Shown here in pieces: positions 1 to 64,000 of a stretch of 64,000 nucleotides of DNA (its first letter is position 1; each line of letters starts with the position of its first letter). Origin of the DNA: Synechococcales cyanobacterium S06 (GTDB taxonomy: Bacteria; Cyanobacteriota; Cyanobacteriia; Cyanobacteriales; JAABRE01); contig JAABRE010000018.1 in assembly GCA_011391125.1 (NCBI GenBank), positions 1 through 64,000 on the forward strand. Direction: 5' to 3'. Made by a program: the position numbers and the translations under genes. The notes under the pieces were generated by a model that was given only the letters and a program-made list of their open reading frames with translations, was not told where the DNA came from and ran no database searches.

Positions 1-125
1 AGACTTTGATCTAAAATAAATCCTAACCAACAAGAGACAAATAAATGAGTATTTAAAACCGGATAATCATTTTTAGGTAAATTATTTAAAATTTCTGCTC
101 TTATTTTCGGGAAATTTGTAAACAT
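1..125 (-). CDS. Probable transposase, N-terminal part (runs off window)
   Basis: An open frame starts at ATG 125 on the minus strand and continues without a stop to the window edge, giving 41 residues that begin MFTNFPKIRAEIL. The stretch NLPKNDYPVLNTHLFV followed by CWLGFILD resembles, from memory, the start of IS4-like transposases common in cyanobacteria. This rests on pattern recall rather than a domain hit. No strong ribosome site precedes the ATG. The rest of the gene and the left end of any element lie outside the window, so completeness cannot be judged. Confidence 0.45.
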   Translation of the reverse strand, partial: MFTNFPKIRAEILNNLPKNDYPVLNTHLFVSCWLGFILDQS

Positions 126-415
126 GGCAAAAGAATATTTACTAAAGTTCTTTTGCTATTTTATCATAAAAATTACCCCAATTTTTACTTTTTTTTTTAC
201 CTTTCACCATTTCTGATTGAGACCATTTTTCCTCCCAATTTCTATCTCTCTTTTACCTAAAGTCCTAAAAGAGCGCTAAATTAGTTGTAAAAAATTGTTT
301 TCACCAAACCCTTACTGTAGAGACGTTGTATGCAACGCGAGAACCCACAACTCATTTAGGACTGCCTTACCATAAAAATAAAAATTTGTCAAGGGACTGG
401 TGATAGATTTGCTAA
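126..415. other. Intergenic region upstream of giant gene, no gene seen
   Basis: This AT-rich spacer lies between the partial transposase and the giant secreted-protein gene. I see no coding frame. It contains a short hairpin of the type often dispersed in cyanobacteria: CGTTG at 324-328 pairs with CAACG at 333-337 around a TATG loop, inside a GTAGAGACGTTG-like context. Otherwise it holds only T- and A-runs. Confidence 0.5.
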
Positions 416-472
416 AGATCTAACATTTCTAAAAAAGATATAACATTTCTCGAAAAAAGATCTAACAAAATC
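416..472. repeat. Three short direct repeats upstream of giant gene
   Basis: The 15-mer AGATCTAACATTTCT (416-430) recurs as AGATATAACATTTCT (436-450), and a partial third copy, AGATCTAACAAAATC, lies at 458-472. Spacing is 20 and 22 bp, about two helical turns. The repeats end about 125 bp before the giant gene start. The layout would suit binding of a regulator on one face of the DNA, but no known site matches and the role is an inference. Confidence 0.4.
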
Positions 473-527
473 CGTATTTTTTTTTAGATGACAATGATAT
501 ATCTAAATTAACAAAGAAACCACTTTA

Positions 528-557
528 AAAAAACACAGTTTCATCACCGTGTTTTTT
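528..557. promoter_or_regulatory. 5' leader hairpin before giant gene
   Basis: A perfect 9-bp stem, AAAAAACAC (528-536) with GTGTTTTTT (549-557), encloses a 12-nt loop. It ends in a T-run 40 bp before the start codon. It could be an intrinsic-terminator-like or attenuator hairpin in the 5' leader, or the terminator of an upstream transcript. The sequence alone does not decide between these. Confidence 0.35.
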
Positions 558-597
558 ACTTAATCTATCTTCTGGCTAAAACCCTGTGAGGTGCTTT

Positions 598-3500
598 ATG
601 TCTCAGTCCTCCCCAAATATCCTGTTTATCGACACTCAAATTGCTGATTACCAACAGTTGCTCAATGCCGCATTGCCCGGTACGGAAGTTATCCTGATTA
701 ATTCTAATCAAGATGGCGTTGATGCGATTACTGCGGCTTTGTTGAATCGTAGTAATATTAACAGTATTCAAGTCATCTCCCATGGTAGCGAAGGCCAGCT
801 ACAATTGGGCAACACTTGGCTAAATTCCAGCACTTTACAGGATTATAGTGCCAAAATTGAGACTTGGGGCAATGCCCTCACAGAACAAGGGGATATTCTC
901 TTCTACGGCTGTAATTTAGCGGGAGACTTCATCGGACTTAATTTAATTCAACAAATTAGCGAATTAACAGGTGCGGATGTCGCTGCTTCAGCCGACCTGA
1001 CAGGTAGTTCATTCTTAGGGGGAGACTGGGTTTTAGAAGCCAACACAGGGGCGATCGATTCAAGTATAGCGCTGAGTGAAGAAGGCCAGACCAATTATAC
1101 AGAGACATTAGCCATTCCCAGTTTAACTGTATATGACAGGTTTCTGGTGGAAGGTTTTAATACTGTTAATAGCGATGGGTTTTGGAATAGGATTACTCTA
1201 AGCCTATCAAATTATGATCAAAAAAGTTCTTTTTATATTTCCTATAATTTGCTTCCTCATGGGTTAGAGAGCCAAGGATCTGTATCTAGTAATGACTATA
1301 GTGATCCTAACTCAGGTAGATTTCAAATAACACCAAGTAAAGTCTATTCAAAAAATGGTCAACTGCTGGTGGACATCCCTATTATCATCAATAATGATTC
1401 TTTATGGGATCAGAAAGAATATCTGGACTTTAGACTTAATCCTACTTCTGAATATACTGTGGTGGGAGCAGACCAATATAATACTTTTTTACAGATAGTT
1501 GGAGACAATCATCCCCTCATAAGTGTTGACTCGAACAATTACCAGAAAACTGAAGGAGAATCTCTTCGAGTTAAAGACATAACCAGAATCGAATTCGATG
1601 TGAACGACAGTTCCTTTACGCCAACTCTGTCTGGTTTTGACCTGTATCTTGACATAACGGGTACAGCCCTTCGTGGTAGTTTTGCCAACACTCAAAAAGG
1701 TTCAGATTACAAATTATTTTACACCCCTTATAAAAGGCATCCCAATGACTATGGCATCTTTATAGAAGTAGATTCCCGCAAGGCCTTACCTGATCCCGTA
1801 GCCAATACATCGATCTATAAAATCAATGTACCTGCGGGTATTAACGGTTTTATTATTTCAGCTGAGGATATCAACGATGAAGTTTTTGAACCCACAGAAA
1901 CAATTAAAATCACTCTTGTTGAAGATGATGTCGTACTTGGACTAGCTAGATATAGTAGTGGGGATAAATATTTACTAAGAGGGACATTTACGGGAACAGG
2001 TCCCTTAGATGAAGAAGCTAAGAAATATTTTGAAAGTTTGAAAACCAAGATAGTTAACCTCTTGGAAAATGAACCCATTGTCAGCTTAGGTAAAGTAGTA
2101 AACCCCACCGAAGGATTTGGCTATGGTAGCACCATTGAAGGGTTAGACGATGCGATCGCCCTTACAGGTAGCCAAAGTGTTAGTATTCCCGCTAACTCTA
2201 GTTTAAACTTAGCAAATACCGGTAAATTTACCTTAGAAGCGTGGGTTTTCCCGAATTTCACCGATAATAACCAACATGACATTATCAGCTATCAAGGGGG
2301 AACAAAAACTGGTTATCCTAGTATTTCGATTATTAATCAAACATCCTTGCAAATTGGTTTCGGATCTGGGACCAAATGGAACACCAAAACCCTAGAAAAA
2401 GCCATTAATCCCAAAGGCTGGAATCATGTTGCTTCCACCTTCGATGGTAAAGATTACAAAATCTATGTTAACGCCGTTGAAATCTACTCCACCAGTGAAT
2501 TTGCCGGCCAAAAACCTGCCCCTACTCAACAGTTAGAAATCGGCAAAAACTTTGCCGGGGCGATCGATGAAGTAAGAATCTGGGATACGGACCGTAGTGC
2601 TGCACAGCTGCAAAGTTTGATGATTTCCGAGCTAACAGGAACAGAAGCAGGATTAGTCGGTTATTGGGATTTTAATAAAAATTTAACCAATAAGGCCAAT
2701 CAAGATAGCAATAACCCCCATAATGGTACAATCAGCGGTACTGTGGAATATCTTAATAAACCAGCACCGCAAATTGGTTATGTGGAAGTTACCTTAGATA
2801 AACCCTTCCAAGGAGATCAAGGCCTCTGGGTAAAATATGATATTACTGGGGGTACTGCGACTCAAAACAGTGATTACTTTAACTCCCGTTATCGTAAAGT
2901 TTCCACCGATGCTAACAGCGAACGCAATGGTATTATTATCCCCAAAGGGGAAACCACAGGGCGAATTTATTTTTCAGCCCTCAATGACGCAGTGGTCGAA
3001 GGGGATGAAACCGTTAATATTAAATTAATCCCCCATAACTTTGATCAAGAAAATATCCCCGTTAGTCCCAATACTTATGTACTAGATTACAATAGTGGCA
3101 ATGTTAAAGTATTTGATAGTCAAGGAAATTTCCGCTCTACCTTTGGTTCTTTTGGGACAGGAGATGGTCAATTTCAGCAACCAAATGAACTAGTTCAAGA
3201 CAATCAAGGTAATGTTTATGTCCTTGACAGAGGTCGCCACGATGTCCAGATATTCGACAGTAGCGGCAAATTCTTGCGCAAATTTGGCTCTTATGGTACT
3301 GGAAATGGACAATTTATCACTCCATCTGATATTGCCCTAGATAATCAGGCTAATATTTATGTGTTGGATCAGTCTGAGTTTAAACGAGATATTCAAGTAT
3401 TTGACAAGAATGGTACATTCCTGCGTACACTTAATACAACCCCCCCCGGGGGACAACCAAGAGCGGCAGAAAGTATAGCCATAAATAAAAATAATGATGT

Positions 3501-6500
3501 TTATATCGCCTATATGGGTTATATCAACATATTTGATAATAATGGCACTTACAAAGGTACATTCGGTTCTTATGGTTCACAAGACGGACAATTCTCTCGT
3601 ATAACCAATATAAGCATTGATCCTAGTGGTAATATTTATGCAGTTGACATGGAACGTTATAATGTCCAGATTTTCGACAGTAGCGGCAAATTCCTGCGCA
3701 AATTTGGCTCTTATGGTACAGGAAACGGACAATTTTCACGTCCTATAAATGTAGGCATAGATGGCAACGGTAACAGTTATGTGACTGATAACTCCAGAAA
3801 CGATGTTCAGGTCTTCGACCGTAACGGCAATTACCTCAGTAAATTTGGCTCATCGGGAACCGGTAAATTCTCTAATCCTGTTGGGATTAGCTTCGATAAT
3901 AGTTGGCCTAATTCTAACTACGGAATTAGCACCACCAATAATAGTGCAGTCATTACCATTAAAGATAATCAAGCCTACACCCAAGGGGTGATTCTCTTTG
4001 ATGCGACTAACCAACCACTGAGCAGTAAAAACCCCCTCGCGATCAAAAATGGGACCGCCGACTTTAAGCTTAAATTAACCAGTCAACCCACCAGTAACGT
4101 CACAGTTAACCTCAGCAGCAGTCAAGGCAGTTTAGGCAACATCACTGTTACCTTTACTAGCAGTAATTGGGACACCCTCCAAACCGTTAAACTCAATGGA
4201 GTTAGTGCTGATGGTAATATTAGTGCTTCAGCTTCGGGTTACTTTACAGGGACTCAAACCTTTGGCTTTACCCCCAATCCACCCCTAAAAGTTACCGAAG
4301 GAAGTACCACCGATGCTGTTCCCGTCACCCCCGAAGTAATTATCTCCAGTCTGGGGGATATTAGCGAAGATGGCGGCCAATCAGGCAATTTTGTCGTGAA
4401 TTTATCTGCACCTGCGCCGGCTGGTGGTTTAACCATCAATTATAGCCCAAGTGGAACAGCCACTCAAGGAACAGATTATCAAAATATTGCCAACTCGGCC
4501 TTGAAATTTGATGGAGTCAATGATCATGTAGCGTTAAGCAACGGTAAAGTAAGTGCTACTAGCTTAAATCTGCCTACTAATGCTATAACTTTGGAAGCTT
4601 GGGTAAATATCGCTCAATTTAAAGATTGGACATCCGCGATCAGCTTCTTACAGGATAATGGCTCCACCGAAGCTGGTTTCGCTTTAGGAACTTTTAGTAG
4701 TGGACAATTTTACTTGGCGGTAGCAGGAGGTAGCAACGGTTTAACTTATCTCAAATCTCCATCTAGCTACTCGACTAATCAATGGTATCACATAGCGGGT
4801 GTTTATAATGGCTCACAAATGGAGTTATTTATCAATGGCGAAAGTGTCGCCACTTCCACCGCCGAAACTGGTAATATTTATTACCTTAATAGTTGGTATC
4901 GTCTGGGAATGTTCACCGATGACAATGAGGATGATGGACTTAATGGACAAATCCGAGAAGTCAGAGTTTGGAATACTGCCAAAACTCAATCTGAGATTAT
5001 CGCCAATAAAGATAGTTCACTCAATGGTAATGAAACTGGTTTAGTAGATTACTATCGAGCTAATCCTACCACCGATAATTTCGTCCTTGATAGTAGTGGT
5101 AATAACCGTAACGGGGTCTTGACAAATGGCGCGTCTTATGTGATGACAGGCCAATTAACCATTGCCGAAGGAGACACCACTGGACAAATTTCCCTTTTAC
5201 CCATTATTGACAAAAATACCGAACCTAACGAAAGTGTTACCATTACCTTAGCAACGGGTACAGGTTATAAATTAACTACAACTAAAAACCAAGCAACCTT
5301 AAACATTCTCAATGATGATACTGCGGGTATAGAAGTAGTAAATGCCCAACAAACCATTGATAGTAATGGTAATCTGGTCATGGTTGACGGTGAACCTGTT
5401 ATGGGTTATAGCGATAACTTGGTAGCAGTCGTCACCAGTGAACCTTACCCCAATGTAAATAATGTCCTGCAATTATGGGATAACAATAACAACCTTTTAG
5501 GAAGTGTTACTCTCACCCAAGAGCAGATTAATACGGGTAAAATTAGCTTAAATATAACAGGAACTTTACCAAATCCTAGCCAATTACGAGCAATTCTCAA
5601 AGAAAATAGTACCGGTGTTCAAGGATTGACCTTGGATAACGGCAAAATTAGCCTTAATGGTAACACAGTAGAAATTACCTTACCCAGTATTGGCAGTCAG
5701 GGCTACGTTGGTATTCGCCTGCAAACTCAACCCACGGCCGATGTCACTGTAACATTCAACAATATTGATAACACCGAAACCAGTTTAGACAAAACCACCG
5801 TCACCTTTACCCCAGAAAACTGGCAAGATTATCAAGTAGTCACCGTAACAGGTTTAGATGACCTAGACTTAGATGGTGACATTAGTTATAACATTACGGC
5901 TATAGTTAGCGCTACTACTGACCCAAATTATAGTGGCAAAACCTTCGCAATTCCCGTCAAAAATTTAGACGATGACCAGAAGGTCGATACAGCAGCTCTG
6001 ACTACTCCTTCTACCAATTCCACACTTCCCACCGTCACCATTGGTAATCCCGTTACCGTAGCAGAAAGTAATACCACTGCTTCCATCAATGTTAATCTGA
6101 GTAAAGCAGCTACACAAGCCACTGAAGTAATGTTCAGCATTCCTGATGGTACTGCTGTAATTAATCAAGATTACCAAGTTAGCCAAACTTATTTAATTAA
6201 TCAATTTGAAGCTGATGGTAAAGCGCGTTTTGCTAGTCCATTTGGTAATGTGGATGTAGGAGATAATGCTAAACCAACTTTTGCCGATTTAGATAACGAT
6301 GGCGATTTAGACGCTATTATTGGTCATCAAACCGGGATTAAATATTTCAAAAACCTCGGAAGTCCTAGTATTCCCCTTTTTGAAGAACAAACTGGTAGCC
6401 AAAATCCCTTTGGTAATATTACCATTCAAGGAGCCGCTCCCACTTTTGCTGACCTAAACGGCGATTTAACCTTAGATTTGGCGATCGGTACAGACACAGG

Positions 6501-9500
6501 TAATATTATTTACTATATCAATAACGGCGATCGCCTGAACCCCCGCTTTACCCTTCCGAGTGGGTTAATTCCCGTTCAAAATGATCCCTTTAGTGGTATT
6601 GACGTAGGCGATCAAGCTATCCCCGTCTTAGTTGACTATGATAAAGATGGCGATAACGACTTAATTGTCGGTTCTGCTGCCAATGGAATCAGCTATTATC
6701 AAAATACAGGTAGTCAAAAAACTCCTACTTTTACTAAATCAACTAGCAATCCTTTCGCCAATATCTCAGGAAATGCACCTATCCTGGTGGATTATGATCA
6801 GGATGCAGATATGGATATGTTTGTGGGTCAATCCAATGGGGTTGTTAGTTATTGGGAAAATAATAACGGCACATTTGCACAAAATGCCAGCAAAAATCCC
6901 TTCGCCAAAATTACCAACACCGCATCCTTGGCGACTAATTCCGCACTAGCGCTGGTTGATTTAAACGGTGATGGTTTTAAAGATGCTTTTGTCGGCGTTA
7001 ATAATGGCAAAATTGACTACTATGAACAGTTTAACTTAGTCACCTTTGCAGATGGGGAAAAAACCAAAACCATTAACCTGCAAATCAAAGATGACCAAAT
7101 TGCTGAAGGTAACGAAACCCTAGAGATTAGTCTCTATCCGAATGCGGGTTATAATTTAGGTTCACCTCAAAATTACCTTAACTTGGATGGTACAGATGAT
7201 CATGTCAAAATCCCCAACGCCAAATTAGCGGGTGATTATACCATCGAAACGTGGGTATTTATCGACAGTAAAACCCAAAACTTTAGCTCAATTTTAGAAT
7301 TAGGCAATGATACAGGTAGCGAAAGAATCTTCTTTGGTTTAAAAAATAATCAGAGCCAATTTTACTTAGAAACCAGAACTAATTCTCAAACGTCTAGTTA
7401 TACCTTACCCGATAATTTACCTCAACAACAATGGGTACATTTAGCAGTTACTGTGGATAGTAGCGGAAAAGGAAACTTTTATGTTAATGGTGAGTTCAAA
7501 AGTTCAGCTTCACCTTTTAAACTTCCCACCGATATCCTCAAAACTGTTAATTACCTAGGAAAAGGTCGTAGTGGGTATCAATTCGCAGGTAAAATTAAAA
7601 ACCTAACCGTTTGGGATAAATCCCTGACTCAAACAGAAATTCAAACTACTAAAGATCAAGGCCTTACAGGTAGTGAAACTGGTTTAGTTGCATATTATAA
7701 AGGAGATTTGGACGCTAATAATGCCCTGCTTGACAGTAGCACCAATCAATTAAATGGTACGCTTCAAAATGGTGTTTTAGTCAAAAATGATCCCATCACC
7801 ACCACCGTTACCATTACTGACAATGATGTAGCAGGTGTTACCATTGCTAAACTTACGGGTACGAATACCTCAGAAACTGGTAATAGCGTCAGTTATAGCG
7901 TTAAACTTAATAGTCAACCTACCGCTCCCGTGACTGTTTACCTTGGTTCACAGGATGACACAGAAGCTTTAGTCACAGTGAAAAGTGATTTAACCTCCTT
8001 GGCGGGAGTTGCAAGTTTGGTCTTTACCCCTGATAACTGGAATCAAACGCAGACTTTTTACGTCAAAGGTGTGGATGATCAGATTGAAGATGATGACATG
8101 ACTTATCAGATCATTACCACCGTCTCCAGTGAAGACCAAACCTATCATAAACTCGCAGTAAATGACCTTTCCTTGACTAATATTGACAACGATCAAGCAG
8201 GATTTATTATTAAAGGAGCTGGAAAAGCGATCGAAGGTCGGGATAACGTTTATAGTATCAAGTTAAGTAGTCAACCCGTGGGTGATATTCGCTTGATCAT
8301 GACTCCCACTAATGACCAAATCCGCTTGAATAACGAGTTTGTTGGCGAACCCTTAACCATTACCTTTAACCCTCAAAACTGGAACTTTGAGCAAACTGTC
8401 AGAGCGACCGCCTTAGATGATCAAGTCGTCGAATTTCTGCATTTTAGCGAGATTAACTTTGAGGTTCAAACCGGTCAAGGATTAGATTTTGAATCCAAAG
8501 CCGATAATAACACTGCGGAAAATGCCTTAGATTTAGGTACGATTAAAGGTGGTTATAACGGTCATAACTTAGCAATTACGCCTTCGGGAGACATTGACTG
8601 GTTTAAATTTACCTTACCTGACACCGGTAATAATCTTGATTTTGCACGGATTGACTTTGATCATGCATCTGGAAATCTCAAATTAGAAGTTTATTCAGGG
8701 AAAAATTTAACTACACCCCTTTTAGTTGCTGATAGTTCTAGCACAGCTAGTAATTTGGAGCAAATTTCTCTTAATGGTCAACCTTTTGGGGACTATTACC
8801 TCAAAGTTGCGGGTGATGCCAATAGCTATGATTTAGTCGTCGCGGATTCTGATGATGAATTTGTAGTGGATTCTGAATATATCAGAGAGAAAACCCAAGC
8901 AATCAGTAATGTTCAAAATACGATTACAGTTCCCGTAAATGGTAGCTTATTAGAAAACCAGTTAACCATTAAAGGTGTTACCTCTGGCGCTTTTAACAAT
9001 GAGTTAATCCTCAATATTGAGAACAAAATTCAAGCCAAAACTTATACACAATCGGTAGGAGAAGCATCTGATCAAGATTTACCTGCCAATACCAGTACCA
9101 CCGGCCGACTTTTAGTGGGCGATTATGTCTTCGGAAAAGCAGCCAACAATAGTGATAAAGATTGGTATGGAATTTATTTGGAAGCCGGAAAAACCTATAC
9201 TTTAGATTTAGAAAACTATTATTATCAAGGGTACCGGACGAATTTGGCACTTTATAACAGTAGCGGAACTTTAGTCGAGGCCAGTCAAAAAAATGAACAA
9301 ACTGATCAGCAACCAAGAATTATTTACACACCTACTATCAGTGGTAATTATTATGCAGAAACTAATCTAATCTTAGGTAATCAGTATCGCTTAAGTGTCG
9401 ATAATATTGTCAGTAATAGTGCCTCAAAATCAGAAGGAACTACAGATTTACCTGCCAATACCACTACCACAGGATTTATTACCGTAGGGGATAAAGTCAC

Positions 9501-12500
9501 TGGAAACGGAGCCTACCCTGGTGATAGGGATTGGTATAAAGTTAACCTCACGATGGGTAAAACTTATGTTATTGACATGAGTGGACAATCTATGGGAGAT
9601 GGTACTTTAAAATATGCTGATTCCGTTGCTCTCTATTCTGATAGTAATTTTAATCGTTATGTCGCACAGTCGAGTGGTTTAGAAGTCGGTAATGGTATGC
9701 GATCTCAAGTGCGCTTTACTTCCACTAGTACAGGTAGTTATTATATTGAAACTTACACCAGTACAGCAGGAACCTATAAACTGGGAGTTAGTGAAGTTAT
9801 CCCTTATACGGATATAGAAACGGTTAATACTTTCTTCACTCCCGACCTGATGATCGGTAGTAAAGTTCAATTGACTCCCGATTTAACTGCTACTATTACT
9901 CAGGCTAATACCTTAACATTAGCATCCTCCACTAATCTTAGTCGTCTTTATACAGGTCAAATTACCGTTAATTTGGATAATTTAGATGCTTTTAACCAAT
10001 TAAAACCTTTACCCGTTGTCATTCAAGATAACGACTTACCCACGGCCACCTTGATTGCAGGTCCAACCGCTTCGGAAGTATTCAGCGAACCAAGTTACTT
10101 TACCGTTCAACTTAATGCACCTTTACCGAAAAACAGTAGCGGACTTAACGTCAATTATCGTTTAGTGGGGGGTAGTGCAACCTTATCTGAAGATAAAAAC
10201 AGTAATGGCGTTTTAGACACAGGTGAAGATACCAATAACAATGGTAAATTGGAATTAGGTGACTATTTTATTCAAAAAGAAGGGGTTGTCCGTATCGCCC
10301 CCGGAGACATTCAAAATAACCTGATTATTGCGCCCATTGACGATAAATTAGTAGAAGACCTCAAGTTAAGCATCAAAAGTGTTACTCAAGGAGCTAACAG
10401 TAACGAGTTAATTCTCAATGTTAGTAGCTCCATTACCAAGATTCTTAATCAATCCACCGATGAACTTCAGGGTACAGATTACCCCGCCAATAACACCACC
10501 ACAGGCCGACTCTTAGTAGGTGATTTCGTCATGGGTGCTCATGCTCACTCTAGTGACCAAGATGGCTACGCTGTTTATCTTGAAGCCAATAAAACCTATA
10601 CCTTTGACTTAGAAAAGTATAACAATGGTAATCCCTTTTTGTATCTTTATGACAGTAACAATACTTTACTCGGAAGTAATGATAATACAGGTTCAAACCT
10701 CAATTCAAGATTGACCTACACTCCGACTGTCAGTGGCAATTATTATCCACGAACAAGTTCCACAAGTTCAGACTCTTATCGTTTAAGTGTCAAAAATCTT
10801 GTCAGTAATAGTAGCTCCACATCCGAAGGAACTACAGACTTAGCTAATAATAATACCACTACTGGTGTCATCAGTGTAGGGTCTCAGGTAACAGGAACTA
10901 TAACCGACTTCTCTGATCAAGATTGGTATAAACTTGACCTCAAAGCTTATACTACTTATGTCATTGACATGATGGGGTCTTCCTTGGGTGATGGTACTTT
11001 AACCACTCCTAACATTTACCTTTATAACAGTAAGGGTGAAAAAATCGCCGAACCATTGGGTTCAGAACTTAATGGTGGCCGAGTTCAAATGCACTTTACT
11101 CCCACCACCAGTGGTACTTATTATGCAGGAGCTTTAACCAAAAAAGAAAGTGGAACTTATAAATTAGGACTCAGTGAAGTTATCCCCTACAGAGAACCAA
11201 TTACTTCCTTAACTCCCGAACTATTTGCCGGTAGTAAGCTCAGATTTGACAAAAATTTAACCGCTACCATTAGTAAGGGTACTACTTTAACCTACAATTC
11301 TGGTCTTTATCAAGGTAATATTACTGTCACCGTTGATGATAGTAGCAGAAAGGGTGAAATTCAAGCAAATTCCCCCGCTCGGATTGCTGAAGAAACCGTA
11401 ATTGTTGAGGTTCTTCCTGGTGATGGTTATCTCCTCCCAGCCAATCCCAAAGCCACCTTAAGAATTCAAGATGATGATGTCCCTGGTGTGAGAATCGTTC
11501 AAGTTGGCGATAATACCGTGGTTAAAGAGGGAGAAACTGCTAGTTTTGAAGTATCCTTATTGAGTGAACCTACTGCTCCTGTTAATATTCGCTTAACTCC
11601 AGGCTTTGAAATCGACTTTGTCAATCCCGTTAATCCCACTACAGTTAAAGTTAGTAAGGATATTTACACCTTTGACGAAACTAATGGGGGTAATTTAGAT
11701 GTTAACTTAGTCAGTTTAGTCACCGGAGAAAAAGAGAAAACTGTCTCCTTTGGTGTCAACTTAAAAGTAATCCCCTCCTCTAATGTCATTGTTGAATTTT
11801 CTGATGGTAATAATGACGTTACCAAGGATAACCCCGTTTTCAAAACCCTCCTCTTTACCGCCACTGAACCAAATTCCGTCACAGGAGAAGAACCGGGTAA
11901 CTGGAATCAAGTCCAACAGGTGATTTTAGGTTATCTAGATCCTGATACCAGTGGTAATATGAAAGTAAAAGCCATCATCAAAGATGCTACCACCGGTCAA
12001 CAAATTGGTAATCCCCTCACTTTCCCGATTATTCGTACCACCACCCAAGTCGATAAACAAACCACCGAAATTACCATTCAACCCGAAGATTGGTATAAAT
12101 TGCAAACCGTCACCTTTACCGGAATTGATGAGCAACTCGCCGAACCCGGACTTTACCATCAAAGTAATATTACTTACCAAGTCGATTCCCGGGACGTTGA
12201 ATATAAGAGTCTGTTTGTCCCCGTCCAACGGGTGGATGTCGTAGATCGCCCTCTCAACCCAGAAACCACCTCCCAAACAGTACGTCTCGGTTTAAGCAAC
12301 TTACAACAAAGTTTAGATAACCTAGAGATTCCCATGGTGGGCGCTTTAGATGGTAAAATGCCGAATTTAATCGGCGATATCAGCGATAAATTAGTGGTGG
12401 CAATTTCCGCCGAACCCGAATTAACCGGAAATCGCTTAAAAACCGTCATTGAAAGTGCACTTTCTAGTTTAGGTTTAGATTTCGTCAATGTCTCAGTGGA

Positions 12501-15500
12501 TATGACCGAAGATAACATCGGTATTCTCCTCAATGTCAAAGAAAAATATGATTTATTCTCCCTACCTTTGGATGTTGACTTAGGTTTAGACGCGTTAGGA
12601 ATTGGTTTAACCACCGAAGGAGATTTAAAAACCACCTTTGACTTTAATATCGCACTCGGTTTTGGCTTAAATAAAGACTTCGGTTTCTATATTGATACCA
12701 AACAAACTAAAGTGGGAGCAGCCTTCAGAATTGATTTAGAAGATTTTAAAGCCCAAGGTAATTTGGCCTTTTTACGCTTAGACATGGCCGATGATCCAAA
12801 AAACCATACTGAGTTGGCTATTACCTTTGAAGCAGGTTTAAAAGACCTTGATAACTACAAAACCGTCAAATTCTTTGATGTGGACGGTGATTATCGTTTA
12901 GATGCTAGTAGCTTTACCTATCCCATTAAAACTAATGATAGCGGTAAACCTGCCACTACTGCCACCGGCGACTTTATTACCACTAATCAGGTAGTTAACG
13001 AACCTTTTATTAACGTTAATACCCAAGGTATTGCTCCTGAGTTTACCACAGTGGCCAATGCGACCGCTCCCCAAAAACTCCTCGACTGGAATGCCAATGG
13101 TAAATTTGATGCACCTTTTAATACCAAAGGTGAAGGTGTCTATCTAACGAAGAAAGTAGCAAGTACCACCCCCGGAGGTCAACCTACCATTGAATCCTAC
13201 TATTTTGACATCAATCGTAATGGTAGTTTAGACATCACCAGTAAGGAAAAACTCTTTTCTGTCACCCCCGGCACGACAAAATGGTTTGACGCAACAAATA
13301 GGCTTAAACCCTTGACAATTGAGCAAAAAAATGTTAATGGCGTTGTTACCTATTACTTTGATCAAAATGGTAATAATGTCTTAGATACCGGTGAAACCCT
13401 TACCAGTCAAGAAAAAGCCAGAATTGACAAGAACAACAATAACACCTTGGATGCGGATGAAGCAGGACTTGGCGAAGGTACATTTGTTCAAGGAACGGGA
13501 ATCGCTTTCCTTGATACTAATAATAATGGTCAATTAGACGCGACGGAATCCTTTGTCTATTCAAAGTTTGCTGAATTTGATCTCGAAACTGAAAAGAAAA
13601 TTATCACCTATAAGGTCTTAACTTCAGGTACTACCACTTTCCTTGACCAAAATAATAATGGTACTTTTGAAGATGCTAACGATCTTGATCTGTTAAAACC
13701 CCAACCTGTAACGGTGCTCGAATCTGCTATTCTTGGTCTTCCTGGAGCAGGTAATTATACCGCAGCCCAAATCTTAAACTTGACCGTCGCTAATGGTAAG
13801 GTGATGGATACTGAGGTGAGTTTTGTCAATAGTAAGGGCGATGTTGCTAAAAAATTAGACATCAAAGAAGAACCTTTAGTCAGAATTAAAGCGGGTGTCA
13901 GGTTTATTGACAAGGATAATAATGGTAAGTTGACTTTAGACAATTTTGATCCTCTCAAAAGTAACATTTACACCTATAAAGTCTTAACTTCTGGTACTAC
14001 TACCTACCTTGACCAAAATAATAATGGAGTTTATGACTCGAATAATGACCTTAATTTGTTCGCTAATTTCACCGTAACCCAACAGCAATCGGAATTTGTT
14101 GATTTACCTGCCGGTAGTTATCCAGCCCATCAAATCTTGAAATTAACTGTCACCAACGGTAAAATTCAGGAAACGGAAATTAGTTTTGTCAATACTGTCA
14201 ATGCTAAAACTGATACTGCTAAAAAATTAGATGTGGGCGATGAACCCTTAGTCAGAACCACGGAAGGACGAACCTTTATTGACAACGATAATAACAAAGC
14301 TTTCACTTTAGATGATCAGACTGTCGTTACGGAATTGTTCACTTTACCGAATAATGAATTTGATACCAGCACTTTAACGGGTACAGGTACTATTGTTGAA
14401 CTGATTGATGATGGCGATCGTTTAACCATTCAAGAACTGAAAAACTGGAAGAGTGACCCCAATTCTACCTTGAATGACCTGTTTACCTACGAATTGGCCG
14501 GTAATGCTAATTTAGGTCTGAACACGAAAACCAGTATTGATGGAGATCCTGCTTTCCCCAGTGTGGCCTTTGATTTGGCCATCGGCCTACCTCTGTTTAA
14601 TTATGGTAATCAAACTGAATCGGGTAGTACGGGTTTAGATGTTAATTTTAATAATATTACCCTCGATTTTGGCACTTTCTTAACTGATTTTGCCGCTCCC
14701 ATTATGAAAACGGTTGACGATATTATCTCGCCTGTGAAACCAGTTATCGACATCCTCAACGCGGATACGAAACTGTTTTCTTACTTAGGGATGGAAAATC
14801 AGTTTAATCGTGATGGTAGACCAGGGGTGTCAATTTTAGATTTAGGAATCGTGTTGGCCGAAGCAATTCCTGCGGATACAACCGATGCTAACTTAAAACG
14901 GATTAAGGATAGTGTTCCCAAAGCGGTCAAATTTGTTGAGACTGTTACCAAGATTATCGAATTAAATGAGAATTTAATCGAATTAGCCGAAAGTGGTAGT
15001 TCCATTATTCTCCCCTTGGGTAGTTATAACCTTAATGACTTTAAAGGCGCTAGTGATGACCCCGCCGACACGGCGGCCAAAGTTGATGCTGGTACTCAAG
15101 GTACACAAACCCCTGCTCCAGGTGTGACTCCTGGTACAACACCGGCCCAACAAGCACAAAATTCGACCACGGCCAATCCTCAACAAAAAAGCACTTTAAG
15201 TAAGTTACAAAGTCTCGATGGTATCCAAATCCCCATTTTGGACAATCCCCTGACCATCATTCGTCTCTTATTGGGTGAAGAAGATGTGGATTTAATTAAA
15301 TATGATATTCCCGATTTAAACTATTACTTCGGTAAGGAACAAGAATTCCTCCTCTGGACTCCTCCCACTGTGGAAGGTATTTTGGGAATGTACTTTGAGG
15401 CGAAAACTGATCTTTCTGTAGGTTATGATACCCACGGGTTGGAATCTTGGCGCGATGATGATTTTGATATCTCTTCCATCTATAAAATCCTTGACGGTTT

Positions 15501-18500
15501 CTATGTGGATGATTTGAATCCCGATGGTGTGGACAAGGATGAGTTAAGCCTCAATGCCGGTATTTATGCAGGTTTATCTGCTAGTATTGTGGTCGCTAAA
15601 GCTATCCTGAAAGGTGGGGTTGACGGTTATCTCGGTTTTGACCTCGTGGATGAAGGGGAATTGCAAGGGACCAGTGACGGTAAGGTCCGTGGTTCGGAAA
15701 TTATCTCCCGGATTAGCAATCCTTTAAGTTTATTTGATCTTAAGGGTTCTTTGGATGCCTATTTGAAAGGTGAAATTCGCGTCGGCGTTGATCTCGGTTT
15801 CTTTGAAATCATGAAAACCATTTGGGAGCAGGAATTCCGTATTAATTTGGCTAAGTTTAATATTGGTGCTCATGGTGTTACCCTGAGTTTTGCTGGTAAA
15901 GCTGTAGATGGTTTTATTTCTGGTGGTACGGTGTTCCTTGATGGTAACTTAAATGGTGAATTAGACGAAGATGAACCTTCCACCGTTACTAATCGCAATG
16001 GTCAATTTACCCTCAATATTTCTGAATCTCTCTTTACCCAATTAGATGTTAACGAAAATGGTACGATTGACATCTCTGAAGGCCGTTTAGCGATGATTGG
16101 TGGTATTGATTCGGGTTCAGATCTGCCTTTTGAAGGTATTTTAACCGCAGCTGTGGGTTCGGAAGTTGTCACTCCCTTTACCAGTTTGGTGGAAAGAGTT
16201 GCACGTCTCAATCCCGAAGGTTTCACCATTGCCCAAGCAGAAGAATTGGTCAGTAATAATTTGGAAGAATTAGGTGGCTCTTTGATTTTTTATCCTAGGC
16301 TGGAAGTTATCGCCACGGGAGAAGAAATCTTCTATGAGGAATTAGAAGGTGGCATAATCGTAGAATACTCAGTACCTTATCAATTAGATGTCACTGATCA
16401 GGTTCTCCTCAGTGATAATTTCGCTGAACTTAAAGCTCAAAACGGTTGGCTTTCTCTTGAGTTGAATTGGCAAGCTGAAGCAGTTAGTATCCCTTTCAGC
16501 TACGATATTAATCCGAAGACTGGAGAATATGAAATTGTTAGCTATGCACCTCAGATTGATGATAAATCCTATCAATATTTATTAGGAGCACAAATCCAAC
16601 TTGTTAGTGAACAATTAGCAACCTTGACTGGTAAACCGATTAATGAACTTCTTGATCAATTGGCCGCTAAGGTTAATTCTGGTACTTTTAGCTTGGCTGA
16701 TTCTTATTATGACTTTTTACCCTCTGACTTTACCCAAGTTCAAAAATACGCCGCTAATTTAGCTATCACCAATGCTAGTCTTGCTTTAAGCCAAGAAGCT
16801 TATGGTCAAATTGATTACAATGGTGATGGTATTGGCGATGGTGGTTATGGATTCAGTGATGAAAATTATGACATTTATGACAAAATATTCCGCATTAATG
16901 GCAAAATGCAGGTTGTCGGCGAAAACTTACAAGACTTACTCGCTAAAATCCGCGATAATGAGCTTGATATTTCCTTTGCACAGTCTAATCAAGACTTCAG
17001 CACTTATGGTTTGTCGGCTCAATTGAATAATCTTACTGGTATTGCTGTTAATGTCTTTGCACCTCAAACTGCTGATTTTACTCGCACTCTTAATGAAGAT
17101 ACCCCCTATACTTTCACCGTTGCTGACTTCCCCTTTACAAAAGGCGATCCCGATGATACCTTAAAGTCAGTCATTGTCGAATGGACGGTGGATCAAGGTG
17201 ATCTCAAAGTGGGTGATCAATTTGTTACCAGTGGTATGGAAATTATGGTGGCTGATATTGCAGCTGGTAAACTCACTTTTACCCCTGATCTTAACGATTT
17301 TGCCCCTAATTATACTCACTTTAATTTCCGTGTTACTGACGGTAAGTTCTTTACTGACCAAATCCACACCATGACTTTTGATGTCACTAATGTCAATGAT
17401 GCACCTTTGGTTCAAGAGGAGATCGCCCCTCAACGAGGTATCAGTAACACACCCTTTAACTTTAGCTTTGCTAGTGATACCTTTACTGATACAGATGACA
17501 CGTCTTTAACCTATACTGTGACTCAAGTCGATGGTAGTCCTTTACCTAACTGGTTAGGTTTTGATCCAGTAACAGGTCAGTTTAGTGGCACACCAACCTT
17601 GACAGACGCAACTAATTGGCAAATTAAAGTAACTGCTACCGACAGTGGTAATCTTTCTAGTTCCACTAACTTCCACCTTAATATTTTTAACCAGATCAAC
17701 GGAACCGTCACGGGAGAAATTTTAGAAGGTACTGACAACAATGATTTAATTAATGGTAAAGGTGGCCCTGATTATCTCAATGGTGGGTTAGGTAACGATA
17801 TTCTTAATGGTGGATTAGGACATGATACTTTAATTGGAGGATTAGGTAATGATAACCTTAATGGTGGTCTGGGTGCTGACCTTTTAGACGGTGGTGAAGG
17901 TATTGACCTGGTTAACTATGGTAACTCCCCAATGGCGATCGCCCTTGACCTGAACACCGGTATTAATAGCGAAGGTGACACCCTGATTAATCTGGAAAAT
18001 GTCACTGGTTCAAACTTTGATGACACCTTAACCGGTAATGACCAAAATAACCGTTTAGTTGGTAATGACGGTGATGATATTCTGAACGGGTTAGAAGGTA
18101 ATGACCAATTACAAGGCAGTTTAGGAAACGATACCCTCAATGGTGGGTTAGGAAATGATACCCTCAATGGTGGTCCGGGTGCTGACCTTTTAGACGGTGG
18201 TGAAGGTATTGACCTGGTTAACTATGGTAACTCCCCAATGGCGATCGCCATTGACCTGGACACCGGTATTAATACCGAAGGTGACACCCTGATTAGTGTT
18301 GAACAGGCGATCGGTTCAGAATTTGATGACACCTTAACCGGTAATGACCAAAATAACCGTTTAGTTGGTAATGACGGTAACGATATTCTCAATGGATTCG
18401 GTGGAAACGATACCCTCCGAGGAGGTTTAGGAGCTGATACTTTTGTCTTACAATTAGACTCAGGTCGTACTTTAATCCGTGACTTTGAGATGGATTCTGA

Positions 18501-18663
18501 CCAATTACAATTAGAATTACCAGAAGATATTACTTTCAAGGATTTAACCCTGAAAAATAACGCCACCGGTAACACCGTGATTAAGTTAGACACCGACATC
18601 CTCGCAGTCTTAAGCAATGTTGATTCCACCTTAATCACGGAAGCTAATTTGCTGATTTTCTAA
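598..18663 (+). CDS. Giant DUF4347 / LamG / FG-GAP / RTX secreted protein (about 6,021 aa)
   Basis: One open frame without interruption. ATG 598 is preferred to the upstream GTG 586 because GAGG at 588-591 is well placed for it and because MSQSSPNILFIDTQ is a typical DUF4347 start. Approximate modules: DUF4347, 5-170; beta-rich/Calx-like, 175-490; LamG, 505-710; NHL repeats, 825-1100; LamG, 1300-1510; FG-GAP/VCBS repeats with DxDxDGD loops, 1880-2140; LamG, 2190-2380; PPC-like repeats at about 2630, 2825, 2945, 3285 and 3410; EF-hand-like Ca loops (DxNNNG), 4090-4580; unassigned regions, 3885-4090 and 4630-5100; cadherin-like, 5495-5600; He_PIG-like, 5600-5700; RTX nonapeptides, 5708-5950; C-terminal tail. 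It lacks an N-terminal signal peptide and has C-terminal RTX repeats, which fits type I secretion and a Ca-dependent surface or adhesin role (inference). No T1SS genes are nearby. It is comparable in scale to other giant cyanobacterial surface proteins. Confidence 0.9.
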   Translation: MSQSSPNILFIDTQIADYQQLLNAALPGTEVILINSNQDGVDAITAALLNRSNINSIQVISHGSEGQLQLGNTWLNSSTLQDYSAKIETWGNALTEQGDILFYGCNLAGDFIGLNLIQQISELTGADVAASADLTGSSFLGGDWVLEANTGAIDSSIALSEEGQTNYTETLAIPSLTVYDRFLVEGFNTVNSDGFWNRITLSLSNYDQKSSFYISYNLLPHGLESQGSVSSNDYSDPNSGRFQITPSKVYSKNGQLLVDIPIIINNDSLWDQKEYLDFRLNPTSEYTVVGADQYNTFLQIVGDNHPLISVDSNNYQKTEGESLRVKDITRIEFDVNDSSFTPTLSGFDLYLDITGTALRGSFANTQKGSDYKLFYTPYKRHPNDYGIFIEVDSRKALPDPVANTSIYKINVPAGINGFIISAEDINDEVFEPTETIKITLVEDDVVLGLARYSSGDKYLLRGTFTGTGPLDEEAKKYFESLKTKIVNLLENEPIVSLGKVVNPTEGFGYGSTIEGLDDAIALTGSQSVSIPANSSLNLANTGKFTLEAWVFPNFTDNNQHDIISYQGGTKTGYPSISIINQTSLQIGFGSGTKWNTKTLEKAINPKGWNHVASTFDGKDYKIYVNAVEIYSTSEFAGQKPAPTQQLEIGKNFAGAIDEVRIWDTDRSAAQLQSLMISELTGTEAGLVGYWDFNKNLTNKANQDSNNPHNGTISGTVEYLNKPAPQIGYVEVTLDKPFQGDQGLWVKYDITGGTATQNSDYFNSRYRKVSTDANSERNGIIIPKGETTGRIYFSALNDAVVEGDETVNIKLIPHNFDQENIPVSPNTYVLDYNSGNVKVFDSQGNFRSTFGSFGTGDGQFQQPNELVQDNQGNVYVLDRGRHDVQIFDSSGKFLRKFGSYGTGNGQFITPSDIALDNQANIYVLDQSEFKRDIQVFDKNGTFLRTLNTTPPGGQPRAAESIAINKNNDVYIAYMGYINIFDNNGTYKGTFGSYGSQDGQFSRITNISIDPSGNIYAVDMERYNVQIFDSSGKFLRKFGSYGTGNGQFSRPINVGIDGNGNSYVTDNSRNDVQVFDRNGNYLSKFGSSGTGKFSNPVGISFDNSWPNSNYGISTTNNSAVITIKDNQAYTQGVILFDATNQPLSSKNPLAIKNGTADFKLKLTSQPTSNVTVNLSSSQGSLGNITVTFTSSNWDTLQTVKLNGVSADGNISASASGYFTGTQTFGFTPNPPLKVTEGSTTDAVPVTPEVIISSLGDISEDGGQSGNFVVNLSAPAPAGGLTINYSPSGTATQGTDYQNIANSALKFDGVNDHVALSNGKVSATSLNLPTNAITLEAWVNIAQFKDWTSAISFLQDNGSTEAGFALGTFSSGQFYLAVAGGSNGLTYLKSPSSYSTNQWYHIAGVYNGSQMELFINGESVATSTAETGNIYYLNSWYRLGMFTDDNEDDGLNGQIREVRVWNTAKTQSEIIANKDSSLNGNETGLVDYYRANPTTDNFVLDSSGNNRNGVLTNGASYVMTGQLTIAEGDTTGQISLLPIIDKNTEPNESVTITLATGTGYKLTTTKNQATLNILNDDTAGIEVVNAQQTIDSNGNLVMVDGEPVMGYSDNLVAVVTSEPYPNVNNVLQLWDNNNNLLGSVTLTQEQINTGKISLNITGTLPNPSQLRAILKENSTGVQGLTLDNGKISLNGNTVEITLPSIGSQGYVGIRLQTQPTADVTVTFNNIDNTETSLDKTTVTFTPENWQDYQVVTVTGLDDLDLDGDISYNITAIVSATTDPNYSGKTFAIPVKNLDDDQKVDTAALTTPSTNSTLPTVTIGNPVTVAESNTTASINVNLSKAATQATEVMFSIPDGTAVINQDYQVSQTYLINQFEADGKARFASPFGNVDVGDNAKPTFADLDNDGDLDAIIGHQTGIKYFKNLGSPSIPLFEEQTGSQNPFGNITIQGAAPTFADLNGDLTLDLAIGTDTGNIIYYINNGDRLNPRFTLPSGLIPVQNDPFSGIDVGDQAIPVLVDYDKDGDNDLIVGSAANGISYYQNTGSQKTPTFTKSTSNPFANISGNAPILVDYDQDADMDMFVGQSNGVVSYWENNNGTFAQNASKNPFAKITNTASLATNSALALVDLNGDGFKDAFVGVNNGKIDYYEQFNLVTFADGEKTKTINLQIKDDQIAEGNETLEISLYPNAGYNLGSPQNYLNLDGTDDHVKIPNAKLAGDYTIETWVFIDSKTQNFSSILELGNDTGSERIFFGLKNNQSQFYLETRTNSQTSSYTLPDNLPQQQWVHLAVTVDSSGKGNFYVNGEFKSSASPFKLPTDILKTVNYLGKGRSGYQFAGKIKNLTVWDKSLTQTEIQTTKDQGLTGSETGLVAYYKGDLDANNALLDSSTNQLNGTLQNGVLVKNDPITTTVTITDNDVAGVTIAKLTGTNTSETGNSVSYSVKLNSQPTAPVTVYLGSQDDTEALVTVKSDLTSLAGVASLVFTPDNWNQTQTFYVKGVDDQIEDDDMTYQIITTVSSEDQTYHKLAVNDLSLTNIDNDQAGFIIKGAGKAIEGRDNVYSIKLSSQPVGDIRLIMTPTNDQIRLNNEFVGEPLTITFNPQNWNFEQTVRATALDDQVVEFLHFSEINFEVQTGQGLDFESKADNNTAENALDLGTIKGGYNGHNLAITPSGDIDWFKFTLPDTGNNLDFARIDFDHASGNLKLEVYSGKNLTTPLLVADSSSTASNLEQISLNGQPFGDYYLKVAGDANSYDLVVADSDDEFVVDSEYIREKTQAISNVQNTITVPVNGSLLENQLTIKGVTSGAFNNELILNIENKIQAKTYTQSVGEASDQDLPANTSTTGRLLVGDYVFGKAANNSDKDWYGIYLEAGKTYTLDLENYYYQGYRTNLALYNSSGTLVEASQKNEQTDQQPRIIYTPTISGNYYAETNLILGNQYRLSVDNIVSNSASKSEGTTDLPANTTTTGFITVGDKVTGNGAYPGDRDWYKVNLTMGKTYVIDMSGQSMGDGTLKYADSVALYSDSNFNRYVAQSSGLEVGNGMRSQVRFTSTSTGSYYIETYTSTAGTYKLGVSEVIPYTDIETVNTFFTPDLMIGSKVQLTPDLTATITQANTLTLASSTNLSRLYTGQITVNLDNLDAFNQLKPLPVVIQDNDLPTATLIAGPTASEVFSEPSYFTVQLNAPLPKNSSGLNVNYRLVGGSATLSEDKNSNGVLDTGEDTNNNGKLELGDYFIQKEGVVRIAPGDIQNNLIIAPIDDKLVEDLKLSIKSVTQGANSNELILNVSSSITKILNQSTDELQGTDYPANNTTTGRLLVGDFVMGAHAHSSDQDGYAVYLEANKTYTFDLEKYNNGNPFLYLYDSNNTLLGSNDNTGSNLNSRLTYTPTVSGNYYPRTSSTSSDSYRLSVKNLVSNSSSTSEGTTDLANNNTTTGVISVGSQVTGTITDFSDQDWYKLDLKAYTTYVIDMMGSSLGDGTLTTPNIYLYNSKGEKIAEPLGSELNGGRVQMHFTPTTSGTYYAGALTKKESGTYKLGLSEVIPYREPITSLTPELFAGSKLRFDKNLTATISKGTTLTYNSGLYQGNITVTVDDSSRKGEIQANSPARIAEETVIVEVLPGDGYLLPANPKATLRIQDDDVPGVRIVQVGDNTVVKEGETASFEVSLLSEPTAPVNIRLTPGFEIDFVNPVNPTTVKVSKDIYTFDETNGGNLDVNLVSLVTGEKEKTVSFGVNLKVIPSSNVIVEFSDGNNDVTKDNPVFKTLLFTATEPNSVTGEEPGNWNQVQQVILGYLDPDTSGNMKVKAIIKDATTGQQIGNPLTFPIIRTTTQVDKQTTEITIQPEDWYKLQTVTFTGIDEQLAEPGLYHQSNITYQVDSRDVEYKSLFVPVQRVDVVDRPLNPETTSQTVRLGLSNLQQSLDNLEIPMVGALDGKMPNLIGDISDKLVVAISAEPELTGNRLKTVIESALSSLGLDFVNVSVDMTEDNIGILLNVKEKYDLFSLPLDVDLGLDALGIGLTTEGDLKTTFDFNIALGFGLNKDFGFYIDTKQTKVGAAFRIDLEDFKAQGNLAFLRLDMADDPKNHTELAITFEAGLKDLDNYKTVKFFDVDGDYRLDASSFTYPIKTNDSGKPATTATGDFITTNQVVNEPFINVNTQGIAPEFTTVANATAPQKLLDWNANGKFDAPFNTKGEGVYLTKKVASTTPGGQPTIESYYFDINRNGSLDITSKEKLFSVTPGTTKWFDATNRLKPLTIEQKNVNGVVTYYFDQNGNNVLDTGETLTSQEKARIDKNNNNTLDADEAGLGEGTFVQGTGIAFLDTNNNGQLDATESFVYSKFAEFDLETEKKIITYKVLTSGTTTFLDQNNNGTFEDANDLDLLKPQPVTVLESAILGLPGAGNYTAAQILNLTVANGKVMDTEVSFVNSKGDVAKKLDIKEEPLVRIKAGVRFIDKDNNGKLTLDNFDPLKSNIYTYKVLTSGTTTYLDQNNNGVYDSNNDLNLFANFTVTQQQSEFVDLPAGSYPAHQILKLTVTNGKIQETEISFVNTVNAKTDTAKKLDVGDEPLVRTTEGRTFIDNDNNKAFTLDDQTVVTELFTLPNNEFDTSTLTGTGTIVELIDDGDRLTIQELKNWKSDPNSTLNDLFTYELAGNANLGLNTKTSIDGDPAFPSVAFDLAIGLPLFNYGNQTESGSTGLDVNFNNITLDFGTFLTDFAAPIMKTVDDIISPVKPVIDILNADTKLFSYLGMENQFNRDGRPGVSILDLGIVLAEAIPADTTDANLKRIKDSVPKAVKFVETVTKIIELNENLIELAESGSSIILPLGSYNLNDFKGASDDPADTAAKVDAGTQGTQTPAPGVTPGTTPAQQAQNSTTANPQQKSTLSKLQSLDGIQIPILDNPLTIIRLLLGEEDVDLIKYDIPDLNYYFGKEQEFLLWTPPTVEGILGMYFEAKTDLSVGYDTHGLESWRDDDFDISSIYKILDGFYVDDLNPDGVDKDELSLNAGIYAGLSASIVVAKAILKGGVDGYLGFDLVDEGELQGTSDGKVRGSEIISRISNPLSLFDLKGSLDAYLKGEIRVGVDLGFFEIMKTIWEQEFRINLAKFNIGAHGVTLSFAGKAVDGFISGGTVFLDGNLNGELDEDEPSTVTNRNGQFTLNISESLFTQLDVNENGTIDISEGRLAMIGGIDSGSDLPFEGILTAAVGSEVVTPFTSLVERVARLNPEGFTIAQAEELVSNNLEELGGSLIFYPRLEVIATGEEIFYEELEGGIIVEYSVPYQLDVTDQVLLSDNFAELKAQNGWLSLELNWQAEAVSIPFSYDINPKTGEYEIVSYAPQIDDKSYQYLLGAQIQLVSEQLATLTGKPINELLDQLAAKVNSGTFSLADSYYDFLPSDFTQVQKYAANLAITNASLALSQEAYGQIDYNGDGIGDGGYGFSDENYDIYDKIFRINGKMQVVGENLQDLLAKIRDNELDISFAQSNQDFSTYGLSAQLNNLTGIAVNVFAPQTADFTRTLNEDTPYTFTVADFPFTKGDPDDTLKSVIVEWTVDQGDLKVGDQFVTSGMEIMVADIAAGKLTFTPDLNDFAPNYTHFNFRVTDGKFFTDQIHTMTFDVTNVNDAPLVQEEIAPQRGISNTPFNFSFASDTFTDTDDTSLTYTVTQVDGSPLPNWLGFDPVTGQFSGTPTLTDATNWQIKVTATDSGNLSSSTNFHLNIFNQINGTVTGEILEGTDNNDLINGKGGPDYLNGGLGNDILNGGLGHDTLIGGLGNDNLNGGLGADLLDGGEGIDLVNYGNSPMAIALDLNTGINSEGDTLINLENVTGSNFDDTLTGNDQNNRLVGNDGDDILNGLEGNDQLQGSLGNDTLNGGLGNDTLNGGPGADLLDGGEGIDLVNYGNSPMAIAIDLDTGINTEGDTLISVEQAIGSEFDDTLTGNDQNNRLVGNDGNDILNGFGGNDTLRGGLGADTFVLQLDSGRTLIRDFEMDSDQLQLELPEDITFKDLTLKNNATGNTVIKLDTDILAVLSNVDSTLITEANLLIF
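3241..3740 (+). repeat. NHL-repeat coding duplications
   Basis: Within the giant gene, two segments of about 80 bp starting near 3241 and 3661 are almost identical in nucleotides. Both encode VQIFDSSGKFLRKFGSYG. They are 420 bp apart and belong to a run of about six NHL-like units (roughly 3070-3890). Near identity at DNA level implies recent duplication or gene conversion inside the propeller region. Confidence 0.7.
13612..14320 (+). repeat. Paralogous Ca-loop module pair in giant gene
   Basis: Two consecutive modules of about 120 residues share the order VLTSGTTT / LDQNNNG / LTV-NGK / EISFVN / AKKLD / EPLVR / FID-DNN. They start near 13612 and 13975. The D-x-N-N-N-G loops look like calcium-binding EF-hand or dockerin-type loops. 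The modules flank conserved spacer sequence I cannot assign to a family, and probably arose by tandem duplication. Confidence 0.55.
17871..18482 (+). repeat. 306-bp tandem duplication in RTX region
   Basis: The segment starting at 17871 (GGGTGCTGACC) and its copy starting at 18177 match exactly for about 73 nt. They stay highly similar through the next stretch, including the DDTLTGNDQNNRLVGNDG block at about 18010 and 18316. The period is a constant 306 bp (102 codons), so the frame is kept. This is a recent in-frame duplication of a block of RTX repeats plus linker. Confidence 0.8.
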
Positions 18664-18683
18664 TCGCAAGAAAGAAGGCTTGT

Positions 18684-18739
18684 TGTTGCGCTTTAGCGCT
18701 GGTAGGGGCACTCCGGCCGGAGTGCCCCTACGCGCAACA
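18684..18739. repeat. Branched palindromic repeat with 30-nt perfect palindrome
   Basis: A perfect 30-nt palindrome (18702-18731) reads GTAGGGGCACTCC, then central GGCC, then the reverse complement. Outer arms TGTTGCGC (18684-18691) and GCGCAACA (18732-18739) enclose it. It lies just after the giant gene stop and between convergent genes, so it may serve as a bidirectional terminator. The same GTTGCGCTTTAGCGC arm reappears at 47243, which marks it as a dispersed REP-like element. Confidence 0.6.
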
Positions 18740-18898
18740 GCGAACTTGTTTTTTTTGCGCTGAATTTCTTAGCCATGAGGGCATAGCCTCGCTTTTGTCA
18801 AGTGCTGACTAAAATAAAAAGCAAAAGCCTAGCGGAATACTAGGCCTGGTAATATTCATCATTAAATTCAGCCAACATGAACAAAAAATAATTACTTT

Positions 18899-19633
18899 TT
18901 ATTGTAAAACAACGCCAGCTTCTTGAACCAGAGCTTTAAAATCAGCTTGGATGACTTGATCTTGAGGATTGGCATCGCTTGCCTGTTCAATGGCGGCTAA
19001 AGAATCATACCAGAGGCCAGCTTGGCCATAGATTTTGGCTTGAGTGTAAACATCAGCCTTCGCCAATTTAGCGTTCAATTCGGGAGTAGGAGCGACTCTT
19101 TCGACCCAACTATAGAATAAAGGGTTAGCAGAAGGACGTTTACTGTTACAGACTAAGCTCACGGACCACTTGTAGGTTTCGCCAGTTTTCAATTCTGATG
19201 CGGTTTCGGGCATGGTAACTTTAATCATACCGGCTTGTTTAGCTTCCACGGTTTTCACCAAAATCGGTTCAGCTTGGCCAGGTTTAACTAAACTAAATTC
19301 CATGGGCACAGGAATTGCTTCGGAAACATAATAGTAAAAATTAGGACGCGAGGAAGTTGTTTGAGCCACATAGTCTGTCGAAGGAATAACCAATTTAACG
19401 GCATCGGCTTGACTTAATAAGGCTTGATCGCAACCACGAGAACCTGATCCTTGACTATTACGGGGATTTTTCTTAATGGGAGCTAAGTATAAACCACCGG
19501 GTAACGCGTTAGCTGATTTGATAGACAAATTAGCTAAATTAGTTCCTAAATTGGGAATACTAAACATTCCGAATGAAGTAAGTGACAAAGCACCGGCGAG
19601 AACAAGAGAGATTTTTTTAGTAATTTTCATCAT
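18899..19633 (-). CDS. DUF928 family secreted protein
   Basis: A 244-residue protein with an N-terminal hydrophobic segment (about residues 7-27) ending near SANALPGG, which indicates export. The mature part matches my recollection of DUF928: an N-terminal GGLYLAP-type segment, a central beta-sandwich-like region with FYYYVSEA and a helical tail with YGQAGLWYDSLAAI. A good ribosome site, AAGGAG, precedes ATG 19633. The biochemical role is unknown. In cyanobacteria this family is often encoded next to CHASE2 proteins, two-partner-secretion exoproteins and CHAT proteases. Here it is 119 bp downstream of the CHASE2 cyclase on the same strand, so an operon is plausible. Confidence 0.75.
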   Translation of the reverse strand: MMKITKKISLVLAGALSLTSFGMFSIPNLGTNLANLSIKSANALPGGLYLAPIKKNPRNSQGSGSRGCDQALLSQADAVKLVIPSTDYVAQTTSSRPNFYYYVSEAIPVPMEFSLVKPGQAEPILVKTVEAKQAGMIKVTMPETASELKTGETYKWSVSLVCNSKRPSANPLFYSWVERVAPTPELNAKLAKADVYTQAKIYGQAGLWYDSLAAIEQASDANPQDQVIQADFKALVQEAGVVLQ

Positions 19634-19752
19634 TTTACTCCTTCTTTTTAATAACTTTGTGGAGTTTTTTTTAGAATAATCTTAAGACTTTGCTTGAGTC
19701 AGAGACTCTCTAATACAAATATACCTTAAAGTTATCAATTTGAGTTCAGTGA

Positions 19753-21999
19753 TTATACGGATTTTAACTGTTTATAAATAACATCTAATCGTTGCTCCAT
19801 ATCAGGGGCTAAAGAAGTAAAATAAATATAAACTATTTGATTATTATTTTGGCTCGACACAACTTTAGCGTAAATATCGCCACCATAAGTTACTTGATCT
19901 TCATTCAAAAGATTTAATTTAATATTACTTAAATCAGAGGGGCGATCGTCTCTTCTTCGTTGATTTGATTCCATTTCTGCCCCTTGCTCCGATAATTTTA
20001 TCAGGCTACCATCAAAAACATTCTCATCAATATGTTTGCCTTCTAAGAGGGTATATTTAACAGGAATTGGCGGAAAAATTGGCAATAATTGTGCTTCTTT
20101 TTTCGTTAAAAATAGGTTGTGTTTACCATAAATTCCGCCGATTTCATAAATAGTAATTGGCTCTTTTACACCCTTGGGCAAAACCTGTTTTTGGCCATCT
20201 ATTTTCACCATGGATTTAACTTTGGTCACCGTAGATTCAGAAACCATAATTTGCCCACCAATGGTATAAGACTCGATACGATAGGCTAAATTAACGTCTC
20301 GGCCAATCACACTGTATTCAGTATGGGCTTCCGAGCCAATATTTCCTAATACCACATCCCCCGTATTTACACCGATACCCATTTGTAACTCAGGAAAGCC
20401 TAATTTCGTAACTTCCTGGTTGATAGCCTCCATCGCCAATTGCATCGCCACTGCGCAAGCTACCGCCCTTTCCGTGTCATTTTCCCTCGCTGTGGGCGCA
20501 CCAAACAAGACTAAAATACCATCCCCCATATACTTATCAATCGTGCCTTGATATTTGGTAATGACGGCGGAAATATGCTTTAGATAAAGGTTCAGCACCC
20601 TTACCACCTCTTCAGGCTGTAAACGTTCAGAAAGGGCGGTAAAACCCCGTAAATCCGAGGTTAGGATGGTAATTTTGCGCCTTTCTCCCCCTAATTTTAG
20701 CCCTTGTGGACTTTCCAGCAATGTGGCTACCACATCATCACTGAGATAGCGGCCGAAAGTGCGGCGAATATCCCCGGCAGTTAAAGCAACATAAGCAGTA
20801 ATTGCCAACCAAGAACCGGCCAAACCTAGCAACGGTGGGACAACAGGAAGCCACCAACCGATTAAAAAAGTGGGATAGGTCGTTAAAAATAGACCTCCTA
20901 AACAAAAAATCGGTCCGGCCATCCGTTTCAGGGAAAACTGACGCATTCCTCCTAAATAGCGCCATTTCCAGACTAAACCAGCGCTTAAACTTGACCAAAA
21001 TACGATCCAAGCCCATTCCACTGGGTCTGACCAAGTTTTCAGCAAAACTCGCCCGTCCATGGCCGCACTTATTATTTGACTAATTAAGTTTGCTTGAATT
21101 TCTACCCCAGCCGTCCGTTCCAGAGCGGCTAAATTTTGATTACTGTAGGGTGTGTAGAAAAAATCGTTTAAACTGATGGCTGTTGCCCCAATTAACACGA
21201 GGCGATCGCGAAACAAGTCCGCCGGGACACGATTGTCCAGAACTTCAGTCATGGTGACAGTGCGAAAAGTTTTGGCCGAACCGCGATAATTGAGTAAAAG
21301 CTGATAACCGCCATCATCAGCATTGATATAAGCACCATCATTGCTGGCAAAAGGTTGAAAAAATCCTTTACCCCAGTAAAAATGAAGGGGATCAGCTTCG
21401 GTGGGTTGAGGTACTAAACCCTCTTTTTCCAAATAAAGAGCAGATAAATAGTAGTTAAAAGAGGGAAACGGTTGCTCATTTTTGTTCAAAAAGAATAAAC
21501 CCCGACGGACTCGGCCATCATGATCGACTTGTACATTATTAAAGCCAACTTGGCCTAATTTATCTAATACCGGTGGGGGAGCAACGGCTTTTTTGCTGTC
21601 GGCTTCGTCAATTAATTCGATGCCCACTAAATTCGGAGTCGTCTCGAAGACTTCCACTAAGTCTTGGTGTCCGGGTTCAACGGAAAAATCCCGATAAAAG
21701 TCAAGGCCGATCGCCCTGGGTTGTTGTGCTTTAATTTTATTCAGTAATTCTGCCAAAATTGCGTCATTAATGGGCCATTGTTGAAACTTTTTGATATCAT
21801 CTTCATCCAGACCAACAATGATAATTCTTTCATCAGTTGTTTCTGAAGGCCGGAGGCGAAAATATTGGTCGAAAGCCGCCCATTCCAATGATTGCAACAA
21901 ACCGAGCGATCGCAATCCAATAATCAGCAGACTAATTGTCGGTGCAGTAATCAAAGCACCTCGCCAATCCCAGAGTTGAGTTTTAAGTTTTTTTAACAT
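19753..21999 (-). CDS. CHASE2-domain class III adenylate cyclase
   Basis: Predicted membrane receptor that makes cAMP. From ATG 21999 (MLKKLKTQLW) it has an N-terminal transmembrane helix, then a CHASE2 sensor domain (about 40-330) on the outer face. Three or so transmembrane segments follow (about 335-435), then a class III nucleotide cyclase domain (about 440-620). Metal-binding aspartates are visible in TSDLRGF and DKYMGDGI, and the transition-state Asn/Arg in DVNLAYRIES. The last 120 residues are unassigned. The frame stays open to 22068, but residues upstream of 21999 would be encoded by a dispersed repeat (22022-22123), so I reject the longer form. No Shine-Dalgarno precedes 21999. It sits between a DUF928 gene and a TPS exoprotein gene, all on the minus strand. 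Confidence 0.85.
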   Translation of the reverse strand: MLKKLKTQLWDWRGALITAPTISLLIIGLRSLGLLQSLEWAAFDQYFRLRPSETTDERIIIVGLDEDDIKKFQQWPINDAILAELLNKIKAQQPRAIGLDFYRDFSVEPGHQDLVEVFETTPNLVGIELIDEADSKKAVAPPPVLDKLGQVGFNNVQVDHDGRVRRGLFFLNKNEQPFPSFNYYLSALYLEKEGLVPQPTEADPLHFYWGKGFFQPFASNDGAYINADDGGYQLLLNYRGSAKTFRTVTMTEVLDNRVPADLFRDRLVLIGATAISLNDFFYTPYSNQNLAALERTAGVEIQANLISQIISAAMDGRVLLKTWSDPVEWAWIVFWSSLSAGLVWKWRYLGGMRQFSLKRMAGPIFCLGGLFLTTYPTFLIGWWLPVVPPLLGLAGSWLAITAYVALTAGDIRRTFGRYLSDDVVATLLESPQGLKLGGERRKITILTSDLRGFTALSERLQPEEVVRVLNLYLKHISAVITKYQGTIDKYMGDGILVLFGAPTARENDTERAVACAVAMQLAMEAINQEVTKLGFPELQMGIGVNTGDVVLGNIGSEAHTEYSVIGRDVNLAYRIESYTIGGQIMVSESTVTKVKSMVKIDGQKQVLPKGVKEPITIYEIGGIYGKHNLFLTKKEAQLLPIFPPIPVKYTLLEGKHIDENVFDGSLIKLSEQGAEMESNQRRRDDRPSDLSNIKLNLLNEDQVTYGGDIYAKVVSSQNNNQIVYIYFTSLAPDMEQRLDVIYKQLKSV

Positions 22000-22021
22000 A
22001 AGTGAAGGAAGTAAGAAATAA

Positions 22022-22123
22022 TGTAGCATTTTCATTTGACATTTTGCCTCTCTTTCCCCCTCTCCCATTGGGATGAGGGGGTAGGGGGTGAGGGTATATC
22101 ACATTTAATCGGAAAGTGCTATA
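22022..22123. repeat. MITE-B copy 1
   Basis: About 100 bp with terminal inverted repeats close to TATAGCACTTTC (left end TGTAGCATTTTC, right end AAAGTGCTATA). The core is CCCCTC / GGGATGAGGGGGTAGGGGG. In reverse complement it matches the copies at 37005, 47071 and 52131. It overlaps the 5' extension of the adenylate cyclase frame, which helps to place the real start at 21999. Confidence 0.6.
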
Positions 22124-22142
22124 AAAATAAAGATGGTTTGTT

Positions 22143-22184
22143 GTTATCAGTAGGGGTGAACGGCCGTTCACCCCTACTGATAAC
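22143..22184. repeat. 42-nt perfect palindrome
   Basis: A perfect self-complementary sequence: arm GTTATCAGTAGGGGTGAACG, centre GC, then the exact reverse complement. It lies 18 bp past the stop of the TPS exoprotein gene (minus strand), and could act as its terminator or as a cruciform-forming REP element. It shares the GTAGGGG...GGCC...CCCCTAC design with the palindrome at 18702-18731 although the arm sequences differ. Confidence 0.65.
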
Positions 22185-22202
22185 TGAAATGACCACCTAC
22201 AA

Positions 22203-24479
22203 TTAAGGGCAAATTAATTGATTGGCCTTAGTTACAGTGGCAACTTGAGAAAAATTACCAAGCATAATTTTACCGTCTGAAGTAACAGTAATTCCCTGGG
22301 CTTCTTGGATCGGTTGGCCGGGTTGCCAAGTCATTTTTGGTTCTTGATTACTGGGTAAAACCGAATTCGGTGATTCCGTTGCACTAATTCCTTGGACAGA
22401 AGTAAGACCATAATCACCACGAAGGGGATCAAAAGGAGTGTAGGGGAGGCCACCTGTACCTGTCACCACAAAACGACCTTTGTCAGTGTTCTGACGAGAA
22501 ATACAACTAGAAGCGATAATTTGATCCGTTGGCACAAAACTTGCTTTTAATTCCGCTAAAGCGCTGTCTAATTGGACATCTGGGGTATTAACTTGCACAA
22601 TACCATCCACCCCAAATTGAGAACTAGCAGTAATGGTACTATCAGGAGCGAGGAAAATTCCTGTCGCTTTAATTTGGATATTACCTCCACTTCCCAATTC
22701 TGCATTGGCGATAATGTCACTATCCTCCAAACCGACTAAAAATATTGCGTTGAGATTAACATTGCCCCCAGAAGCTAATCCAGTTGCTTCGGCCGTAATA
22801 TTACTCTGGTGACGCAATTGAATATCCTTGGCCACATTAAGATTAATACTACCCTGATCTCCGGCCGCAGTTTCCGCCCGCAAACTAGCCGAATTATCCA
22901 AATAGAGATTATTGGCGTTTATATCTAAATTACCCGCTGCACCTGTACTTGTACCACTCACGATAATTGAAGCTTGGTTCTTGATAGTTAAGTTATCGGT
23001 GTTTATTTTGATGTCTCCTGCTTCTCCTGCTCCTTCCGTATTGGCCAGGATGCTACTGGCAATGATTTCTCCTTCAGTATCGCTACTTATGCCATTTAAT
23101 TCCACAGTAGTGCTATTCAGATTAATTGTGCCTCCTTTTCCCACGGCCGTACTTCTTGCCGATATTTGGCCTCCATTTTCAAGTTGCAAATTCGGGGTAT
23201 TAATATTCAAATCCCCTCCCTGACCATTGGTGGAAGTTGCCACCGTCAATAAACTAGAACGAGCAGTAATCGGCGAAATCCCGCTAATTTTCAGGGATTC
23301 AGAAGCCTTAATAGTTAGATTGCCACTGTTGCCCTCAGCTTCAGGGTTAAAAGCAGCAAGAGTGTTGGTCAAAATTGCACCGCCCGCTCCAATCCTTAAA
23401 TTCTTGGTATTAATTTCAATATTCCCCGCATTACCATTGTCAAAAGTTGAGGTACTAAGGTTAGTATCGCCGAAACCTCCTTCACTATTACCGATAATTT
23501 CCACGGATTCACTCGCATTTAAGACTAAATTCCCCCCGGGTAAAGAAAATAAAGTGACCGAAGATATTTGAGAACTTTCGCTTAATAAAACATTTTTCCC
23601 TTGAATTTGCAAATTTCCACTGGGTAAAAACGGATTTGAGGAAGTTACGTCAATTAAAGAAGCTTGATTAATGGTTATGTCGTCAAAGTTTTCCACACCT
23701 TGGTAATTGACTGCAAAACCTTGCGCTCCGGATTCTAAACCAATAATACTATTAGTAGCCACTGATCCTAGTTCTATTCTTCCACCTGGTGCGCTAATGT
23801 AGCCCCCTGTATTTTCGATTTTTCCACCAAGAAGGGCCAGGGTTTGGCCTTCTGCTAATTCCAACCCCACGGGTAGGGAGGGAGGAGGGGGAGGAGCATC
23901 GGGAAATCCCGGAGGTAAAGGAGGTGACGGAGGAGTGTAGGTTGATTGGTTAACGATCGCCCCCGGATTTGTCCCATATTGCAATCCCACCGGAGCAGTT
24001 TGAGTCAAGAGGGGATTTGTGCCTCCTAAGCCAACACTAAAAACGGTGCCATCTTCAAATTTTAAACTTTCAGCAGTGGTGACGACTAAAGAGCCACCTA
24101 AACCGAGATTAGCATTCGGTCCAAAAATCACACCTTGGGGATTTAAGAAAAATAAATTAGCACTACCATTTGCACCTAAAAAACCGTCAATATTTGAGAT
24201 TTTTCCCCCCGTAATTCGAGTGAAAATATTGTTAATATTGAGAGCATTATTAAAAAATGCCGAACCATTTGTCGGTACAGAAAACTCATTAAAACTATGA
24301 AATAAGTTATTTCCCGATGGGTTTCCGTCTTCGATCTCAAAATTGAGATTATCCGTGGTAATTATTTTAGTTGATAAACTGCCATCACTTGATATTTGCG
24401 CCTGTGCGGAAATCACCGGATTTAATACTATTAATACCGTAATTAATTTAAGCCAATTTAGATTAATATTTGATTTCAT
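22203..24479 (-). CDS. Two-partner-secretion (filamentous haemagglutinin-type) exoprotein
   Basis: A 758-residue secreted protein. A signal peptide (about 1-28, ending ISAQAQ) is followed by a TPS/haemagglutinin N-terminal domain with the hallmark block NLFFLNPQGVIFG and an SANL segment. A proline-rich linker (roughly 185-205) and a long beta-helical region of short hydrophobic/Asn/Gly repeats follow, ending in a conserved SSCISRQ...GRFVVTGTGGLP tail. TpsA proteins cross the outer membrane through a TpsB/FhaC pore, but no tpsB lies in this window. GAGGT precedes ATG 24479. It heads the minus-strand cluster with the CHASE2 cyclase and DUF928 gene and is divergent from the thioredoxin-domain gene, 69 bp away. 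Confidence 0.85.
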   Translation of the reverse strand: MKSNINLNWLKLITVLIVLNPVISAQAQISSDGSLSTKIITTDNLNFEIEDGNPSGNNLFHSFNEFSVPTNGSAFFNNALNINNIFTRITGGKISNIDGFLGANGSANLFFLNPQGVIFGPNANLGLGGSLVVTTAESLKFEDGTVFSVGLGGTNPLLTQTAPVGLQYGTNPGAIVNQSTYTPPSPPLPPGFPDAPPPPPSLPVGLELAEGQTLALLGGKIENTGGYISAPGGRIELGSVATNSIIGLESGAQGFAVNYQGVENFDDITINQASLIDVTSSNPFLPSGNLQIQGKNVLLSESSQISSVTLFSLPGGNLVLNASESVEIIGNSEGGFGDTNLSTSTFDNGNAGNIEINTKNLRIGAGGAILTNTLAAFNPEAEGNSGNLTIKASESLKISGISPITARSSLLTVATSTNGQGGDLNINTPNLQLENGGQISARSTAVGKGGTINLNSTTVELNGISSDTEGEIIASSILANTEGAGEAGDIKINTDNLTIKNQASIIVSGTSTGAAGNLDINANNLYLDNSASLRAETAAGDQGSINLNVAKDIQLRHQSNITAEATGLASGGNVNLNAIFLVGLEDSDIIANAELGSGGNIQIKATGIFLAPDSTITASSQFGVDGIVQVNTPDVQLDSALAELKASFVPTDQIIASSCISRQNTDKGRFVVTGTGGLPYTPFDPLRGDYGLTSVQGISATESPNSVLPSNQEPKMTWQPGQPIQEAQGITVTSDGKIMLGNFSQVATVTKANQLICP

Positions 24480-24548
24480 TAGCTGACCTCAAAATAAAAC
24501 TTTTTAAGTCCATAATAAACTAAATACCCCTATTATTTTCCCTTAATT

Positions 24549-26591
24549 ATGCCCAATCATCTCGCCCATAGTAAAAGTCTTTACCTTCGTAAACACGCTG
24601 AAAATCCCATTAATTGGTCATCCTGGTGTCCGGAAGCTTTGGAATCTGCTAAATTGGAAAATAAACCGATCTTCCTTTCCGTTGGTTATTCCAGCTGTCA
24701 TTGGTGTACCGTCATGGAGGGTGAAGCTTTTTCCGATCTGGCGATCGCCGACTATCTCAACAATAATTATCTTCCCATCAAAGTTGATCGAGAAGAACGG
24801 CCAGACATTGACTCTATCTATATGCAAGCATTACAAATGATGACAGGTCAAGGAGGTTGGCCGTTAAATATTTTCCTTACTCCCGATGGTTTAATTCCCT
24901 TTTATGGTGGTACTTATTTCCCTATTGATCCCCGTTATGGAAGACCGGGTTTTCTGCAAGTTTTGCAAGCAATTCGACGTTTTTATGACGATGAAAAGGA
25001 AAAATTAGCATCAGTTACTCAGGAAATTATTACTAATTTACAAAATTCCACTATCCTTAATCTTCCTAACTCAAATTCCCTCAATTCTGAGTTATTAAAT
25101 CAGGGTTTAGAAGCAAATACTGGCGTAATTGGCCATAAAGATTATGGTCCAAATTTTCCCATGATTCCCTATTCACAAATGGCCTTACAAGGGACAAAAT
25201 TCAAGTTTGAATCTCGTTATAATGCTTCTGAACTATCAGAAACAAGGGGCAAAGATTTAGCTTTAGGAGGGATTTATGATCATGTAGCGGGAGGATTCCA
25301 TCGTTACACCGTTGATCATACTTGGACTGTTCCCCATTTTGAAAAAATGCTTTATGATAACGGCCAAATTATGGAATATTTGGCGAATTTGTGGAGTAAT
25401 GGTGTGACAATTCCTGCTTTTGAAACCGCCATTTCTGATACTTATTTATGGTTACAACGAGAAATGACTTCCCCTGAAGGTTTTTTCTATGCTTCTCAGG
25501 ATGCTGATAATTTCGTCGATTCCACCGCAATTGAACCAGAAGAAGGCGCTTTTTATGTGTGGAAATATAACCATTTAGAAAAGCTTTTAACTAACGAAGA
25601 ATTCCAGCAATTACAACAAGAATTTTACCTGACTCCGGATGGCAATTTCGAGGGTTTTAACGTGGCGCAACGGCGCGCAGGTCAAAAATGGAGTGAAGTC
25701 ATCGAAAATGCGCTAAATAAACTGTTTAAACAGCGCTATGGGGCATTTAAAAACGAGGTTGGTATCTTTAAACCTGCTCGCAATAATCAGGAGGCAAAAA
25801 CAGAAAATTGGCCAGGGAGAATTCCCCCGGTAACAGATACAAAAATGATTGTTAGTTGGAATAGTTTGATGATTTCTGGTTTAGCAAGAAGTGCCGCTGT
25901 TTTTCAACAAGAATCTTACCTAAAGTTAGCGGTAACTGCTGCTAATTTTATCTTAACTAATCAGTGGATTAATGATCGTTTTTATCGCTTAAATTATGGG
26001 GGTGAAACTTCACTTTTAGCTCAATCTGAAGATTATGCTTTCTTTATTAAAGCACTTTTAGATTTACATAATTGTAATCCGAATAATTATTGGTTAGAAC
26101 ACGCAATTAAAGTTCAAGATGAGTTTACTCAGTATTTTTGGAGTGTAGAAACGGGAGGTTATTACAATAATTCTAGCGATAATAGCGAAGATTTATTAAT
26201 AAAAGAAAAATCTTATCTTGATAATGCAACACCGTCTTCTAATGGGGTAGCAATTAGCAATTTAATTCGTTTAGCTTTGTTAACAGAAAATCAGGACTAT
26301 TATCAACAAGCTGAACAAGGATTGCAAGCTTTTTCGAGTATTATGTCAAAAAGTCCAACCGCTTGTCCTAGTTTATTTACGGCCTTAAATTGGTATCAAA
26401 ATGGCACAATTGTTAAGACTAATCGGGAAAATCTTAGCGATTTATTGACGGAATATTTACCAACTACTGTTTTTCAAATTATTGACAGTTTACCCGAGCA
26501 TTCTTATGGTTTAGTTTGTCGTGGTTTTCAGTGTTTACAACCAGCTAAAAATAAGGAGGAATTACTAACACAAATTAATAATAATTATTAA
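24549..26591 (+). CDS. Thioredoxin-domain protein, DUF255/YyaL (SPATA20-like)
   Basis: A 680-residue protein. The N-terminal 165 residues are a DUF255 thioredoxin-like domain with the family signature SSCHWC (C50, C53) and HLAHSKSLYL...NPINW. The remainder resembles an alpha/alpha barrel of the six-hairpin glycosidase or epimerase type, with signatures such as DHVAGGFHRYTVD, VPHFEKMLYDN and YASQDADN. The family is widespread, but its substrate is unknown to me. No clear ribosome site precedes ATG 24549, which is the first methionine of the conserved start MPNHLAHSKS. Length agrees with the family (650-700). Confidence 0.9.
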   Translation: MPNHLAHSKSLYLRKHAENPINWSSWCPEALESAKLENKPIFLSVGYSSCHWCTVMEGEAFSDLAIADYLNNNYLPIKVDREERPDIDSIYMQALQMMTGQGGWPLNIFLTPDGLIPFYGGTYFPIDPRYGRPGFLQVLQAIRRFYDDEKEKLASVTQEIITNLQNSTILNLPNSNSLNSELLNQGLEANTGVIGHKDYGPNFPMIPYSQMALQGTKFKFESRYNASELSETRGKDLALGGIYDHVAGGFHRYTVDHTWTVPHFEKMLYDNGQIMEYLANLWSNGVTIPAFETAISDTYLWLQREMTSPEGFFYASQDADNFVDSTAIEPEEGAFYVWKYNHLEKLLTNEEFQQLQQEFYLTPDGNFEGFNVAQRRAGQKWSEVIENALNKLFKQRYGAFKNEVGIFKPARNNQEAKTENWPGRIPPVTDTKMIVSWNSLMISGLARSAAVFQQESYLKLAVTAANFILTNQWINDRFYRLNYGGETSLLAQSEDYAFFIKALLDLHNCNPNNYWLEHAIKVQDEFTQYFWSVETGGYYNNSSDNSEDLLIKEKSYLDNATPSSNGVAISNLIRLALLTENQDYYQQAEQGLQAFSSIMSKSPTACPSLFTALNWYQNGTIVKTNRENLSDLLTEYLPTTVFQIIDSLPEHSYGLVCRGFQCLQPAKNKEELLTQINNNY

Positions 26592-26598
26592 TAAATAA

Positions 26599-26655
26599 GG
26601 TGGGCAAAATATTAATTATTGTTGTTGTCAATATAGGTTAACTTTTTTGCCCACC
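26599..26655. terminator. Inverted repeat after the DUF255 gene
   Basis: Perfect 11-bp arms, GGTGGGCAAAA (26599-26609) and TTTTGCCCACC (26645-26655), enclose a 35-nt AT-rich loop. It lies 8 bp after the stop codon. It may be a terminator or a small GGTGGGCA-type dispersed repeat. There is no T-run downstream, so intrinsic termination is uncertain. Confidence 0.45.
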
Positions 26656-26816
26656 CGACTAATTAGATCCTGATATTTTTGCTGATGTAATTTGAAAAAA
26701 AAAACAAATATAAAGTTTTCTTAACAGTGAATATAAAACGGCCAAGTGCTATTTGTGGTATTATTTTTAAAATGATTTAATCGGGTCTTTTTTTTACTTT
26801 ACTTAAATAAATATTA

Positions 26817-29800
26817 ATGAGCATGATTTCAATTCCTGGGTATTCCATAACTGAACAAATTTATAATAGTTCTAAAACTTTGATTTATCGAGGTCAACGT
26901 TTGTCTGATCATGTTAAGGTTATTTTAAAATTACCTAAACAAGAATACCCTAGTTTTCAGGAATTGCTTCACTTTCGTCATCAATATTCTTTAAAGAAAA
27001 ATCTCAATTCTCCTTATATAAGACGTTGTTATGGTTTAGAAAGTTATGGTAATCGTTTTGTTTTAGTTTTGGAAGATTTTGGAGGTATTTCTTTATCAGA
27101 ATATATAAAACAAAAATCTTTAAGTTTAAAAGAGTTTTTAGAAATAGCTATTTCTCTTACTTATATTTTGGAAATTTTATCTCAAAATTTTATTATTCAT
27201 AAGGATATTAAACCTGCTAATTTACTCATTAATCCTGACACAAAACAAATTAAATTAATTGATTTTAGTATTTCATCTTTATTACCTAGAGAACAACAAG
27301 AAATTAAATCTTCTCAGGTCTTAGAAGGAACTTTAGCTTATATTTCTCCTGAACAAACAGGAAAGATGAATCGGGGAATTGATTATCGTACTGATTTTTA
27401 TTCTTTGGGTGTTACTTTCTATGAATTTTTAACAGGAAGTTTACCTTTTAATACGAATGATCCAGTGGAATTGGTATATTGTCATCTCGCTAAAAATCCG
27501 CCCAATTTAACCAGTGATCTAATCCCCCAAGTTCTCTCAAATATTGTACACAAATTAATGGCAAAAATGCCAGAAAATCGCTATCAAACTGCTTTAGGTT
27601 TAAGATATGATCTCGAATTGTGTTTACAAGAATTGGCAATTAAGGGCACTATTTCTGATTTCAAATTAGGCCAAAAAGATAAGTGCGATCGTTTTTTAAT
27701 CCCTGAAAAACTTTACGGTAGGGAGATTGAAGTTAACACTTTGTTGGAAGCTTTTGATCGAATTTCTGCACAGAATGAAACCAATAATAATATTGAAATG
27801 ATGTTAGTGGCAGGTTTTTCTGGAATTGGAAAAACTGCCGTTGTTAATGAAATTCATAAACCAATTGTCCGTCAAAGGGGTTACTTTATCAAGGGAAAAT
27901 TTGACCAGTATAAACGAAATATCCCTTTAAACGCGTTAGTCGATGCTTTTCAAGACTTAATTAAACAGCTATTAACCGAAAATAATGAACAAGTTAAATA
28001 TTGGCAAGATCGCTTAAAAGAATCTTTAGGTGACAGTGGTCAAGTTATTGTTGATGTTATCCCCGAATTACGCTTGCTCATTGGTTCACAACCCCAGTTA
28101 ACCCAATTATCTGCGACGGAATCCCAAAATCGTTTTGATCATCTTTTTAAGCAATTTATTGAGGTTTTTACTACTTCTAAATATCCCTTAGTTATCTTTT
28201 TAGATGATTTACAATGGGTTGATTCAGCTTCTTTGAATATGATGCAATTATTAATGACTGAAAAGGAAGGAAAGTTATTATTAATTGGAGCATATCGTGA
28301 TAATGAGGTTAGTCCTACTCATCCTTTAATTTTAACTTTAAATGACCTGAAAAATAAGGGCGCAATTGTTAATGAAATTACTTTACAACCCTTAAGAAAA
28401 ACCTCACTTAATCAACTTATTGCGGATACTTTAAAGTGTGAGTTAAAACAAGCATTTCCTCTCACTGAATTAGTTAATCAAAAAACTCAATGTAATCCAT
28501 TTTTTGCGACTCAATTTCTTAAATCTTTACATAATCAAGGTCTAATTTACTTTGATAGAAGTCAAGGAGGATGGGAGTGTGATATTTCGGCAATCAAAAG
28601 TTTATCTACTAATGAAGATGTGGTTGGTTTTATGGCGCATCAATTACAAAACTTGCCTAATTCCACTCAAAATGTTCTTAAATTAGCAGCTTGTATCGGT
28701 AATCAATTCAATCTGGAAACTTTGGCAATTGTCGCCGAAAAAAATACCACTGAAACTGCTTCTGATTTATGGAACGCTTTACAATGCGGTTTTATTCTAC
28801 CATTAAATGATGTTTATAAATTTTACCAATTTGAGGAATCTGAGTCAGCAATTAAAGAGCTAAAACAGAAATATATTGAATCTAATCATTGTTTTTATCG
28901 TTTTTACCATGACCGTATTCAACAAGCAGCTTATTTTCTCATTCCTGAGTCAGAAAAAAAACAAACTCATTTAAAAATCGGTCAATTACTGTTAAAAAAT
29001 TTCACGGAAGAAGAAACAGAAGAAGACATTTTTGAGATTGTTAATCAGTTAAATATTGGTCAAGATTTAATTATTGACCAACATAAACAGATTCAATTAG
29101 CGCAATTGAATTTAAAAGCTGGTGAAAAGGCTTTAAATTCATCGTCACAAGTTGCTGCTCTTGACTACTTTTCTAAGGGGTTAAATTTACTCAAGGAAAA
29201 TAGTTGGGAAACTGATTATAAATTGACCTTAAAACTATCAGAAAAAGCAGCGGAATCTGCTTATCTTAATGGTGATTTTAACCTGACAAATAATCTCATT
29301 GAAAATGTCTTAGAAAAGGCCCAAAATTTATTAGATAAACTGAATGTTTATCAAGTAAAAATACAGGCAAATATTGCCCAAAGTCAATTACAAGAAGCTG
29401 TTAATACTGCTTTTACTTTACTCACACCTTTAGGAGTAGATTTTCCGGAAAATGTCACGGGAAATGATGTCCAATTAGCTTTAGAAAAAACAGCTGCTAG
29501 TTTAATCGGAAAAACTAGCGAGGAATTAACAGAATTACCCTCCATGGTAGATGTTAATAAATTAGCAGCTCTGGAAACTTTGGCAACTGTTGCTTCTGCC
29601 GCCTATATCGGTTTTCCTCAGTTATATCCTTTAATTATTTTAAAACAGGTTGATTTATCTTTAGGATATGGTAATTCTCCTAATTCTGCTTATGCTTTTG
29701 CAACTTATGGTTTAATTCTTTGTGCTTTTACTGATGATATTGATGCTGGTTATATCATGGGAAAATTAGCATTAAAATTACTAGACAAATATCAAGTTAC

Positions 29801-32648
29801 TCGCTTAAAAGCTAAGGTATTAAATTTAGTCTATCCCTTTATTTATCCTTGGAAAAAACATTTGAGAAAATCTTTGAAACCTTTATTAAAAGGTTATCAT
29901 AGTGGTTTAGAAACTGGTGATTTAGAGTTTGCAGCCTATTGTGCTTACAATCACTGTTCCTTTAGTTATTTTGTGGGTAATGAATTGTTGGATGTGCTTA
30001 AAGAAATAGAAATTTATGGCGAGGCGATCGCCAAACTTAAACAAAATACGGCGCTTAATTTCCATAATATTTACCATCAATCAGTGTTAAATTTATTAGC
30101 TGAAAATATAACTGAAACTCCTTATATTTGGCCAGAAACTATCTATAATAATGCCAATGATCCCTTTTCTTTGGGTACTTTTTATATCAATAAACTCATT
30201 ATTTCCTATTTAGTAGAACCCGGAAAAGAAGATATTAATACTTATCGTGATTTCGCCAGAAAACACCTAAATGGAGTAGCTGGTTATCCCTTATTTGTGC
30301 TGTTCTTTTTTTATGATTCTTTGGCTAATTTAGCCTTATATAATAATGAATATAACTTTTTTAATTCCCCAGATAAAGACACCTTAAAAATAGTTAATCT
30401 TAACCAAGAAAAACTGAAATATTGGGCCGATCATGCTCCGGAAAATTGTTTACATAAATATCACTTGGTTGAAGCGGAAAAAAATCGCGTTTTAGGCGCA
30501 AAAATTAAGGCCATAGAACACTATGAACAAGCAATATCTTTAGCCTCGGAAAATCGCTATATTCAAGAACAAGCTTTAGCCTATGAATTAGCCGCTAAAT
30601 TTTATTTAGAATGGAAGAAAGATTTAATTGCCCAAACTTATTTAATTAATGCTTATTATGCTTATTCGCGTTGGGGAGCAACGGCAAAAATTGCGCTTTT
30701 AGAAAAGAATTACCCCCAATTACTTGCTCCTATTTTATTGCAAAAAGAGCAGTTAAAACCAGGTGAAACTTTAAAACAATTTACCACAGAAACTTTAAGA
30801 GATACTAATATTAGTAGTTCTAGTGTTTCTAGTAATTCTACTATTCTTGATTTACAAACAGTAATGAAAGCTTCTCAAACTATTTCTAGTGAAATTGAAC
30901 TGAATAAATTATTATCTACTTTAATGCAAGTTATCATGGAAAATGTGGGAGCAAATCATGGTTCTTTAATTTTAAATCAGGGTGAAAATTTACAAATTGT
31001 AGCGAATTGTGATAGTAAAAAAGGCTGTTCTTTACAACCAATTCCCGTTGAAAATACCCAGGAAATACCTGTTAGTATTATTAATTATGTTTGGCGCACT
31101 CAAGAAGTTTTAGTAATTAATAATGTCGAAAATAATTCAAATTTTAATGCTGATATTTATCTTTTATCAAGATTACCTAAATCTCTTTTATGTCTGCCCG
31201 TTGTACGCAAAAATAAATCGTTGGGAATACTTTATTTAGAAAATAGTTTGACTACTAATGTTTTTAATAGCGATCGCCTAGAAATTCTAAAAATCTTAGT
31301 TTCTCAAGCCGCAATTTCCATTGAAAATGCCCAACTTTATGAACAATTAGAAGAAAATACTTTTTATGACAAATTAACTGGTCTTCCGAATCGATTATAT
31401 TTTCTTAACTTACTTAAACACTCGATTCAATTAGCAGAACAAGATCGAGATTATAAATATGCAGTGTTATTTTTAGACTTAGATCGCTTTAAAATAATTA
31501 ATGAAAGTATGGGTCATACTGTGGGAGATGAATTGTTAAAAAGTTTTGCCCTCAGATTAAAAAAATGCGTCGAAGAAACCACTACGGTAGCGCGTTTTGG
31601 CGGGGATGAATTTGCTATTTTACTAGAAAATATGGACAGTGTTTATGATGCAGTAAAAATAGCTCAATATATTCAGGAAGAACTGAAAAAACCCTTTATC
31701 TTAAATCAATATGAAACCTTTTCTACCGCAAGTATTGGTATTACTTTAAGTACCATAAAATATACAAAACCTTCTCATGTTATTAGGGATGCTGATATAG
31801 CCATGTATCGTGCAAAAGTCCAAGCAAGAGGGCGTTATGAGGTTTTTGATCCGCAAATGCAGGCGAATATTTCTAAAAGATTACAGTTAGAAAACGACCT
31901 CAGAAAAGGGATTGCTAATCAAGAATTTTCTTTATTTTATCAGCCCATAATATCTTTAGCAACTGGAAAATTAGCCGGTTTTGAAGCTTTAATTCGTTGG
32001 AATCATCCCCAAAAAGGTTTTATTTCCCCGGGGGATTTTATCCCCGTAGCGGAAGAAACCGGGGCAATTATTCCCATTGGTTATTGGGTTTTAAAAGAAG
32101 CTTGTCAACAATTATATAACTGGCAACAAAATGTCTTAAAAAATCGGAATATTATGATTAATGTTAATCTTTCTATTAAGCAATTTTCTGAACCTAATTT
32201 AGTGGAAAATATTGACAAAATTATCCAGGAAACTAATTTAGAAACTAAATTTTTAAAGTTGGAAATTACGGAAAGTGCAATTATGGATAACTACAAAAAT
32301 GCTCTCAAAATTCTTGATCAAATTAAAGAAAGAAACATTCAATTATGTATTGATGATTTTGGTACGGGTTATTCTTCTTTAAGTTATTTACATCAGTTTC
32401 CCCTCGATGTTTTAAAGATCGATCGCTCTTTTATCCGTCATATAAAACCCCATTCTAAAAACCTAGAAATAGTCCAAGGAATTATCAGTTTAGCCCATAG
32501 TTTAGAAATGAAAGTAGTAGCTGAAGGTGTGGAAACTCAAGAACAATCAGACTTATTAAAAGGTTTAAGTTGTGAATTTTGTCAAGGATTCTTTTACGCT
32601 AAACCTTTAGACAGTAACACTGCTACAGAATTTATTAAAAACAATTGA
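26817..32648 (+). CDS. Ser/Thr kinase - AAA ATPase - GAF - GGDEF - EAL signalling protein
   Basis: 1,943 residues. A Ser/Thr kinase domain (about 7-270) has VILK, HKDIKPANLL and SPEQ motifs but DFS in place of DFG. An AAA/NTPase domain (about 297-560) has Walker A GFSGIGKT and Walker B VIFLDDLQW. A long helical TPR-like region follows, then GAF (about 1350-1500). The GGDEF domain has an intact RFGGDEF but no RxxD inhibitory site, since EETT stands there. The EAL domain (about 1685-1941) has EALIRW, an Asn in NVNLS, a Glu in LEITES, DDFGTGYSSLSYL and EGVETQ, so it looks catalytically complete. The best-known architecture of this family ends in a histidine kinase. Here that output is replaced by c-di-GMP synthesis and breakdown domains. 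No ribosome site is evident; the start is ATG 26817 or 26823. Confidence 0.9.
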   Translation: MSMISIPGYSITEQIYNSSKTLIYRGQRLSDHVKVILKLPKQEYPSFQELLHFRHQYSLKKNLNSPYIRRCYGLESYGNRFVLVLEDFGGISLSEYIKQKSLSLKEFLEIAISLTYILEILSQNFIIHKDIKPANLLINPDTKQIKLIDFSISSLLPREQQEIKSSQVLEGTLAYISPEQTGKMNRGIDYRTDFYSLGVTFYEFLTGSLPFNTNDPVELVYCHLAKNPPNLTSDLIPQVLSNIVHKLMAKMPENRYQTALGLRYDLELCLQELAIKGTISDFKLGQKDKCDRFLIPEKLYGREIEVNTLLEAFDRISAQNETNNNIEMMLVAGFSGIGKTAVVNEIHKPIVRQRGYFIKGKFDQYKRNIPLNALVDAFQDLIKQLLTENNEQVKYWQDRLKESLGDSGQVIVDVIPELRLLIGSQPQLTQLSATESQNRFDHLFKQFIEVFTTSKYPLVIFLDDLQWVDSASLNMMQLLMTEKEGKLLLIGAYRDNEVSPTHPLILTLNDLKNKGAIVNEITLQPLRKTSLNQLIADTLKCELKQAFPLTELVNQKTQCNPFFATQFLKSLHNQGLIYFDRSQGGWECDISAIKSLSTNEDVVGFMAHQLQNLPNSTQNVLKLAACIGNQFNLETLAIVAEKNTTETASDLWNALQCGFILPLNDVYKFYQFEESESAIKELKQKYIESNHCFYRFYHDRIQQAAYFLIPESEKKQTHLKIGQLLLKNFTEEETEEDIFEIVNQLNIGQDLIIDQHKQIQLAQLNLKAGEKALNSSSQVAALDYFSKGLNLLKENSWETDYKLTLKLSEKAAESAYLNGDFNLTNNLIENVLEKAQNLLDKLNVYQVKIQANIAQSQLQEAVNTAFTLLTPLGVDFPENVTGNDVQLALEKTAASLIGKTSEELTELPSMVDVNKLAALETLATVASAAYIGFPQLYPLIILKQVDLSLGYGNSPNSAYAFATYGLILCAFTDDIDAGYIMGKLALKLLDKYQVTRLKAKVLNLVYPFIYPWKKHLRKSLKPLLKGYHSGLETGDLEFAAYCAYNHCSFSYFVGNELLDVLKEIEIYGEAIAKLKQNTALNFHNIYHQSVLNLLAENITETPYIWPETIYNNANDPFSLGTFYINKLIISYLVEPGKEDINTYRDFARKHLNGVAGYPLFVLFFFYDSLANLALYNNEYNFFNSPDKDTLKIVNLNQEKLKYWADHAPENCLHKYHLVEAEKNRVLGAKIKAIEHYEQAISLASENRYIQEQALAYELAAKFYLEWKKDLIAQTYLINAYYAYSRWGATAKIALLEKNYPQLLAPILLQKEQLKPGETLKQFTTETLRDTNISSSSVSSNSTILDLQTVMKASQTISSEIELNKLLSTLMQVIMENVGANHGSLILNQGENLQIVANCDSKKGCSLQPIPVENTQEIPVSIINYVWRTQEVLVINNVENNSNFNADIYLLSRLPKSLLCLPVVRKNKSLGILYLENSLTTNVFNSDRLEILKILVSQAAISIENAQLYEQLEENTFYDKLTGLPNRLYFLNLLKHSIQLAEQDRDYKYAVLFLDLDRFKIINESMGHTVGDELLKSFALRLKKCVEETTTVARFGGDEFAILLENMDSVYDAVKIAQYIQEELKKPFILNQYETFSTASIGITLSTIKYTKPSHVIRDADIAMYRAKVQARGRYEVFDPQMQANISKRLQLENDLRKGIANQEFSLFYQPIISLATGKLAGFEALIRWNHPQKGFISPGDFIPVAEETGAIIPIGYWVLKEACQQLYNWQQNVLKNRNIMINVNLSIKQFSEPNLVENIDKIIQETNLETKFLKLEITESAIMDNYKNALKILDQIKERNIQLCIDDFGTGYSSLSYLHQFPLDVLKIDRSFIRHIKPHSKNLEIVQGIISLAHSLEMKVVAEGVETQEQSDLLKGLSCEFCQGFFYAKPLDSNTATEFIKNN

Positions 32649-32668
32649 CAGTTATTAATTGTCAATTG

Positions 32669-34438
32669 TTAATTACTAGGTGGGATTTTTTCTTGAAATA
32701 GTAAAGAATTTAGCACTTTTTGGGCGATGGGAGCAGCAACTGTTGAACCAAAACTATAGGGTTTTTTCGGCTCGTCCACAACGACGATCATGGCGTAGCG
32801 GGGATTATCAACGGGAACGATCGCCACAAAACTGGTAATTTTGGCATTGGGTAAATAACCACCTCTGGGGCTGGCTTTTTGGGCAGTACCGGTTTTGCCA
32901 GCAATGCGATAGCCTTCAACTTGCGCACTTTGTCCACTACCCTCGGTAACAACGGTTTCCATTAATTTTAAAACTTTGTGGGCGATTTTCGGGGCGAATA
33001 CTTGTTTGGTTTTAAGTTCAGGTTGCCAGTGATATTTTCCTTTCGGGTCAATTAAACCTTTAACCACATGGGGAGTGACTAATTTACCACCATTGGCGAT
33101 GGCGGCTTGGAGTTGTAAAATTTTGAGAGGAGTCACAGAAAAACCTTGGCCAAAAGAAGCCGTAGCCGACTCAATATTAGCCCGAGTAAAAACATTTTTA
33201 TCCTTTAATTTTCCGGCGACTTCTCCAGGCAAATCAATGCCAGTTATTTGTTCTAAACCTAATTTTTTTAACTGCTCATAATAGGTAGAAGGTTTAATTC
33301 TTTCAATAATTTTAATCATGCCAATATTACTAGAATACTGCAATATTTGCCCTAAATTAATATTACCATGAGCGCCTTTTTCGCCGAAATCATGGTTTAA
33401 AATAGGCCAACCATCAACCATAGTTTTACCAGTATCTATTATGCTCGTATTATCATCAATTACTCCGGCTTCAAAAGCGAGGGCAATATTAATAGGTTTA
33501 AAGGTAGAACCCGGTTCATATAAATCAGAAATAGCCCAATTTTTAAACAAAGAAATATCAAATTGGGAGTAATTATTCGGGTCATAACTAGGCTCAGAAA
33601 CCATGGCTAAAATACTACCATCGTGGACATCCATCACGATAACAGCACCCCGTAAAGCATCCACTTCCTTCATTTGTTCTTGAAGTGCATCTCGGGCTGC
33701 CCTTTGTAAAGGTAAAGCAATCGTTAATTGTAATTTTAAATCGTCGAAATTCCAAAAAATTTCTTGTTGATTACTTAAAGGAATTAAATTGCCCTTACCA
33801 TCGCGAATTAATTGAATAACTTTTGGATCTCTAGCTAACAATTTTTCCTGACTACTTTCCAGACCAGCCTGACCTTTTCTACTATCTAATTGAACATAAC
33901 CAATCACATCGGAAACTGTGTTTTCTTGGGGATAAAAACGGGCATATTTATTAACTAAGTCTAGACCATCAATTGGAGTTTTATTAATTCTTAATGAACG
34001 AATTTGATTAGCTTCTGATTCTGACAAATTATCCTCAATCATCACACCAGTATTTTTAAGGTCAAATTTCTTCAATAATTCATCTATTTTTTGCTCAGTT
34101 AAAACTGTTTGCAAAGCTTGAGCTATTTCTAATTTTTGATGTTTAAATTGTATGGGATGAACATAAAGAGTGTTCACGATGCGATCCAAAGCCAAGGTAT
34201 TATTATAACGATCAATAATCGGTCGTCTAGGAATATAAGGATTTAAGTTATATTGTCTTTGTTTAAGGGCTTCTTCGGCTAATTCATGCTGTTCATTTTT
34301 CCCAATTACACCGATAACTTGCAACTTATATAAACGAGAAATTAACCCAAACATACCCAATATTAAAATTAGCCAAACTAAAAGCAATCTTAATTTGACT
34401 TTATTTTCGTTAGCTATTTGTTTAGGCATTTTTTTCAC
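32669..34438 (-). CDS. ftsI: Class B penicillin-binding protein, FtsI (PBP3) type
   Basis: A septal peptidoglycan transpeptidase of 589 residues. One N-terminal transmembrane helix (about 16-36) is followed by a PBP dimer domain and a transpeptidase domain. Active-site motifs are GSTFK (catalytic Ser near 311), SSN (about 368) and KTGT (about 513). It lies 5 bp after the gene for a small bitopic protein that resembles FtsL in position and topology, and both read on the minus strand. It converges with the kinase-GGDEF-EAL gene, 20 bp apart. Confidence 0.92.
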   Translation of the reverse strand: MKKMPKQIANENKVKLRLLLVWLILILGMFGLISRLYKLQVIGVIGKNEQHELAEEALKQRQYNLNPYIPRRPIIDRYNNTLALDRIVNTLYVHPIQFKHQKLEIAQALQTVLTEQKIDELLKKFDLKNTGVMIEDNLSESEANQIRSLRINKTPIDGLDLVNKYARFYPQENTVSDVIGYVQLDSRKGQAGLESSQEKLLARDPKVIQLIRDGKGNLIPLSNQQEIFWNFDDLKLQLTIALPLQRAARDALQEQMKEVDALRGAVIVMDVHDGSILAMVSEPSYDPNNYSQFDISLFKNWAISDLYEPGSTFKPINIALAFEAGVIDDNTSIIDTGKTMVDGWPILNHDFGEKGAHGNINLGQILQYSSNIGMIKIIERIKPSTYYEQLKKLGLEQITGIDLPGEVAGKLKDKNVFTRANIESATASFGQGFSVTPLKILQLQAAIANGGKLVTPHVVKGLIDPKGKYHWQPELKTKQVFAPKIAHKVLKLMETVVTEGSGQSAQVEGYRIAGKTGTAQKASPRGGYLPNAKITSFVAIVPVDNPRYAMIVVVDEPKKPYSFGSTVAAPIAQKVLNSLLFQEKIPPSN

Positions 34439-34443
34439 TTAAA

Positions 34444-34959
34444 TTAATAACCCAAAGGTAGTTTAATTGGCTGAAAATTATTAGTTTCTAACTCCTGATT
34501 GGCTGATTTTAATGGGCGGGAATTAGAGGACTTAAGAAAAATAGTTTGTTCCGGTGTTGGCGCGATTAAATCGGTTTCTTTAATTTTAGTTTCTTCTGCT
34601 AATTGATTTTTAATAGTTTCGCTAGTAACGGTAAAATCCCTTTCCTGTCGTTGTAAATTTTCTAAATTGCGATATTGTTGACTCCATGTTTGTTGAGTTA
34701 ATACAATCCAACCATAAATACCCAAGCTACTACAAATCAGACAAAAAGCTAAAAAGGAGGAACTATTTTCTAAAATTTTAAATGATTTTAACCACCCAGG
34801 TATTTTGCTTCTTCTACTTTCTAAGGATTCGATCATCGAAACTTTATTTGTTTGTCTTTTCTTACTAATTGGAGTCACCGATTTTCTCGGTTTAGTCGAG
34901 TTCGAGGAAACTCTTTTTTTGCCTTTTAAAGGTGTAACTTGACGTGATCTACTTTGCAT
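34444..34959 (-). CDS. Probable FtsL-like bitopic division protein
   Basis: 171 residues. A very basic N-terminus (about 75 residues rich in Lys, Arg and Ser) precedes a single transmembrane helix (SFLAFCLICSSLGIYGWIVL) and a short predicted coiled coil (QYRNLENLQRQERDF). This is the topology of FtsL, and the gene lies immediately upstream of ftsI as ftsL does in many bacteria. I do not recognise strong sequence signatures, so the call rests on topology and position. I use ATG 34959; the frame also opens at TTG 34974. No Shine-Dalgarno is seen for either. Confidence 0.65.
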   Translation of the reverse strand: MQSRSRQVTPLKGKKRVSSNSTKPRKSVTPISKKRQTNKVSMIESLESRRSKIPGWLKSFKILENSSSFLAFCLICSSLGIYGWIVLTQQTWSQQYRNLENLQRQERDFTVTSETIKNQLAEETKIKETDLIAPTPEQTIFLKSSNSRPLKSANQELETNNFQPIKLPLGY

Positions 34960-35274
34960 AATTAATTTATTCAATAAGATATTTTTACTCTGATTATATC
35001 AGACTAATTGACAATCTGATTTTAACCAATTAGACTTTACCTTTTTATCAAAGAGCGGTAACCGGCTAGTTTGTCAAGAACTAAATCACCCGAAAACTAA
35101 ATAATTAAGCTTTTGATTATCTTTGTCAAAAGTTTTTTCTGGTTAACAATTCAGTTAAGTTTTTCTTTGATTGTCAATATTTTAGGCTTCCCAATCTAAA
35201 AACAGCACAATTTTTTGGTACAAATGATTTAGCCTCACTATATAATAATTAAGAAATTTAACAAACAACTAGCT
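34960..35274. promoter_or_regulatory. Divergent promoter region, trmFO side has TATAAT
   Basis: A 315-bp non-coding spacer between the divergent ftsL-like and trmFO genes. A consensus -10 box, TATAAT, lies at 35241-35246, 29 bp before ATG 35275. The -35 is weak (TTGGTA at 35215 would give 20 bp spacing). The rest is AT-rich and I see no gene or clear operator. Confidence 0.45.
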
Positions 35275-36645
35275 ATGATGACTAAGACAATTAAAGTTAT
35301 TGGAGGAGGTTTGGCCGGAACTGAGGCGGCTTGGCAAATTGCTCAAGCAGGTTTACCGGTGACTCTCTACGAAATGCGTCCAAAACGTATTAGTCCAGCC
35401 CATCATAGTGAAGAATTAGCTGAATTGGTCTGTAGTAATTCTTTTGGCGCAATGTCCTTCGATCGCGCTGCCGGTTTGCTCCATGAAGAATTACGGCGAC
35501 TTGATTCAATTATTATTAAAACTGCCGATCAACATTCTGTGCCGGCTGGAGGAGCTTTGGCCGTTGATCGCGGGGTTTTTAGCCACCAATTAACCCAAAC
35601 TTTGGCAAATCATCCCTTAATCGAGCTAAAACGGGAAGAAATTACGGAAATTCCCGCCGAAGGTATCGTTGTCTTGGCTACCGGTCCCCTTACGGGTCCT
35701 AGTTTAGCGGAAGATTTACAGCGCTTTACCGGGATGGAATATATGAGCTTTTTTGATGCGGCTAGTCCCATTATTGTCGGTGACTCGATCAATCATGAGC
35801 TGGCTTTTCTCGCCTCCCGTTACGATAAGGGCGAGGCGGCTTACCTCAATTGTCCCCTGAATAAGGAACAATATTTGCATTTTTGGCAGGAGCTTGGCCA
35901 AGCCCAACAAGCTGAAGTTAAGGATTTTGAGCGGGAAAATGCCAAATTTTTTGAGGCTTGCTTGCCCATTGAAGAATTGGCGCAACGTGGCGAGGATACC
36001 ATGCGTTATGGCCCGCTCAAACCGGTGGGTTTGTTTGACTCCCGTTTGGGGGATTTTCGCGCTCCTGAAAATAAATCAAAACGCCCCTACGCAGTGGTGC
36101 AATTGCGTCAGGAAGACAAACAAGGCCAGTTATGGAATATGGTCGGTTTTCAGACTAATTTGCGTTGGGGTGAACAAAAACGGGTCTTTCGCCTGATTCC
36201 GGGACTGGAAAATGCCGAATTTGTGCGCATGGGAGTGATGCACCGCAATACTTTCATCAATTCTCCCCAATTGTTAGCACCGACTTTGCAGTTTAAAAAA
36301 CGTCCTCATTTGTTAGCAGCCGGCCAGTTAGTTGGTACAGAAGGCTACACAGCAGCGGCGGCCGGAGGTTGGTTAGCAGGTACAAATGCCGCTCGGTTAG
36401 CTCTAGGTTTAGCTCCCGTAACCCTTCCCGAAACTACAATGATGGGGGCTTTATCTGAGTTTATTAGTTCCGCAGAGCCAAAGCATTTTCAGCCCATGCC
36501 TCCGAATTTCGGCATTTTCCCCCCTTTAGCTAGTCCCATTCGCCAGAAACGAGAACGCTATGGAGCTTATGCTGACAGGAGTCTAACTGATTTAAACTCT
36601 TGGAAAGAGACTATTTCTATCCCTAAACTTTCGGCACAGATTTAA
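35275..36645 (+). CDS. trmFO: tRNA (uracil-5-)-methyltransferase TrmFO, folate/FAD-dependent
   Basis: 456 residues. TrmFO methylates U54 of tRNA using methylenetetrahydrofolate and reduced FAD. An N-terminal dinucleotide-binding motif [10 protein letters not shown] is followed by YEMRP and LVCSNSFGA, both characteristic of this family. The C-terminal block [21 protein letters not shown] contacts FAD in GidA/TrmFO enzymes. Length is normal for the family. ATGATG offers starts at 35275 and 35278. It converges with a small zinc-ribbon gene 3 bp away. Confidence 0.95.
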
Positions 36646-36648
36646 CTT

Positions 36649-36846
36649 TTAGGAACTTGTTTCTAAAGTTAAGTCATCACAGCCATAAAGGCGATTTAAT
36701 TTCGCGATATTTTCCTTCTTTTTCTGGCTTTTAATTACCGATTCTAAGTCGGGCATTTCTTGACGACAATCGGGACAAAACCAATAAACTTTGTTTTTGC
36801 TAATGCAGCGTAATAGCGATTGTGAGCAGCAGGGACATTCATTCAT
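36649..36846 (-). CDS. Small zinc-ribbon protein
   Basis: A 65-residue protein with two CxxC knuckles (CPCC near residue 4, and CPDC in FCPDCRQEMP) in a typical zinc-ribbon arrangement. A short basic/acidic tail follows. The motif CPCC...YWFC..CRQEMP is shared, as I recall, by small cyanobacterial proteins of unknown function. The intergenic region downstream in its direction is only 3 bp from the trmFO stop. No function is assigned. Confidence 0.65.
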   Translation of the reverse strand: MNECPCCSQSLLRCISKNKVYWFCPDCRQEMPDLESVIKSQKKKENIAKLNRLYGCDDLTLETSS

Positions 36847-37004
36847 CGTTTTTGAGCCTGATTTAAGAGAATTTTTTTATTTACCAAAAAAGGGGACATA
36901 TTTTCTGTTTGATTTCTATCTAAGTGATATTTTTTAAAAATCTATTGGTATTAATTTTTAGGTTAAGCAATAGATGGTCATAATTTATGAGTAAAAGCAA
37001 ACAA

Positions 37005-37109
37005 TATAGCATTTTCAGATTAAATGAGATACAACCCCTCAGCCCCCTACCCCCCTCATCCCAAAGGGAGAGGGGGAAAAGAGTCCTCATAAATTTGGCA
37101 AGTGCTATA
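37005..37109. repeat. MITE-B copy 2
   Basis: 105 bp bounded by TATAGCATTTTC on the left and GCAAGTGCTATA on the right, so the ends are inverted repeats. The inner GATTAAATGAGATA and the C-rich core (CCCCTACCCCCCTCATCCC, then AAAGGGAGAGGGGG) are shared with the copies at 22022 (inverted), 47071 and 52131. No coding capacity. Confidence 0.65.
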
Positions 37110-37135
37110 ATGACTTAACTTGATAATTAATACCC

Positions 37136-37231
37136 ATGAAAACGGGATTTCCATGTCCAAATCAAGCACTACAACTAATTATTTTATTACTCATACTGGT
37201 TTTATTTCTAACTGCCAACTGCTGGTTTTAA
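37136..37231 (+). CDS. Possible 31-aa hydrophobic peptide
   Basis: A short frame, ATG 37136 to TAA 37231, encodes a peptide with a polar start (MKTGFPCPNQ) and a single strongly hydrophobic helix (LIILLLILVLFL) ending in CWF. It resembles a small single-pass membrane peptide in composition only. There is no ribosome site and it lies right after a MITE, so it may be chance. It matches no small photosystem subunit I know. Confidence 0.2.
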   Translation: MKTGFPCPNQALQLIILLLILVLFLTANCWF

Positions 37232-37489
37232 GATTATTAAAAATTAGCTTTAGATAAGGATTTTTTTGCCGGTTAAACTTAGATTAATTTTGTTTTTGAT
37301 TATTTTTAGCCTCTGATAAAATATCTTTTTATTAGATCATTATTTTCTCTCAAAACTAGAACTAAAAAAGTGATCTAGATCACTTTTTTACAATTATTTA
37401 TACTTTCTCATTTTTTAAATATAACTCAAGTTACCATCCACAAAAATTAAGCAACTAATCTCCTTTTATTTCCCTGCTGTGGTGAAGTA
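37232..37489. other. AT-rich spacer, no gene seen
   Basis: This stretch, apart from the CRP-like palindrome at 37363-37390, holds no coding frame I can support. It is part of a 1,040-bp gene-poor gap between the zinc-ribbon gene and the TPR-glycosyltransferase gene that has accumulated two MITEs and a methyltransferase fragment. Confidence 0.4.
37363..37390. promoter_or_regulatory. 28-nt palindrome matching the CRP/SYCRP1 core
   Basis: The palindrome has arms TAAAAAAGTGATCT and AGATCACTTTTTTA. Its centre, GTGATCTAGATCAC, equals the core of the consensus CRP site (TGTGA-N6-TCACA) except that the outermost T/A pair is A/T. Cyanobacterial SYCRP1 is known to bind a similar sequence. It could also form a hairpin followed by a T-run, i.e. 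a terminator. It lies about 500 bp upstream of the glycan cluster, and an adenylate cyclase is encoded at 19753-21999. Confidence 0.55.
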
Positions 37490-37497
37490 AAATTTGT

Positions 37498-37631
37498 GGC
37501 GTTGCATGACTCTGAGATGAAATTGTAGGGGCAATCCCTTGTGGTTGCCCCCGAAACGCTGATAGGGTAGGGACAAGCCCTACCCCTACATTGAAAATAA
37601 ATATCAAATCATCTTACATAGGTGCAACGCC
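37498..37631. mobile_element. MITE-A copy 1 (134 bp, 8-bp target duplication)
   Basis: Terminal inverted repeats GGCGTTGCA and TGCAACGCC bound a 134-bp non-coding element. It is flanked by an 8-bp direct repeat, AAATTTGT (37490-37497 and 37632-37639), a clear target-site duplication. The copy at 57383-57516 has the same length and differs by one base (A at 37616, G there). Inner hairpins use GTAGGGGCAA and CCCTACCCCTAC. Non-autonomous; the transposase that moves it is not in the window. Confidence 0.9.
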
Positions 37632-37741
37632 AAATTTGTTAGTGCTTAAAATGGCTTTCAATGTGCACCAGGGAAGCCGTTAACCCGACAAAAGAGGAGG
37701 CTTAAAATAATTTTGGGGCAAAAATTCATGTCCTCAAAAAT

Positions 37742-37798
37742 TTAAACTAACTTAGTTAATCTAGTTCCACAACCGACATCTAAATAAATTTTGTCCAT
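37742..37798 (-). pseudogene. Methyltransferase N-terminal fragment
   Basis: On the minus strand ATG 37798 opens an 18-codon frame, MDKIYLDVGCGTRLTKLV, then stop. LDVGCGT is the classic motif I of SAM-dependent methyltransferases. Nothing recognisable continues downstream in any frame, so this is probably the remnant of a deleted gene. The fragment is short enough that chance resemblance is possible. Confidence 0.35.
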
Positions 37799-37886
37799 TG
37801 GCTAGACAAAGCTGACTTTTGAACTTAAGATAGATTCAAGTTTTAATTCAATTTAAGTTGTAAAAATAATTTAATCATTAAAAAAA

Positions 37887-40800
37887 ATGCCTAACTCTAA
37901 TCAAGAAATAGCCAAAGAAGAAAAAAGCTTAAACTTCGTTGAGCAAGGAAAACCTTTAGAGGAAACCAAAAAAGTAAATAATGAAGTCGATTTATCTACT
38001 CAACCACAGTACATGGAATTAAAGTTCAACTTAGACGGCTTAAAAGAATTAAATTCCGCCGAATCCTGCGCTAATTTAGGCAGTATCTGTGCTCAAAAAC
38101 AACAATGGAAAGAGGCGATTTTCTTTTATAAAAAAGCCTTAGAAATTAATCCGAAATTAGCTGCGGTGTATCGTAACTTAGCCCGAGTTTATGAGAAAAT
38201 TGACGAACCAGACAGGGCGACAAATTGTTGGTATCAAGCCTATAACTTAGAACCACAAACTGTTAAACCTATAGATTATTATAATCTGGGTAATAGTTTC
38301 TTAAAAATAGGAAAAGTCACCGAATCATTTAATTGTTTTCGTAAGGCAATACAACTAAAAATCGACTTTTCCTTAGCTTATCATCAAATCGGATTAATTC
38401 TGATTAAACAGAAAAAATTAACTGAAGCAAAACAATGTTTTCAACAAGGGATTAAGCAAAATCCTCGCGACGCACAATCCTATATCTATTTAAGTGAACT
38501 TTTTAGCCAAGAAAAAGATTTTCAAGAAGCGATTAATTGTTGTATTCAAGCTATAAAAATTGAGCCGAATAATTGGCAAGGCTATCATAATTTAGGGAAT
38601 CTTTATCTAAAACAAGAAGAAACTTGGACAAAAGCAGCCGACTGCTTACGACAAGCTATTAAAATTAATCCCAATTTTTCTTGGTCTCATCATAATTTAG
38701 GGGAGGCTTGTTTAAATCTAAAACTTTATCCAGAAGCGGCCAAATCCTTCCAAAAAGCGATCGAAATTAATCCAAATTTTCATTGGTCTTATTATAATTT
38801 AGGCGAAGCTTTAGTAGAACTGAAAAAATGGCAAAAAGCGGCCGATGCTTATACTAAAGCGATGAAATTGCAAGCTGATTTACCATACATTGAAGATAAA
38901 ATAGAGCGTGTTTTACAAGAACAAGCCCAGTCCTCATTAGACGATGAATTCAAGTCATATTTAGAAGAAATTAAAGAAAATCCCCACCAGCTAGAAACCT
39001 ATTACAAAGCTTTAGAAATTAAACCCGAAAATTGCGAATTACTTGTTAGTTTAGGTGAGGTTTTATTGGCCCAGAAAAAAAATCAAGAAGCCATTAGTTG
39101 TTGGAAAAAAGTAATCAAAATTAATCCGGAATTTGTTCAAGCTTATACAAATTTAGCACTGGTATTAAAACAAGAAGGAAAACCCACCGAAGCTTCAAAA
39201 TATTATCAAATAGCTTTATCCATCTTTGATTGGGAATTTTATCGCGAATTATACCCAGATGATTTCTCCGAATTATCAACATTTGAAGATGTTTATTCCC
39301 ATTGGCTTAAATATGGTCAAAAGCAAAATAGATTTAGTAATCGAGAGAGCTTCTTTCAATCTTACGGTTTTACGGAATCCGATTTACCTACTAATTTTAA
39401 TTGGCAAGAATATTTACAACTTAATCCTGATTTATATGGCCATATTAAGACTAAATGGCAAACTATTAAACACTTTTTAATTTATGGTTTATCAGAGGGG
39501 AGAAAATACTCTCAAAATGTCAATGATGGCTGGAGAATTTATTTAAAATGGGGAGATAATCTTAAACTACAAGGAAAAATATCTGAAGCCATTTCCGTCT
39601 ATCAACAATCTATATTTCATAACCCTAATCAATACAGAAGTTATCAACATTTAGGTGATGCTTTCCTTACTTTAAATAAATTAGAAGAAGCTGGTATTGC
39701 CTATACTCAAACATTAGAATTAAATCCTGAAAGTTTTTGGGCTACTTGTAATTTAGCCTCTGTTTATACTAAGAAAAAAAGATGGACAGAAGCGCTAAAA
39801 TATTATCACACAGCAATTAAATTAAATCCTCTGGTTAATTTACCTTACAGACAATTAAAGGATACTTTAAGTAATCAATGGCATGACGGTTTAAAGCAAG
39901 GAGATTATTTTTTAAGTCAGGGTGACAAGAAAAAAGCTAGTCAAATATTACGTCAAAATATTAAAGGTTACCAAGATAATCAGTATTTATCTCCCTTTCG
40001 CGTTGCTAGAGAAATTCCCGAACAACCCTCCATTTTATTAGTAGTTGATGACTTTTTACCTCAGTGTTTACATTACCGTGTAGAACAAAAGGTAGAACAG
40101 ATTAAATATGCTGGTTTTTCTGTGGAATGGATTTCTTGGCGTACCATATTAGAAGCTAAAAATAAACTACATTTTGCCCATTTAATTATCTTTTATCGAG
40201 TGCCAGCTTTACCGGAAATTATCGAAATTATTGCTTATGCTCAAGCCATTAAAAAAGTAGTGTTTTATGAAATAGATGACCTTATTTTTGAGGAGCAGGA
40301 ATATCCCGATACCTTTGAAAGTTATGGTGGACAAATTACTAAGCAAGAATATTTTGGTCTGGTAAGAGGCACTACCCTGTTTAAAGAAGCAATGGCCATG
40401 TGTGATTATGCGATCGCCTCCACACCTTCGTTACAAAAAGCCATGGAGCCGATAGTAATTAAGCAAAAAGCTTATTTACATCGTAACGCATTAGATAGCC
40501 ATAATTTAGAGTTTTTAAGATTAAAAGTTCCCAAGGTAAAACGGGATTATATTTCCATATTTTACGGCACTGGAACTAAAGCTCATAATGAAGATTTCGA
40601 TGAATTAGTCGCACCAGCTTTGGCGAAAATTCTCGCAAAATATCCTCAAGTTCGTTTAACAATTGTGGGTTATTTAACTTTACCAAAAATTTTGAAACCC
40701 TATCAAAAACAAATTGATAAAGTGGATGTAATTAAGGAGATCAAGGTTTATTGGGAATTTCTCAAACAAGCTGATATTAATATTGCCGTTTTAAAAGACA

Positions 40801-42344
40801 CACCTTTTAATAGCTGTAAAAGTGAGTTAAAATGGTTTGAAGCCGCTAGTTTACAAGTACCTTCCGTTGTCAGTGGAACTCAAACTTATTTAGAAGTAAT
40901 AGAAGATGGAGTCGATGGTTTAATTGCTCGTAATTCTCAGGAATGGTATGAGCAGTTAGAATTACTGGTAAATGACGAAACTTTACGTTGGAAAATCGCC
41001 AAAAAAGCCTATAAAAAAGCTTGGCAAACTTATAATATTCCTGTCATGGCCAAGAATATTAAACATATCATTAAAGCAGGAATTGAAGGAGCAATGGCCG
41101 ATGGCAAATTAACACCGAAAACTGACAAAATTAAACTTTTAATTGTCAATGTTTTTTATCCTCCCCAAAGTATCGGAGGAGCAACTCGAGTAGTTAAAGA
41201 TAATGTCGATATTCTCCAAGAAAAATATGGAGATAAATATGAAATTTCGATCTTTACCACCGATAATGATAACCCCATTCCTTACCAAATTACTGAATAT
41301 TCCCACGATAATATTTGGGTGACCAAAGTTAGCACACCAATGCAAGAAAAAATGGATTGGCAATATCAAAATCCCCAAATGTATGAGCTATTTAAACAGT
41401 ATTTGGAGTTTAATAAACCCGATTTAATTCATTTCCATTGTGTCCAAAGATTAACAGGTTCAATCTTAGAAGCTGCGGCAGATTTACACATACCCTATTG
41501 TGTTACAGTACATGATGCTTGGTGGATTTGTGATCATCAATTTTTAGTCAATGAAAAAGGCGAAGAATGCGATCATCATCAAAATGACCCCGTAATCATA
41601 GCACGAGATACAGCTAATTTAAGTGATTCCCTGTGTCGTCGTCGTTATTTACAACAACGATTAAGTCAAGCACAGAAAATATTGTCTGTTTCTGAAACAT
41701 TCACCGAACTTTATCAGCTTAATGGTTTTGCGAAAACCCAAGCTAATCGCAATGGTATCATCCCGAAACCCAAATTACCTCGCCAACCCAACCATACTCA
41801 CCGAGTTAGATTGGCTCATGTGGGGGGAATGTCGGCCCATAAAGGCTATAATCTGTTAGAGAAAATTCTCAAAACCAATTATTTTCCTAATTTGGAGTTA
41901 ATTGTGATTGATCATAGCGAATCTTCCAATCACGTGATTCGTCGAGAACAATGGAATCAGACAGTGGTAACTTTTAATGGTAAAATCCCCCAAGAGGAAA
42001 TGTACAAGTTCTATAGTCAAGTGGATGTCTTGATGGCAGCTTCCATTTGGCCGGAAAGCTTTGGTTTAGTTACCAGGGAAGCTGCTGCTGCTGGAGTCTG
42101 GGTTGTTGCCTCAAATAAAGGTGCTTTAGCCGAAGATTTGGCGATCGGCGTTAATGGTGATATTTTCAATCCCGAAAACCCCGAGGAGTTAACCGAAATT
42201 CTGAGGAAAATTAACGATAATCCTGAGCAATATCAACAACTTGTTACTGTTGATGCTAAGATTAGAACTGTGGAAAAACAGGTGGATGAATTGGATTCAA
42301 TTTATGCTACTGTTTTAGCTAGTATTAGGGGCGATCGTACTTAA
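37887..42344 (+). CDS. TPR protein with two glycosyltransferase domains
   Basis: 1,485 residues in one frame. TPR repeats (about 55-345, then 385-440) are followed by a pair of related segments near 455-545 (FYRELYPDDF..., WQEYLQLNPDLYG...) and further TPRs to about 680. A GT4-like domain (roughly 705-1065) has ESGV-type elements replaced by KSELKWFEAASLQVPSV. A second GT4 domain (roughly 1073-1480) has FYPPQSIGGATRVV at its start and PESFGLVTREAAAAG, the donor-binding EX7E-type block, near its end. Such proteins assemble surface polysaccharides in the cytoplasm. It begins a same-strand run with sulfotransferases and a GT61 gene, so export of a sulfated glycan is likely (inference). No ribosome site is evident. 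Confidence 0.85.
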   Translation: MPNSNQEIAKEEKSLNFVEQGKPLEETKKVNNEVDLSTQPQYMELKFNLDGLKELNSAESCANLGSICAQKQQWKEAIFFYKKALEINPKLAAVYRNLARVYEKIDEPDRATNCWYQAYNLEPQTVKPIDYYNLGNSFLKIGKVTESFNCFRKAIQLKIDFSLAYHQIGLILIKQKKLTEAKQCFQQGIKQNPRDAQSYIYLSELFSQEKDFQEAINCCIQAIKIEPNNWQGYHNLGNLYLKQEETWTKAADCLRQAIKINPNFSWSHHNLGEACLNLKLYPEAAKSFQKAIEINPNFHWSYYNLGEALVELKKWQKAADAYTKAMKLQADLPYIEDKIERVLQEQAQSSLDDEFKSYLEEIKENPHQLETYYKALEIKPENCELLVSLGEVLLAQKKNQEAISCWKKVIKINPEFVQAYTNLALVLKQEGKPTEASKYYQIALSIFDWEFYRELYPDDFSELSTFEDVYSHWLKYGQKQNRFSNRESFFQSYGFTESDLPTNFNWQEYLQLNPDLYGHIKTKWQTIKHFLIYGLSEGRKYSQNVNDGWRIYLKWGDNLKLQGKISEAISVYQQSIFHNPNQYRSYQHLGDAFLTLNKLEEAGIAYTQTLELNPESFWATCNLASVYTKKKRWTEALKYYHTAIKLNPLVNLPYRQLKDTLSNQWHDGLKQGDYFLSQGDKKKASQILRQNIKGYQDNQYLSPFRVAREIPEQPSILLVVDDFLPQCLHYRVEQKVEQIKYAGFSVEWISWRTILEAKNKLHFAHLIIFYRVPALPEIIEIIAYAQAIKKVVFYEIDDLIFEEQEYPDTFESYGGQITKQEYFGLVRGTTLFKEAMAMCDYAIASTPSLQKAMEPIVIKQKAYLHRNALDSHNLEFLRLKVPKVKRDYISIFYGTGTKAHNEDFDELVAPALAKILAKYPQVRLTIVGYLTLPKILKPYQKQIDKVDVIKEIKVYWEFLKQADINIAVLKDTPFNSCKSELKWFEAASLQVPSVVSGTQTYLEVIEDGVDGLIARNSQEWYEQLELLVNDETLRWKIAKKAYKKAWQTYNIPVMAKNIKHIIKAGIEGAMADGKLTPKTDKIKLLIVNVFYPPQSIGGATRVVKDNVDILQEKYGDKYEISIFTTDNDNPIPYQITEYSHDNIWVTKVSTPMQEKMDWQYQNPQMYELFKQYLEFNKPDLIHFHCVQRLTGSILEAAADLHIPYCVTVHDAWWICDHQFLVNEKGEECDHHQNDPVIIARDTANLSDSLCRRRYLQQRLSQAQKILSVSETFTELYQLNGFAKTQANRNGIIPKPKLPRQPNHTHRVRLAHVGGMSAHKGYNLLEKILKTNYFPNLELIVIDHSESSNHVIRREQWNQTVVTFNGKIPQEEMYKFYSQVDVLMAASIWPESFGLVTREAAAAGVWVVASNKGALAEDLAIGVNGDIFNPENPEELTEILRKINDNPEQYQQLVTVDAKIRTVEKQVDELDSIYATVLASIRGDRT

Positions 42345-42386
42345 GAGAATAATCTTAATAACTTTTAAAAACTACCATTTTTATAT

Positions 42387-43232
42387 ATGTCAAATGATTT
42401 AAGAAAACCCGATTTTTTATGTATTGGGTCACAAAAAGCTGGTACAACATGGTTAGATAAAAACTTAAGACATCATCCTCAAATCTGGATGCCCGTTATT
42501 AAGGAAGTTCATTATTTTGATGGCCTTTTTATGGATAAGAACAATCTTTTTCATAAAAAAAGACTTCAAATGTTATCGAATCAATTAAAAAAGAAAATAG
42601 ATGGAGCTAACATAAGCTATGCTCACTTGAGAAAAGTAGCGGACTTAGCTTTAGTAGATGTAATTGATGATAATTGGTATTTATCTTTATTTAAGGATGC
42701 TCCTATCAATTCTATTGTTGGAGAAATTACACCTGCTTATTCTGGTTTACCAGATGAGGGAGTTGCTTATCTGGCTAGTTTATTGCCACAAGTAAAAATC
42801 ATACATATTATTCGTAATTCGGTAAAGAGAGTTTGGTCTCACATCCTTATGAAGAGCAGGGAAACTATAAATCAAGGGCAATCGATTGATTTACAAACCT
42901 GGCTAAACCTTATTGATAGAAAAGATGTTATTAATCGGTCTGAGCAAAAAAGTGCCATTGAAAAATATGAAAAATATTTTCCCTCGGATCAAATTCTCTA
43001 TCTATTTTATGATGACATTTGTAAAAGTCCTCTTACTCTTCTCAACAAAGTATGTGATTTCTTAGGTCTTGACTACAAGGAGCAATATTTTCAAAAAACA
43101 ATAAATGGCCGTTTCAATGTTAATCCGAAAATAGAAATGCCGGTAGAAATAAGAGAAATTTTAACTGAAAGATATCAAGTTCAAGATAATTGGATTAAAG
43201 AAAAATTTAATTTGAGTGATCTTGAATTATAA
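42387..43232 (+). CDS. Sulfotransferase domain protein
   Basis: 281 residues. The PAPS-binding loop GSQKAGTTWL (residues about 14-23) follows the first strand. IRNSVKRVWSHIL carries the Arg/Ser pair that binds the 3'-phosphate of PAPS. The enzyme would transfer sulfate to a carbohydrate or similar acceptor. It starts 42 bp after the double glycosyltransferase gene and precedes a second sulfotransferase. Length is typical of prokaryotic Sulfotransfer_1 proteins. Confidence 0.85.
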   Translation: MSNDLRKPDFLCIGSQKAGTTWLDKNLRHHPQIWMPVIKEVHYFDGLFMDKNNLFHKKRLQMLSNQLKKKIDGANISYAHLRKVADLALVDVIDDNWYLSLFKDAPINSIVGEITPAYSGLPDEGVAYLASLLPQVKIIHIIRNSVKRVWSHILMKSRETINQGQSIDLQTWLNLIDRKDVINRSEQKSAIEKYEKYFPSDQILYLFYDDICKSPLTLLNKVCDFLGLDYKEQYFQKTINGRFNVNPKIEMPVEIREILTERYQVQDNWIKEKFNLSDLEL

Positions 43233-43292
43233 TAATCGTAATCAATAATTTGACAACTAATTTATTGACAGGTATAGATAGCAAATACAACC

Positions 43293-44096
43293 ATGAAAAT
43301 AGGTAAAAACAACAAACCATTAACAGCCATAGTATGCGGTTTTGAACATAGTGGTACTACTTTAGTATCAGAAATATTGAGACAACATCCTAGATTAGAT
43401 AGTGGTTTTGAGGGAGGTTTTTTGTTAAACAAGGAGCCACTAGAATTTTTAAATTTTGAACCTTTTTATAGCAATTTAAAAGGTGGTTGGCAAGTTACAG
43501 ATGAAGATTTAAAATATATTTGTAATTCAGAAACTTGGCGGGAAGTTTATCAAAAATTACGGGAAAAGTCACCGATAATTAAAAATAAAACAACTTGGTT
43601 GTTTGATAAAACACCTCGTTATATGAGTAAATTAACCCATGTTTTACAACAAGTTCCCAATGTTCCCTGTATTGTTATTTATAAAGACTTTCGCTCTTTA
43701 ATGTGGTCATCTTTTAAGAGAAATGGTCAGGGAAAAGGACTAACTTTAGAGCAATGGTATGAGCAGATTTTTCCTATTACCACTGATGTCACTTTATCTT
43801 ATGCTAAAAGTTGGAAAAAGGCGATGGAAAATGGTTTAGGAGACCGAATTTTATTGGTTAGATATGAGGAATTATGTATTAATCAAGCAAAAATTTCTCA
43901 ACAAATCTTTGAATTTCTGGGCTTAGAATTTGAGGAATCTTTTTTATCATTCGATAAACCCAGATATGGACACGTTTATGGTAAAGAAATATCCACAGAT
44001 TTTTTAACAGAATATAAACAACATTTACCTGAGTATATTTGTCAAGAAATAGTTGAAAAAACCTCAGAATTTAAGGATTGGTTGTGGAATGACTAA
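43293..44096 (+). CDS. Sulfotransferase family protein
   Basis: 267 residues with a PAPS-loop-like motif, CGFEHSGTTLVSEIL (about 14-28), and a later YKDFRSLMWSSFKRNGQG segment in the 3'-phosphate-binding position. It differs strongly from the neighbouring sulfotransferase, so the two probably act on different positions or sugars. Its stop overlaps the start of the GT61 gene by 8 nt, which suggests translational coupling. Confidence 0.8.
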   Translation: MKIGKNNKPLTAIVCGFEHSGTTLVSEILRQHPRLDSGFEGGFLLNKEPLEFLNFEPFYSNLKGGWQVTDEDLKYICNSETWREVYQKLREKSPIIKNKTTWLFDKTPRYMSKLTHVLQQVPNVPCIVIYKDFRSLMWSSFKRNGQGKGLTLEQWYEQIFPITTDVTLSYAKSWKKAMENGLGDRILLVRYEELCINQAKISQQIFEFLGLEFEESFLSFDKPRYGHVYGKEISTDFLTEYKQHLPEYICQEIVEKTSEFKDWLWND

Positions 44097-45087
44097 TAAC
44101 AATCAAGAATCAACTTTAGAATTTCAAGTAGTAGAAAATGCTACAATACTTCCTTGTGAATATAAAAATGGTAAATCGTATTCAGGGATTTTTGATGCAC
44201 AAGATAGATTAGTTCCTGATTCTTTATTAGTCCGTAAAGATTTATTTGGTCACGATAAACAAGTCATCTTGGCAAAGGAAAATTATGCTCTTACCAAGAT
44301 GATTCCTCAAAGTAATCTGAATGATACCTATATATTTGCTGGTTATTTGACGGGACATTATGGGCATTTTCTCATCGAAAATTTAGCAAGATTCTGGTAT
44401 ATTAAACAATATCCACAGTTACCCATCATTTGGATTCCTTTCACCGGAATGATCAATCAAAACTTTAAGTCATGGCAAAAAGAGATTTTTTCTTTATTAA
44501 AGATTAACAATCCACAAATCATTATTGAAAAACCTACTTCTGTCAAACAACTGATTATCCCGCAACCAGGTTGTGGTATTCACGATTATTTTTATCTCCA
44601 ACAAGCTCAAGCTTTAATCGCCTTGAAAGCTGAAAATCCTCAAAAGGGTAGAAAAATATGGTTATCTCGTTCTCAACTTGATCCTAAACGTTCGTTATCA
44701 TCGGTAGATAATGAAAAACAATTAGAGCAGATTCTGGAGCTTCAGGGCTGGTTTATCTTTCATCCCCAAGAACATAGTATTAAACAGCAATTAGAGATGT
44801 TAGTTAGCTCTGAACATATTGCCGGGTTTCAAGGTTCAGCTTTTCATACACTTATTTTTTTGGATCAATTTAAAGCTAAGATTAACATCTTTAGAAGACG
44901 TTATTTACCTAACCAACAAATAGTCAATGATACTTACACTAACATAGCTAAAACCAAACAACTTAAACAAACTGAACATTTCGTTTCACAAACTAAAATC
45001 AGAGAAAGAACTCAAAATTATGGTGCTTCAGTTTATCTGATTCACTCCTATCGACAAATTATTGATCTATTAAATAATGAGGATTAA
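44089..45087 (+). CDS. Glycosyltransferase family 61 (DUF563) protein
   Basis: 332 residues from ATG 44089. An earlier ATG at 44053 in the same frame would overlap the sulfotransferase by 44 nt; the 8-nt overlap of 44089 is the usual coupled arrangement. Family signatures are GHYGHFLIENLARFWYI near residue 90, IWLSRSQLDPKRS (about 190), and a C-terminal block with AGFQGSAFHTLIFL. GT61 enzymes include xylosyl and GlcNAc transferases; the acceptor here is unknown. It is part of the sulfated-glycan gene run. Confidence 0.8.
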   Translation: MTNNNQESTLEFQVVENATILPCEYKNGKSYSGIFDAQDRLVPDSLLVRKDLFGHDKQVILAKENYALTKMIPQSNLNDTYIFAGYLTGHYGHFLIENLARFWYIKQYPQLPIIWIPFTGMINQNFKSWQKEIFSLLKINNPQIIIEKPTSVKQLIIPQPGCGIHDYFYLQQAQALIALKAENPQKGRKIWLSRSQLDPKRSLSSVDNEKQLEQILELQGWFIFHPQEHSIKQQLEMLVSSEHIAGFQGSAFHTLIFLDQFKAKINIFRRRYLPNQQIVNDTYTNIAKTKQLKQTEHFVSQTKIRERTQNYGASVYLIHSYRQIIDLLNNED

Positions 45088-45094
45088 ATAAAAA

Positions 45095-45793
45095 ATGCCG
45101 ACTAATTTATCTCAACTAATAAACATAATTGCTAGCAAAAAGAATACCAAAAATTATCTGGAAATAATGGCTACGGATGAGACTTTTTTTGAGGTTAATA
45201 TCCCCGAAAAAACTGCGGTTAATCCCTATTTTAATTTTAATAAATCTGAACCTGAAACGGAGCATATCAAATGTAGTGAGTTGGTTTCTGATATATTTTT
45301 TAATGAGCTTGACCAAGGGATTAAATATAATCTTATTTGTCTCAATGATGTCCATAATTTTGAACCAACTTTAAGGGATTTTACCAATTCTTTAATTCAT
45401 AGTAACAAAAAAACTATTTGGGTTATTAATAATACTTTACCTCCTGATATTTATAGTAGTTTAAAGGACAAAAAAGAAGCCCTTAAATTAGCGAAACAAG
45501 CGGGTAATAAACAGATTAATTGGTGTGGAGATCTTTATAAATTAATTTTCACCATTCACGATTTTTTCCCCGCTCTCTCCTATAGCACCATTAAGACGGC
45601 TAACACGGCTCAAACCTTAGTTTGGTATGGAAAGCGAGTTTTAATGCCTCGATTTGACGATTTTGAACAAATTTCTCGTTTAGATTATTTTACCTTACAA
45701 AAACACCTTGATTTAATGTTATTTATGCCCCAACCAAAGGCGCTTAATTTAATCTATAAATCAATTAAACCTGAGCATTTTGTAACAACTTGA
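45095..45793 (+). CDS. Methyltransferase-like protein, probably degenerate SAM site
   Basis: 232 residues. The start, NYLEIMATDETFFEVNIPEKTAVNP, parallels SAM methyltransferases of surface-glycan clusters, where the usual text is YLEIG followed by a Gly-rich loop, then an acidic end of strand 2. Here the glycine-rich loop is replaced by MATDET, so SAM binding may be lost or altered. LICLNDVHNFEPTLRDF fits the later D-x-x-H segment of that fold. The gene starts 7 bp after the GT61 stop, with GAGGAT in the end of that gene as a likely ribosome site. It is the last gene of the cluster. Confidence 0.55.
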   Translation: MPTNLSQLINIIASKKNTKNYLEIMATDETFFEVNIPEKTAVNPYFNFNKSEPETEHIKCSELVSDIFFNELDQGIKYNLICLNDVHNFEPTLRDFTNSLIHSNKKTIWVINNTLPPDIYSSLKDKKEALKLAKQAGNKQINWCGDLYKLIFTIHDFFPALSYSTIKTANTAQTLVWYGKRVLMPRFDDFEQISRLDYFTLQKHLDLMLFMPQPKALNLIYKSIKPEHFVTT

Positions 45794-45823
45794 TTTATTC
45801 TTTTGTATCTATTCTGATGAGGC

Positions 45824-45856
45824 TTATTTGCCAATAAAGTTTTTTTCGGCAAATAA
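45824..45856 (+). terminator. Hairpin after glycan cluster
   Basis: Arms TTATTTGCC (45824-45832) and GGCAAATAA (45848-45856) form a perfect 9-bp stem with a loop that contains a run of seven Ts. It lies 31 bp past the last gene of the cluster and before tRNA-Arg. A terminator is likely, although the T-run is in the loop rather than after the stem. Confidence 0.45.
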
Positions 45857-45894
45857 AGATCGATAATTTACATACAAATTTGAGGGATCTATGT

Positions 45895-45900
45895 TATAAT
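45895..45900 (+). promoter_or_regulatory. -10 box of tRNA-Arg
   Basis: TATAAT ends 11 bp before the first base of the tRNA, a spacing that would start transcription just ahead of the mature 5' end. I find no good -35 at 16-18 bp (ATACAA at 17 bp). Confidence 0.5.
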
Positions 45901-45911
45901 ACCTTGGATAA

Positions 45912-45984
45912 GGGTGCGTAGCTCAGTGGATAGAGCATCAGGTTCCGGTCCTGAGGGTCGGGGGTTCGAATCCCTCCGTGCTCG
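45912..45984 (+). tRNA. tRNA-Arg (anticodon CCG)
   Basis: 73 nt that fold as a cloverleaf: acceptor GGGTGCG with CGTGCTC (three G-U pairs), discriminator G, D arm with AGCTCAGTGGATAGAGC, anticodon stem CAGG/CCTG with loop TTCCGGT, and T arm with GGTTCGAATCC. The loop gives anticodon CCG, which reads CGG Arg codons. No CCA is encoded. No integrase or attachment repeat is seen next to it. Confidence 0.95.
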
Positions 45985-46098
45985 TTATTTTAGTAAGTAA
46001 GACCGGTTTAAGTCTTGATGATCCGCTTAAATTTTGCTTTAAACTCTTTATTTGTCAAGGTTTTCAGTTAATTATCGTCATACTAGGGTAAATTATCA

Positions 46099-47010
46099 AT
46101 GTCCTTATTAGATTGGTTTGCAAATCGTCAGAAAACAGAGCCTCAAATTCAAGCACAGCAAGAAAGAGAAATCGCGGATGGTCTCTGGAATAAATGTTCA
46201 GCTTGTGGCACTTTAACTTATACCAAAGATTTACAAGCGAATCAATTAGTCTGTGCTGAATGTGGTTTTCATCATCGGGTGGATGGTGATGAACGGATTA
46301 GACAACTTGTTGATCCGAAAACCTGGCAACCGTTAAATAGTCATCTTAAACCCACAGATCCCTTGAAATTTAAGGATCACAAGTCCTATAGCGATCGCAT
46401 CCGAGACACCCAAGAAAAAACTGGTTTAAAAGATGCTGTGGAAACGGGATTTGGTTTATTAGACGGCCTCCCAATTGCTTTAGGGGTCATGGATTTCCGG
46501 TTTATGGGGGGTAGTATGGGCTCAGTTGTCGGCGAAAAACTTTGTCGCCTGATTGAATATGCTACCAACGAACACCTGCCAGTGATTATTTGTTGTGCTT
46601 CCGGGGGCGCGAGAATGCAGGAAGGAATGTTAAGCTTAATGCAAATGGCGAAAATTTCAGGTGCTTTGCAAAGACATAAACAGGCGAAATTGTTGTATAT
46701 TCCGGTGTTAACCAACCCAACGACAGGGGGAGTTACGGCAAGTTTCGCCATGTTAGGCGATATAATCATTGCTGAACCTAAAGCCACGATCGCCTTTGCG
46801 GGACGTCGGGTAATTGAGCAAACGGTGAGGGAAAAATTACCAGAGGGTTTTCAAACTTCTGAATATTTGTTACAACATGGTTTTGTGGATGCGATTGTAC
46901 CTCGAACTCAACTGAAAAGACACTTAGCACAATTGATCAGCTTGCATCAATCTTTTTATCCGGTTAAAACAGAAATAACCGAAAAAATGGAACATCAAAT
47001 AATGAAGTAA
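46099..47010 (+). CDS. accD: Acetyl-CoA carboxylase carboxyltransferase subunit beta
   Basis: 303 residues. AccD pairs with AccA to transfer the carboxyl group from biotin to acetyl-CoA, the first step of fatty acid synthesis. A four-cysteine zinc finger (C33, C36, C52, C55) lies in KCSACG...VCAECG. The carboxyltransferase core has [35 protein letters not shown] and [13 protein letters not shown], all standard for the family. The stand-alone gene, not linked to accA, is the usual cyanobacterial arrangement. Confidence 0.96.
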
Positions 47011-47070
47011 AAAGTAAGAAGTAATAAGTAAGAAGTAAGAAAGGTGAAATCAAAAATAAAAATTAGATAA

Positions 47071-47157
47071 ATTGCACTTTTCTCCCTCACCCCCCTACCC
47101 CCCTCATCCCAAAGGGAGAGGGGGAAAAAGAGGAAAAATAGCAAGAAAAAAGCTATA
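47071..47157. repeat. MITE-B copy 3 (degenerate)
   Basis: Left end TTGCACTTTTC and right end GCTATA match the TATAGCACTTTTC termini. The core with CCCTCACCCCCCTACCCC, then CATCCCAAAGGGAGAGGGGG, matches the 37005 copy closely. The GATTAAATG segment is missing, so the copy is shorter, at about 87 bp. Confidence 0.5.
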
Positions 47158-47242
47158 CTTTTTATTTGATAGGTTAAAAAGTTTTTTTTCAGTAATATAG
47201 TAATTCCAATTAAGATTAGAACAGTTAAAAAATAGGTTCGTA

Positions 47243-47279
47243 GTTGCGCTTTAGCGCTTCTTAGGACTAAAGTCCAACA
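47243..47279. repeat. Branched hairpin repeat (REP-like)
   Basis: An outer GTTG/CAAC stem (47243-47246 and 47276-47279) encloses two small palindromes, GCGCTTTAGCGC (47246-47257) and GGACTAAAGTCC (47264-47275). The GTTGCGCTTTAGCGC part is shared with the repeat at 18684. The element lies in the 321-bp gap between accD and a Uma2 gene, where I see no other gene. Confidence 0.5.
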
Positions 47280-47331
47280 ACAAACTAAAAACTTTTGTTT
47301 AATTTTTATTTGGAATTACTATAACTATTAT

Positions 47332-47934
47332 TTATTCTTCAGAATTATCATTAAAATCGATCCGTTTATATAACTCTTTTAAACTAAATTCTAACTTAAT
47401 TGATTCTAATTTTAAAACAGAATCTGAACCATAATAATCAGTTAAAACCCATTTACCCTGCTCATTTTTAGCGAATTGTTTAATATAGTATTGATACTGA
47501 TCAATTAAAATATATTCCTTAAATTCAGGAATAGTACGATAGGAATCAAATTTATCATTTTGGTCATAATCTTTAGTGGATTTTGATAACACTTCCACAA
47601 TTAAACTAGGATTAGTAATCATGGTATTTCCCTTACCATGATAAACAGGGTTTCCTTCCACTACCATCACATCTGGATAGGTATAAATACGTTTTTTTTC
47701 AATCCATAACCTCACATCATTTACATATATTTGATAATTTTGATTTTTCAATCCTAACAAGAAACAAAAAACAAAATTAATCGCTAAGGTATTGTGATCA
47801 GTAGTTCCACCAGTCATGATGATAATTTCTCCATCTCGATATTCATGTTTTTCCTCAGATTGTTCCTCTAAAATTAGGTATTCTTCCAGGGTGTAATAGG
47901 ATGTTTCAGTTTTTTGGGGAGTTGCAATTGTCAT
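47332..47934 (-). CDS. Uma2 family (DUF820) endonuclease-like protein
   Basis: 200 residues from ATG 47934 (MTIATPQKTE), chosen because GGAG lies 7 nt upstream; a longer frame starts at 47967. The PD-(D/E)xK-fold signature is visible: EEYLILEEQSEEKHEYRDGEI, then YPDVMVVEG, then PSLIVEVLSKSTKDYDQNDKFDSYR, where the D and E-x-L residues form the putative metal site. The family is highly expanded in cyanobacteria. Substrates are unknown; some workers link it to mobile elements. Confidence 0.85.
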   Translation of the reverse strand: MTIATPQKTETSYYTLEEYLILEEQSEEKHEYRDGEIIIMTGGTTDHNTLAINFVFCFLLGLKNQNYQIYVNDVRLWIEKKRIYTYPDVMVVEGNPVYHGKGNTMITNPSLIVEVLSKSTKDYDQNDKFDSYRTIPEFKEYILIDQYQYYIKQFAKNEQGKWVLTDYYGSDSVLKLESIKLEFSLKELYKRIDFNDNSEE

Positions 47935-48191
47935 ATTTTTTCTCCATTTTACCTTTATATATTCCATTATAGGCGATCGCCAAAATTCATTATTGTTAAT
48001 TACTGATTATTAGTAAAAAAAATTAAACAGAATATTAATCTTCTTATATTTGTAGTTTAAATTAGTTAAAAAAGTACCTCATTTAAAGATTAGTAAATAA
48101 GACAAAAAAGGGATAATTTACTGATATTAAATAGTATAATCTAACAGTCAAAAATTATCCCGTCAATCTTGAAAATCCTAACAATCCTGAT

Positions 48192-50150
48192 TTATCGTTG
48201 TGTTAATTTGGTCAATACCTGGTTAGACCTTTCAACAAAGGATTTCATGCCTTCAGCGTCAAATGCTTTTTGCGCCATCAGGGCCAAGTCGTAAACGTGC
48301 TGACACATCAAATTGACCAATTCAGCGTTAGATGATTGACCATCAGCTTGAATAATTGAACCTTGGCTGAGTTGATAAATATTTTCGACGAGGGGATGGG
48401 TGGTATTAATCATCAGAATGTGATCATCAGGGAATTGCATGGCTTTTTGTTGCATTAAAGCGCTCATTTCCTGTAATCGACGCATTGCTTCGGGTAATAA
48501 TACCATAGCAGGAGGAGTATCATTGGGATTATCTGATTTAATAGCCTGAGTTTTGATATTTACCCGAGGTTTATTCAAGGCTTTTTCAAATAATTCCTGG
48601 ATAATTTCGCTGCGTTTTTTATTAGTTTTAGGATCGACAATTTCAACCTCTTGATCTTCTTTAATGAGGTTATTATCCAACTCAGAATCGACTCGGGAAA
48701 ATTTCACTTCATTATATTCTCTTTCGAGGAAAGGAATAAAGTAATTAGTGTCAATAAAGGAGTCAAGGTATAAGACTTCTAAACCTTGGTTTTTATATAA
48801 CTCAATAAAGGTTGCTTGGGTGTCAGAATTGTTGGTATAGAATACTTTATTTTCGTGTTTTTCTTTGTTCCTTTCTAAGTATTCTTTTAAGGTGGTATAA
48901 CCACTTATTTGATCGTCCTTGGAAACGTCTGACCAAGCGTCTTCTCCGTCAGTTTGGACTTCAATTTTAGGAACTTCGGCGACGGTTTTTTCGTAGGTTG
49001 TACGATAAAGAATGAGGTCTTCGACTTGTTTTTTAAACTTCTCATCTTTGAGCGTTCCAAACTTAACAAATGTACCGACATCTTCCCAACATTTGAGATA
49101 TTCGGTGCGATTTTCGTTGTATAAAGATTTAAGGCGATCGCCCACTTTTTTAGCGATGTAATCAGCAATTCTTCTAACAGTGCGATGATTAGTTAAAGCT
49201 GATCTGGACACATTAAGAGGTATATCCGTACTATCAATTACCCCACGTAAGGGAAGCAAAAATTCAGGGATAATTTCCTCACAATGATCGCTAACAAATA
49301 CCTGATTGCAGAACAATTTGATTTGTCCAGAATTAATATCAACATCAGGTTTTATTTTCGGAAAATATAAAATTCCATTGAGAAGAAAAGGATAATCAGT
49401 GTTTAAATGAACCCATAAAAGAGGTTCTTCTTGAAAAGGATATAAATAACGATAAAACTCCAAATAGTCCTCATCTTTAAGGTTTTGGGGTGATTCTTTC
49501 CAAATCGCACGTTGTCGGTTAATTACCTCATGATCAAGTTTAATGGGTACAGGCATAAAATCAGAATATTTTTTCACCAGTTGCTTAATGCGAGCGGTTT
49601 CAACATATTCCAATTCATCATCCATCAAAGTTAAAGTGATGGTTGTCCCTCTGGTCTTTTTATCCGAGGAAGTCAACTCAAATTCCGGTGAACCATCACA
49701 GGACCAGTGTACCGCTTCTGCGCCTTCTTGGTAGGATAAAGTTTCGATTTCGACTTTTTTGGCCACCATGAATGCGGAATAAAAACCTAAGCCGAAATGC
49801 CCAATGAGTTGATCAGCATCCTTTCCGTATTTGGTGATAAAGTCTTCAGCACTGGAAAAAGCGACTTGGTTGATATATTTTTTAACTTCATCATTAGTCA
49901 TCCCAATCCCGTTATCGGTGATGGAAAGGGTGTTTTTACCTTTATCAAGGAAAATACTGATTTCTGGTTCGCCAATTTCTCCTTTAAAATCACCGGAAAG
50001 GGAGGCCATTTTCAACTTAGAAATAGCATCCACGGAGTTAGAAATCAATTCCCGTAAGAAGATTTCGTGGTCAGTGTAAAGGGATTTTTTGATAATGGGA
50101 AAAATATTCTCAGTATGGATGGTAATGTTACCTTTTTCGAGTACAGTCAT
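48192..50150 (-). CDS. htpG: Molecular chaperone HtpG (Hsp90)
   Basis: 652 residues. The N-terminal GHKL ATPase domain has ELISNSVDAISKL, DNGIGMT and GHFGLGFYSAFMV. The middle domain contains LPLRGVIDSTDIPLNVSRS, and the C-terminal dimerisation domain ends near residue 652. Length and motifs are normal for bacterial Hsp90, which assists folding under heat and oxidative stress. It stands alone on the minus strand, divergent from an SGNH esterase gene, with an inverted repeat in the shared upstream region. Confidence 0.96.
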   Translation of the reverse strand: MTVLEKGNITIHTENIFPIIKKSLYTDHEIFLRELISNSVDAISKLKMASLSGDFKGEIGEPEISIFLDKGKNTLSITDNGIGMTNDEVKKYINQVAFSSAEDFITKYGKDADQLIGHFGLGFYSAFMVAKKVEIETLSYQEGAEAVHWSCDGSPEFELTSSDKKTRGTTITLTLMDDELEYVETARIKQLVKKYSDFMPVPIKLDHEVINRQRAIWKESPQNLKDEDYLEFYRYLYPFQEEPLLWVHLNTDYPFLLNGILYFPKIKPDVDINSGQIKLFCNQVFVSDHCEEIIPEFLLPLRGVIDSTDIPLNVSRSALTNHRTVRRIADYIAKKVGDRLKSLYNENRTEYLKCWEDVGTFVKFGTLKDEKFKKQVEDLILYRTTYEKTVAEVPKIEVQTDGEDAWSDVSKDDQISGYTTLKEYLERNKEKHENKVFYTNNSDTQATFIELYKNQGLEVLYLDSFIDTNYFIPFLEREYNEVKFSRVDSELDNNLIKEDQEVEIVDPKTNKKRSEIIQELFEKALNKPRVNIKTQAIKSDNPNDTPPAMVLLPEAMRRLQEMSALMQQKAMQFPDDHILMINTTHPLVENIYQLSQGSIIQADGQSSNAELVNLMCQHVYDLALMAQKAFDAEGMKSFVERSNQVLTKLTQR

Positions 50151-50197
50151 AGTTTTCTTTTTACAAATAAGGTGATTGACGTTTATATTGTCACTGA

Positions 50198-50229
50198 TTG
50201 TGTAATATATTATGCGGCCGATTGCACAA
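50198..50229. promoter_or_regulatory. Inverted repeat between htpG and SGNH gene
   Basis: TTGTGTAAT (50198-50206) and ATTGCACAA (50221-50229) form a 9-bp inverted repeat with one mismatch and a 14-nt spacer, 48-80 bp upstream of htpG. It resembles an operator for a dimeric regulator but does not match the CIRCE or NtcA consensus that I know. A role in htpG control is a guess. Confidence 0.3.
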
Positions 50230-50372
50230 CTTTTAAATTAGTGATTACCCTACCTAGGTCACACAACTTAACCAGAAAACTATAATTTAATTTAACAGAA
50301 ATTTAATTTTTGTTAACAAAAATATTATTTAGAATATATGTATAAAAAAATATTTTAAAAAGGTGAATTTAT

Positions 50373-51467
50373 ATGCTCGATGATTTTAACAATACTGAGC
50401 AGATCTTTGTTTTTGGTGACAGTCTTTCTGATACTGGTAACATTCGTAACATGAGTGGTGATGATTTAGCCCCATTTTATCCGACAGGAGAACATATTAT
50501 TGGGCAAACTTCCAACGGACTTTCTAATGGTGATCTTTGGATAGATAAATTATCAGAATATTTGGAGTTGAATCCGAGACCATTAACAGAATTTACCGGA
50601 ATTGTTGGTGATGGTATTAATTTTGCCATAGCCGGTGCTAATTCGGATGATTCTAACTATAATCCGAACTTGAGATTAAATCCATTAGATAGCAATGGAG
50701 CAGGATTAACAGAACAAGTAGAGGTTTTTGATTCTTTAACTGGTTTAATTAATGGACAAGTATCTAATCCGAATCAAAGTCTTTATACTATGTGGATTGG
50801 AGCGAATGATTATTTAAGTTATATACTTAATGATCCCGAAGGTCGCAATCCGATTCAACAAGTAAAATATACAGTCAATAATATCAGCAATGCTTTAAAA
50901 GATATTATTAACATTGCTACTGAATTAGGCGATGAAAATCCCACTATTATGGTATTTAATTTACCAGATTTAACTCTAACTCCTTTAGCTCAAAATTTAA
51001 CAATTAAGGAGCAAAAAACACTTGATCGGCTGATCGAGCAACATAATCAGTTGTTAGAAAAAGAACTAAGAAAATTGGGTAAATCTTATTCAAATGTCAA
51101 CTTTATTGACTTAGATATTGCTACGGAATTTGAAAGAATTTTACAGGATGTTTCTATCACTAATAACACAGAAGGAGCTACTCAAACAGATATTTATCAC
51201 GGTCAATTTGACGATAGTTTAACCACTCCAGAAGGTTTAAACGAAGCTTTAGAAAAAGGGGAATCTTATTTCTTCTGGGATAGTGTGCATCCGACTACCT
51301 TGGTACACTCTATGATTGGCGATTATGTAATTGAGTCTTTAAATAAGTGGGAAGACTATACATTTTATCAGACAATTTCTTCGCTTAAAATTAGTAAACC
51401 TGATCACAAATTAGAATTAAAGTATGATCAGGTTTTAGAAACAAAACTCCTCAAAAAAGCAGCTTAA
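50373..51467 (+). CDS. SGNH/GDSL-type esterase or lipase
   Basis: 364 residues. Block I FVFGDSLSDTGN (Ser 17 nucleophile), block II FAIAGAN (Gly), block III GANDY (Asn) and block V DSVHPT (D303, H306) are all present, so the hydrolase should be active. The type resembles thermolabile haemolysin or plant-like GDSL lipases, with an S-D-T-G-N start. No signal peptide is obvious, so location is uncertain. AAGGTGA precedes ATG 50373. Confidence 0.85.
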   Translation: MLDDFNNTEQIFVFGDSLSDTGNIRNMSGDDLAPFYPTGEHIIGQTSNGLSNGDLWIDKLSEYLELNPRPLTEFTGIVGDGINFAIAGANSDDSNYNPNLRLNPLDSNGAGLTEQVEVFDSLTGLINGQVSNPNQSLYTMWIGANDYLSYILNDPEGRNPIQQVKYTVNNISNALKDIINIATELGDENPTIMVFNLPDLTLTPLAQNLTIKEQKTLDRLIEQHNQLLEKELRKLGKSYSNVNFIDLDIATEFERILQDVSITNNTEGATQTDIYHGQFDDSLTTPEGLNEALEKGESYFFWDSVHPTTLVHSMIGDYVIESLNKWEDYTFYQTISSLKISKPDHKLELKYDQVLETKLLKKAA

Positions 51468-51482
51468 TTAATAAGTAAAATT

Positions 51483-51554
51483 ATGGTTGCTAATTTTACT
51501 TCAGATTATTTAACTCCTGACAATTTTTTTCACTTTCGCAAAAAGTCTAATTAA
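51483..51554 (+). pseudogene. Uma2 N-terminal fragment
   Basis: ATG 51483 opens a 23-codon frame, MVANFTSDYLTPDNFFHF..., that parallels the start of the next gene (MIANFESSYFTSEEYLKW). It stops at 51554, 11 bp before that gene. It looks like the remnant of a tandem Uma2 duplication. The fragment is short, so confidence is modest. Confidence 0.35.
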
Positions 51555-51565
51555 TAATTAAAACC

Positions 51566-52135
51566 ATGATTGCTAATTTTGAATCTTCTTACTTCACCTC
51601 CGAAGAATACCTTAAATGGGAAGAACAACAACCCGTTAAATATGAATATCTTAACGGTGAACCTTACGCCATGGCAGGTGGAACATTAAACCATACTTCC
51701 ATTGCTTTAAATTTAGCATCTGAGCTAAAAAATCATTTACGAGGAAAGGGTTGTAAAGCCTATATGGCTGATGCTAAATTAGGAATCTCAGAAAAGGGTC
51801 CTTTTTTCTATCCTGATATTATGGTAACTTGTGATCAACGAGATCAAAAGGAGTCAAAAATTATCTATCATCCTCGTGTAATTATAGAGGTTTTATCTCC
51901 TAGTACGGAAGCTTTTGATCGAGGAGATAAATTTAAGTTTTACCGTCAAATTGATACTCTAAAAGAATATGTATTAATTGATAGTAAAAAGGTTAATATT
52001 GACTGTTTTAGACTTAATGAAAAGGGGTTTTGGGAGTTACATTCCTATCAAGAAAATGAGGAATTTCAGTTAAGGGCGATCGATTTTTCTTGTCCTATTT
52101 CGGTGGTTTATGAAGATATAGATTTTTCTTTATAG
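51566..52135 (+). CDS. Uma2 family (DUF820) endonuclease-like protein
   Basis: 189 residues with the family pattern EEYLKWEEQQPVKYEYLNGE, YPDIMVTCD, PRVIIEVLSPSTEAFDRGDKFKFYR and DIDFSL at the end. Asp in PDI and Glu in IEVL are the expected metal ligands. It diverges from the Uma2 protein at 47332. The stop codon TAG (52133-52135) is contributed by the left end of a MITE-B copy, so the C-terminus may have been trimmed by insertion, although the length is normal. Confidence 0.85.
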   Translation: MIANFESSYFTSEEYLKWEEQQPVKYEYLNGEPYAMAGGTLNHTSIALNLASELKNHLRGKGCKAYMADAKLGISEKGPFFYPDIMVTCDQRDQKESKIIYHPRVIIEVLSPSTEAFDRGDKFKFYRQIDTLKEYVLIDSKKVNIDCFRLNEKGFWELHSYQENEEFQLRAIDFSCPISVVYEDIDFSL

Positions 52136-52283
52136 CCGTTTCGGATTAAATGATATACGGTTCTCTCTCCCTAGCTGGGAAACCGTTTTATGGGTCGGGG
52201 CTCAAAATTTGAAGACCCTCACCCCCAACCCCTCTCCCAGAGGGTGAGGGGGGAAAGAGAAGCCTATTTGCCATAATTGAGAG
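52131..52283. repeat. MITE-B copy 4 (enlarged, degenerate)
   Basis: The left end TATAGCCGTTTCGGATTAAATG matches TATAGCATTTTCAGATTAAATG of the 37005 copy. The C-rich/G-rich core is present (CCCTCACCCCCAACCCC, then GAGGGTGAGGGGGG). An additional 40-50 bp hairpin-like stretch (GGTTCTCTCTC...GGGAAACC) is inserted. The right end is poorly kept (TTGCCATAA). Confidence 0.4.
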
Positions 52284-52362
52284 TTAATATTTTAATAAAT
52301 AACTATCAGTAATTGTGGCATTTATGAAAGCAAGAACTTATTTTTTTAGCCTTATTTTTAGA

Positions 52363-53571
52363 CTAAAATATATCAGCAGGATCAGCATCTTGTAAGCGAC
52401 GAACGGCGATCACCCCCGAAACAAAACACATAATTATTGTTAGAATTAACACCATAATTGCCCTACTTAATTGCATAACTAAGGGTAATCTGGTCGCTAC
52501 TTTTGTTAACTCGTATAAACCAATAGAAATACCAAAACCTGGTAAAAAACCAAGGATTGCTAACATTAAAGCTTCCTGAAATACTACAATTAATAAATAG
52601 CGATCGCCATAACCCATGGCTTTTAGGGTAGCATATTCAGATAAATGGTCAGAAACATCGGAATAAAGTATTTGATAAACGATTACTATACCTACCACAA
52701 AACCCATACTTGCACCTAGCAAGAAAATAAAACCAATGGGTGTACTTGTAGCCCAATAATTCTTTTCTAAAGCGACAAATTCGTCATGGGTCATGATTTT
52801 AATATCTGCTCCCAAATAGGATTCTAATTTAGTTTTAACTAATTGAGGATCGGCATTTTCTTGTAAGTTAATTAATCCAATTTCAATATTTTCCCTTTGT
52901 CGCAAAGGAAACAAACGCAAAATATTAATATCACTGGTAATAACAGTACCATCAACAGCAAAAGATGGCCCTAAATTATAGATTCCCTCCACCTTAATTT
53001 GACGGTCATTAATTTCAGTTTCAATCTGTTTTTTTTCTATATATAACTCAGTAATTCGACCAAATTCTGGACGAGATGCGGTGTCAAATAAAAAAGTATC
53101 TGGTAATTTTATATAAGCCAAATTTTGATTAACTTCTGGTAAATCTAAAATAGGAGTTGAAGGATTAAAACCAAGGGCCATAATACTCCTAATTTTCCCA
53201 GTTTCGGGGTTTTTCCAATCGCCTAAATCAATATAAAGAGGAGAAACCGACTTAACTTCTTTCATACCTAATGTCTGATATAAACGCCGACGTGAAAAGG
53301 GTTTCATTAAATGGAACGCTTCTGATTGGGGACTAATCAAGACTAAATCGGCATTTAATTTTTGATGAATCAGCGTTGTACTTTCGTACAAGGCGGCCCG
53401 AAAACCTAGCTGCATAAATATAAGTATATCTGCGAAACCAATACCCGCCAAAGCAACAAGGAGACGGACTTTTTCATGGGTTAATTGCAACCAAGCTAAA
53501 GGAGTTTTCACCGTTATATTCCGTAATTTTACTGAGATAAAATTAAATATGCTGCTCGATCGCCACAGCAA
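52363..53571 (-). CDS. DevC-type ABC exporter permease
   Basis: Up to 402 residues. An N-terminal transmembrane helix (VALAGIGFADILIFMQLGF), a large extracytoplasmic domain (about 60-270) and three C-terminal transmembrane helices (GFIFLLGASMGFVVGIV, the segment after GDRYLLIVV, and the MVLILTIIMCFVSGV stretch) give the MacB/DevC topology. It ends with the usual RRLQDADPADIF. DevBCA exporters move glycolipids or lipids through the envelope with TolC. No devA or devB is adjacent. The start is uncertain: ATG 53571 overlaps the brnA gene by 29 nt, while GTG 53511 would give 382 residues starting MKTPLAWLQL, closer to the family. Confidence 0.8.
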   Translation of the reverse strand: MLWRSSSIFNFISVKLRNITVKTPLAWLQLTHEKVRLLVALAGIGFADILIFMQLGFRAALYESTTLIHQKLNADLVLISPQSEAFHLMKPFSRRRLYQTLGMKEVKSVSPLYIDLGDWKNPETGKIRSIMALGFNPSTPILDLPEVNQNLAYIKLPDTFLFDTASRPEFGRITELYIEKKQIETEINDRQIKVEGIYNLGPSFAVDGTVITSDINILRLFPLRQRENIEIGLINLQENADPQLVKTKLESYLGADIKIMTHDEFVALEKNYWATSTPIGFIFLLGASMGFVVGIVIVYQILYSDVSDHLSEYATLKAMGYGDRYLLIVVFQEALMLAILGFLPGFGISIGLYELTKVATRLPLVMQLSRAIMVLILTIIMCFVSGVIAVRRLQDADPADIF

Positions 53572-53770
53572 CCCAAACTTTAATGACCGATTGTCGAGTA
53601 ATTCCTAAACGTCTTGCTTCTTTATCAATTGCTTCGATCATCCAGACAGGGAAATCAATATTAACAGGTTGTAGTTCTTGACCCTGTCGTCTCATTTGAG
53701 AAAGATCAAGGTATTCGATAATATCTTCTTCTCCTTGGTCAAATTTGCGGTCAAAATCTTCAGCTTTCAT
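53543..53770 (-). CDS. brnA: BrnA-type antitoxin
   Basis: 75 residues with an acidic N-terminus (FDQGEEDIIEYLD) and a ribbon-helix-helix-like C-terminal half (QPVNIDFPVWMIEAIDKEARRLGITRQSVIKVWV). This is the pattern of cyanobacterial BrnA antitoxins that pair with BrnT RNase toxins. AGGTG precedes ATG 53770. The gene is intact, but the brnT gene expected to overlap its start survives only as two fragments separated by the IscB element. Its 3' end overlaps the devC-like frame. Confidence 0.75.
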   Translation of the reverse strand: MKAEDFDRKFDQGEEDIIEYLDLSQMRRQGQELQPVNIDFPVWMIEAIDKEARRLGITRQSVIKVWVAVAIEQHI

Positions 53771-53814
53771 AAAGCGTCACCTCACTTTTTCTTGCACTTC
53801 TTACTGCTATAATT
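53760..53814 (-). pseudogene. brnT 3' fragment (toxin C-terminus)
   Basis: Minus-strand codons just upstream of brnA read IIAVRSARKSEVTLYES then TGA (53762-53760), overlapping the brnA start. This matches the C-terminal end of BrnT RNase toxins (IRIIS-RR-R--E---YE-). An in-frame stop occurs just beyond 53822. The remainder of the toxin lies on the other side of the IscB element at 55428-55612. Confidence 0.6.
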
Positions 53815-53866
53815 AGATACCACTTTTACTGGTAATTTCCGGTAAAAACGGTTATTCAACGGTTGT

Positions 53867-55150
53867 TCAAAGATTCGTTAACCCATACTCATAACCATCT
53901 TTTCGGTTGATTGCTTTAATTAAATCTAGTTCTTTAGGTCTAATATTCACTACTCGCTTACTTGTTGTCGTTATATAAAAACGACCGTTGCTTCTTGTTG
54001 TCAATCGGCCAATGACTCCGTTAAACCTAGCAATATCTCCTGTTTGCCAACCCATGATTGGTTTTAATGGATTATGACGAGTAGGATAGCCATATTTATT
54101 AACCGCGCATTTTTGGCGGCCTCCTTGACCTCTTGCCTTGATTAACAAGGGTTTTTTGGTTAACACTTTAAGTGATACTACCTCGCCAACGCAAGCTGCG
54201 TCTAACCAATGAGTTTTTGGTAATCCTAACCTTATACGGTTATATTTGGTTTTTCCGCCACTAGCGACGGTAATTGGTAATCCAGTTATTTTAAGTTGGT
54301 GGTATAAGGCACATCTAGTCGAATTAACGGCCGCTGCATCTCTTAATGGTGCTTTTGCTTGTTTCTTGATTCTATCTAGTAACTCAGGTTTCTTTTTCAA
54401 AAAGTCTTCAATACTACGAACACCTTTTCTAGTATTACATGAATGACAAGCTAAGCACAGATTTGAGATGCGATTGCTACCTCTTGAAGCTCGTGGGACG
54501 ATGTGTTCTACTTCAAGTGGAGTGTTTTCTTTGCTACAATAAGTGCAACTTCTACCCCATTTTTCTAGCAAATATTCCCGTACTTCGTAACCTAAGAGAG
54601 TTCCTTGTTGGTATTCTGTACCTGTAATCTCGGGATTAGCAATCTTTTGAGTATCAAATCTGACTAATTCTTGAGCAAAGGATTTTATTGGTGCATATTT
54701 ACACAACCGCTTAACCCAAGTCAGTGTAGTTAAGACACGATGTTGTAAAGAAGGTGCTAACCAACCTTTTGTTCGTGTGTCCTGAGCGCGCGAAGGATCA
54801 AGAAATCTTGGTTTTCTATACCTAGTGTTTCGATTTCTACGACCACGGCGACAATTAGCTCTTGATTGCAATTTGTCTTTGATTTGAAAACCTCTATGAG
54901 TTAATTCGGTACCCCAGATTACTTTACTATTACACACCAAGGCGATTCCCGTTGTTTTTGAACCTGGGTCTATTTTTAGCTCAATAGGGTGGTTCCCGAT
55001 ATTGGTCTTTTCCTCCTTGAGGATAATCGTAAAGGGATAACGTCTGAAAACGGCTGATCTACCGTTAGTGAGTAGCTTTCTGGCTACGGAGGGATGACAT
55101 GGCTGTAATGGCTTTTTGTGAGAATCTAATACAAATGCGTAATTGCTCAT
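53867..55150 (-). CDS. iscB: IscB RNA-guided HNH/RuvC nuclease
   Basis: 427 residues, a normal IscB length. An N-terminal PLMP-like domain (residues 9-45, HKKPLQPCHPSVARKLL) precedes RuvC-I KIDPGSK (D61) and an Arg-rich bridge helix (98-113, RANCRRGRRNRNTRYR). RuvC-II is FAQELVRFD (E161). The inserted HNH domain (about 200-245) has zinc cysteines C202, C205, C235 and C238 and HNH residues in LEVEHIVPR (H216), N230 and N239. RuvC-III is THWLDAACVG (H314, D317). A C-terminal domain follows. All catalytic positions seem intact. IscB is the ancestor-type relative of Cas9 and uses an omegaRNA guide. GGAG lies 10 nt before ATG 55150. Confidence 0.9.
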   Translation of the reverse strand: MSNYAFVLDSHKKPLQPCHPSVARKLLTNGRSAVFRRYPFTIILKEEKTNIGNHPIELKIDPGSKTTGIALVCNSKVIWGTELTHRGFQIKDKLQSRANCRRGRRNRNTRYRKPRFLDPSRAQDTRTKGWLAPSLQHRVLTTLTWVKRLCKYAPIKSFAQELVRFDTQKIANPEITGTEYQQGTLLGYEVREYLLEKWGRSCTYCSKENTPLEVEHIVPRASRGSNRISNLCLACHSCNTRKGVRSIEDFLKKKPELLDRIKKQAKAPLRDAAAVNSTRCALYHQLKITGLPITVASGGKTKYNRIRLGLPKTHWLDAACVGEVVSLKVLTKKPLLIKARGQGGRQKCAVNKYGYPTRHNPLKPIMGWQTGDIARFNGVIGRLTTRSNGRFYITTTSKRVVNIRPKELDLIKAINRKDGYEYGLTNL

Positions 55151-55340
55151 TTAGTGATAACTCCATAAAAATGGGTAAAGTGTGCCTCGTCAATGTTAGA
55201 AAAGCTTGTCATTTCAAATACACGGCCGTCTAGTCGGACTTACTTAATACTTGAACATAGAGCCTAGGACTGGCGGTCATCCTAGGGTATGATGACTTAA
55301 CTAACGTAGTCCTCGAAAGACTTAGACTGCAACTGCTCTC
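55151..55340 (-). ncRNA. Candidate omegaRNA (HEARO-type) upstream of iscB
   Basis: IscB guides are transcribed from the region just upstream of the gene. Here that region is non-coding and structured. A strong hairpin, CCTAGGA (minus strand) with TCCTAGG around a 10-nt loop, lies at 55263-55286. Smaller pairings are seen in GTC-CGACTA-GAC, ACGGCCGT and GTC-TTTCGAG-GAC. Boundaries are guesses: the 3' end may run into the iscB start and the 5' end (guide) may reach the element edge near 55427. The name is by position and structure, not by a model search. Confidence 0.55.
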
Positions 55341-55406
55341 ATTTTCCAGAACTTCCCCCCTTACCAAGGGGGGGTAGGGGGGTACATCCTTTTATTACCG
55401 GAAAAT
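55341..55406. repeat. REP-like hairpin inside the IscB element's left end
   Basis: About 66 bp with near-inverted ends ATTTTCCAG and CCGGAAAAT around a core CCCCCCTTACCAAGGGGGG plus GTAGGGGGG. Related C/G-run hairpins lie at 58301-58350. It sits where the 5' part of an omegaRNA would be expected, so it either is part of the leader or inserted later. Confidence 0.5.
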
Positions 55407-55427
55407 ACTAGATTTACGAGCAGTGAG

Positions 55428-55612
55428 ATAATTCTAGTTTTTTTCCTCTTTAGGTAACTACTGCTGTCCACATTTTAAAATTAATTTTACCAATAATTAC
55501 AAATCGAGGTTCATTAGTTCTCTTGGTCAATTGCTTGACACTTTTATCCTTATTGCCGTTTTTGAGTTTATTTAATCGACTTTTATTGTCATCAAATTCA
55601 AAATCCCTAATT
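55428..55612 (-). pseudogene. brnT 5' fragment (toxin N-terminus, decayed)
   Basis: On the minus strand the frame reads FEFDDNKSRLNKLKNG near the start and NEPRFVIIGKINFKMWTAVVT further on, then TAA (55452-55450) and RGKKLEL. Both blocks are BrnT signatures (F-FD--K---N--KHGI... and -D--RF-VIG-I--K-W-AV-T-R). The middle is shortened (the HGI-DF-EA segment is missing), a Tyr codon has become a stop, and a base seems lost in the A-run, so the toxin is dead. Confidence 0.6.
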
Positions 55613-55637
55613 TCAATAAATAAAGCTTAAGTGAAAT

Positions 55638-55740
55638 CAGACCGCTAAGGCAACCAAACCAAGACACGCACTTTTTCACGGGTTAATTGCAACCAAGCTA
55701 AAGGAGTTTTCAGCGTTATATTCCGTAATTTTACTGAGAT
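55638..55740 (-). pseudogene. Duplicated 5' end of devC-like gene
   Basis: 55663-55740 matches 53461-53538 with four mismatches in 78 bp, and similarity continues weakly to 55638. The minus-strand reading is ISVKLRNITLKTPLAWLQLTREKVRV and then decays. The two copies are direct repeats that bracket the brnT/iscB/brnA block, a footprint of insertion or recombination. The copy at 53461 leads into the full devC-like gene, and this one does not. Confidence 0.7.
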
Positions 55741-55774
55741 TCTTATTTATCATCTGAGAAATTGATAAATATGG

Positions 55775-55802
55775 GAAGGGGTAATGTAAAAATTACCCCT
55801 TC
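55775..55802. terminator. Perfect 11-bp stem hairpin
   Basis: GAAGGGGTAAT (55775-55785) pairs with ATTACCCCTTC (55792-55802) around a 6-nt loop. It is the only strong structure between the accessory block and the PEP-CTERM gene, and may be a bidirectional terminator that isolates the two. Confidence 0.5.
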
Positions 55803-55894
55803 TTCAAATCAAATTTAATATTGCCATTTTAAAAAATTTACTACTTATAAGTATTATCACTGATAGAAAAGCTTAAATCTAACCAAATTAGTAC

Positions 55895-55947
55895 AAACTT
55901 TACACAAACTTTACGGTATTTACGGAGAACTTCACACAATCTTTACA
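55895..55947 (+). promoter_or_regulatory. 11-bp-spaced CTTTAC direct repeats upstream of PEP-CTERM gene
   Basis: AAACTTTACAC (55895-55905) is followed directly by AAACTTTACGG (55906-55916), then TATTTACGG, ACTTCACAC and ATCTTTAC. The roughly 11-bp phase and T/C-rich core recall Pho-box style direct repeats bound by PhoB/SphR-type regulators. The cyanobacterial consensus (CTTAACCT) does not match exactly, so regulator identity is open. The block ends 9 bp before a good -35 box. Confidence 0.4.
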
Positions 55948-55955
55948 AAAACCCC

Positions 55956-55983
55956 TTGACCTTTCTTAAGTAGGTTGTTATCT
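55956..55983 (+). promoter_or_regulatory. Promoter of PEP-CTERM gene
   Basis: TTGACC (55956-55961) and TTATCT (55978-55983) with 16-bp spacing form a plausible sigma-70-type promoter. This leaves a leader of about 100 nt before ATG 56089, which contains two AGGTTG-TATCT repeats (55972 and 56010 areas). Confidence 0.45.
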
Positions 55984-56088
55984 TTGTACTTAAGAACACG
56001 TAAGTATCTAGGTTGCTTATCTAAGTGTTTAGAGAAGTTAAGTATAAATTCTGAAACAGAATACAAAAGAAAATATAAGGAGATAGAC

Positions 56089-56916
56089 ATGAAAAGCAAT
56101 TTAGTAAGATTATTGGCAGTTGGTTCTTTAGTAGTTGGTGGAAATGTAATGTCGGTTAGGTCTGCAAGTGCTGTACAAATTTCTTTGACTCCTGGAGATT
56201 TCTTAAATATCGCCACTTATGGAGCTTTATTTACAGGAGAAGAATTCACCATTCCCTTGGGTCCTTTTGCTGGTACTTATAACTCAGACGGTGCTGTTAT
56301 CACCAAAGTTGAATATGATGATCTTAGCTCAGGTTTTTCGACCGATTACAAATCTCCTGGTACTTTTGCAAGGGCTGATATTAATTCCACAAATATCAGT
56401 GAAATTCTGAGTTCTTATACTACTAGCATAGGTGTTGCAAAAGTTAAAAGTGTTGACTTAGCTAATTTTGCATGGTTTTCGCCAACAACTTCCGGTGGAC
56501 CAGATCTTAGTTTTCCTGTTAATAATACATTTGATGTTTTACCAGCTTTTGGCAATTTTATCGAGATAGATGATCCTGCTCTCGGTGATGCGGAAACCCC
56601 TGATCTTGCTATCAGACTATTGAATATAACCACCACACAGTCGGCTAGTTTGCTGAATACAGATGCTGAGATTGGAGTTGGCTTCACTGGTAACGTCGAG
56701 TATCTAACTTTTGGTCCAGATGGACAAGAAAGCGTGTTAGGTACAGGCTCCTTCAGTTCTACCTTACCGACAAATGGTACTAATTCCACTGAAGGTACTT
56801 CAGTATTTAGTTTCACTGTCAAACCCGTTCCTGAGTCATCTCCTGTTTCGGGATTAATTGGTTTTGGTTTAGTTGGTTCTGTATTTGCCCTGAGAAGAAA
56901 AGCAAGCTTAAACTAG
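56089..56916 (+). CDS. PEP-CTERM sorting-domain protein
   Basis: 275 residues from ATG 56089, chosen because AAGGAG lies 6 nt upstream and a clean signal peptide follows (residues 1-27, ending SASA). The frame is open further 5' but without support. The body is beta-rich and unassigned. The C-terminus has the sorting tripartite signal: VPESSP (about 247), a hydrophobic helix (VSGLIGFGLVGSVFAL), then RRKASLN. Such proteins are processed by an exosortase and often end up in the envelope or extracellular matrix. No exosortase is in the window, but two exosortase-associated acyltransferases lie at 60895-62423. Confidence 0.85.
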   Translation: MKSNLVRLLAVGSLVVGGNVMSVRSASAVQISLTPGDFLNIATYGALFTGEEFTIPLGPFAGTYNSDGAVITKVEYDDLSSGFSTDYKSPGTFARADINSTNISEILSSYTTSIGVAKVKSVDLANFAWFSPTTSGGPDLSFPVNNTFDVLPAFGNFIEIDDPALGDAETPDLAIRLLNITTTQSASLLNTDAEIGVGFTGNVEYLTFGPDGQESVLGTGSFSSTLPTNGTNSTEGTSVFSFTVKPVPESSPVSGLIGFGLVGSVFALRRKASLN

Positions 56917-56962
56917 GTTGTTGTGATTAATCTGGTTTAGTAATGAATTAAGCTTTAAAATT

Positions 56963-56992
56963 CCTGCCCTGTTTTGAGGCGGGTGTTTTTTT
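56963..56992 (+). terminator. Intrinsic terminator of PEP-CTERM gene
   Basis: CCTGCC pairs with GGCGGG (one G-U) around a 9-nt loop and is followed by TGTTTTTTT. It lies 46 bp after the stop codon, a standard rho-independent terminator. Confidence 0.75.
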
Positions 56993-57129
56993 GTTGTTAC
57001 CCTAGAAGTTAGGATGCGGATATACTAAGCTTATATACATTTAATTTTGCTTGTTTAGATTAGGCAACAGTTTCACACCCAGAGAATATATGGCAAAATG
57101 AAGATAAGCTCTTATTTTTATCCCAATAT

Positions 57130-57281
57130 TAGACCTCTTGCGAAACTACGAAAAACTGTCATTCTGTCGCAACTGCCTGGCGTTAGCCGCGACCAACGCG
57201 AAGAATCTCCGAGATACTTCGCTACACTTACGTTTCGCTCAGTATGACAATCTAATCATTGATCGTTTCGCAAGAGGTCTA
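57130..57281. mobile_element. MITE-C (152 bp, 17-bp perfect inverted ends)
   Basis: TAGACCTCTTGCGAAAC (57130-57146) and GTTTCGCAAGAGGTCTA (57265-57281) are perfect terminal inverted repeats. The ends begin and finish with TA, compatible with a TA target as used by IS630/Tc1-type elements (inference). The interior has a second imperfect pairing, TGTCATTCTG with CAGTATGACA. No coding capacity. It lies between the PEP-CTERM gene and the broken toxin gene. Confidence 0.85.
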
Positions 57282-57367
57282 TTGAAATTTTTTTGACCTG
57301 CTTAGGCTGAAAATGATGAAATACAAAAAACAAGGGAAACCTAATAAACATTTTTTTGATAACAGTT

Positions 57368-57853
57368 GTGACAAAAGAAACTGGCGTTGCATGACTCTGA
57401 GATGAAATTGTAGGGGCAATCCCTTGTGGTTGCCCCCGAAACGCTGATAGGGTAGGGACAAGCCCTACCCCTACATTGAAAATAAATATCAAATCATCTT
57501 GCATAGGTGCAACGCCAAGAAACTAACCCTAAACAAATTATTTTCTATCAAGAAAGTAGTGGAAAAATCCCTTCGAGCATTGGTTTAACAAACTACGAGA
57601 CCCTCAAATTAAGAGACGTATTCTTATTCGTTTACGTCGTCTTGAACAAGGGATTTATGGTGATTTCAAATCTTTGGGAGATAATCTAAATGAATTACGA
57701 CTATTTTTTGGTTCTGGATACCGTATCTATTTTGGTGAAGATGGAGAAAAAATTGTCTTAATATTATGCGCAGGAGATAAAAGTAGTCAAGTAAATGACA
57801 TTAAAATAGCTAAAAAATATTGGCAGGAGTATTTGAATCGTGGAAAAATTTAA
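57368..57853 (+). pseudogene. Toxin gene (HigB/RelE-like killer) broken by MITE-A and a frameshift
   Basis: The pre-insertion gene can be rebuilt. GTG 57368 starts MTKET, and dropping MITE-A plus one target duplicate restores NPKQIIFYQESSGKI in frame. At 57570-57572 one base is missing (ATCCC then TTCGAG), after which the frame continues as FEHWFNKLRDPQIKRRI...GSGYRIYF...LILCAGDKSSQ...IKIAKKYWQEYL to TAA 57853. These blocks match addiction-module killer proteins of the HigB/RelE-like type. The stop overlaps the antitoxin start by 14 nt. With two lesions the toxin should be inactive. Confidence 0.8.
57383..57516. mobile_element. MITE-A copy 2, inserted in a toxin gene
   Basis: The 134-bp element is nearly identical to 37498-37631 (one mismatch), with the same terminal GGCGTTGCA / TGCAACGCC repeats. 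It is flanked by an 8-bp direct repeat, AAGAAACT (57375-57382 and 57517-57524). The insertion point is within codons 3-5 of the toxin gene. Its right end contributes a GTG (57507) in frame with the following toxin codons. Confidence 0.92.
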
Positions 57854-58163
57854 AACCTTAGATGAATTTGAAACCGATTATTTTCTTAAACATCCCGACG
57901 AAATTGAATCTTACTTAAAAGAGCTATTTGAAGAATATGCTCAAGATGGTAATTCACAAGCATTATTATCCTCTTTAAAAATCATTGCTAAAGTTCAAGG
58001 AGTTAATGAAATTAATTTATCAAATGAGATAACAAATAATGATTTACAAAAAGTTTTTTCCCAAGAAGAAAATTTGCTTTTTGAAAATATAAATATCATC
58101 CTGAAATCATTAGGTTATTATCTAACTCCACAACCTTTTCCCTATCAATCCAAAAAGATTTAA
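57840..58163 (+). CDS. HigA-like antitoxin (addiction module antidote)
   Basis: 107 residues from GTG 57840, which overlaps the toxin stop by 14 nt, the usual toxin-first arrangement. The sequence follows the antidote pattern: a helical start (FETDYFLKHPDEIESYLKELFEEYAQDGN), a HTH-like centre (LSSLKIIAKVQGVNEINLSNEITNNDLQKVFSQEE) and the NINIILKSLGYYLTP end. The frame is intact although its toxin is broken. About 50 further codons downstream in another frame (to 58315) are open but unrecognised. Confidence 0.75.
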   Translation: MEKFKTLDEFETDYFLKHPDEIESYLKELFEEYAQDGNSQALLSSLKIIAKVQGVNEINLSNEITNNDLQKVFSQEENLLFENINIILKSLGYYLTPQPFPYQSKKI

Positions 58164-58300
58164 TTATAAACAAAGGAATTAAAACTGATGAATCTATTTA
58201 CACACCATGGGATTTTGAAATTATGTATTGGTATAAAAATCTTTTAACTCTTGAAATAGCAATAAGGGACTTGCGACTTAATAATATATCAGTTGTTTAT

Positions 58301-58350
58301 CCCCCCTTAGTTTAGCCTAACCCCCCTTGGTTAAGGGGCTTAAAGGGGGA
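58301..58350. repeat. C/G-run REP-like hairpin
   Basis: An inner stem CCCCTT/AAGGGG (58323-58328 and 58333-58338) sits inside longer arms CCCCCTT (58302-58308) and its near complement at 58343-58349. It lies between the antitoxin gene and the convergent nucleotidyltransferase gene, and could serve both as terminator. It is related in style to the 55341 repeat. Confidence 0.5.
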
Positions 58351-58367
58351 TATTCCTCTTAGGTTAA

Positions 58368-59237
58368 TTATAATCCTGTTTCCAGAAAAGCTTGATTAAT
58401 CTCATTTAATAATCCTAATTGATCAGCCCATTGCCAAAGATAATTAAAGTCTAATTTATTTCCCTGAAGTTTTAAAACTCCTAAAATATCACGCCATTGT
58501 TTTTGAGATTCTTTAGCTGTCATTTTATACCAGATTAATTTTTGTAAAATTATATCTTCTGAGGTACAAACATAAAAACCCTCATCAGAATTAGGATTAG
58601 CTTGTATTCTTTGACGACGTGCCAGACGCAAACGGGAAAAATCATCATTTCCTCCGACAAATAAATCGGCCTTTTCTGTTGTTTGTAAGTGTATTATATT
58701 AAATGAACCACGTTGCCCTATCATAGCTTCATTTACGGCTATTTCACTAATATAAAAATCATTTTTTAGTGTTTCAATTAAGGATTTGACTTGTGATATT
58801 TCTAAATAAATTACTAGAGCTAAATCTTCGGTATATCTAATTTCTCCATGGAGGGAACTAGCCACCGAACCACCGACATAGTATTCTATTCCTAATGTGT
58901 TAAAAAGGCGATCAAGTTCGTAAGCTAACCAGAGTGAATCTTCTATCTTTAAAGCTCCTGAATCATAATTAGATAATATTTTATTCCATGTTTGACCTAA
59001 TCTTTTTTCGATATATTTTTCCCTCAATAACTGCTCAGAAATATCACTAAACTGTTGTTTTAAACTAAGTAAAATTAATTGGGGCGATCGCCTATAAACT
59101 CGTTTTAAAAGTGCTTGTTTTTGAGTAAGATCAAGTTTTCGCCACAAAGAAAATTGCAATAATTCTATTTCTTTACTGGTATCTTCTGATTGGGTACAAT
59201 AATCTCTATTTGCGCTAAATTTAGGGTCAGATTTCAT
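58368..59237 (-). CDS. Nucleotidyltransferase-fold protein (AbiEii-like)
   Basis: 289 residues. The central block YVGGSVASSLHGEIRYTEDLALVI is the GGS...T-D core of the nucleotidyltransferase/AbiEii-like fold. The usual second acidic residue (D-x-D) is Ala here (D-L-A), so transferase activity is doubtful. C-terminal residues EDIILQKLIWYKM...KQWRDILGVLKLQ are typical of DUF1814/AbiEii-type proteins. The N-terminal 100 residues are helical and unassigned. Its start overlaps the oxidase stop by 11 nt, so it is translationally coupled to the acyltransferase-oxidase operon. It could be a regulator or toxin-like enzyme; I cannot say which. Confidence 0.7.
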   Translation of the reverse strand: MKSDPKFSANRDYCTQSEDTSKEIELLQFSLWRKLDLTQKQALLKRVYRRSPQLILLSLKQQFSDISEQLLREKYIEKRLGQTWNKILSNYDSGALKIEDSLWLAYELDRLFNTLGIEYYVGGSVASSLHGEIRYTEDLALVIYLEISQVKSLIETLKNDFYISEIAVNEAMIGQRGSFNIIHLQTTEKADLFVGGNDDFSRLRLARRQRIQANPNSDEGFYVCTSEDIILQKLIWYKMTAKESQKQWRDILGVLKLQGNKLDFNYLWQWADQLGLLNEINQAFLETGL

Positions 59238-60855
59238 CTAATTTACTCACTACTTGACTATTTTCAGGAATATAACGCCCCGGAGATAAAATATTATTGG
59301 GATCAAACATATTTTTAAGATTCCTTAACAACTGGTTATAATTATCTTCACCTTTCCCCATTGTTTTCATGGAATGAATACCTAAACGATAAGGGTAATA
59401 ACCGCTTTTTGTCAAGGTTTCCATTAATTCTTGATAACAATTTAAGGCCTGTTCGTCTTCGCCTTCTACCTGGCGATCGTAACCAATTGTAATGATACAA
59501 TCTAACACCCTTTCTGTTAGTAAAGTCATGGATTGTTGGGGTTCAAAGTTATACTTAAGTAACGTTTCTCTGACTATTTTATTAATAGCTGCAGCGTGTT
59601 TTCCTAATAAGGGAGCTACCGGAGCGCACCAAATCAACCCGCAACCATCCCTGTCTGGATCAGGTTTTTCGGGAATCGGTGACTTTTTGCGCCAGTAGGT
59701 ACTGGCCAATTGGCTATCCGTAGGTAGGCCTTTCATTAAACCGTAAACTGGGTGCATTAATTTCAGTAATTCTGGTAAGTGTGAACCCGTTAACTTTTGA
59801 AAAGGTTTGGCGAGACAATCTGCAATTTTAAGGGTGCGATCATCTAAAAATTGTAGCCTTCTCACTTTACCTTTGAGGGCTTTGGCAATTAATCTGTGCG
59901 CCTCAGCTACTTGTTTTTTTGTGCCATAAATTCCCCCTGAACCATTCCAAGCGCCAAAATCCCAATCTTGGGCAAATTTGGCCATTACTTCCGTTGGTAG
60001 GGGGGTGACTCCCTTGGCTTCTTGCCAAGGATATTGACGTAAAGCACATAACACCTTGTAGTCATTGCCGATATGGACAGCACTTTTGATGGTGCCATCG
60101 AGACGTAAGGGGCGTAAAGCGTCAATTAAGTCCGCTAATTGGTGATCTTCGCTGACACTGAAGAAAAACGCTTGAAAATACTCGGGAGCAGGCATTAACC
60201 AAAAAGTCATTTTGGTGACAATACCTAGGTTAGACTGGGTAAATAAACCGTCTAAGTATGGTCCTAAACCCCAACGATAAACGGGAGCAGCGGCAGCATT
60301 GGGGAATTTACCAAAACCAGTATGAATAATCTCTCCAGTGGGTAAAACTACTTCTAAACCGCAGACTTGGGCAAAATGATCACCGTAAGGGGTATGACCG
60401 AAACCTCGTTCCATGGTGTTTCCCACTAAGGTACTCTCGACACAAGAAGCGTTACAATCCAACCACAGTCGGGATTTTTGCTCCTGTAAAAATTCGTATA
60501 ATTGACGTTGGGTAACTCCGGGTTCCATGGTGACGTAGGCAAGTTCTTCGCTAAAGTCAAGGATGCGATTCATCTTGCCTAATTCCATTAAAGCGCAACC
60601 GTCGCCAGTGGGTACTTTTGAACCATAACCCCAATTTTTGCCACTACTTACGGGATAAACCGGAACTCCGTATTGGTTAGCGATTTTTAAGCATTTCTGT
60701 ATTTCTACTGATGTACTCGGACGTAAAATAGCGCAAATTTTCGCTTTGGTTAGAAAGGTTGCTGTTTCGTTGGTTTCCAGTATTGAATCTTGAGTGATTA
60801 CATTCTCTGAGCCTAAAAGTTCATCCCAAGCGGCGATCGCAGTTTTATTATTCAT
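59227..60855 (-). CDS. FAD-linked oxidase of the VAO/PCMH family
   Basis: 542 residues. The N-terminal FAD-binding domain has AILRPSTSVEIQKCLKIANQYGVPVYPVSSGKNWGYG, LDFSEELAYVTMEPGVTQRQL and the block NTMERGFGHTPYGDHF. The C-terminal substrate domain ends near NILSPGRY, a typical VAO end. The closest relatives in my memory are p-cresol methylhydroxylase and vanillyl-alcohol-type oxidases, which act on para-substituted phenols, so a phenolic or lipid-phenol substrate is possible. AGGAG lies 7 nt before ATG 60855. It follows two acyltransferase genes on the same strand. Confidence 0.85.
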   Translation of the reverse strand: MNNKTAIAAWDELLGSENVITQDSILETNETATFLTKAKICAILRPSTSVEIQKCLKIANQYGVPVYPVSSGKNWGYGSKVPTGDGCALMELGKMNRILDFSEELAYVTMEPGVTQRQLYEFLQEQKSRLWLDCNASCVESTLVGNTMERGFGHTPYGDHFAQVCGLEVVLPTGEIIHTGFGKFPNAAAAPVYRWGLGPYLDGLFTQSNLGIVTKMTFWLMPAPEYFQAFFFSVSEDHQLADLIDALRPLRLDGTIKSAVHIGNDYKVLCALRQYPWQEAKGVTPLPTEVMAKFAQDWDFGAWNGSGGIYGTKKQVAEAHRLIAKALKGKVRRLQFLDDRTLKIADCLAKPFQKLTGSHLPELLKLMHPVYGLMKGLPTDSQLASTYWRKKSPIPEKPDPDRDGCGLIWCAPVAPLLGKHAAAINKIVRETLLKYNFEPQQSMTLLTERVLDCIITIGYDRQVEGEDEQALNCYQELMETLTKSGYYPYRLGIHSMKTMGKGEDNYNQLLRNLKNMFDPNNILSPGRYIPENSQVVSKLDEI

Positions 60856-60894
60856 AAAATCTCCTAAATAGAGTGAAAGTCAGACATAATCGCC

Positions 60895-61659
60895 TTATAG
60901 GCTATGTTTAATTAATTCAAATAAATGGTTAAGTTCAGGTTTTTGAGAAAAATTATGGACAATTTCTGAAGTTTTAAGCACAAAAGGAGCTCTTTTACCA
61001 TTAAAATCCACTGCTTGACCAAGAGGACGAGATGTGATACCAATTCTGCGCAAATGTCGAGCTAATTTAGCTTCCATTAAACAAAAACCAAAATTCAGCT
61101 GATGCTTAACAAGTAAACTGATAGAGGTGATATATAAATTTAAGGCTACAAAAGGAAAAAGAGATTGTTGCAAGTATTTTTGATTTTGCTCACCCTGTCT
61201 GATTAAATCAGCAGAAGTTTGGTCTTCCCTTGGCCAATTGCGAAATCTGGGAATCACAGCTAAACGAGATATTTCTCCAAAGTGTGTTCTAGGCATGGTA
61301 TTAAAATCAATCAAATGCTCTCTACAGACGTTTTCAAAGGGAAATCTAGCCTCTCGGTTGTGTGGATCAGATAAGACTAAACGAACACATCCGACATAAG
61401 TGCCACTGGATTTATGTTTTAATAGACAATGGACAGAACGAGGATCATAAGCATCTCTTTCCAGTTGTTCAGGAAATTTACTTAAGGGTTCGTAGCCAAG
61501 TTCTTCGCAATAGACTTGATAACGAATCCGAAACACCTCTTCCCTAAGTTGGGCAGTATTCGCAATACAGATTTTAAAAGACATGGATTCTTGGGAGAGG
61601 TCATTTTCTGATGCTACAAGTCCTTTGTAGTTCTCTTTAATGGTACTATTTGGGTTCAT
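60895..61659 (-). CDS. PEP-CTERM/exosortase system-associated acyltransferase
   Basis: 254 residues from ATG 61659; an in-frame TTG at 61680 would overlap the upstream gene. The N-terminal GNAT-like fold resembles autoinducer synthases: EEVFRIRYQVYCEELGYEP (about 48-66), AYDPRSVHCLL and GCVRLVLS. Then FPFENVC and GEISRLAVIPRFR follow. This is the exosortase-associated acyltransferase family (long-chain acyl transfer to an unknown acceptor). It is a tandem paralogue of 61668-62423, 8 bp after that stop. Confidence 0.85.
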   Translation of the reverse strand: MNPNSTIKENYKGLVASENDLSQESMSFKICIANTAQLREEVFRIRYQVYCEELGYEPLSKFPEQLERDAYDPRSVHCLLKHKSSGTYVGCVRLVLSDPHNREARFPFENVCREHLIDFNTMPRTHFGEISRLAVIPRFRNWPREDQTSADLIRQGEQNQKYLQQSLFPFVALNLYITSISLLVKHQLNFGFCLMEAKLARHLRRIGITSRPLGQAVDFNGKRAPFVLKTSEIVHNFSQKPELNHLFELIKHSL

Positions 61660-61667
61660 AAAATTCT

Positions 61668-62423
61668 TTAAGCGGTACAAAAGTTATAGAAAAGCTTCCC
61701 CGCTATACTAGCTTGTATTGTTTGAAATAAATCAGAAACTTCAGTATTTTTACGGAGATCAGCTAAAAGTCCCGGAATTTTTATGGCAAAAGGTCCTCTT
61801 TTGCCGTGGAACTCGACTGCTTGACCAACGGGACGAAATTTCAAGCCCGTCATTCTTAAATGGCGTGCTAATCTAGGTTCCATTAAGGTTAAAGCATAAT
61901 CAAGACCCAAATCTATTACTACACTGGTAGCAGCTAAGTATAAACTTAAGGCAATCACAGGAGAACGACGTTGTTCGCCCTGTTCTTGTTGTTGATCATC
62001 AAACATCATTAAACCGCCGGGGGTTTTTTGTTCTCCTTCGCGTTTTCTAAATTGGGAAATGACGGCTAAACGGGAGACTTCCCCAAAGTGCGATCGCCCT
62101 AGCTCATTAAAGTCAATTAAATGGTCGCTACAGACATTTTCAAAGGGAAATTTAGCGTCGGGGTTATGGGAATCTGACAAGACTAAACGGATACATCCAG
62201 CATAAATTTTACTGGGTGTATGTTGTAACAGACAATGGATAGAACGGGGATCATAAGCGTCTTTTTCCATGTGATCAGGGAATTTACTTAAGGGTTCATA
62301 ACCGAGTTCTTCGCAATAGACTTGATAACGAATACGGAAAACTTCTTCTTTTAGTTTCGGTGTATTCGCCACAGAAATACGGAAATAGCGGGAAAAATGA
62401 CTACTGAGGCTGAAATTATCCAT
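61668..62423 (-). CDS. PEP-CTERM/exosortase system-associated acyltransferase (paralogue)
   Basis: 251 residues, first gene of the minus-strand run. It carries the same blocks as its neighbour: EEVFRIRYQVYCEELGYEPLSKFPD, AYDPRSIHCLL, GCIRLVLS, FPFENVC and GEVSRLAVISQFRKR. The two proteins are closely related across their length but differ in the loop after the SRLAV block (KTPGGLMMFDDQQQEQGEQRR here), where substrate choice may lie. AGAGGA lies 11 nt before ATG 62423. Confidence 0.85.
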   Translation of the reverse strand: MDNFSLSSHFSRYFRISVANTPKLKEEVFRIRYQVYCEELGYEPLSKFPDHMEKDAYDPRSIHCLLQHTPSKIYAGCIRLVLSDSHNPDAKFPFENVCSDHLIDFNELGRSHFGEVSRLAVISQFRKREGEQKTPGGLMMFDDQQQEQGEQRRSPVIALSLYLAATSVVIDLGLDYALTLMEPRLARHLRMTGLKFRPVGQAVEFHGKRGPFAIKIPGLLADLRKNTEVSDLFQTIQASIAGKLFYNFCTA

Positions 62424-62750
62424 CCTGTTTTATCCTCTTGTACTTAAGAAATTTTACTTTAGCTATCTTTTAAAGATACTATAGCAAATTTAAGACTACT
62501 GATTCGGTGAATTTATTCTTCATAATTACATTATTCTGATCAGTAAAAAACTATAATTAGATCAATGACAAATTTACTTTTATATGCTAAGGAAAATAGT
62601 TTTCTTCAAATTAGTTTATAGATATTCGTAATCAATATTTGTGGTTTCGTAATCTGCAATTTCGTTAAGCACAATTACTTAATGCTATTTAAGCCAAAAA
62701 TCCTTTAAAATAGGTTCACCATTAATCTTAATTTCACTTATTTATTGCTT
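62424..62750. other. Divergent intergenic region
   Basis: 327 bp between divergent acyltransferase and glycosyltransferase genes. It holds no gene I can support. On the minus strand TATAGT near 62481 is a possible -10 for the acyltransferase run. The remainder is AT-rich without clear repeats. Confidence 0.35.
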
Positions 62751-63830
62751 ATGTCAAGACCAACTTTATATATTGCTGCTACTGGTCATGGTTTTGGCCA
62801 TGCAGTGCGATCTGCTTCCGTAGCGGGTAAAATTAAACAATTAAACCCTGATATTTTATTAATTTTAGCTACAAAAGCTCCCCGTTGGTTATTAGAATCT
62901 TACATTGACGGTGATTTTATCCATCGTTCAGTTAGTTTTGATGTGGGGGTCATTCAAGCCGATAGTTTGACTATGGATAAGATAGCAACTAAGGCGAAAA
63001 TGGAGCACATTATTAATAATCAAAACTCAATTATGGCCCGGGAAATTAATTATTTGAAAACTAATAAAGTGGATTTAATTTTAGCTGATATTCCCCCTTT
63101 AATGGCAAAAATTGGGAAAATTGCGGAGATTCCTTGTTGGATGATGAGTAATTTTGGTTGGGATTTTATTTATCAGGATTGGGGTAGTGAATTTACTGAG
63201 ATTACCGATTGGTGTAGTAAATGTTACCAAGAGTGCGATCGCCTTTTTCGTCTCCCGATGCATGAACCCATGACTGCTTTCAGTAATATTACGGATGTGG
63301 GGTTAACTGGTGGTAATCCTCGCTACAGTATAGAACAATTAAGAGAACAATTTAAGTTGACTTCTCCCCCAGAAAAGACGATTTTACTAACCTTTGGTGG
63401 GTTAGGTTTAGACGCAATTCCTTACCAGAATCTCAGTAATTTTGCTGATTGGCGATTTATCACCTTTGATCGCCAAGCACCGGATTTACCGAACTTAGTT
63501 AAAATTACGGATACAAAATATCGGCCCGTGGATTTTATGGCCGTTTGCAGTAAAATTGTTTCTAAACCGGGGTATAGCACCTTTGCCGAAGCAATCAGAT
63601 TAGATTTGCCAATTGTTTCGATTACGAGGGAAGATTTTGCCGAAGCGAGATTATTATTAGAAGGGATTAAAAATTATACTGACCATCAAATTATTCCTGC
63701 AAAAGACTTTTTTGAAGGTAGTTGGGATTTTCTTAATGAAATACCAGAAAAACCGCGTCAAAAAGTACCTTTGGCAAAAGATGGCACAGAAAAAATAGCT
63801 CAAGAAATAGTGGATTATTTTAATAACTAA
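62751..63830 (+). CDS. GT1-like glycosyltransferase (L-arabinokinase N-domain type)
   Basis: 359 residues from ATG 62751; the frame also opens at TTG 62745. It starts with YIAATGHGFGHAVRSASVAGKI, the His-rich Gly loop of MurG/UDP-transferase-like proteins that resemble the N-terminal domain of plant arabinokinases. Later blocks are LTFGGLGLDAIPYQNL (nucleotide-sugar donor strand) and VSKPGYSTFAEAIRLDLPIV, the donor-binding motif. Substrate unknown. It stands 13 bp ahead of a YjbQ gene on the same strand, so the pair may be co-transcribed. Confidence 0.8.
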   Translation: MSRPTLYIAATGHGFGHAVRSASVAGKIKQLNPDILLILATKAPRWLLESYIDGDFIHRSVSFDVGVIQADSLTMDKIATKAKMEHIINNQNSIMAREINYLKTNKVDLILADIPPLMAKIGKIAEIPCWMMSNFGWDFIYQDWGSEFTEITDWCSKCYQECDRLFRLPMHEPMTAFSNITDVGLTGGNPRYSIEQLREQFKLTSPPEKTILLTFGGLGLDAIPYQNLSNFADWRFITFDRQAPDLPNLVKITDTKYRPVDFMAVCSKIVSKPGYSTFAEAIRLDLPIVSITREDFAEARLLLEGIKNYTDHQIIPAKDFFEGSWDFLNEIPEKPRQKVPLAKDGTEKIAQEIVDYFNN

Positions 63831-63843
63831 TTAATAACTAAAA

Positions 63844-64000
63844 ATGAAACAATACCAAAAAGCGATCGCCTTAGAAACCACAGGAAAAACATTTCATAAT
63901 ATTACGAAAAAAGTCGAGCAAATAGTTAGTGAATCTGACATTGATACGGGATTATGTGTAATATTTGTGCGTCACACATCGGCATCTTTAGTAATACAAG
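63844..64000 (+). CDS. YjbQ family protein (UPF0047), N-terminal part
   Basis: The open frame starts at ATG 63844 and runs off the window after 52 codons. It reads MKQYQKAIALETTGKTFHNIT, then DTGLCVIFVRHTSASLVIQ. HTSASL is the conserved signature of the YjbQ/UPF0047 family, associated with a thiamine-phosphate-synthase-like activity. Only the first third is present. Confidence 0.85.
   Translation, partial: MKQYQKAIALETTGKTFHNITKKVEQIVSESDIDTGLCVIFVRHTSASLVIQ

Follow-up and report, generated by a model that had tools for sequence, protein, structure and literature searches.

The window, that is, the whole stretch of 64,000 nucleotides from Synechococcales cyanobacterium S06 analysed here, contains a perfect palindrome in a non-coding intergenic region of 1040 nt. 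The genes on its two sides are divergent, with start codons ~517 nt to the left and 497 nt to the right of the palindrome. The features to which we refer are the following.

19753..22068, minus strand: protein with CHASE2 and class III adenylate cyclase domains, a possible source of cAMP
35275-36645, plus strand: trmFO
36649..36846, minus strand: zinc-ribbon-like open reading frame of 65 aa, the divergent left neighbour, with a tblastn homologue in a relative
37003..37109, no strand: interspersed repeat left of the palindrome, genome copies 97-99% identical
37363..37390, no strand: perfect palindrome of 28 nt, the proposed operator with A6/T6 flanks
37366..37387, no strand: CRP-type site AAAAGTGATCTAGATCACTTTT, 22 bp, identical to the ideal E. 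coli site at 20/22 positions
37370..37383, no strand: core GTGATCTAGATCAC, 14 bp, a single copy in the genome
37489..37634, no strand: MITE-like repeat with inverted ends TGGCGTTGCA/TGCAACGCCA, interposed between palindrome and glycan cluster, with a copy in L064 at 98% identity
37887..42344, plus strand: TPR/glycosyltransferase protein of 1485 aa, the right neighbour and first gene of the glycan cluster
42387..43232, plus strand: sulfotransferase (Pfam PF13469)
43293..44096, plus strand: sulfotransferase (Pfam PF13469)
44053..45087, plus strand: GT61 glycosyltransferase (Pfam PF04577); the true start may be internal

The sequence-only reading of this DNA had placed the palindrome upstream of sulfated-glycan genes, and the matches to PF13469 and PF04577 confirm that a glycosyltransferase/sulfotransferase cluster lies to its right. 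The first protein of the cluster has a paralogue in the same genome (L154 2178-7862, minus strand, 1894 aa), with 71% identity over residues 19-447. Upstream of this paralogue, the MITE-like repeat is the sole common element and no CRP-like site has been found. In relatives, the search for orthologues of the TPR-glycosyltransferase gave similarity mostly at the level of the TPR. The near-identical copies (up to 97-99%) elsewhere in the genome suggest that both repeats, 37003-37109 and 37489-37634, have been recently mobile.

On the left side, the zinc-ribbon-like open reading frame has no NCBIfam match, and its homologue in a relative (L041, found by tblastn) sits beside trmFO in the same arrangement. 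An unconfirmed open reading frame of 31 codons with a hydrophobic stretch, MKTGFPCPNQALQLIILLLILVLFLTANCWF, is present at 37136-37231 on the plus strand and ends 132 nt before the palindrome; no convincing homologue has been found among the loci compared. An Rfam search gave no match. Elsewhere in the window, 586-18663 on the plus strand is an open reading frame of 6025 aa.

The palindrome and the CRP-family regulators

Positions 37363-37390 read TAAAAAAGTGATCTAGATCACTTTTTTA, which is identical to its own reverse complement with zero mismatches and zero spacer, just as the sequence-only reading had described it. The palindrome ranks third in length among the perfect palindromes of the window, while the longest palindrome in 20 Markov-simulated windows is 22 nt. 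The longer ones, at 22143-22184 (42 nt) and 18702-18731 (30 nt), follow a GTAGGGG...CCCCTAC pattern seen repeatedly in the intergenic DNA of the genome. Because the GTAGGGG-type motif recurs among the palindromes of the genome, these two look repetitive, and palindromes of this type probably form a repeat family.

The core GTGATCTAGATCAC is formed by inverted GTGA half-sites spaced by 6 and matches the CRP pattern at 8/8 core bases. Compared with the E. coli CRP consensus AAATGTGATCTAGATCACATTT, which belongs to another organism and another regulon, 20 of the 22 central bp are identical. The sole mismatches are symmetric: A replaces the outer conserved T, leaving the palindrome with A...T in place of T...A. 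The description of the site as a perfect CRP-consensus core is therefore exact over 14 bp but does not extend to the outer pair of TGTGA-N6-TCACA. The palindrome shares the A...T pair with this genome's own murF site, the murF site of a relative (G398) and the sycrp1 site published as AGTGAAAAAACTCACT, so it is tolerated and not disqualifying. From base composition, the 14-mer would be expected 0.019 times in the 4.81-Mb genome, where it occurs once, and sites with at least 20/22 matches to the ideal would be expected 0.003 times per genome, both expectations being post hoc.

A scoring matrix has been built from the published sites of Synechocystis sp. PCC 6803 (PMC2633013) and the murF sites of relatives. 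The palindrome scores first of 443,680 positions with this matrix, well ahead of the second, with the caveat that the G398 murF site used in the matrix shares 16 bp with the palindrome. When the matrix is made from the published PCC 6803 sites alone, the palindrome is still first, with 17.5 vs 14.6 bits. These statistics, like those on terminators given below, cover 444 kb, or ~9% of the genome.

In PCC 6803, sites of SYCRP1 (sll1371) have been published for slr1667 (TGTGATCTGGGTCACA), slr0442 (TGTGATCCAGATCACA) and sycrp1 (PMC2633013). The candidate site shares with them the GTGA-N6-TCAC core, a non-coding position upstream of genes and the presence of a cAMP-CRP and a cyclase, and the A...T outer pair is common to it and the sycrp1 site. 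On the other hand, it differs in its perfect 28-bp symmetry with A6/T6, in its distance to the start codon (497 nt vs 143-371 nt for the published sites; PMC2633013) and in having no -10 box ~22 nt towards the cluster. The palindrome probably adds one more site to the known class of CRP operators.

Eight HTH_Crp_2 matches have been identified in the genome. One of these proteins (L020, 251 aa, G000:C66:51832-52584) has a GE...RST stretch resembling a phosphate-binding cassette and the recognition helix RETVTR, and it matches CAP and other CRP-family structures. By its sequence, this protein is a SYCRP1-type CRP with a recognition helix predicted to fit GTGA, and most genomes of the order encode a close orthologue, with 62-75% identity for the best ones. 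A second protein (L019) is NtcA-like; it carries an RVTVTR helix, as do two others (L021 and L022), and the remaining HTH_Crp_2 proteins diverge more. The CHASE2 adenylate cyclase reported earlier in the window is borne out by the class III catalytic domain, whose nearest adenylate cyclases are 6fht and 2w01.

With eight such proteins in the genome, the palindrome might instead be the operator of another CRP/FNR-family regulator or of an unrelated palindrome-binding one, for example FNR-like or NtcA-like. The pattern GTGAT-N4-ATCAC falls between the CRP and FNR patterns, which counts for this alternative. However, of the eight, L020 alone carries RETVTR, the helix that should recognise GTGA, and the NtcA pattern GTA-N8-TAC is not found in the palindrome. 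A regulator other than the CRP is considered quite improbable.

Hairpin folding and possible intrinsic termination

The sequence-only reading had set a terminator hairpin beside the CRP site as a competing explanation. The palindrome would then be an intrinsic, possibly bidirectional, terminator. Its RNA would fold into a 12-bp hairpin whose 3' arm contains a U-run, and the transcript ended there would be a small RNA, that of the 31-codon open reading frame or an antisense transcript. The hairpin does fold, with -10.5 kcal/mol on either strand (z ~-3.5), and A-stem-T hairpins serve as apparent terminators in this genome. One example is AAAAATCCGATTTAAGAAATCGGATTTTT (L072), and the palindrome shares with such terminators the A-run, the inverted repeat, the T-run and a similar range of hairpin energy.

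The likeness does not extend to the position and the stem. In the 444-kb sample, the long A-stem-T hairpins lie 6-30 nt past stop codons and have a loop and at least 3 G-C pairs, whereas the palindrome lies in a divergent region and has only 2 G-C pairs, no spacer and its U-run inside the stem. The five-pair core contributes -2.4 kcal/mol, and most of the -10.5 kcal/mol comes from A-U pairs. No gene clearly ends towards the palindrome, as the flanking genes diverge; the nearest clear stop on the same strand is that of trmFO, 717 nt away and behind the zinc-ribbon open reading frame, and the palindrome does not follow a clear gene at short distance. A terminator scan did not call the palindrome. 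Moreover, the copies of the core in relatives have no long T-run and are mostly upstream of genes, and if the palindrome were a terminator, the fit of its core to CRP (half-site at least 10/11) would be a coincidence of ~2e-5 per palindrome.

In Synechococcus elongatus, canonical terminators end only a minority of transcription units, and cyanobacteria have no Rho (PMC13289151), so even a weak hairpin keeps some terminator potential. The gene arrangement and the G-C-poor stem weaken termination, which is judged unlikely, and the CRP operator is the better supported of the two.

Distribution of the core in the order and in the genome

A count across 196 genomes of the order gave 18 copies of the 14-mer, against ~4.5 expected from composition and 1 for the reversed control, which has CTAG twice and may be depleted for other reasons. 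Of the 16 loci examined in relatives, none is inside an open reading frame of at least 100 aa, despite a coding share of 76% in the same DNA (p ~1e-10), and ~13/16 copies are upstream of a gene start by 500 nt or less. The targets include murF (3 genomes), PilX/HpsA-like genes (2) and an exopolysaccharide sugar-transferase-like gene (L090); these names are readings of the protein sequences, with HpsA assigned by NCBIfam. Because nearly all genomes of the order have a CRP, the correlation between the 14-mer and the presence of CRP is uninformative. One site-bearing genome (G383) has no close CRP orthologue, and its copy is oddly placed (L095). Among 390 genomes of the class, one other carries the extended 18-mer, where it lies between the ends of genes and in surroundings unrelated to those here.

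The genome of the palindrome has other CRP-like sites. The murF site, AGTGATTTATATCACT (L084 1501-1514), has the same outer bases as the palindrome and a TATATT 19 nt downstream. Two more sites belong to a PilX-like gene (L006 1502-1517) and to an HpsA-like gene divergent from folK (L078 1501-1514). The G398 murF site resembles the palindrome in its distance (~470 nt) as well as in its outer pair. In a survey of murF upstream regions, full 8/8 half-site matches were found in 5/30 loci, compared with ~0.4 expected from shuffles, which makes murF a patchy and not a universal target. Near-consensus sites in this genome show no clear enrichment (82 vs 71 controls, and 7 vs 4), indicating that the CRP regulon is small at best.

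Next to trmFO, the palindrome has not been found in the relatives compared, all of which are outside the family. This lack of conservation, the interspersed repeats on both sides and the absence of canonical promoter spacing towards the cluster would all suit a relic or chance palindrome that lies between two mobile repeats and has no present function, or a CRP site that the MITE-like insertion has severed from its gene. Against a relic, long decay would hardly have left 28 nt without a mismatch, and relatives show enrichment of the core at regulatory positions. We regard such a relic as rather unlikely.

Promoter spacing and possible target genes

In activating promoters, the published spacing places the -10 box ~22 nt downstream of the CRP site (PMC2633013). 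Towards the cluster, no -10-like hexamer is found ~22 nt from the palindrome, the nearest being TATACT at 14 nt and TACCAT at 47 nt. On the minus strand, AATAAT is 24 nt from the palindrome. Repression by SYCRP1 is also possible (review PMC13249358), and repressor sites need no such spacing, so the promoter spacing is not decisive.

The palindrome is probably a true operator for the SYCRP1-type cAMP receptor protein. With cAMP bound, a CRP dimer would place a RETVTR recognition helix in each of the two GTGA half-sites, and the A6/T6 flanks may favour bending of the DNA. Once bound, CRP would activate or repress a promoter within the divergent intergenic region. The likeliest target would be the TPR-glycosyltransferase/sulfotransferase cluster on the right, with the zinc-ribbon gene on the left as the alternative.

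The proposal of a cAMP-regulated promoter for the glycan genes can be divided into two parts. The CRP site itself is supported by the SYCRP1-type regulator, by the enrichment and non-coding placement of the 14-mer in the order and by the murF, PilX-like and HpsA-like sites of the same genome. The control step has fared less well, given the lack of a -10 box at canonical spacing towards the cluster, the 497 nt with a MITE-like insert, the small divergent gene and the paralogue without a site. Control of the glycan cluster by the CRP operator is therefore put forward tentatively, with a little less than an even chance. A dual use, in which the element would act on DNA as a CRP operator and in RNA as a hairpin terminator or attenuator, with CRP-cAMP setting both initiation and read-through into the sulfated-glycan cluster, seems very improbable.

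If CRP binds the palindrome, cAMP signalling in this cyanobacterial lineage would reach a cluster for a sulfated or glycosylated envelope polymer, besides the murF and pilus-type genes with their similar sites. For a clade with few mapped CRP targets, the scan of the order also yields a short list of strong, testable candidate CRP sites, those at murF and at PilX/HpsA-like genes.
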